Source: a virus
IMG/VR virus record: IMGVR_UViG_3300048793_000006
Location: 1 to 24,465 of that record
Length of the DNA: 24,465 nucleotides
Reading direction: 5' to 3' (one strand)
This document shows positions 1 through 24,465 of the stretch, one piece after another; positions within the stretch are counted from its first letter, which is position 1; each line of letters begins with the position of its first letter. Both the position numbers and the translations under genes were made by a program. The notes below the pieces were generated by a model, which saw only the letters and a program-made list of their open reading frames with translations, was not told the origin of the DNA and did no database searches.

Positions 1-113
1 TGGCGGATGCCGAGCAGGCGGTGCTCGACGCGAAGACCGCGGCGGCGGCTGCCGAGCAACGGGCGGCCACGGCGGTGGGGAAGGTGGCTGGCAACATAGC
101 TGGCAAGCTGTAG
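1..113 (+). CDS. C-terminal end of an Ala-rich protein (5' end outside the window)
   Basis: An open frame enters from the left edge, with the first full codon at position 3, and stops at TAG 111-113. The 36 visible residues are rich in Ala, Glu, Lys and Gln (for example EQAVLDAKTAAAAAEQ) and end in GNIAGKL, so this looks like an amphipathic helix or coiled-coil tail. The next gene starts 17 bases later on the same strand, so it probably belongs to the same operon. The other two forward frames also reach a stop within this stretch. This frame is chosen for its composition, which resembles the helical tails of phage virion proteins. No function can be assigned from so short a fragment. Confidence 0.5.
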   Translation, partial: ADAEQAVLDAKTAAAAAEQRAATAVGKVAGNIAGKL

Positions 114-130
114 CTGCCTAGGGGGCCACG

Positions 131-340
131 ATGTCCGAGGGGAACGACGCCGAGATCGTCAAGGATAACGACGCCTCCAACGTCGTCGAATTCACGCCGA
201 AGCGCGAGTACGTGTGGGCACACACGAAGGGCTGCAACGGTGGGCAGGAGTTCTGGCTCCATCGAGACGGCTCTGTGCAATGCTGCGAGTGCAAGGCGTA
301 CATTCCGACGTTGTGTTGGGGGCATAAGGAGAAGGGATGA
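131..340 (+). CDS. Small zinc-ribbon protein (DG-hairpin type, copy 1)
   Basis: 69 aa. After a flexible acidic N-terminus and an FTPKREYVWAH segment come H31-x3-C35 and C51-x2-C54, separated by the hairpin FWLHRDGSV. These four positions are well placed to bind one zinc ion. C35, the F-x-L-x2-DG-x-V stretch, C-x-EC, the following Lys/Arg and a Tyr all match the protein at 5350-5556, which has Cys where this one has H31, so the two are homologous. Small proteins of this shape occur in many phages without a known role; that is general recollection, not a search result. An AGGGGG precedes the ATG, and the stop overlaps the tail-spike start (ATGA). A regulatory, assembly or nucleic-acid-binding role is possible but not shown. 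Confidence 0.82.
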   Translation: MSEGNDAEIVKDNDASNVVEFTPKREYVWAHTKGCNGGQEFWLHRDGSVQCCECKAYIPTLCWGHKEKG

Positions 341-2187
341 CCTTCGCCTCACACGCGATCCGGGTTGGCAGCGGCGGGGTGCCCGGCCCCGGAGCTCCCG
401 TACTAACGCTGGGGACCGTCATGTCAACATCCGTGGCCCTGAGTTGGACCGCATCGTCGTTCTACTACGGGATCGCGGCGTACCAGGTCTGGCGGTCTCA
501 GGGGTCGGCGGGTAACGCGCAGGTGATCGCGATCGTCGGCGGCGGGGCGCTGACGTACACCGACACGACGGTGGTAGCGGGGACGACGTACAGCTACTAC
601 GTGACCGCGACTGGGAATGGGTTTGGGAATCCGCAGAGTGCGCCTAGCAACACGGTGACTGCGACGCCGAGTGCCGGCACGTTCGACTTCTATATCAGCC
701 CGACCGGGCTCGATACGGACCCAGGCACACAGGCTAATCCGTGGTCGATCATGTCCATCAACTCATCTGCTTTGACGCCAGGGTCGACTGCTCAGCAGCG
801 AGCTAACGCCGCGCTGATGGCCGGCAAGAAAGTAGGTCTCCTGCCTGGCACCTACGTGTTGCCGCAGGGTCACTACGATCCGGTCGGTGGGCGCAGCAAC
901 ACGCTCGTCGTTACCGCTGGCGGCTCGTCAGGCTCGCCCACGACGTTCCAGTCCACGACGCCTCGTGCTGCGATCCTGACGCACTGGAACGGCTCATCCT
1001 ACGTGCAGAGCGATAACGGCGGCCATCCTGCCGTAGTGCTCAACTTCTCGGCCGACTGGTGCAGCCTCGTGGACGTCGCTTTGGACAAATGCACCGGCGG
1101 GGTGCAGACATGGGGCAACAACCACGTCTATAGCGGGTGCTCGTTCACGAACATTAGTGCCACCTTCGCAAATATCTACCTGAACGTCGTTGGTGGCGAC
1201 AACTTCGCGGCCATCGGTGGCGGCGGGGTGAATCAAAGCCCGCCGGCAGTCCTGCAGTACAGCGGGCTGACCGTCAGCAACTGCTATTTCTTCAACATCA
1301 CCAGTGCCGCCGCGGGGTACATAGGCAACTTCAACTGCAACTGCGTCGATCTGTTCGCACACGGCAACATCACGGTGCAGAACTGCGAAGCCAAGAACGT
1401 CTTTTCGCTGTTCTACCCCAAGGGGCAGTGCGGCGTATTCACTATTCAGAACAATTACGTCCACGACTGCAACGCAATGTTCCGCACCTTCAACGTCGCG
1501 TGGCCGGAGCTATGCTCGCCCACCGTGCCCGGCGCCAGATGCACGGTCCGCAACAATATCGGGTGGAATCTTGTCTGCGCGAGCCTCGACAGCGGCAACG
1601 CCGGACAGGTGGATACGGACATCTACAACAACACGTTTGGCGTGACTGCGGTCGGCAACGGCAATCAGTCGATCAACATCTATACGAACAACGACGACTT
1701 GAGCTACGGCAACTGGAGCGTAGCAAACGGTTTCCACGGCACGCCGGCCACGACGTGCACCTGGTACAACAATATTCTGTACCCGATCAACACGCCAACG
1801 GCAGGCTATTCGCAGTGGCGCTTCCGACCTTCCGGCAACGGCGACAGTCCTCCGCCCGGAAGGCCTCACGATCAGATTTTCACGCTCATCAACTTCAACG
1901 CCTACACCAACAAGGCGTCAAACTTCTTCAACGCGCTGGATGACTACAACACCGGGACCTCTTGGTCAGGCATCGCGGCGTGGCGCGCAGGAACTGGCTA
2001 CGACGGTAACTCAATCCAGGTCGACCCTCTGCTAGTTAACGAGGCCACGCCCGCCGTAGTCGGTGACTTCAAGCTGCAGGGCGGCTCCCCTTGTGTGCTG
2101 TCGGGAAGGGTGGGCGGACTTCTCGCGGGCGCTGCGTGTGACATTGGCGCTTGGGGACAGGGCGGGAATCCGGGAAAGAACTGGTAA
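337..2187 (+). CDS. Tail spike: fibronectin type III domain plus right-handed beta-helix
   Basis: 616 aa. Residues about 20-110 read as a fibronectin type III fold, with ALSWTAS, the AYQVWRS strand, the TYTDTTVVAGTTYSYYV region and a final SNTVTAT strand. From about 117 the motif FYISPTGLDTDPGTQANPW, followed by GKKVGLLPGTYVL, is the usual entry to a pectate-lyase-like right-handed beta-helix. The rest is Asn/Gly-rich, strand-turn repetitive sequence (VSNCYF, VQNCEAKNV, IQNNYVHDC, VRNNIGWN), typical of stacked coils. Such proteins are adsorption spikes that bind or depolymerise surface polysaccharide. No catalytic residues can be assigned by eye, so enzymatic activity is open. The start ATG overlaps the previous stop and follows AGGAGAAGG. 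The next gene starts at its stop codon (TAATG). Confidence 0.85.
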   Translation: MTFASHAIRVGSGGVPGPGAPVLTLGTVMSTSVALSWTASSFYYGIAAYQVWRSQGSAGNAQVIAIVGGGALTYTDTTVVAGTTYSYYVTATGNGFGNPQSAPSNTVTATPSAGTFDFYISPTGLDTDPGTQANPWSIMSINSSALTPGSTAQQRANAALMAGKKVGLLPGTYVLPQGHYDPVGGRSNTLVVTAGGSSGSPTTFQSTTPRAAILTHWNGSSYVQSDNGGHPAVVLNFSADWCSLVDVALDKCTGGVQTWGNNHVYSGCSFTNISATFANIYLNVVGGDNFAAIGGGGVNQSPPAVLQYSGLTVSNCYFFNITSAAAGYIGNFNCNCVDLFAHGNITVQNCEAKNVFSLFYPKGQCGVFTIQNNYVHDCNAMFRTFNVAWPELCSPTVPGARCTVRNNIGWNLVCASLDSGNAGQVDTDIYNNTFGVTAVGNGNQSINIYTNNDDLSYGNWSVANGFHGTPATTCTWYNNILYPINTPTAGYSQWRFRPSGNGDSPPPGRPHDQIFTLINFNAYTNKASNFFNALDDYNTGTSWSGIAAWRAGTGYDGNSIQVDPLLVNEATPAVVGDFKLQGGSPCVLSGRVGGLLAGAACDIGAWGQGGNPGKNW

Positions 2188-2939
2188 TGGCCATCATCTA
2201 CAACGATCCGCCGAGCGGCACGTACAAATCGACGTACGGCAGCGGAATATTCCCAGGTGCTAACGGAGGTAGCGGCGGAACGGATCCGCATTGGAACCTA
2301 GCCCAAGGCACCGCAACGACGAACTTCAACATCGACTCAGGTGCCGGCGGCAACCTGATCATGAGTGCTGGAAGTTCAGTCAATACTGTTATCTGGAGAG
2401 AAACCGCCACATGGACGCCCAGCCTCAGCCTGTGGTCTGAGATCACGCTCGCCAATGGAATTGGCACGTCGTCAACGCAGGAAGGGCCTGCGGTCGCGCT
2501 GCAATCCACCAACGGCACTTCGGATCTGTTCGGCTACATCATCAGGTTCCGCTACAACGGCAGCACCAGCCTCGACTTTACGTTTTACAACTACGCCAGC
2601 GGTTCGGTTACCGCAGTCACCGGAGGGGGGCCATTCACCTACAGCGGCGGCGCGGACATTCTTGCGCTGCAAATGGCCTACAACAGTTCGTCGAGCGTGA
2701 CGTTGACGGCGTTCCAAAACTACGTCGCACTCGGCACCGGCATCACCGACACCACGCTCGCCAGTGCCCTCATCACGAACGCCAACTCCATTTCAAGCCC
2801 CAGTGGCCTGTGGAGCTTCGTCGGCAATTCTGGTTTCGGTGACATCAAGAACATGCGCGGCGGCACGGGGCTCTATCCCGGCAGCGGTTCTGGCCCCACC
2901 GCTCCCACTGCAGCCACCCAGTGCATCGTGTTCCCGTGA
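2187..2939 (+). CDS. Beta-rich protein, probable tail-spike partner or lectin-like domain
   Basis: 250 aa. The ATG at 2187 shares its A with the TAA of the spike gene, so translation is likely coupled. An upstream in-frame ATG at 2151 would lie inside the spike gene and is not preferred. The sequence is rich in Ser, Thr, Gly and aromatics in alternating strands: IWRETATWTP, LWSEITLANG, GYIIRFRYNG, LDFTFYNYASG, ILALQMAYNS. This pattern recalls a concanavalin/LamG-type jelly roll, as seen in carbohydrate-binding tail proteins, but no family motif is certain. No signal peptide or membrane segment is visible. Position directly after the spike suggests a co-assembled adsorption component. The stop runs straight into the GAGGAG site of the next gene. 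Confidence 0.72.
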   Translation: MAIIYNDPPSGTYKSTYGSGIFPGANGGSGGTDPHWNLAQGTATTNFNIDSGAGGNLIMSAGSSVNTVIWRETATWTPSLSLWSEITLANGIGTSSTQEGPAVALQSTNGTSDLFGYIIRFRYNGSTSLDFTFYNYASGSVTAVTGGGPFTYSGGADILALQMAYNSSSSVTLTAFQNYVALGTGITDTTLASALITNANSISSPSGLWSFVGNSGFGDIKNMRGGTGLYPGSGSGPTAPTAATQCIVFP

Positions 2940-2946
2940 GGAGACC

Positions 2947-3279
2947 ATGAGCCAGAGAAGCCAGCGGACAGGCGGCGGCTACCTCCTGAATGACAATACC
3001 GCCTCCGGTGGCAAAAAAGAGGAAGCTGACATACTATGCTGCAAGCACTGCCAGAAGATCCTGTTCCTGCCGCCCGACGCACGGGCTGAAGAAAACAGGT
3101 TCTGCCGGCGGTGCAACGCCCCTATCTGCGGTCACTGCGCGACGAAGATGCTGACCGAAGGTTGCTCTCCGTTTCAGAAATGGATCGACGCGGAGGCTGA
3201 GGCCGGCTATCGTCGGGCGCAGAACCTGAGGGCGATGGGCTATGTAGGGGGCAGTTTGACTAGGGGCAAGTCCAGTTAG
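2947..3279 (+). CDS. Small protein with CxxC zinc knuckles
   Basis: 110 aa from the ATG at 2947, which has GAGGAGA directly upstream. A longer in-frame reading from 2764 would overlap the previous gene and is rejected. Cysteines form C32-x2-C35, C53-x2-C56 and C61-x2-C64, plus C73. This gives enough ligands for one or two zinc ions in a treble-clef or ribbon-like fold. After the last knuckle, an EGCSPFQKWIDAEAEAGY segment forms an amphipathic helix. The N-terminal 28 residues are polar and Gly-rich, probably disordered. It is one of five small Cys/His-rich proteins placed among the tail and packaging genes here. Function is unknown; nucleic-acid or protein binding is the general expectation for such knuckles. 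Confidence 0.78.
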   Translation: MSQRSQRTGGGYLLNDNTASGGKKEEADILCCKHCQKILFLPPDARAEENRFCRRCNAPICGHCATKMLTEGCSPFQKWIDAEAEAGYRRAQNLRAMGYVGGSLTRGKSS

Positions 3280-3282
3280 GAA

Positions 3283-3295
3283 GACAGGAGCTGTC
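3283..3295 (+). promoter_or_regulatory. Short hairpin carrying the ribosome binding site of the next gene
   Basis: GACAG (3283-3287), loop GAG, CTGTC (3291-3295) is a perfect 5-bp inverted repeat ending two bases before the ATG at 3297. The Shine-Dalgarno AGGAG (3286-3290) is partly in the stem and partly in the loop. Such a hairpin could modulate initiation, but five pairs with a three-base loop is marginal and may be chance. Confidence 0.3.
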
Positions 3296-3296
3296 C

Positions 3297-3533
3297 ATGC
3301 CGCGTGTGTACTCCGATCCCTACCACCATTTTGAGCTGAGCGCGGACGGCAAAACCTACAAGTGCGCTCACTGCGCCGCTGCCTATGACGTAGTCCCCGA
3401 TCCTGTGAACGGCAATACCTTCCACGGGGCACCGTCCACGTACCAACTACACCACGTCCTGCACCCGCAGCACGCAGAAGCGACGCTGATGCAGGAACAT
3501 TGTTCTGGAAAGGCGAATGGGGCAGCCGTCTAG
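3297..3533 (+). CDS. Small Cys/His protein, divergent DG-hairpin type
   Basis: 78 aa with AGGAG well spaced before the ATG. Residues 11-30 (HFELSADGKTYKCAHCAAAY) repeat the F-x-L-x2-DG ... C-x2-C ... Y layout of the small zinc ribbons at 131 and 5350. Here the first ligand pair is not Cys-rich: only the histidines of PYHHF precede the hairpin. The C-terminal half is rich in His (YQLHHVLHPQH) and has one more Cys (EHC). Zinc could be held by C23, C26 and histidines, or this copy may have lost the site. It lies between another Cys-rich gene and a beta-rich virion-type gene. The role is unknown. Confidence 0.72.
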   Translation: MPRVYSDPYHHFELSADGKTYKCAHCAAAYDVVPDPVNGNTFHGAPSTYQLHHVLHPQHAEATLMQEHCSGKANGAAV

Positions 3534-3564
3534 CACTCTCAGACCAGGAGCGGAGTAATCTTCA

Positions 3565-4029
3565 ATGCCCACATATTCAGGTAACAACGGCGCCTTCACC
3601 CCAGCGACCAATGCCGACAACTGGACTATCGACAGTCAGTCCTCTGGCGTCTACGGCAAGGTCGTCGAGTTCGGCTGGGGCGGACGACTCACCACCTCCA
3701 CCGCGTACCGCACCCGCTGGACGCGCCCGACCACGATCGGCTCAGGCGCCTTCACCGCGCTCACGATGGCGTTCAACAGCCCGAACTACATCACGCCGGG
3801 CTCACGCTTCGGCACCTTTGCGACACAGCCGGTGCTCGCGGCCGACCCCGCCGGCAACCTGCACGCGCAGGACTGGAACGCCAACGGCGGTCTCGGTTAC
3901 ATCGTGCTGCCGCTGAACGACCCGTGGCGCTACGTGAACGGCGTGCTCACCGGCCAGATCTCGTGCCGCAACATCCAGGGTACGGACGCGAGCGGGTCAA
4001 GCTATACCGTAGCGTTCGAGGAAGATTGA
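3565..4029 (+). CDS. Beta-rich 154-aa virion-type protein, function unknown
   Basis: 154 aa. The ATG at 3565 is preceded by GGAGCGGAG a little further away than usual. The protein begins with a YSGNNGAFTPATNADNW stretch, continues in short Gly/Thr/Ser-rich strands with many aromatics (VVEFGWGGRL, YRTRWTRP), and ends in SGSSYTVAFEED. There is no Cys cluster, transmembrane span or signal peptide. Size, composition and position between adsorption genes suggest a small capsid- or tail-surface protein, but no family can be named. The stop is followed by a 41-base gap holding an inverted repeat and the next ribosome binding site. Confidence 0.68.
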   Translation: MPTYSGNNGAFTPATNADNWTIDSQSSGVYGKVVEFGWGGRLTTSTAYRTRWTRPTTIGSGAFTALTMAFNSPNYITPGSRFGTFATQPVLAADPAGNLHAQDWNANGGLGYIVLPLNDPWRYVNGVLTGQISCRNIQGTDASGSSYTVAFEED

Positions 4030-4040
4030 TAGGGGAATCA

Positions 4041-4056
4041 AGGGCTTACTAGCCCT
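4041..4056 (+). promoter_or_regulatory. Intergenic hairpin upstream of the PASTA-domain gene
   Basis: AGGGCT (4041-4046), loop TACT, AGCCCT (4051-4056) is a perfect 6-bp inverted repeat with a four-base loop. It ends five bases before the AGGAGG (4061-4066) of the next gene. No T-run follows, so it is not an intrinsic terminator. An RNA processing or mRNA-stabilising hairpin is possible. Confidence 0.35.
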
Positions 4057-4070
4057 CGGCAGGAGGACTC

Positions 4071-5357
4071 GTGGCTTGGTTCCGCGGCAGCCAGTCCGAG
4101 TCCTATGCCAATGCCCATCCGAAGCCGTTCACGCTTCGCGGGCAGTCGGCAATCACGTACGCTCACGCGATCATGCAGCGCGCACTCGTGGCGCCGGAAG
4201 CTCCACCGGCGACACTGCGCGAGACCAACCCGTCACGCACCAGCCCGGCGCTCATCTCGATTCCAGCGCTGGCGTTCACCTCCAGTTGGGTGCGGGGAAA
4301 CCAGAACGAGGTTCTAGCCGCTAACTTCCCACGCCCGGTGGTCTGGTCCGGGTTCGTCCCGATCTCGGTCATCCCGCCGTTCCTGCGCTCGCCGCCGATC
4401 CTGTCGACGTTCCAAGACCCCAACTGGGCGCTGACTGGTGCGGGCAACATCTGGTATCCGGCGCCGACCCCGCTCGTCTATATCCCTCCGCAGCGCATGG
4501 AAGTGCGCCCGCAGGAACCGATCTCGTGGGACGTGCCGCGCTCGTGGACGTACACGCCTGCGCCCGTGGTCACTCCGCCGCCGCCGTTGGAGCCTCGGAT
4601 CAGCGCGCTGGAAGAACTGGTCAAGTCACCAGGGTATGTGTTCGTCCGTCCGGGAGGCACGCCGTCCGTCGTGCCAGTGGCGGCAGGCGTCGGGCTGCTC
4701 ACCGTCCGGCAGGAGGAACCGTCACTCACCCGTAACCTGCTCTCGTCCGTGACGTGGACCGCGCCGCAAGTCCAGCCGCCGGCATCGCCGGCCGCCCGGT
4801 TCATCACGGTCCGGCAGGAAAAACCACCAGAATTCCCGTTCTCGTTCTACACCGCGGGCCATGTCTTCCTGCAGGGCGTCCAGTTCGTCCTGCTACAGGA
4901 CGCGATCCAGAGCGCAGTGAATCTCGGCTTCATCGTCGAGTGCCAGGTCGTCGCTTGGAACTACAGCAACACGGTTCCCTACGGATACGTCATCTCGCAG
5001 TCGATACAGGCCGGCACGTCGGTCTCTCCGAACACGGTCATCTACTTCACGGCGAGCTTGGGTCCGCCTCAGAACGCTGCGACGACGATCGTGCCGAGTC
5101 TCGTGGGACTGCCCATGTGGCAGGCGCTAGATGCCGTCACACAAGCTCAGCTCGTGATGCAGAACAATCAGTTCGCGTACTCGTCGGTAGTGCCAGCCGG
5201 CAGCGTCATCAGTCAGACCGTCTCGGCTGGAACGCTCGTGTTGGCGGGTACACAGATCAACCTGATATTCTCGCTCGGCGCGGCGCCTGTGCCGATCACG
5301 ATCACCGTACCGGATCTCACTCGGCAGCCGATTCCGTTCAAGCCTGCGAATGACTGA
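4071..5357 (+). CDS. PASTA-domain virion-type protein with degenerate Arg-Gln-Glu-Pro repeats
   Basis: 428 aa starting at GTG 4071, four bases after a strong AGGAGG. Residues about 266-331 and 340-404 are two PASTA-type domains. Each has a helix (DAIQSAVNLGF; QALDAVTQAQL), then P-x-G-x-VISQ (PYGYVISQSIQAG; PAGSVISQTVSAG), and a final strand (TVIYFTASLG; QINLIFSLG). VPSLVGLP opens the second, and a truncated third start, ITVPDL, follows at 411-416. The N-terminal 260 residues are Pro-rich with a recurring motif: FRGSQSE 4, VRGNQNE 74, VRPQEP 145, VRQEEP 212, VRQEKP 247. PASTA domains are best known from Gram-positive PknB kinases and PBPs, where some bind peptidoglycan fragments. Here a tail or surface role in cell-wall contact is inferred. 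The stop overlaps the next gene by eight bases. Confidence 0.8.
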   Translation: MAWFRGSQSESYANAHPKPFTLRGQSAITYAHAIMQRALVAPEAPPATLRETNPSRTSPALISIPALAFTSSWVRGNQNEVLAANFPRPVVWSGFVPISVIPPFLRSPPILSTFQDPNWALTGAGNIWYPAPTPLVYIPPQRMEVRPQEPISWDVPRSWTYTPAPVVTPPPPLEPRISALEELVKSPGYVFVRPGGTPSVVPVAAGVGLLTVRQEEPSLTRNLLSSVTWTAPQVQPPASPAARFITVRQEKPPEFPFSFYTAGHVFLQGVQFVLLQDAIQSAVNLGFIVECQVVAWNYSNTVPYGYVISQSIQAGTSVSPNTVIYFTASLGPPQNAATTIVPSLVGLPMWQALDAVTQAQLVMQNNQFAYSSVVPAGSVISQTVSAGTLVLAGTQINLIFSLGAAPVPITITVPDLTRQPIPFKPAND

Positions 5358-5556
5358 CAAACCCCCTGCTGAAAACAAGATCCTGCCGTTCAGACATAGG
5401 GAGCCAGTTCCTATGCGCTGGCAGTGCCCGCCGCCGTGCAACTCGACCCGCTTCACGTTGTGGACGGATGGCCACGTACATTGTAGTGAGTGCCGCAGCT
5501 ACCACTATAGAATAACGTTTACGGTCGATGAGACAGAGATGACGGGCATGCTATGA
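5350..5556 (+). CDS. Small zinc-ribbon protein (DG-hairpin type, copy 2)
   Basis: 68 aa. C26-x3-C30 and C45-x2-C48 bracket the hairpin RFTLWTDGHV, the layout seen at 131-340 with a full set of four cysteines. Identities with that copy include Trp before the first ligand pair, CN after it, F-x-L, DG, V, C-x-EC, a basic residue and Tyr. The short C-terminal strand ITFTVDETEM is unique to this copy. The gene overlaps the PASTA gene at its start (ATGACTGA) and the terminase at its end (ATGA), so expression should be coupled to terminase. It occupies the slot where a small terminase is often found, but it has no recognisable helix-turn-helix. A packaging role is only a positional guess. Confidence 0.82.
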   Translation: MTDKPPAENKILPFRHREPVPMRWQCPPPCNSTRFTLWTDGHVHCSECRSYHYRITFTVDETEMTGML

Positions 5557-7442
5557 GCTTCGATCTCAATCATTTCCAGTCCTTCTGCAATCAACTAAAA
5601 ATTGATTCCAAGGAATCCGGTTTGTGTCGCCTTGGCCCACGCATGTACGACGCGCAGAAGATTGTCATGCGCGGCATCGCTCAGGGGCTTGAGGAAGGCG
5701 TACACGACTTCAAGATCCTGAAAGCCCGACAGCTCGGCATGTCGTCGATCTTTCTTGCGCTCGACATGTACTGGATGTTCCAGAACCGCGCGCTGACCGG
5801 CGCACTCATCACGCACGATGACAAGGCGAAGCAGCAGTTCCGCACCACGTTGCAGCTCTACTACGAAGGTCTGCCGGATGAATACAAGCGATCGAAACCC
5901 GATGACAACCGCGACCAATGGGTACTCGGTAATGGATCGCGTCTGCAATTTCGTGTGGCGGGAATTAAGAAGTCCCCTACATCGGCATCACTGGGACGAT
6001 CTGGAGCCTTGGCCTACCTGCACGCCACAGAAGTCGCGTTCTGGGCTGACACCGATGGCATCGAATCGCTCAAAGCCTCTCTCGCTGAGACTAATCCCAA
6101 CCGGCTCTACGTCTACGAGTCCACCGCCAACGGCTTCAACCACTACGAAGACATGTGGAACGAAGCCAAGCGGGCGGTAACGCAGCGCGCGATCTTCGTA
6201 TCATGGTGGGCGAAGGGCGACTACTCGGTGGCAGAGGATTCTCCGCAGTACCGCATGTACTTCGGGCGCAACGGACGTATAACCAAGGACGAGCGCGAGT
6301 GGATTCGCGAGGTCAAGACACTGTACGGGCAGGAAATCACCAACCGGCAGATAGCGTGGTACCGCTGGATCACCGAGGAAAAGATGGTCGATGAGGCGAT
6401 GCGAGAACAGGAGTTCCCGCACACCGAGTACCGGGCGTTCGTTGCCACCGGTAGCCAGTTTTTTACCTCAGTTCCGCTCTCAGAGGCCATAAAAGAGGTC
6501 AAATCAGGGGTCGAACCGCAGCGTTATATGGTGAAAACCGGACGCGAATTTACCGATACCACCGTCGATGAAGTGGGCAAAAAGGGCGGAAATCTGCTCA
6601 TTTGGCAGGAAAAAGTCGATGGTGCGACCTATTGCCTCGGCGCCGACCCTGCGTATGGCTCAAGTCCCGATGCAAATAACTACTGCATCTCCGTCTGGCG
6701 ATGCTACGCGAACCGCATCGAGCAGGTAGCCGAGTTCGTACAGGTCGAAATGACGACCCGGCAGTTCGCGTGGGTCATCGTCTACCTCGGCGGCTACTAC
6801 GGGCTGTGCTCCACGAACTGCGAAGTCAACGGTCCGGGGCAGGCGGTGCTGAATGAAATCGAGAACATGCGCCGCGAGCGTCACATCCCGCACGGCAGGG
6901 GGCCGCTGCTCAAGGATGTGATGACGCACTACCGCGCGTACCTGTATCGCAAGTACGACTCGATCTACGGCGCACCCTCAGCCCGGCATACGCTCACCAC
7001 GGAGACGATGAAGGAGCGGATGCTCAACATCCTCAAGGACAATTTCGAGTCTGGCATGGCGGTCGTGCGCAGTCTGCCCATGCTGAACGAGATGAAGGAT
7101 CTGCGCCGCATCGACGGTGGCACACCGGAGGCAGGCTCAGGTGGCAACGATGATCGCGTGATGGCCGCCTCACTCGCTCTGCTCGTGTGGAACGATCAGA
7201 TGCGCATGGGGCTCATCAGGGCTCAGGTAATGTGGGAGGCGGAAGTCAAGCGCCTGCGCGAAAGTGCAGATGGCCGGCCGCAGTCAGGAGCGGACAAGAC
7301 CATGAACCGCATGGTCACTAAGTACTTGTCGAACATAGGCTATTTGAAAGACCCGTCGAAAGATGTACCGTATCGCAAGACGAAGGTCGCTCCGATCAAG
7401 GTCGACGTGAAACCTGGAGTCGTTCATGGACGGCCAAACTAA
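5553..7442 (+). CDS. terL: Terminase large subunit
   Basis: 629 aa, ATP-driven DNA packaging motor and nuclease. N-terminal ATPase: a Walker-A-like KARQLGMSS (57-65), of the variant Q-x-G form common in phage terminases, a Walker-B-like strand ALAYLHATEVAFW with E160, and a coupling motif YESTANG (188-194). C-terminal RNase-H-like nuclease: D365 in GADPAYG, E424 in CEVNGPGQ, and D533/D534 in NDDRVMA, the three acidic positions expected for two-metal cleavage. The length fits the family once its long Lys/Arg-rich tail is counted. The start is the ATG overlapping the stop of the small zinc-ribbon gene. The next gene begins immediately after the TAA. Confidence rests on the motifs and on the portal two genes downstream. 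Confidence 0.95.
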   Translation: MSFDLNHFQSFCNQLKIDSKESGLCRLGPRMYDAQKIVMRGIAQGLEEGVHDFKILKARQLGMSSIFLALDMYWMFQNRALTGALITHDDKAKQQFRTTLQLYYEGLPDEYKRSKPDDNRDQWVLGNGSRLQFRVAGIKKSPTSASLGRSGALAYLHATEVAFWADTDGIESLKASLAETNPNRLYVYESTANGFNHYEDMWNEAKRAVTQRAIFVSWWAKGDYSVAEDSPQYRMYFGRNGRITKDEREWIREVKTLYGQEITNRQIAWYRWITEEKMVDEAMREQEFPHTEYRAFVATGSQFFTSVPLSEAIKEVKSGVEPQRYMVKTGREFTDTTVDEVGKKGGNLLIWQEKVDGATYCLGADPAYGSSPDANNYCISVWRCYANRIEQVAEFVQVEMTTRQFAWVIVYLGGYYGLCSTNCEVNGPGQAVLNEIENMRRERHIPHGRGPLLKDVMTHYRAYLYRKYDSIYGAPSARHTLTTETMKERMLNILKDNFESGMAVVRSLPMLNEMKDLRRIDGGTPEAGSGGNDDRVMAASLALLVWNDQMRMGLIRAQVMWEAEVKRLRESADGRPQSGADKTMNRMVTKYLSNIGYLKDPSKDVPYRKTKVAPIKVDVKPGVVHGRPN

Positions 7443-7895
7443 GTGATTACGAAGGAATGGCAGTGCAGCGGCCACGGATATTTTGAAGCCGCAGCCGCTG
7501 ACGGCGAAGTGCCGAAGTGCCCACACGGATGCGCCAAGCGTTTCGTCAAGCGTGTGTTCCTGACAGCCCCTTCGATCCGAAGCGCACGCACCACGAACTC
7601 CGACAAGACGATCCGCAATCTCGCTCAGGACTTTCGTATGAGCGATGTCAAGAATGACAAGGCCGGCGGCTCCGTCATGGACGCCATGCGTAAGGGCAAC
7701 CCTCAGAAACCCTCATGGGGCCAGATCCCGCGCAACGCCAAGAACCTCAAGGATGTGGGCTTCGGCGGCGGCACGGGTGGAGCCATGAGCGACGGGCTCG
7801 CGCACACGAAGACAGTCGTCGGGAATCTGCCGGGTCCTAGGCCGGTGTTCCAAGGACGAGATCCGGGCGGCTACGGTGAGCCCAAGCCCGTATGA
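7443..7895 (+). CDS. Small protein with N-terminal Cys/His ribbon, between terminase and portal
   Basis: 150 aa from a GTG directly after the terminase TAA, with no strong Shine-Dalgarno, so it probably relies on reinitiation. Residues 7-30 hold C8, H11, C26, H28 and C30 around YFEAAAADGEV (motifs WQCSGHGYFEA and VPKCPHGC), a zinc-site candidate again built on a DG turn. A basic stretch, KRFVKRVFLTAP, follows. The remainder is polar and Gly-rich (GFGGGTGGAMSDG) and ends in PGPRPVFQGRDPGGYGEPKPV, probably disordered. Small proteins of this kind sit beside terminase and portal in various phages, but no function is established that I can name. The stop overlaps the portal ATG (ATGA). Confidence 0.75.
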   Translation: MITKEWQCSGHGYFEAAAADGEVPKCPHGCAKRFVKRVFLTAPSIRSARTTNSDKTIRNLAQDFRMSDVKNDKAGGSVMDAMRKGNPQKPSWGQIPRNAKNLKDVGFGGGTGGAMSDGLAHTKTVVGNLPGPRPVFQGRDPGGYGEPKPV

Positions 7896-9544
7896 AGTTC
7901 CCTGAGAAAAAAGAACTCCTGAATTTCTATCAGGGCATCAGGGACAAGTGCTTTGCCTCGCGTAACGAGCGGGCCGAGCGGTACGACATGTACCGCGCCT
8001 ACTACCTGAGAGGGTCGGTAGAAAACGACTGCGGCGGCTTCAACAAGATCTACCCGCACATCGACCAGCTCACCTCGTTCATGTACTCGCAGGAGACCAC
8101 GAAGTTCGCAGTCACCATCGGCGCGAACGTCTCCAGCAGCGAACTCGGCAAGGTCCCGGCGCTCAACCAAGCTGTCAATGACGAGTGGCATTCATCGAAC
8201 GGCGACATCGTATTCGGCATGTGCCTGACGTGGGCGTTCGTCTACGGCACGGAACTCATCAAGCTCCGATGGAACAAGGAACAGGTTGAGCCGTTTCCCG
8301 TCGACCCACGCAACTTCGGCGTCTACCGAGAGGACGTGCAGGGACTGCACCGGCAGGAAGCCGTCGCTCACGAGTACCACGTCCCGCGCTCGCAACTGGA
8401 GCGAGAGCTTCAGGACCACCCGCGTAAGGCGGACATCCTGAGCAAGCTCACGTTCTCTGCCATACCCGCGCAGGAACAGTCATCGACGATGAGTGAAGTC
8501 GTCATCACGGCCACGCAGCCGCAGATCACTGGCGACGTCAACTTCGACCTCAACTCCTCCATCGACTACATGCCGATCGTCAAGGAGGACATGGCGAAGC
8601 TGTGCGAACTCTACATCTGGGACGACGACGAGAGTGACTATCGAGTCGTCACGATGGGCGACCCGACCGTTCTCATCTACGACCGCTGTCAGGGCGAGGC
8701 GCATCTGTTCGTCAAGGCAGAACTGCCGTTCATCCAGGTCTGCCCGACACCGACGCCTGGGTACTTCTGGGGTATCGCCGAGGTTGAGCGCCTGAAGGAC
8801 ATTCAGGAGCTGCGCAACAAGCGCATGCGGCAGATCGATCACATGATGGAGTTGCAGGCGGAGCCGCCCGTCTATGCCTCAGGCTTCGACGGCGACGTGT
8901 CCGAGATGCAGACCTCGATGAACACTCCGGGCGGCATGGTCAACACGGAGAACATGGGCGCGAAGCTTGACAAGGTATCGCCCACGATCCCCGACGACAT
9001 GTTCAAGGAGATCACCCAGTACGACATGATGTTTGAGGAGATGTCTGGCATCACCAACGTCATGCAGGGCAGGGGCGAGGCGGGCGTACGGTCACAGTCA
9101 CACGCAAGCAAGCTAGCCCAGCTAGGCTCGTCGCGCGCTAAGAAGCGCGCCCTCATCGTAGAGGATTGTCTGGAGAAAATGGCGACGCTGTACCTGCACA
9201 TCCTGAAGGTCTACGACGGCGAGAACAGCTATCGCTCCGAGGACGGCACCGAGTTCATCGCGCAGCAGTTCACCAAGGACTTTGTGGTCAAGGTCGACAG
9301 CCACTCGAACAGCCCGATCTTTGCCGAGGACCAGCGCGCGATGGCGTTCGAGCTGTTCAAGGCGAAGGCGATCACGCGCGAGAAGCTTCTCGAACTGCTT
9401 GACGTTCCGATGAAGCAGTTGCTAAAGCAAGACCTCAAGAATAAGATCGAACCGGCAGAAGCCAAGGCGGCTCAACAGCAGCTCGCTGCCGAGGCACAAG
9501 GTAAAGCGGCCAAACACGGGAAGCCGGCGCGGCCAAACGCATAG
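7892..9544 (+). CDS. Portal protein
   Basis: 550 aa. The dodecameric portal forms the DNA entry and exit vertex and is the docking site for terminase and adaptor. Supporting features are: position two genes after TerL and before the scaffold/coat genes; an N-terminal helical segment with many aromatics (RYDMYRAYYLRG); a PVDPRNFGVYRED strand around 134-147, typical of the portal wing; a long stem-type helix around 299-322 (RLKDIQELRNKRMRQIDHMM) followed by AEPPVYASGF; and a helical C-terminus (crown/barrel) rich in Ala, Gln and Lys. Length is within the usual range. Coupled ATGA start with the upstream gene. No frameshift is visible. Confidence 0.88.
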   Translation: MKFPEKKELLNFYQGIRDKCFASRNERAERYDMYRAYYLRGSVENDCGGFNKIYPHIDQLTSFMYSQETTKFAVTIGANVSSSELGKVPALNQAVNDEWHSSNGDIVFGMCLTWAFVYGTELIKLRWNKEQVEPFPVDPRNFGVYREDVQGLHRQEAVAHEYHVPRSQLERELQDHPRKADILSKLTFSAIPAQEQSSTMSEVVITATQPQITGDVNFDLNSSIDYMPIVKEDMAKLCELYIWDDDESDYRVVTMGDPTVLIYDRCQGEAHLFVKAELPFIQVCPTPTPGYFWGIAEVERLKDIQELRNKRMRQIDHMMELQAEPPVYASGFDGDVSEMQTSMNTPGGMVNTENMGAKLDKVSPTIPDDMFKEITQYDMMFEEMSGITNVMQGRGEAGVRSQSHASKLAQLGSSRAKKRALIVEDCLEKMATLYLHILKVYDGENSYRSEDGTEFIAQQFTKDFVVKVDSHSNSPIFAEDQRAMAFELFKAKAITREKLLELLDVPMKQLLKQDLKNKIEPAEAKAAQQQLAAEAQGKAAKHGKPARPNA

Positions 9545-9572
9545 AGGGGCGGCATAGTTCAAGGAGAGCAGC

Positions 9573-9614
9573 ATGGCACGACGCAAGCGGCGCGGTCGCA
9601 AACACAAGCGCTAA
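9573..9614 (+). CDS. Possible 13-residue Arg/Lys-rich peptide
   Basis: ATG 9573 to TAA 9612-9614 encodes MARRKRRGRKHKR: nine Arg/Lys and one His in 13 residues. AAGGAG at 9561-9566 lies six bases upstream of the ATG, which is close to ideal and otherwise unexplained, since the next large gene starts only at 9719. The last two codons and the first base of the stop form the left arm of a perfect hairpin (9606-9623). It could be a nucleic-acid-binding peptide, a leader peptide acting through translation itself, or chance. Arg-rich short frames are easier to obtain in GC-rich DNA, so confidence is moderate. Confidence 0.5.
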   Translation: MARRKRRGRKHKR

Positions 9615-9623
9615 GTAGCGCTT
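9606..9623 (+). promoter_or_regulatory. Perfect hairpin across the stop codon of the 13-residue frame
   Basis: AAGCGCT (9606-9612), loop AAGT, AGCGCTT (9617-9623): a perfect 7-bp inverted repeat. The left arm is the last two codons plus the T of the stop, so a ribosome finishing the peptide would melt it. There is no T-run. Its right arm could instead pair with AAGCGC at 9659-9664. Confidence 0.45.
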
Positions 9624-9633
9624 CAACCGAACT

Positions 9634-9707
9634 GGGCCGCGCCGATATGAGCCTGACTAAGCGCCCTCACTCGCTCCCGTCTTAGCTCCCCGGCGCCGGC
9701 CCTTTTT
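9634..9707 (+). terminator. Structured region ending in T5, terminator-like
   Basis: Left arm GGGCCGCGCCG (9634-9644) pairs with CGGCGCCGGCCC (9691-9702), giving 11 G-C pairs with one bulged C at 9696, and TTTTT follows directly at 9703-9707. The 46-base interior can form a second stem, CTAAG (9657-9661) with CTTAG (9681-9685), extended by GAG/CTC across a bulge. A GC stem plus T-run is the signature of an intrinsic terminator, although the loop is much larger than usual and the T-run short. It lies between portal and the head genes, where partial termination or attenuation could tune expression. No other gene occupies 9615-9718. Confidence 0.45.
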
Positions 9708-9718
9708 AGAGAGGCACG

Positions 9719-10147
9719 ATGGCAGTTCCCCCAGGTGCGATGGCTGGCATGACTGGTGGCAAGCCCGCCGGTCCTCCAATGCCGCCACCGCCCGGCGCGC
9801 CACAGCCAGGAGCCGGTCCTGCCGGCTCACCGATGTCGACTCCGCAGGCGCCCGGCGGCATGCTGGAAGGCGCGAAACTCAAGGTCATGACCTCGATCAA
9901 GACGCTGGAAATGGCGCTCGGCACGTTCGGCTCGACGTCAGAAGAAGGCAAAGCGGTCATGAAGGCGATCAGTGCCCTTGCCAAAGCCTTCGGAAAACAT
10001 GAAGATGAGTCCAAGGAATTGATGCCCGCTGAGATCAAACAGCTCATGGCTGGTCTCGCAGGCCCAGGAGCTCCGCCCGGACCACCGGCAGGCGGCGCGC
10101 CTCCTCCGGGGGGTCCTCCGCCGGGTGCTCCACCACAGGTAGGGTAG
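9719..10147 (+). CDS. Head-module protein with Pro/Gly-rich ends and a helical core
   Basis: 142 aa, ATG with AGAGG upstream. Residues 1-48 are almost entirely Pro, Gly, Ala, Met and Gln (GPPMPPPPGAPQPG). About 49-112 form a charged amphipathic helical core (LKVMTSIKTLEMALGTF, GKAVMKAISALAKAFGKH, MPAEIKQLMAGLAG). The last 30 residues are again Pro/Gly repeats (GAPPGPPAGGAPPPGGPPPG). It sits between portal and the scaffold/coat genes, so a minor head or assembly role is inferred. The flanks would be disordered. No family is recognised, and it could also act as an extra scaffold or portal-associated factor. Confidence 0.72.
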   Translation: MAVPPGAMAGMTGGKPAGPPMPPPPGAPQPGAGPAGSPMSTPQAPGGMLEGAKLKVMTSIKTLEMALGTFGSTSEEGKAVMKAISALAKAFGKHEDESKELMPAEIKQLMAGLAGPGAPPGPPAGGAPPPGGPPPGAPPQVG

Positions 10148-10151
10148 CGAC

Positions 10152-10358
10152 ATGCCTTCAGGTCAGCCGGGCTTCAAGCCGACAACCGCCAAGATCCTCG
10201 ACCCGCAGGACAACTCGACGACGGGCCAACTCATCTGCAAGCCGCCGCGCTATGCGATGGGGATCAGCGGCCTGAGTTCTGCCGCGAAGGCGTTCTACAA
10301 GAACCCGTTCGGCATCAGGCGTCCGGGCGCCTCCGAACACAAAGTGCCGATGAAGTAA
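10152..10358 (+). CDS. Small basic hypothetical protein of the head module
   Basis: 68 aa, four bases after the previous stop. The sequence is polar with few hydrophobic clusters: PGFKPTTAKILDPQDN, then CKPPRYAMGISGLSSAAKAFYKNPFGIRRPG, ending in a basic tail KVPMK. One Cys, no membrane span. The ribosome binding site is weak (GGGTAG), so coupling to the upstream gene is likely. I do not recognise the family. Tight packing between the Pro-rich gene and the scaffold candidate supports it being real and part of head assembly. Confidence 0.62.
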   Translation: MPSGQPGFKPTTAKILDPQDNSTTGQLICKPPRYAMGISGLSSAAKAFYKNPFGIRRPGASEHKVPMK

Positions 10359-10361
10359 CAC

Positions 10362-10892
10362 ATGGGCGCACCCTCACTCGAAGACCTCTCACCAGAGCAG
10401 ATCAAGAAGCTCGCAGGCTTCGCCAACTCCGTCCTCAACGGAGACCCGAAGCTGTCGAAGGAAGTGCGCCGCATCGTCAAGAAGCACGACGCTTCATACA
10501 ACGCCCCCGACTTGGAACTGGAAGACCAGATTCAGAAACTCGGTGAAGAAGAGGCGAAGAAGCGCGAGGAAATGCGTGAGGAGTGGAACAAGGATCGCCG
10601 CAACGCCTCATGGGAGCGTGAGCAGGCAAAGATGCGCTCCTCTGGCTACGAGCCGGAGTACATCGAAAAGATCATGAAGGACGAGCAGATCGCCTCCGTC
10701 GATACCGCGATCAAGTTCGCGGACATGCAGGCTCAGATCGCTCCCGCCACCCCGCCAGGCTTCAACCCGTCACCGCTACCTGCCGCGACTGGGGAAGACA
10801 AGAAGCTGTGGGAGAATCCGAAGCAGTGGCAGACGAATACGCTGCACAAAGCGATTGATGAACTCAGGGGGAAGAAAGCAATCGGCCGTTAG
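10362..10892 (+). CDS. Probable scaffolding protein
   Basis: 176 aa, highly charged and almost wholly helical. LEDLSPEQIKKLAGFANSVL opens it. Residues about 50-110 are a Glu/Lys/Arg coiled coil (LEDQIQKLGEEEAKKREEM, EEWNKDRRNASWEREQAK), followed by a Pro-rich hinge (APATPPGFNPSPLPA) and a basic C-terminal helix (LHKAIDELRGKKAIGR). Phage scaffolds commonly combine a coiled coil with a short basic C-terminal helix that contacts coat, and they lie directly before the major capsid gene, as here. No protease motif is seen. The Shine-Dalgarno is poor, with the ATG three bases after the previous stop, implying coupled translation. Assignment is by position and composition, not by a sequence signature. 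Confidence 0.7.
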   Translation: MGAPSLEDLSPEQIKKLAGFANSVLNGDPKLSKEVRRIVKKHDASYNAPDLELEDQIQKLGEEEAKKREEMREEWNKDRRNASWEREQAKMRSSGYEPEYIEKIMKDEQIASVDTAIKFADMQAQIAPATPPGFNPSPLPAATGEDKKLWENPKQWQTNTLHKAIDELRGKKAIGR

Positions 10893-10917
10893 TCATATGT
10901 AGGAGATGACTGCGAAA

Positions 10918-10956
10918 GGGGCAGACATTACAAATTAGTTTTCAGGAGTCTGTCCC
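10918..10956 (+). promoter_or_regulatory. Leader hairpin abutting the major capsid start codon, ribosome site in the loop
   Basis: GGGGCAGAC (10918-10926) pairs with GTCTGTCCC (10948-10956): nine pairs, one of them G-U, with no bulge. The 21-base A/T-rich loop (10927-10947) contains nearly all of the AGGAG (10944-10948), and the stem ends on the base before ATG 10957. The structure could present or mask the ribosome site and protect the 5' end of a processed capsid mRNA. The 64-base gap 10893-10956 is one of the longer ones in the window; no convincing -35/-10 promoter is visible in it. Confidence 0.5.
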
Positions 10957-11964
10957 ATGCCGATGCCAGGCGTTGGTGTAGTTCCCACAGGGAATGTATT
11001 CAACGAATTAACTTACGTCACGAGGCGGGCATTTATACCAAGCCTCGTCGTCCAGATTTACAACGCATCGCCTGCGATGGCGTCGTTGCTGGCGAACTCG
11101 CACACGGCGACGGGCGGTATCTCCAGCGTATCGGTGCCATTACAGGGCGCGCCTTACGTCAACGCTCAGTGGGGCGACTACTCGGCCTCGTTCAACTCGC
11201 CGCCGTCTTTGCAGGGCACGTACCTTGCGGAGTTCGACCTCAAGCTGCTGATCGTGCCGATCCCGTTCTACGGGATGGAAGGCGCGCTGCAGATGGACCA
11301 TGCGATCGTGCCGCTCATCGACGCGCGCATGCACGACTCGACGATGGCCGCGATCGACACGTTCTCGCAGTCGCTGTTCAACAACTACACGAACAACCAG
11401 CAGATCATCGGCCTGCCGGGCGCCGCTGACGACGGCACCAACCTCGTCACGTACGGCAACCAGAACCGCACGAACAACACCTGGTGGCAGAGCAAGGTCT
11501 ACAACGCAGGCGCGGTCGCACCGACCCGCAAGCTGATCTTCCAGTACATCGCTGGCGTCAACCGCTGGGGTGCTGAGATCCCGACGTTCGGTCTGTGCGG
11601 CTTCGGCACATTCGCCTCGCTGGCGAATGACTACATCGGCAACGAGAGCTACCAGATCCAGCCGGGTCGCGGGTTCGACACGGATGCCGACAGGCCACGC
11701 TCAGGGTTCCGCGCGCTCGACGTCGCAGGCGTTCCGGTCTACGCCGACCCGTACTGCCCGGAAGGCATCGTCTATCTGCTCAACTCGAACTATCTGAACC
11801 TCTACGTTCACGAGGCGGCCAGCTTCAACTTCACGGGCTTCGAGTCCATGTTGCCCAGCTTCCAGATCGGTAGCATCGGCGCGGTGCTGACGCTGTGCGA
11901 GCTGGTCTGCACGAAACCTCGAACGCAGGGCAGAGTGTTTAACTTTACGTTCTTGACGCTGTAG
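10957..11964 (+). CDS. Major capsid protein (HK97-fold type)
   Basis: 335 aa. Placement after portal and scaffold and before the connector genes is typical. The sequence has an N-terminal arm (TYVTRRAFIPSLVVQIYNASPAMASLL); a spine-type helix region with GALQMDHAIVPLIDARMHDSTMAAIDTFSQSLF; and a C-terminal segment (ALDVAGVPVYADPYCPEGIVYLLNS, about 251-275), where a strand after a VPVYADP turn is characteristic of the A-domain in many tailed-phage coats. It finishes in beta strands (GAVLTLCELVCTKP, RVFNFTFLTL). No protease or signal cleavage site is evident. Expression is probably high: AGGAG is well spaced and a strong leader hairpin precedes it. Family assignment rests on pattern and context. 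Confidence 0.86.
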   Translation: MPMPGVGVVPTGNVFNELTYVTRRAFIPSLVVQIYNASPAMASLLANSHTATGGISSVSVPLQGAPYVNAQWGDYSASFNSPPSLQGTYLAEFDLKLLIVPIPFYGMEGALQMDHAIVPLIDARMHDSTMAAIDTFSQSLFNNYTNNQQIIGLPGAADDGTNLVTYGNQNRTNNTWWQSKVYNAGAVAPTRKLIFQYIAGVNRWGAEIPTFGLCGFGTFASLANDYIGNESYQIQPGRGFDTDADRPRSGFRALDVAGVPVYADPYCPEGIVYLLNSNYLNLYVHEAASFNFTGFESMLPSFQIGSIGAVLTLCELVCTKPRTQGRVFNFTFLTL

Positions 11965-11974
11965 GAGCGCCGCC

Positions 11975-12649
11975 ATGCCAATCGGCAAACTTGGAATTCT
12001 AGGCGTCGACTACGGCTTCACTCCGGAGTTGACGATCTCGCAGTTCGTCATTCCGGCAGGTGCCGGCGCGACCTACGCAGCTGCGAACAACATCGCGACC
12101 ATCACGACGAACGCGGCGCACGGGTTGACGTTCAATCCGGCTGCCAACATACCGCCGAACTACTTCGTGACCTTCGGTGGATCAACGTCGGCGCTCGTCG
12201 GTCAGGGCATTCTGGTCGGCAACGTCTTCCGCATCCTGTCCATCCCGTCCGCCACGACGTTCACGATCTACTGCACGATCACGTCTGGCACGGTCACGTC
12301 GATGACGGTCATCCCGGTGTTCTTCCACCCGTTCATCGCGCCCCCGTTCAGCATCTGGACTGGTGGTCCTGCACAGCCGGCCGGCACGCTCTACCCGCCA
12401 GCGCAGCTCGCGCAGGGCTCGGTCAACATGGTGCTCGGGGCCAACCTCGTCTGCTCGTTCAACCCGGACAACAAGCTGCTGCTGCTTGATGCGGCATCGA
12501 CTCCGGCGGCCGGAACTCCCAGCACGGCGCCGGTATTACGCACGCTTGCTGCGGCGTCCACTAGCGCACAGGTAGATTTCTCGTCCCCGCAGACGTTGCT
12601 TCAGGCGTCAGGCACGACGGCGAACTCGTTCTTGTCAGTCATCGAGTAG
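11975..12649 (+). CDS. Beta-rich head protein, possible decoration or head-fibre protein
   Basis: 224 aa, with the GGAG site overlapping the coat-gene stop, so it should be co-expressed with coat. The sequence alternates short hydrophobic strands with Gly/Ala/Thr turns (TITTNAAHGLTF, YFVTFGGSTSALVGQGI, VFRILSIPSATTFTIYC, TVTSMTVIPVF). It contains a Pro-rich stretch (FHPFIAPPFSIWTGGPAQPAGTLYPP as two pieces) and ends in LLQASGTTANSFLSVIE. No Cys pairs or membrane spans. Immediate downstream location of the coat gene is where decoration proteins are often encoded. The fold and function remain inferred. Confidence 0.68.
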   Translation: MPIGKLGILGVDYGFTPELTISQFVIPAGAGATYAAANNIATITTNAAHGLTFNPAANIPPNYFVTFGGSTSALVGQGILVGNVFRILSIPSATTFTIYCTITSGTVTSMTVIPVFFHPFIAPPFSIWTGGPAQPAGTLYPPAQLAQGSVNMVLGANLVCSFNPDNKLLLLDAASTPAAGTPSTAPVLRTLAAASTSAQVDFSSPQTLLQASGTTANSFLSVIE

Positions 12650-12680
12650 TTCAAGGGAATAGACAAAGGGGTAAGGGGCA

Positions 12681-13067
12681 ATGTCTGCGAATCCACTCGA
12701 TCTCGGTCAGTTCGTCAAGATCAGGAACGGAACGGACAAGGCGATCAAAGGTCGGCACGGCGGCGAGGAGTACGTCTTCCCCGTCGGGGAAACCAAGGTC
12801 GTCCGCTACGAGACAGCGTGCCACATCTTTGGCCTTGACCAGGAAGACAAGACGCCCGCCCTCGCGCGCCTCGGGTGGGCAAGATCGTCGGATGAGATCG
12901 AGGCGGGGCTTGAACGCCTTCACAAGATTTCCTTCGATGAGTTATCTTTGGAAACGTCCAGCGACGCGCGCCCCTTCGTGAACGCTGGGGACAAGGCGGC
13001 GGCAGAGGGACAACCTTCGGCCGCCGCCGAGTCTTTAGACCCGGAGGCTGGCGACGTAGACCTGTAA
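12681..13067 (+). CDS. Small conserved-type head protein with an N-terminal beta domain
   Basis: 128 aa, ATG after AAGGGG. Residues 8-55 form a compact beta unit (QFVKIRNGTDKAIKGRHGGEEYVFPVGETKVVRYE) leading to a helix TACHIFGLDQEDK. The pattern NGTDK ... F-P-x-G-x-x-x-V ... A-x-HIFG occurs in small proteins next to coat or connector genes of other phages, by recollection. The middle (LARLGWARSSDEIEAGLERLHKISF) is helical. The last 35 residues are acidic and Ala-rich (DKAAAEGQPSAAAESLDPEAGD), likely disordered. A head or connector accessory role is inferred from position. Confidence 0.7.
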   Translation: MSANPLDLGQFVKIRNGTDKAIKGRHGGEEYVFPVGETKVVRYETACHIFGLDQEDKTPALARLGWARSSDEIEAGLERLHKISFDELSLETSSDARPFVNAGDKAAAEGQPSAAAESLDPEAGDVDL

Positions 13068-13083
13068 GTTAAATGGAGGCGCG

Positions 13084-13731
13084 GTGCTCAGTACGTACAT
13101 CACGCAAGTACAGCGCCTCCTGCACGATCCAAACGCTCAGTTCTGGTCAGTCAGCGAACTAACCGACTACATCAACGAGGCTAGGAATCGCGTAGCGCAG
13201 GACACTAAGTGCCTGCGGCAGCTCATCACGAACGCCTCAACCGGGATCACACTGGTTGCCGGTCAGGAGCTCTACCAGAACGCCACGTTCATCCCGCCCG
13301 CGTTTCAGCCGTACCTGTTCAGCATCCAGTCGATCCATCTCTACTGGGGCAACACCCGCTGGCCGCTGTTCTTTTTCTCGTTCACCGACTTCAACGCCCG
13401 GATGCGAGCGTGGAACAACCTGCAACAGCGACCGCTAGCTTGGTGCCGAATGGGGGCACTGGCGTTCTACGTAGGCCCGATACCTGACCAGAACTACGCC
13501 ATCGACATCGACATGTCGATCGTGCCCAACGCGCTGACGAGCGACGCGACGCCTGAGCAGCTTCCTGTCCCGTTTCAGGAGCCCGTCAAGTACTACGCCG
13601 CGCATCTGGCGAAGTTCCGCGAGCAGGCGATGGGCGAGGCTGCGGTGTTTGAGAACCAGTACAAGACGAGACTGAGGGCTAGCGCGGTCGCATTCAACAG
13701 CAACATGACTCCCAACCCGTATCTTGGCTGA
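13084..13731 (+). CDS. Head-tail adaptor protein (P22 gp4-like / phage adaptor family)
   Basis: 215 aa from GTG 13084, with TGGAGG eight bases before. The opening L-x-x-YITQVQRLLHDPNAQFWSVSELTDYINEARNRVAQDT is the classic start of podoviral adaptor proteins: a helix, a W-S/T-D-x-EL-x-x-YINEA motif and a second helix. The middle has strands with aromatics (YLFSIQSIHLYWG, WPLFFFSFTDF). The end returns to helices (EPVKYYAAHLAKFREQAMGEAAVFENQYKTRL as two parts), where a Y-A-A-x-x-A-K-x-x-x-Q-x-x-x-E-A-x-x-F-x-x-x-Y pattern is typical. In the virion it would form a ring under the portal and receive the hub. The gene lies four bases before the hub gene, matching the P22 order 4 then 10. Confidence 0.82.
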   Translation: MLSTYITQVQRLLHDPNAQFWSVSELTDYINEARNRVAQDTKCLRQLITNASTGITLVAGQELYQNATFIPPAFQPYLFSIQSIHLYWGNTRWPLFFFSFTDFNARMRAWNNLQQRPLAWCRMGALAFYVGPIPDQNYAIDIDMSIVPNALTSDATPEQLPVPFQEPVKYYAAHLAKFREQAMGEAAVFENQYKTRLRASAVAFNSNMTPNPYLG

Positions 13732-13734
13732 GTC

Positions 13735-15300
13735 ATGGCCGAGACAGACCAGAAACAAACGGTCGAGAAGGGTGAGCGGCAGCTTCACAGCAAGCGCTTC
13801 GCCAAGTTCAAAGGCGTCAACACACAGAACAGTCGCAACGCGACGCCAGAAGACAACTTCTACGACCTGACCAACCTGATCCCGGTGGGCGCTGGAAACC
13901 TGCACACGGTTGCAGACATTTCCGTACCGCTCGTCAACTACGGCATCGACGTCATCTACTGGTATCAGTACGCCTGCATCAATGCGACTGACTACCAGAT
14001 CCTGTTCGCCACAGACGGCAAGGTGTTTGCCTATAACATCGGCACCAACGCCAGCGTGCAGATCAATACGGGTGGCGGTCAGTTGTTCTCCGGCAGCGGC
14101 TCGCGCTGTGACCAGTGGAAAAACAACGTCGTCGTCTTCGCTGACGCCAACGGGTATTTCTACTGGGACGGCACGACCTTCACCGGCCCTGTGTCGAACG
14201 CTGGCAACATCCTTCCGACGCCGCCGTTCATCAATCCTGACATCGCGGTCTATGCCAATTACGTGTGGCTCTACGTCAACCGGCTGCTGTACGTCGGAGC
14301 CATCAACAGCTACACCGACTTCACGGTGGCAAGTGGCGCACTGATACAGGCACTGACTGACCCGCAGATACGCGGGCAACTGACGCGCATGCTGTCCGCC
14401 AACGGATATCTCTACCTCGTTGGGCGATCCTCGATCAGCGTCGTATCGGATGTCTACGTGCCTGCATCTGCCTCACCTCCCGCGCCGATCTTCACGATCA
14501 CGAATCTGCAGGCGACGACGGGCAGCGACCAGCCGGCGTCCGTCATGGCGTATAACCGCAGCCTCCTGTTCGCCAACCGCTATGGACTGTGGTCTCTTAC
14601 CGGCTCAAGTGCAGAGCGTCTGTCGAAGGAGATCGACGGCACGATCCAGTACCTCGACATCACGCAGCCGGTCTGCACCGGGCAATGCGTCGTGCAGAAC
14701 ATCCCTCACGCGGCGTTCCTGTTCAAACAAGTAGGGGACCCGATCTTTGGCAGCCGCACGATCATCGGAATGTTCCTCGACGGCAAGTGGTGGTTCGCCA
14801 ACTACGGCCTGCTAACGTTCATCGCGTGGGGCCTCTACAACAACGTGCCGACCCTGTTCGGGATGATCGGCAACATCCTGTACCGGCTGTTCGATAACAC
14901 GCAGTCAGCACCAGCCTCGTCATGGAAGACACCGCTGTGGCCGATGGAAGACGCCATCGCGACCAAGGAAGTGCAGCGCGTCGGCTATGAACTGAGCGCG
15001 ACGAATATCGGCGGAGTGCTCAGCTTCTACGTCGACACGCCGAACACGAGCACCCTGATCCCAAGCAACGTGAACACGGGCGCCATCACGTTCCTGAACA
15101 ATCTCGGTCAGCCGCTCACCTGGCTCAACAACATGGGTCAGCCAATCACGTTCTTCAACAGCTCCTTCGTCCTTGCATTCGGCGACGGCCAAGGGGCATA
15201 TGCTAAGTACGTCGGCATTTCGGGTAATGCCGGGCAAGGCTCCATCTATGAACTGGATTCGTTCATCATGGACTACTACTTAAGAAATCGCTGGTCGTAG
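13735..15300 (+). CDS. Tail hub / packaged-DNA stabilisation protein (P22 gp10-like)
   Basis: 521 aa. The N-terminus (FAKFKGVNTQNSRNATPEDNFYDLTNLIP) is the usual opening of these proteins: G-V-N ... P ... L-x-N-hydrophobic. It is followed by repeated strand pairs of a beta-propeller (YQILFATDGKVFAYNIG, NNVVVFADANGYFYWDG, VWLYVNRLLYVGAINSYTDF, NGYLYLVGRSSISVV, NRSLLFANRYGLWSLTG). The motif RLSKEIDGTIQYLD and a final beta region with three NN-x-GQP-like turns (about 454-476) also fit. Such proteins cap the portal-adaptor channel, retain packaged DNA and anchor fibres. It starts three bases after the adaptor stop. The assignment combines propeller pattern and gene order. Confidence 0.78.
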   Translation: MAETDQKQTVEKGERQLHSKRFAKFKGVNTQNSRNATPEDNFYDLTNLIPVGAGNLHTVADISVPLVNYGIDVIYWYQYACINATDYQILFATDGKVFAYNIGTNASVQINTGGGQLFSGSGSRCDQWKNNVVVFADANGYFYWDGTTFTGPVSNAGNILPTPPFINPDIAVYANYVWLYVNRLLYVGAINSYTDFTVASGALIQALTDPQIRGQLTRMLSANGYLYLVGRSSISVVSDVYVPASASPPAPIFTITNLQATTGSDQPASVMAYNRSLLFANRYGLWSLTGSSAERLSKEIDGTIQYLDITQPVCTGQCVVQNIPHAAFLFKQVGDPIFGSRTIIGMFLDGKWWFANYGLLTFIAWGLYNNVPTLFGMIGNILYRLFDNTQSAPASSWKTPLWPMEDAIATKEVQRVGYELSATNIGGVLSFYVDTPNTSTLIPSNVNTGAITFLNNLGQPLTWLNNMGQPITFFNSSFVLAFGDGQGAYAKYVGISGNAGQGSIYELDSFIMDYYLRNRWS

Positions 15301-15308
15301 GTGTAATC

Positions 15309-16484
15309 ATGGCAGGCGCAGTCACACTCCCCATTACGTTCTTCACGCTGGTCGGCGCGAACAATGCGTCTGACTTTGACGTGAACTTCAACGCGCTGCT
15401 CACGCCGATGAATACGCTGGCGACGTTCAGCAACTACGCGGTGGACTCAGGAGCTGCAAACGCGATCGTGCTGACTTTCCCAGCACCGCAGATAGTGTCC
15501 TATACCGATGGGCTGTCTGTGCAAGCGAAGATCGCAGCGACCAACACCTCGACTGCCGTCAACCTGAACGTCAACTCACTCGGCAACGTGGCGGTCATCA
15601 ACGGCGACGGGACGCTGCCCCTGATAGGGCAACTGACGGCCGGCATGTTCGTCCAGTTCATGTATTCGGCGGCCGTCAACCAGTTCCAGATCGTCGGCCA
15701 GTCGCGCACCGCCAGTGCATCATCTCTGGTCGGCCCTGTCTCGATCACCACGAGCAGCAGTAACGCACTGACTGTCACAGGCGTTGCCGGGTCGACGGCC
15801 GTCGTCTTCAACTCAGGCGGTGGCACGGCTGCGGCTCTGCTGCTCAACGGTCCTACTTCTTCCAGCATTGTCGCGTCTATGACCGGCGGCGGGGCCACCG
15901 TCGGTGCGGTGCAGCAGTTCATTGACGGGCAGGCTGGCGCGCGCATTTGGGACGTTGGCGTGGGTCAGTTCGTAGTCGGCGCCTTCAGCATCTATGACCA
16001 GACCTCAGGAATAGAGAAGCTGAGGATCACGGGCGGTGCTGCGGCAACCACTCAGACCTACGGCCCGGTCGCCGCCGGTCTCGTTGACGCGACGCATGAT
16101 GCGGGCTCGTTCACTGCCACACTGACCGGCCTGACGGTCGTGACCACGGGCACGGTGAACTGGCGCAGGAGCGGCCAGATCGTCGTGCTGTTCATCACGG
16201 CGTCCATCAACGGCACGTCAAACTCAGTGAACCTGACCATGACCGGACTGCCGGCGATCATCAGGCCAAACACGTCCCAGCCTGTGTGCTGGAGTTCATC
16301 CATTCAGGATAACGGCTTCAACTTGGCAGGCACGGCGTCCATATCGAACGCTGGCGTCATCACGTTTGGACTCGGCAATACGAGCGTGGCTGCCAACCGC
16401 ATCGTGTCACAGCAAGGCATCTTCACGAACAGCGGTGCCAAGGGCCTGATCGCCGGCTGGACCATCACGTACACGACGGACTAA
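15309..16484 (+). CDS. Tail fibre protein
   Basis: 391 aa, ATG after TAGGTG near the hub-gene stop. The first third carries a segment widespread in tail fibres: YAVDSGAANAIVLTF, PQIVSYTDGLSVQAKIA, TAVNLNVNSLGNVAVING, then AGMFVQFMYSAAVNQFQIVG. The centre is Ser/Thr/Gly-rich (VSITTSSSNALTVTGVAG), suited to a fibrous shaft. The last 130 residues form a beta region starting VDATHDAGSFTATLTGL, with SGQIVVLFITASINGTSN and MTGLPAIIRPN, a layout typical of a receptor-binding tip. No chaperone-cleavage motif is recognised. Location next to the hub suggests direct attachment. The spike at 337 would be a second adsorption protein. Confidence 0.78.
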   Translation: MAGAVTLPITFFTLVGANNASDFDVNFNALLTPMNTLATFSNYAVDSGAANAIVLTFPAPQIVSYTDGLSVQAKIAATNTSTAVNLNVNSLGNVAVINGDGTLPLIGQLTAGMFVQFMYSAAVNQFQIVGQSRTASASSLVGPVSITTSSSNALTVTGVAGSTAVVFNSGGGTAAALLLNGPTSSSIVASMTGGGATVGAVQQFIDGQAGARIWDVGVGQFVVGAFSIYDQTSGIEKLRITGGAAATTQTYGPVAAGLVDATHDAGSFTATLTGLTVVTTGTVNWRRSGQIVVLFITASINGTSNSVNLTMTGLPAIIRPNTSQPVCWSSSIQDNGFNLAGTASISNAGVITFGLGNTSVAANRIVSQQGIFTNSGAKGLIAGWTITYTTD

Positions 16485-16487
16485 GAC

Positions 16488-16838
16488 GTGGCATACACCG
16501 GCGGATTTCTGACCCTGTTTCCGAGCTACCAGGATGAGTCTGGCCGCAAGGACTTCCAGCTCATGCACTACCTGCGTCACAAGATGTACGCGCAGGCTGC
16601 CGCGCGCGCGGGCGTTGCACTGTACACGCCAGACCTGACCGCCAACATCGACGCAGACTGGTTCCAGCAGCACTGGCAGGCGCACGTCGCGCTCGATCGC
16701 ATCCAACGCACCGGGCTCGGCAACACCATCGCCGCCATCGACGTGAGCGAGTGGCAGGCAGAGGGCGACTACAACGACTGGCACAACACGAATGCGTTCC
16801 TGCACTCGCGCATAGAGCAGGCTTTAGGGCTCACCTGA
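16488..16838 (+). CDS. 116-aa helical protein, function unknown
   Basis: 116 aa from GTG 16488, three bases after the fibre stop, with no clear Shine-Dalgarno, so translational coupling is likely. The sequence is helical with many His, Trp and Asp: DFQLMHYLRHKMYAQAAARAG, DWFQQHWQAHVALDRIQRT, IAAIDVSEWQAEGDYNDWHN, then AFLHSRIEQALGLT. The pattern of spaced histidines, a central I-x-x-hydrophobic-D and a final H-x-x-I-x-x-A-L-G-L resembles small phage proteins of unknown role, by recollection only. Its stop shares a base with the next start (TGATG). Position before the ejection proteins suggests a virion or assembly role. Confidence 0.68.
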   Translation: MAYTGGFLTLFPSYQDESGRKDFQLMHYLRHKMYAQAAARAGVALYTPDLTANIDADWFQQHWQAHVALDRIQRTGLGNTIAAIDVSEWQAEGDYNDWHNTNAFLHSRIEQALGLT

Positions 16839-18805
16839 TGTCGGCTATCCCCAAGGATCTCGGCTCATCGTTCGATCACCATCCGTTTGGTGAGTCTATG
16901 AGCAAGATTTCCGGAGCCGGAGACCAGAGCAGCCCGCTCTCCTCGTCGCTCAAGTTGGCGCAGGGCTCAGTGCCTGACCAACGTCAGCCGGGGACTGCGG
17001 ATCTCGCGCAGAACAGCCACGGGGCAGACACGGCAGGCAACTACGGTTATAGCAGTCACGGGCTCACCCAGCAGCAGGTAGCGACGATACAGGAAGGCGT
17101 GCGCAACTCGCCGCCGATGCAGCCTGGCGAGACGCTAGAGCAGTATTTCACCCGCATTGCACCGACAGAGACGCCGTTCCTGCAAGGCGTGCTAGGCACG
17201 GTTGAAGGCGTAGCTGCCATCGCCGCAGTCGTATGGGGTGGTATAGCACTAGGCGGTGCGCTGGCAGGGGGCGCGGCGGCTGGAGAAGCTGGAGCCGGTG
17301 CCGCTACCGCAGGAGCCGTCGCAGATACCGGCGCGTCCTCAGCCTACGGGACTGCCCTTGAGGCCGGTGCTATACAAGGCGGCGTCACAGGACTCACCAC
17401 CAGCGCCCTCAGCTCCGTCATAGGCGGCAAGCCGATCACCGCCGGAAGTCTCGGCAGGGGAGCCCTCACAGGGGCCGTGGGAGGCGCAGTTGGTTCAGTT
17501 CTCCCATCAGGTGGCGGAGTAGCAGGCGCCGCTGAACGCGGATCTATTACTGGGGCAGTCGGAAGTGCCCTCAACCACCAGAATCCACTAATAGGGGCAG
17601 CGGTCGGCGGCATAGGGGCGGGAGTCGGCAGTGCCGTATCTGGTGAGACCGGCAACAGCTTTGCCGGTGGCGTCGCAGGCGGGCTAGCCAAGGCCGCTAC
17701 GGGCGCCGAGCTCGCTAGCGGTGTAACATCGTCAGGAGGTCATCCAGTGGCAGCACAACCATACGCTGGCGGCGTGCCCGGCGACACGACGGGCAGTACC
17801 AGCTCGCCCGGCTCGTTCCTGAGCGGCGCTACGGACGCTCTCGGCGGGTCGACCGGCAGTTCCCTCGTCCAGTTTGGCGTCCCAGCGGCAGCCGGCATGA
17901 TCGCTGCCAACTCCGCCAACAAGGACAACGCCAACCTCGCCGGGCAACTCAAGTCGCTCGGCCAGCCTGACATCACCGCCGGGAACCAGCTACTGGACCA
18001 GTTCCAGCAGGGCAAGCTGACGCCCCAGCAGCAGGCCGTCGTCGACACGGCGACCAAGGCTGGTAGCGCACTCGTCACCGACCCGAACACGAAGACGCTG
18101 CAGCAGATCGCCAGCACCGCGTTCCAGAACTACAACAGCCAGACCCTGTCGCCGGCCGACCAGACGACCTTGACTAACTGGACCGCACAGGCGAAGGCCC
18201 AGCTTAGGCAGTCACTGGGCGCCAATGTTGACTCATCGAGCCTCGCGCAGTACGACGCACAGATCGACGCGCAGGGTCAGCAGATGAAGCAGGATCTGCT
18301 GACCAAGCAGTTCCAGACTGGCGACACAGCCTACAATCAGTGGCTGTCGACGACCGAGCAGGGCCAGAACATGATCCTGCAAGGCCAGCAGTACGCGGTC
18401 TCGTCGCTGAACAACATGCTGAACCAGTCGCTTGCGCTCACAGGTCAGGGCATGGGACCGATACAGGACGCGATCAACATGGAAATTGCGTCCAACACGC
18501 AGACGTCAGCTCAGATAGGGCAGTTGATCGCCGGTCTCACGCAGGCGTACGCGCTGTCGCAGTACAGGAAGAATAATCCGAGTGGCGGGTCTCAGCCGAC
18601 TACGCCACCTGGCGGCGGAGGGTCGGCACCAGGATCTACTATCACAGGGTCCGACACGGGGCAGGGTCAGTACAGCATTGGGCCAAACGACCCCTCGACG
18701 TGGAACCAGCCTCTGGGTGACTCCAACTACGGCTTCACGGACCCCAGCGTGACGGCAGATATTCCTGATACGTCGTCCATCGACGCGTCCATCCTCGGAG
18801 GATGA
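16838..18805 (+). CDS. Probable DNA-ejection protein with long Gly/Ala zipper region
   Basis: 655 aa from the ATG at 16838 that shares its A with the previous TGA; a longer in-frame reading from 16751 overlaps the upstream gene and is rejected. Residues 1-115 are polar. Residues about 117-295 are a Gly/Ala/Val region with repeated small-x3-small spacing (GVAAIAAVVWGGIALGG, RGALTGAVGGAVGSVL, GAAVGGIGAGVGSAV), the kind of sequence that packs or inserts in membranes. About 375-600 is helical and Gln-rich (LLDQFQQGKLTPQQQAVVD, DAQIDAQGQQMKQDLL). The C-terminus is a Ser/Gly/Pro linker with a polar tail. In podoviruses, internal virion proteins with this make-up are ejected to form a conduit across the envelope. 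A tape-measure role is the alternative. Confidence 0.68.
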   Translation: MSAIPKDLGSSFDHHPFGESMSKISGAGDQSSPLSSSLKLAQGSVPDQRQPGTADLAQNSHGADTAGNYGYSSHGLTQQQVATIQEGVRNSPPMQPGETLEQYFTRIAPTETPFLQGVLGTVEGVAAIAAVVWGGIALGGALAGGAAAGEAGAGAATAGAVADTGASSAYGTALEAGAIQGGVTGLTTSALSSVIGGKPITAGSLGRGALTGAVGGAVGSVLPSGGGVAGAAERGSITGAVGSALNHQNPLIGAAVGGIGAGVGSAVSGETGNSFAGGVAGGLAKAATGAELASGVTSSGGHPVAAQPYAGGVPGDTTGSTSSPGSFLSGATDALGGSTGSSLVQFGVPAAAGMIAANSANKDNANLAGQLKSLGQPDITAGNQLLDQFQQGKLTPQQQAVVDTATKAGSALVTDPNTKTLQQIASTAFQNYNSQTLSPADQTTLTNWTAQAKAQLRQSLGANVDSSSLAQYDAQIDAQGQQMKQDLLTKQFQTGDTAYNQWLSTTEQGQNMILQGQQYAVSSLNNMLNQSLALTGQGMGPIQDAINMEIASNTQTSAQIGQLIAGLTQAYALSQYRKNNPSGGSQPTTPPGGGGSAPGSTITGSDTGQGQYSIGPNDPSTWNQPLGDSNYGFTDPSVTADIPDTSSIDASILGG

Positions 18806-18806
18806 C

Positions 18807-19988
18807 ATGGCGCAACCTCTATCACTGGGTCAACTGACGGCAGCAGCGACTACGAGTCCAGAGGATCAGGCTAAAGATGACGCAGCAGTCAATCAATCAG
18901 TAGACGCTCGTTTACAGTTTGGCGACCAGAAACTTGCGATGGCAGATGAGAGGCAGCAGCGACTTGATGCCGGAGGCACGCAGACTCCGCCAATGGACAT
19001 GATGCCGGAGATCATGCAGCAGATGCCGTACCTCGTCGCCATGACAGCGATCGGCGGTGCGCTTACCAAGCAGTCAGGACTTGCGATGCTGTCCGGTCTC
19101 AACGGCATGTTGCAAGGCGCTAACAAGGGCGACCAGGAGGGGTACGACCAGGCTTGGAAGCGCTACGAGGCGGAGTACCAGAAACAGAAAGACCGCCAGA
19201 CTGAGCAGCAGGCGATCTACAAGATGTATTTGGATGCGTACGCGGATCGCCCAGACGCGTTCGACATCGCCGCAAAACACACGCTCGCAGTGACCAGAGA
19301 TCATGTCGAGACGAGCAAGTGGATTGCCGGCCAGTACGACACCAATGTCAGGTACCAAAACGACTTGAATGAGAAGTACGCAGCAATCTCTGCGGCTAAT
19401 GAGCGCGCTCGTATACACGAAGAAGGTGCTGATCGTCGTGCTCAGGCGAAGGCCGATGAAAAGTCGAGCGGTAAAGGCGCGGATATTTCCGTAGCCGAAG
19501 GGATCATCGACAAGATCGAGAAGTTGTCTTCGGAGCCAAGCAAAGTAGGAATCCCGTACGGACCAAAACTGCCAACGACGGGAGCAGGCGGATTCGTGGC
19601 GAGAATAGGCGAGTCAGTAGGGGGAGCGATGGGTGCAGATACCAGTCACGAGTCCCATGACCTTCAGACTGAGGTCAACACCCTACGTACTATGATCCCA
19701 AAGCTGCTCAAGACATCGAGCAGGACCAATGCGGAAGACAGGGCACGCGCCGACACGATAGTCAGGGGCACCAACTGGGGCGACAACTCCTCCAACACGA
19801 AATCTGCGCTGGAAGAACTTCGCGGCATTCTGAAGAAGGCTGCTGGTGGCGATTCTGGTGGCAGCTCTGGCGGAAACTCTGGCGGGAAGAACGGCAAAGA
19901 CAAGTTCGAGGTCGGAAAGCGATATGAGGACGGCTACGGCCATGTAGCTACTTACAAGGGAAACGGCCAGTGGGATGAGGAGAAGTAA
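18807..19988 (+). CDS. Probable second internal virion (ejection) protein
   Basis: 393 aa, GGAGG just before the ATG and one base after the previous stop. Residues about 74-103 are hydrophobic (PYLVAMTAIGGALTKQ, LAMLSGLNGMLQG), followed by GDQEGYDQAWKRYEAEYQKQ, an arrangement I associate with internal core proteins. The middle (105-220) is a long charged coiled coil rich in Gln, Glu, Lys and Ala. Near the C-terminus a Gly/Ser linker (GGDSGGSSGGNSGGKNG) leads to a small beta unit, FEVGKRYEDGYGHVATYKGN, ending in QWDEEK. Membership of a three-gene set with the neighbours matches the 7-20-16 ejection group of P22 in position. No enzymatic motif is visible. Confidence 0.65.
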   Translation: MAQPLSLGQLTAAATTSPEDQAKDDAAVNQSVDARLQFGDQKLAMADERQQRLDAGGTQTPPMDMMPEIMQQMPYLVAMTAIGGALTKQSGLAMLSGLNGMLQGANKGDQEGYDQAWKRYEAEYQKQKDRQTEQQAIYKMYLDAYADRPDAFDIAAKHTLAVTRDHVETSKWIAGQYDTNVRYQNDLNEKYAAISAANERARIHEEGADRRAQAKADEKSSGKGADISVAEGIIDKIEKLSSEPSKVGIPYGPKLPTTGAGGFVARIGESVGGAMGADTSHESHDLQTEVNTLRTMIPKLLKTSSRTNAEDRARADTIVRGTNWGDNSSNTKSALEELRGILKKAAGGDSGGSSGGNSGGKNGKDKFEVGKRYEDGYGHVATYKGNGQWDEEK

Positions 19989-22570
19989 TGCCTTTTGATC
20001 CCTCATCTGCCGAGCCTGTCGCTGGAGGGTTTGACCCTTCGTCTGCCAAGCCTGCGGATGGCGGCAAGTTCAACAGCGACAATTACGCTGGCATGAGCCA
20101 TCCACTGTCTCAGACTGAGGAGGCATTGCCGTTTGTCGATCGCGTCGGACTCACGGCGATGGACAACGACGCTGAGCGCCATGCCTATCTCGACAAGAGG
20201 TACGGCAAGGAGAACGTGGTCGAACAGGGCGGCAAACTGTTCGTCAAGAAGGACGGGCACTTGGTTGATGCTTCTGCTGCCATCGGATTTGTGGAGCGCA
20301 CTCTTGGAAGCAGCCCGGAACTTGCTAGCGCTACCGCCACGGCAGCTACAGGAGCTGCTGAAGGCTCAGCGGCCGGTCCTTACGGAGCACTGGTAGGTGG
20401 CGTCGGTGGCGCTGTTATCGGAGCGGTCGCTGGAAAATCAGCGAAGGAAGGCATCAAGGCCGCATCTGGCGTGTACCAGAAAACACCGGGAGAGCTCGGT
20501 GACAAGTTGGGTGAGACTGGCAAGCAGGCGATGGAAGGGCAGTTAGCCGGCAACCTCGTTGGCGGTGCAGTAGCAAAGGCTGTCGCTGGTGACTGGTCCC
20601 GGTGGCTGTTCGACGTGACGCCGGAAAGCTCAGCGACCACCGCTCGCGTACTAGCTAGGGGAGCGATCCCTCCACCTGGTCAAACCTTGCCGTCAGCGAG
20701 AGCCATCCAGCGTATTGAGATCATGTCAGCGAAACTTGGCGCTAAGGGTCAAGGGCAGGACATCGCCAACGAGCAGTACCTGAAGACAAGGACGAGGGAA
20801 ATACTCGTCAAGTCAGGCATGACCGATCAGGAGGCTGCGCAACTGGAGCAAGACATGTCGTCTCCCATGTCTGCGCATTCAACCGAAGACGTTGGGAAGC
20901 TCATTCAGGACAGCACGAAGGCCAAGGTAGACACCATCACGGCGTCAGTCACTAAAGAAACGGCTGGCGTAGAGAAAGAGTTAGACGCGAGCCTGTCTCG
21001 GCTCAAGACCATTACTCACGCCACCAAGCCGGGCGACCTTGGCGTAGATGTCAGCGCGGGAATACAGACGGCCCGCAAGGACTTCATGACGGCCATCGGC
21101 AAGGTGTACGGACGCATAGATCAGGCGATCGGGCAAAAGCCCGTCATCCCAGTTGAGGACGTCATCAGAGAGGGTCAGCGTCTCACCAAACTAGCCAAAG
21201 GCGTGCAGCCGACCAAGCAGGCTCAGCAAGCTGGCGGCATGCCGGGAAAGAAAGAAGTCGATCCAGATACCAAGGCGCTGTTCGATAGCCTTGGCATAGA
21301 ACTGCCGCCCGCTGGCGGGATGATGACCTTCGGGCAGGCGCAGCGTATGCGATCCATTCTGCAACAGGCGTCACAGCCTGGCGGCGGAATCAACCGCACG
21401 GTCACTCAGGGTGAACTGGCGTCGCTTTCAAAATCGGTTGACCGAGCCATCAACTCGGCCGCGAAAGACCCGGCAGTCGAGCCGTACATCGACCTCTTGC
21501 ACCATGCCGATGTCACGTACCGCATGGGCATCAGGAAGTTTGAAGAAGCCGGCATAGAAAAGCTGGTGCGTGACGTACGCTCTGGAGTCTCACCTGACCC
21601 TGAGGAAGTCGCCTCGCTGGTTCTCAAGCCGGGGCGCTTGGAGCGTGCCGCAGAACTTAAAAAGATGCTCGGTCCTGAGGTGTGGCAGCGCGTGGCCGGC
21701 GCAGACTTCAACCGGATGATTTCCAATGCCACGACGCGCGACGAGATGGGCCGTGAGTTCGTGCGGGGGATGAACCTGCACCGGGAACTCGATAACCGTG
21801 GCGCTGACCTGTTGAAAACCGCCTACGGTCCTGCGGCAAAGGACATCCGCGAGTTAGCCGATTATCTGGCCTCTCGCGACGGCGTAGTTCCGGTCGATGC
21901 ACTGAAGTCAGGCAACGTGAAGACCGCTCTAGAAGGACTTAGAGCATCAGAGGCGGCTAAAGAAAACCTGATGTCGAAGGACTTCGTACGCGCCTTTACC
22001 TCCGGTCAGGTAGGGCCAGAGGAATCCGTCCGGTGGCTGATGAAGCCGGGCAACATGGATCGCGCACGTCAACTTGAAGCTACCTTCGGGGCCAACTCCA
22101 AAGAGGTCGCGGCGCTGCGTCAAGGAGCGCTTAGGGAACTCGCGACGATGATGACCAAGAAGTCCATCGACAAGAAAGGATCTAACGCGCTGGGCGATGC
22201 GTTGGGTGGCTTCACGAAGGATCAGCAGGAATTCTTCTTCCCCAACGGGCTCGTTCACGACATCAAGGATGTGTCAAAAGAACTAGAGATGGTTTTCCCG
22301 TCTGGGTCGAAAGATCCAGCGATGGCTGGCATGACGGCAGGCGCCATCCTGAACAAGCCGTTCTACAAAAGGTGGTACTACCAGGCTGTCGCAGGCGCGG
22401 AACGCTGGCTCATACAGCGCCCATCTGTGATTCGATATTTGGCGATTGGACTGAAGCACGACGCGCAGACCAGGGCTGCTGTGCAGCAGACGATCAAGGG
22501 GCTGGTGATGAACTACGACCTGATGAACACAGAGTATGGAGACGACTTCTGGCAGGAACACGCCAAGTGA
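19988..22570 (+). CDS. Large probable ejection protein with FDPSSA repeats and a duplicated helical module
   Basis: 860 aa, start overlapping the previous stop (TAATG). Residues 3-14 and 15-26 are a tandem repeat (FDPSSAEPVAGG / FDPSSAKPADGG). About 112-160 is a glycine-zipper stretch (GPYGALVGGVGGAVIGAVAG). The remainder is mostly helical. About 524-627 and 664-770 repeat one module, clearest at PEEVASLVLKPGRLERAAEL (538-557) against PEESVRWLMKPGNMDRARQL (677-696), each continuing into a helix that ends near a Gly-Pro or Gly-Ala turn. A transglycosylase or peptidase catalytic motif was looked for and not found. Size, membrane-active segment and gene order suggest the largest component of the DNA-translocation conduit. 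Function remains inferred. Confidence 0.68.
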   Translation: MPFDPSSAEPVAGGFDPSSAKPADGGKFNSDNYAGMSHPLSQTEEALPFVDRVGLTAMDNDAERHAYLDKRYGKENVVEQGGKLFVKKDGHLVDASAAIGFVERTLGSSPELASATATAATGAAEGSAAGPYGALVGGVGGAVIGAVAGKSAKEGIKAASGVYQKTPGELGDKLGETGKQAMEGQLAGNLVGGAVAKAVAGDWSRWLFDVTPESSATTARVLARGAIPPPGQTLPSARAIQRIEIMSAKLGAKGQGQDIANEQYLKTRTREILVKSGMTDQEAAQLEQDMSSPMSAHSTEDVGKLIQDSTKAKVDTITASVTKETAGVEKELDASLSRLKTITHATKPGDLGVDVSAGIQTARKDFMTAIGKVYGRIDQAIGQKPVIPVEDVIREGQRLTKLAKGVQPTKQAQQAGGMPGKKEVDPDTKALFDSLGIELPPAGGMMTFGQAQRMRSILQQASQPGGGINRTVTQGELASLSKSVDRAINSAAKDPAVEPYIDLLHHADVTYRMGIRKFEEAGIEKLVRDVRSGVSPDPEEVASLVLKPGRLERAAELKKMLGPEVWQRVAGADFNRMISNATTRDEMGREFVRGMNLHRELDNRGADLLKTAYGPAAKDIRELADYLASRDGVVPVDALKSGNVKTALEGLRASEAAKENLMSKDFVRAFTSGQVGPEESVRWLMKPGNMDRARQLEATFGANSKEVAALRQGALRELATMMTKKSIDKKGSNALGDALGGFTKDQQEFFFPNGLVHDIKDVSKELEMVFPSGSKDPAMAGMTAGAILNKPFYKRWYYQAVAGAERWLIQRPSVIRYLAIGLKHDAQTRAAVQQTIKGLVMNYDLMNTEYGDDFWQEHAK

Positions 22571-22794
22571 CCGACCGCTCCAAATTCGACGAGGTTGTTA
22601 CTGCCGCATTGAACGGGTGGATGGCGAACTTCACCGACCTTGAGACTGAGGACAAATTCAAACTGCTCGACCGCTGCATCAAGTGGTCGCAGTTGAACAG
22701 GCGGCACAGTAAGGGTAAGTTCGGTGAGGGGCTTGACATACTTGAGGAAGATACTGACGCAGACACTGAGACTGGCGATGATGTCACTCTATAA
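22567..22794 (+). CDS. Small charged hypothetical protein
   Basis: 75 aa from GTG 22567, which overlaps the TGA of the large ejection protein. An in-frame reading from 22372 lies inside that gene and is not used. DRSKFDEVVTAALNGWMANF and TEDKFKLLDRCIKWSQLNRR are two predicted amphipathic helices. The tail is strongly acidic (DILEEDTDADTETGDDVTL). One Cys, no membrane span. The role is unknown. The acidic tail and helical head are consistent with a regulator or assembly factor, but nothing specific supports this. Confidence 0.66.
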   Translation: MTDRSKFDEVVTAALNGWMANFTDLETEDKFKLLDRCIKWSQLNRRHSKGKFGEGLDILEEDTDADTETGDDVTL

Positions 22795-22805
22795 GGGGCA
22801 CGGAC

Positions 22806-23051
22806 ATGGATCTACTGGCGATCACGAGCGCGATTCAGGTCGCGTACAGGGTACTGGCGGAGCGATGGCTGACACTCGTAGCAATGGTCATGACGTTCAG
22901 CCTGTACGCATGGGCCATGTACCTGGGGTCATGGTTACACTTCGGAGCCGCAGCCGCGTTCGGCGTTACGATTTTCCTGCCGGTGCTTTGGGGCGGCCGT
23001 GGTGGGAGCTTGAGAACTACCGCTACTGACACTGAGGACAAGACCACATGA
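22806..23051 (+). CDS. Two-span membrane protein, holin candidate
   Basis: 81 aa, ATG after AAGGGG. Two hydrophobic spans lie at about 21-40 (WLTLVAMVMTFSLYAWAMYL) and 44-62 (LHFGAAAAFGVTIFLPVLW), joined by a very short turn. A short N-terminal helix precedes them and a polar, mixed-charge tail (RTTATDTEDKTT) follows. Small size, paired spans and a hydrophilic tail are compatible with a class II holin that forms the inner-membrane lesion at lysis. No endolysin has been seen yet within the window, so lysis-cassette context is incomplete. An inner-membrane protein helping DNA entry is an alternative. Its stop overlaps the next start (ATGA). Confidence 0.68.
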   Translation: MDLLAITSAIQVAYRVLAERWLTLVAMVMTFSLYAWAMYLGSWLHFGAAAAFGVTIFLPVLWGGRGGSLRTTATDTEDKTT

Positions 23052-23338
23052 AGAAGCGACGCGCAAATTTCTACGAGGCTCCGCCGGGGGAGGAGTCGAA
23101 AGACCAGCACGGGCAGAAACGTAACGGCCAGCGGCTGTCGTCGATCACGACCTACCGCGCTGCGCCACCGTACTCGCCGCAGACGGCCGATCACTTCGTG
23201 AACTTCCGGCCGCACATGAAGAACTCGCACTTCGGCGGCACGCTGACACTGAAGGGTGTCCAAGGTCACGGGCACAGCGAGACATTCAGGGACGAGATCA
23301 ACCGCAAGCACGTCATCAAGCCGCACGAGACTGAGTAA
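23048..23338 (+). CDS. Small basic hydrophilic protein
   Basis: 96 aa. Lys, Arg and His are abundant throughout (MKKRRANFYEAPPGEESKDQ, HGQKRNGQRLSSITTYRA, GHGHSETFRDEINRKHVIK). No hydrophobic core segment is long enough for a membrane span, and there is no cysteine. TTYRAAPPYSPQTADHF and LTLKGVQGHGH look extended rather than helical. The start is coupled to the membrane-protein gene. The family is not recognised. DNA or capsid-interior binding would suit the charge but is not demonstrated. Confidence 0.65.
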   Translation: MKKRRANFYEAPPGEESKDQHGQKRNGQRLSSITTYRAAPPYSPQTADHFVNFRPHMKNSHFGGTLTLKGVQGHGHSETFRDEINRKHVIKPHETE

Positions 23339-23358
23339 CCGCGACGGAGTAGCAGACC

Positions 23359-23796
23359 ATGATCCTTTCCCCATTCCAGCCGATGGGTAACTCGTTCAGC
23401 CTGACGACGAACGGCGTTACGCTCACCAACACCAGCACGCCGATCATCCTCGTCGGTGCGGGCAACCTGAATCTCCCGTCAAATCAGCCGACGATGGCGC
23501 GGTTCCTGAACACAGGCGCGTCGACGATCTGGCTGAACTTCAGCATCCCGGTCTACGCCGCAGGCGGAGCAACGGTAGCGGCTGGTACTGCTGCTGTCCC
23601 GGTCGCTGGTACGACGACGCTCGGGACGACTGCAAACTCGTTCTGGCTAGCGCCTAACATCGAGGAAGTTCTGACCATCCCTGTAGGCCCTGCAAACCTG
23701 ACTGGCGTAGCTAACACGCCGCTAGGCTTTTGGCTCAACAACATGTCAGTCGGCGTCTCTCAGTCTTTCCTGATGCAGCTTGGCGAGGGCACCTAA
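23359..23796 (+). CDS. Small beta-rich virion-type protein
   Basis: 145 aa, with CGGAG about ten bases before the ATG. Strand-like segments dominate: GNSFSLTTNGVTLTNTSTP, ARFLNTGASTIWLNFSIPV, then AGGATVAAGTAAVPVAGTTT, and NIEEVLTIPVGPANL. Ala, Thr, Gly and Val are frequent, and no Cys or membrane span is present. The next beta-rich gene begins directly at its stop (TAA then ATG), so the two probably act together. Composition suits a capsid- or tail-surface protein, and the late position in the operon allows a decoration role. No family can be named with certainty. Confidence 0.66.
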   Translation: MILSPFQPMGNSFSLTTNGVTLTNTSTPIILVGAGNLNLPSNQPTMARFLNTGASTIWLNFSIPVYAAGGATVAAGTAAVPVAGTTTLGTTANSFWLAPNIEEVLTIPVGPANLTGVANTPLGFWLNNMSVGVSQSFLMQLGEGT

Positions 23797-24195
23797 ATGG
23801 CCGTCAAGGGCATTGCCAGTCTACCCTCAGGCAATCTCGGTCAGGTGCTATTCGCAGGACGCGGGCTGAATTTCCAGCTCACCTCGGACCAAGCGCTGAC
23901 CAAGATATATTCCGGAACCAACTATTATCCGGCGTTCATCATCGCTCGCCAGCGATCAGGCGGCGCATCAGTCGCATGCGTTGGAGGTGTTTACGATGGC
24001 GCCGGCAAGACAGGCAACATCATCGTGCTCGCCGCCCAGTCGTGGGTGACGCTCGCCGTCGGTATCCTGGTGACAGCGCCGATCAACGTCGGAGCGGCCA
24101 CGTTGCTGTCTGCAACGCCGATATTCTCACTGACCACGGGCTCGACTGCCGCATGCACCGGAGACGTGCTGATTTACGGATACGACATCTCGTGA
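23797..24195 (+). CDS. Beta-rich virion-type protein paired with the previous gene
   Basis: 132 aa, ATG immediately after the preceding TAA. The core reads KIYSGTNYYPAFIIARQRSG, GASVACVGGVYDGAGKTGN, IIVLAAQSWVTLAV, then SLTTGSTAACTGDVLIYGYD. A closing SLTTGS-x-A-A-x-T-x-DV-hydrophobic-YGYD strand pair is familiar to me from small structural proteins in many phages (recollection, no search). Two Cys residues are present but not spaced as a zinc site. It has no membrane span. A decoration or fibre-base role is inferred. The last codon overlaps the GTG start of the next gene. Confidence 0.7.
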   Translation: MAVKGIASLPSGNLGQVLFAGRGLNFQLTSDQALTKIYSGTNYYPAFIIARQRSGGASVACVGGVYDGAGKTGNIIVLAAQSWVTLAVGILVTAPINVGAATLLSATPIFSLTTGSTAACTGDVLIYGYDIS

Positions 24196-24446
24196 ACGCT
24201 GACTATTACGGTGTGGCCGCGCTGATTGCGGCAGTCGGGACGCTGGTGACATCGGTTGGAACGGTCGTTATCGGCATGCGCCAGGCAAAGACGATGGAGA
24301 TCGTGAAGGACGTGAAAAAGCAGACCGATGGCCTTGTCACCAGGCTCATCGGGCAAGCCAAGACGATTGGCTCTCAGGAAGGCCACGCAGCCGGGCTCGA
24401 ACAGGGGCGCGCTGAGAACGGCGAGAAGAACGGCGAGCACAAATGA
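24192..24446 (+). CDS. Single-span membrane protein with charged tail, holin or lysis-accessory candidate
   Basis: 84 aa from GTG 24192, overlapping the TGA of the previous gene; the longer in-frame reading from 23730 lies within upstream genes. A hydrophobic segment at about 5-29 (YYGVAALIAAVGTLVTSVGT then VVIGM) is followed by a charged, probably coiled-coil region (KTMEIVKDVKKQTDGLVTRL) and a Glu/Gly/Asn/Lys-rich tail (GLEQGRAENGEKNGEHK). One N-terminal span with a soluble tail fits small lysis-associated membrane proteins (a single-span holin or spanin-like), and proteins of this shape are common near phage endolysins. The following gene, cut off by the window edge, could be that endolysin. 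Confidence 0.68.
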   Translation: MNADYYGVAALIAAVGTLVTSVGTVVIGMRQAKTMEIVKDVKKQTDGLVTRLIGQAKTIGSQEGHAAGLEQGRAENGEKNGEHK

Positions 24447-24465
24447 GCGCCATCGACATTGCCCT
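24443..24465 (+). CDS. Start of a further gene, truncated by the window edge
   Basis: ATG at 24443 overlaps the TGA of the previous gene (ATGA) and stays open to the last base, giving MSAIDIA and a partial codon. The coupled start is the same arrangement used by most genes here. Seven residues are too few to identify it. An endolysin would fit after a small membrane protein but is only a positional guess. Confidence 0.5.

Follow-up and report, generated by a model that had tools for sequence, protein, structure and literature searches.

The window, by which we mean the whole stretch of DNA analyzed here, is a virus record of 24,465 bases that encodes an SU10-type portal (PF23899), a major capsid protein of phrog_9953, and a terminase. 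Among annotated genomes, the nearest come from two Manatee Spring phages, MW202753 and MW202825, whose capsid proteins are 58-61% identical to that of the window. The window phage is a member of a large and widespread family of uncultured tailed phages of freshwater type, with hundreds of contigs in IMG/VR. The genes from position 5553 onward (packaging, capsid, and connector) are common to the relatives, whereas the module at 131-5556 is not. When this module was compared with the first set of family loci, the tailspike-like gene found no relative there and the four genes that follow it no significant ones. The last large gene of the module encodes P0001, a protein with C-terminal PASTA domains (Table 1). 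Two small zinc-ribbon-like proteins with the motif C-x(n)-[FYW]x[LVIF]xxDGx[VI]xCxxC are encoded at 131-340 and 5350-5556, flanking the adsorption module, and a zinc-ribbon-like counterpart lies near position 11023 of a related phage, L189, between its PASTA gene and its terminase.

Table 1. Features of the adsorption module and the adjoining terminase gene in the window
Feature	Position	Strand	Basis
Tailspike-like protein	337..2187	+	fn3 E 3.8e-4, under curated cut-off; beta-helix-like by reading only
Variable-module genes (2190-2939, 2875-3279, 3297-3533, 3565-4029)	2190..4029	+	
PASTA protein P0001	4071..5357	+	ORF and translation; 428 aa, GTG start
N-terminal Pro-rich region, aa 1-262	4071..4856	+	16% Pro, weakly repetitive
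PASTA unit 1, aa 274-331	4890..5063	+	Local HMM bounds; model vs 2mgv
PASTA unit 2, aa 339-403	5085..5279	+	Local HMM bounds; model vs 3ouv
C-terminal tail, aa 404-428, with VPDL stub	5280..5354	+	Last-unit alignment
Small zinc-ribbon-like protein	5350..5556	+	Motif search; between PASTA gene and terminase
Large terminase (TerL)	5553..7442	+	44-45% identity to MW202753/MW202825 terminase large subunits; marks locus

The start codon of P0001 is preceded by a ribosome-binding site, GGAGGA. The protein matched the Pfam family PF03793 over two stretches (E 7.9e-22; 77.4 bits, cut-off 23.2), and when the units were scored one by one on the DNA they reached 37.3 and 46.6 bits, each above the cut-off. 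A sequence-only reading of the window had proposed two C-terminal PASTA domains at residues 266-331 and 340-404, close to the HMM bounds, as well as a proline-rich protein, and the search and the composition in Table 1 bear out both. A phmmer search of the PDB with P0001 retrieved the Staphylococcus aureus PrkC/Stk PASTA structures 3py9 and 3m9g (E 1-3e-4), while no PHROGs family matched and an IMG/VR pattern search with P0001 as the query gave no match.

PASTA domains are best known from bacterial cell-wall kinases. PASTA was the only Pfam family matched by P0001, with no second family and no Ig-like domain, and the kinase domain and membrane span that would stand ahead of a kinase PASTA array were both absent by Pfam and hydropathy. 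No membrane span was predicted, no stretch was strongly hydrophobic (the highest 19-aa hydropathy was 1.57), and the hydropathy scan revealed no signal-peptide-like segment. The composition of P0001 is low in charge and resembles that of the other tail-type proteins of the window.

One alternative is that the gene comes from contaminating host chromosome, or from part of a bacterial PASTA kinase gene joined to the record by misassembly. The unannotated phage-collection records MT835764, MT836719, OR848722, and MT838740 proved to be bacterial chromosome contigs carrying PASTA kinases (PknB/PrkC) or kinase-like PASTA tails; these were the four PASTA hits of that collection checked one by one, the rest being unannotated as well. 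The gene for P0001, however, lies inside a phage contig beside a terminase and encodes no kinase domain, and the recurrence of the same arrangement in independent contigs, described below, contradicts such an origin, which we regard as highly improbable.

In the PASTA fold, a single helix packs against a small beta sheet. An AlphaFold model of residues 262-428, for which 12 phage PASTA rows were aligned, had a mean pLDDT of 84.6; this part is the usable model, as the full-length single-sequence model had a pLDDT of 33. In a Foldseek search of the PDB, the top matches to the model were all PASTA proteins (3py9, E 1.2e-9). Using VIA-align, unit 1 (model residues 3-71) superposed on the PonA2 PASTA domain 2mgv with a Z of 9.4 and an rmsd of 1.8 Å, and unit 2 (model residues 75-142) on PASTA domain 3 of PknB, 3ouv, with a Z of 11.0 and an rmsd of 1.7 Å. 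Both C-terminal units are thus predicted to adopt the PASTA fold, at less than 2 Å rmsd from single solved domains. Two-domain alignments gave large rmsd values, which in this model show only that the angle between the domains differs or is uncertain. The best structural matches to the tandem in BFVD were proteins of uncultured Caudovirales phages (E 4e-8 to 4e-4), such as the 760-aa A0A6J5NDH4, entered under the name 'PASTA_pknB domain containing protein'.

In the first 100 related records scanned, no PASTA domain exceeded the cut-off. Scanning IMG/VR with a PASTA alignment, we found the same-family phage L188/L189, whose terminase, portal, and capsid genes are syntenic with those of the window. 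Shortly ahead of its terminase, L189 encodes an 804-aa protein that combines three PASTA units with an Ig-like domain of the He_PIG family and is 35% identical to P0001 over 145 aa (E 3e-13), the alignment reaching the terminal stub (VPDL in P0001, VPNI in L189). A capsid scan seeded with L189, combined with a PF03793 scan of 50 records, added G114, G116, G121, G131, and the near-identical pair G128 and G130. In six lineages, the window included, the gene for a protein ending in PASTA shares the strand of TerL and precedes it by 0-640 bp: the two genes overlap by 4 bp in G130 and G131 and are separated by 196 bp in the window, 446 bp in G114, 491 bp in G113, and 636 bp in G116. In a seventh lineage, G121, a one-PASTA protein is encoded about 6 kb upstream of TerL, and a legume-lectin gene adjoins TerL instead. 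The terminase and PASTA genes of G114 are inverted together relative to the portal.

Two side observations concern these lineages. The G121 protein (13388-13918 of locus L275) contains VIDSNGNPVIDSNGNP repeats within and ahead of its PASTA unit. In G114 (positions 3000-20000, locus L277), the inversion relative to the portal and capsid genes takes in the genes upstream of the PASTA gene as well, and it may be real or an effect of assembly.

Overall, PASTA was found in 8 of the 46 distinct terminase groups whose upstream sequence extended for 1.5 kb or more, two of the eight being the same contig and the lineages therefore numbering seven, a proportion inflated by the seeding of the last scan with a PASTA carrier. 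Most other relatives in the family lack a PASTA protein, which is hence dispensable for the family. Genes neighboring it in the relatives' module encode Lectin_legB, chitobiase-C, GH5 (cellulase), and Ig-like domains, and fn3 occurs in the window's module. The assignment of P0001 to an adsorption module, proposed from the sequence of the window, is supported by these lectin, GH5, and Ig-like neighbors and by the position of the gene between the tailspike-like gene and the terminase.

Across the lineages, the PASTA part forms the conserved C-terminal end of the protein. The last units are 25-52% identical, and behind them the protein ends in a stub with the pattern hydrophobic-x-Pro-x, such as VVVPNI, TVVPTV, or TLPKVTYP. 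The segment VPDLTRQPIPFKPAND, previously taken for a third PASTA domain cut off near its start, has such counterparts after the last unit of the relatives and so is no broken domain; judged from these alignments, the C-terminal stub of P0001 is a short tail common to most relatives, with no truncation. A frameshift extension of a third unit found no support, either in the window, whose next frame encodes a CxxC protein, or in L189, where the following frames contain no PASTA.

The number of PASTA repeats varies from one to four and the N-terminal modules are exchanged. He_PIG is found in G113 and G131, an IPT-like segment in a further N-terminus, a short leader in G114, and almost nothing in G116, whose 148-aa protein consists almost entirely of two PASTA units; G113 and G130 share an N-terminal segment (E 5e-6). 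The proline-rich, weakly repetitive N-terminal region of P0001 contains an internal repeat, FRGSQSESYANAHPKPFTLRG / VRGNQNEVLAANFPRPVVWSG, that was equalled in 4 of 200 shuffles. This region had no relative below E 0.6 in tblastn comparisons with the family loci and matched no known virion-anchoring domain. Since conservation is on the PASTA end, this end may be where the protein docks and not its tip.

These findings bear on whether P0001 belongs to the particle at all. It might instead be a soluble or secreted phage protein, acting, for example, on host wall signaling during infection, and such a role would suit a protein that resembles no known virion anchor, that in G116 is reduced to PASTA, and whose domain the family can do without. 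Against it, P0001 has no signal-peptide-like or strongly hydrophobic segment, the genes lie in an adhesin and packaging module and not among lysis or early genes, and elsewhere baseplate and tail proteins carry PASTA fusions. We consider a role off the virion unlikely.

The fusions are found in IMG/VR phages outside the family. In L184 and L185, two PASTA units follow an N-terminal region without assignment and precede a DUF2612 domain (phrog_587, 'structural protein'), and the gene adjoins baseplate J; the L184 protein (2123-4234) is 703 aa long, with DUF2612 at the C-terminus and the two PASTA units inserted. L182 has one PASTA unit after a lectin-like Laminin_G_3 domain, in a gene that follows the tape-measure gene, and L181 has two units in an 1101-aa protein that is tail-hub-like by reading only. 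In L186 (9806-10201), a gene between a capsid-protease fusion and the portal encodes a possible head decoration protein, 131 aa long and ending in PASTA. Phages thus use PASTA in more than one kind of structural setting.

Insertion between other tail-protein domains, as in L184, L181, and L182, is what one would expect if PASTA were a passive spacer, a rigid stalk of adjustable length within an adhesin and with no ligand of its own; a stiff spacer was also the alternative named in the sequence-only reading. The variation in repeat number, the surface poor in lysine and arginine, and the linear form of solved PASTA arrays (PMC3601408) point the same way. In most members, however, PASTA stands at the free C-terminus with nothing beyond it to hold out, unless that C-terminus is docked. 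A purely passive spacer seems to us possible but rather doubtful.

The sequence-only reading had suggested a cell-wall-sensing tip, that is, PASTA binding muropeptides or uncross-linked peptidoglycan at adsorption or during passage through the wall. Precedents are found in PrkC, whose recognition of DAP-containing muropeptides depends on Arg500 (PMC3601408), and in PknB, whose PASTA domain binds mDAP lipid II (PMC6428115). The window units contain no lysine or arginine, either over residues 266-404 or in each unit, and hence no arginine-type ligand contact like that of PrkC Arg500. Lysine and arginine made up 1.1% of 19 family units and 1.0% of six other phage units versus 8.8% of 15 bacterial units, a small set drawn mostly from Gram-positive kinases. 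This low content disfavors arginine-dependent muropeptide binding of the PrkC type. Against wall binding it is an indication, not a proof, since the bacterial set is small and the window's other tail-type proteins are low in charge too.

The hosts bear on the same question. Nine genome-collection contigs with related capsids were binned mostly with proteobacteria, whose peptidoglycan is not exposed, and singly with Balneolaceae, Saccharibacteria, Chloroflexi, and Verrucomicrobia. A PASTA protein exceeded the cut-off in one of the nine, the Balneolaceae genome. A search for the Rz lysis gene (PF03245), used as a test for a Gram-negative host, gave nothing above the cut-off. The likely hosts look Gram-negative, although bins are weak evidence for host assignment. 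Given the missing basic residues, the finding that PASTA is the conserved end of the protein, and these hosts, the proposal of a wall-sensing tip is not supported, and we judge it improbable.

Our preferred reading, which we hold to be somewhat probable, is that P0001 is an accessory adsorption protein of the virion surface, in which PASTA serves as stalk or dock and the display modules at the N-terminus can be exchanged. It draws on the recurrence of a PASTA-ending protein upstream of TerL in six lineages, on homologous PASTA C-termini joined to swapped N-termini, on module neighbors that include Lectin_legB, GH5, and fn3, on the fusion of PASTA to structural proteins in unrelated phages, and on the low charge of P0001 and its lack of a strongly hydrophobic span. 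With the PASTA end conserved and the N-terminus variable, a receptor-binding tip fits less well than a stalk or dock, and the linearity of solved arrays (PMC3601408) argues for a stalk. The C-terminal tandem would be rigid and act as a stalk or as a docking segment, with the N-terminal part serving as an exchangeable display or attachment module. P0001 would hold these variable modules off the particle, in the manner of T4 Hoc, and might contact cell-surface or extracellular glycans weakly and reversibly before the tailspike commits. Here we infer the location on the virion, the orientation, the weak glycan binding, and the benefit to adsorption. Three observations count against the virion-surface role: the PASTA-only copy in G116, so that either an N-terminal anchor is not universal or this copy is a remnant; the N-terminus of P0001, which matches no known anchoring domain; and the dispensability of PASTA, with none above the cut-off in the 100 relatives of the first scan.

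Phage surface proteins reuse Ig-like domains. Sequence and recurrent position suggest that the PASTA fold is reused likewise in this phage family, and single cases extend such reuse to baseplate, tail, and head-region genes. More broadly, and only tentatively, PASTA may be a general and largely undescribed decoration or docking fold of tailed phages that has lost its basic residues and serves for binding other than to muropeptides or as an assembly dock. If so, it would serve alongside adhesins linked to the terminase, within proteins of the baseplate and tail, and close to capsid genes. Whether phage PASTA is a dock, a spacer, or a binder is a testable question, and 'PASTA' in a phage should not be read as 'peptidoglycan sensor'.

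P0001 resembles the bacterial PASTA proteins (PF03793; PknB/PrkC/StkP, PBP2x/PBP1) in profile, fold, and tandem arrangement. Unlike them, it has no kinase, membrane span, or PBP part and almost no basic residues, lies in a phage gene module, and ends in a stub where another unit would follow. The uncultured Caudovirales PASTA proteins of BFVD/UniProt match the window tandem in structure but are known only as database entries, some of which name the domain; no paper describing them, or PASTA in phage virions, was found in the literature searched. The DUF2612/phrog_587 protein of L184 is likewise a phage structural protein with two PASTA units, yet these are internal, its DUF2612 C-terminus is encoded next to baseplate J, and it belongs to a different phage group. 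In T4 Hoc and Ig-like decorated proteins, the C-terminal part is conserved and the N-terminal domains vary (PMC10385173). The P0001 family is similar to these Hoc-type proteins in being a string of small beta-rich domains with a conserved C-terminus and variable N-termini, dispensable and sporadic. In fold the family differs from these proteins, its conserved part being PASTA and not an Ig-like or Hoc domain.
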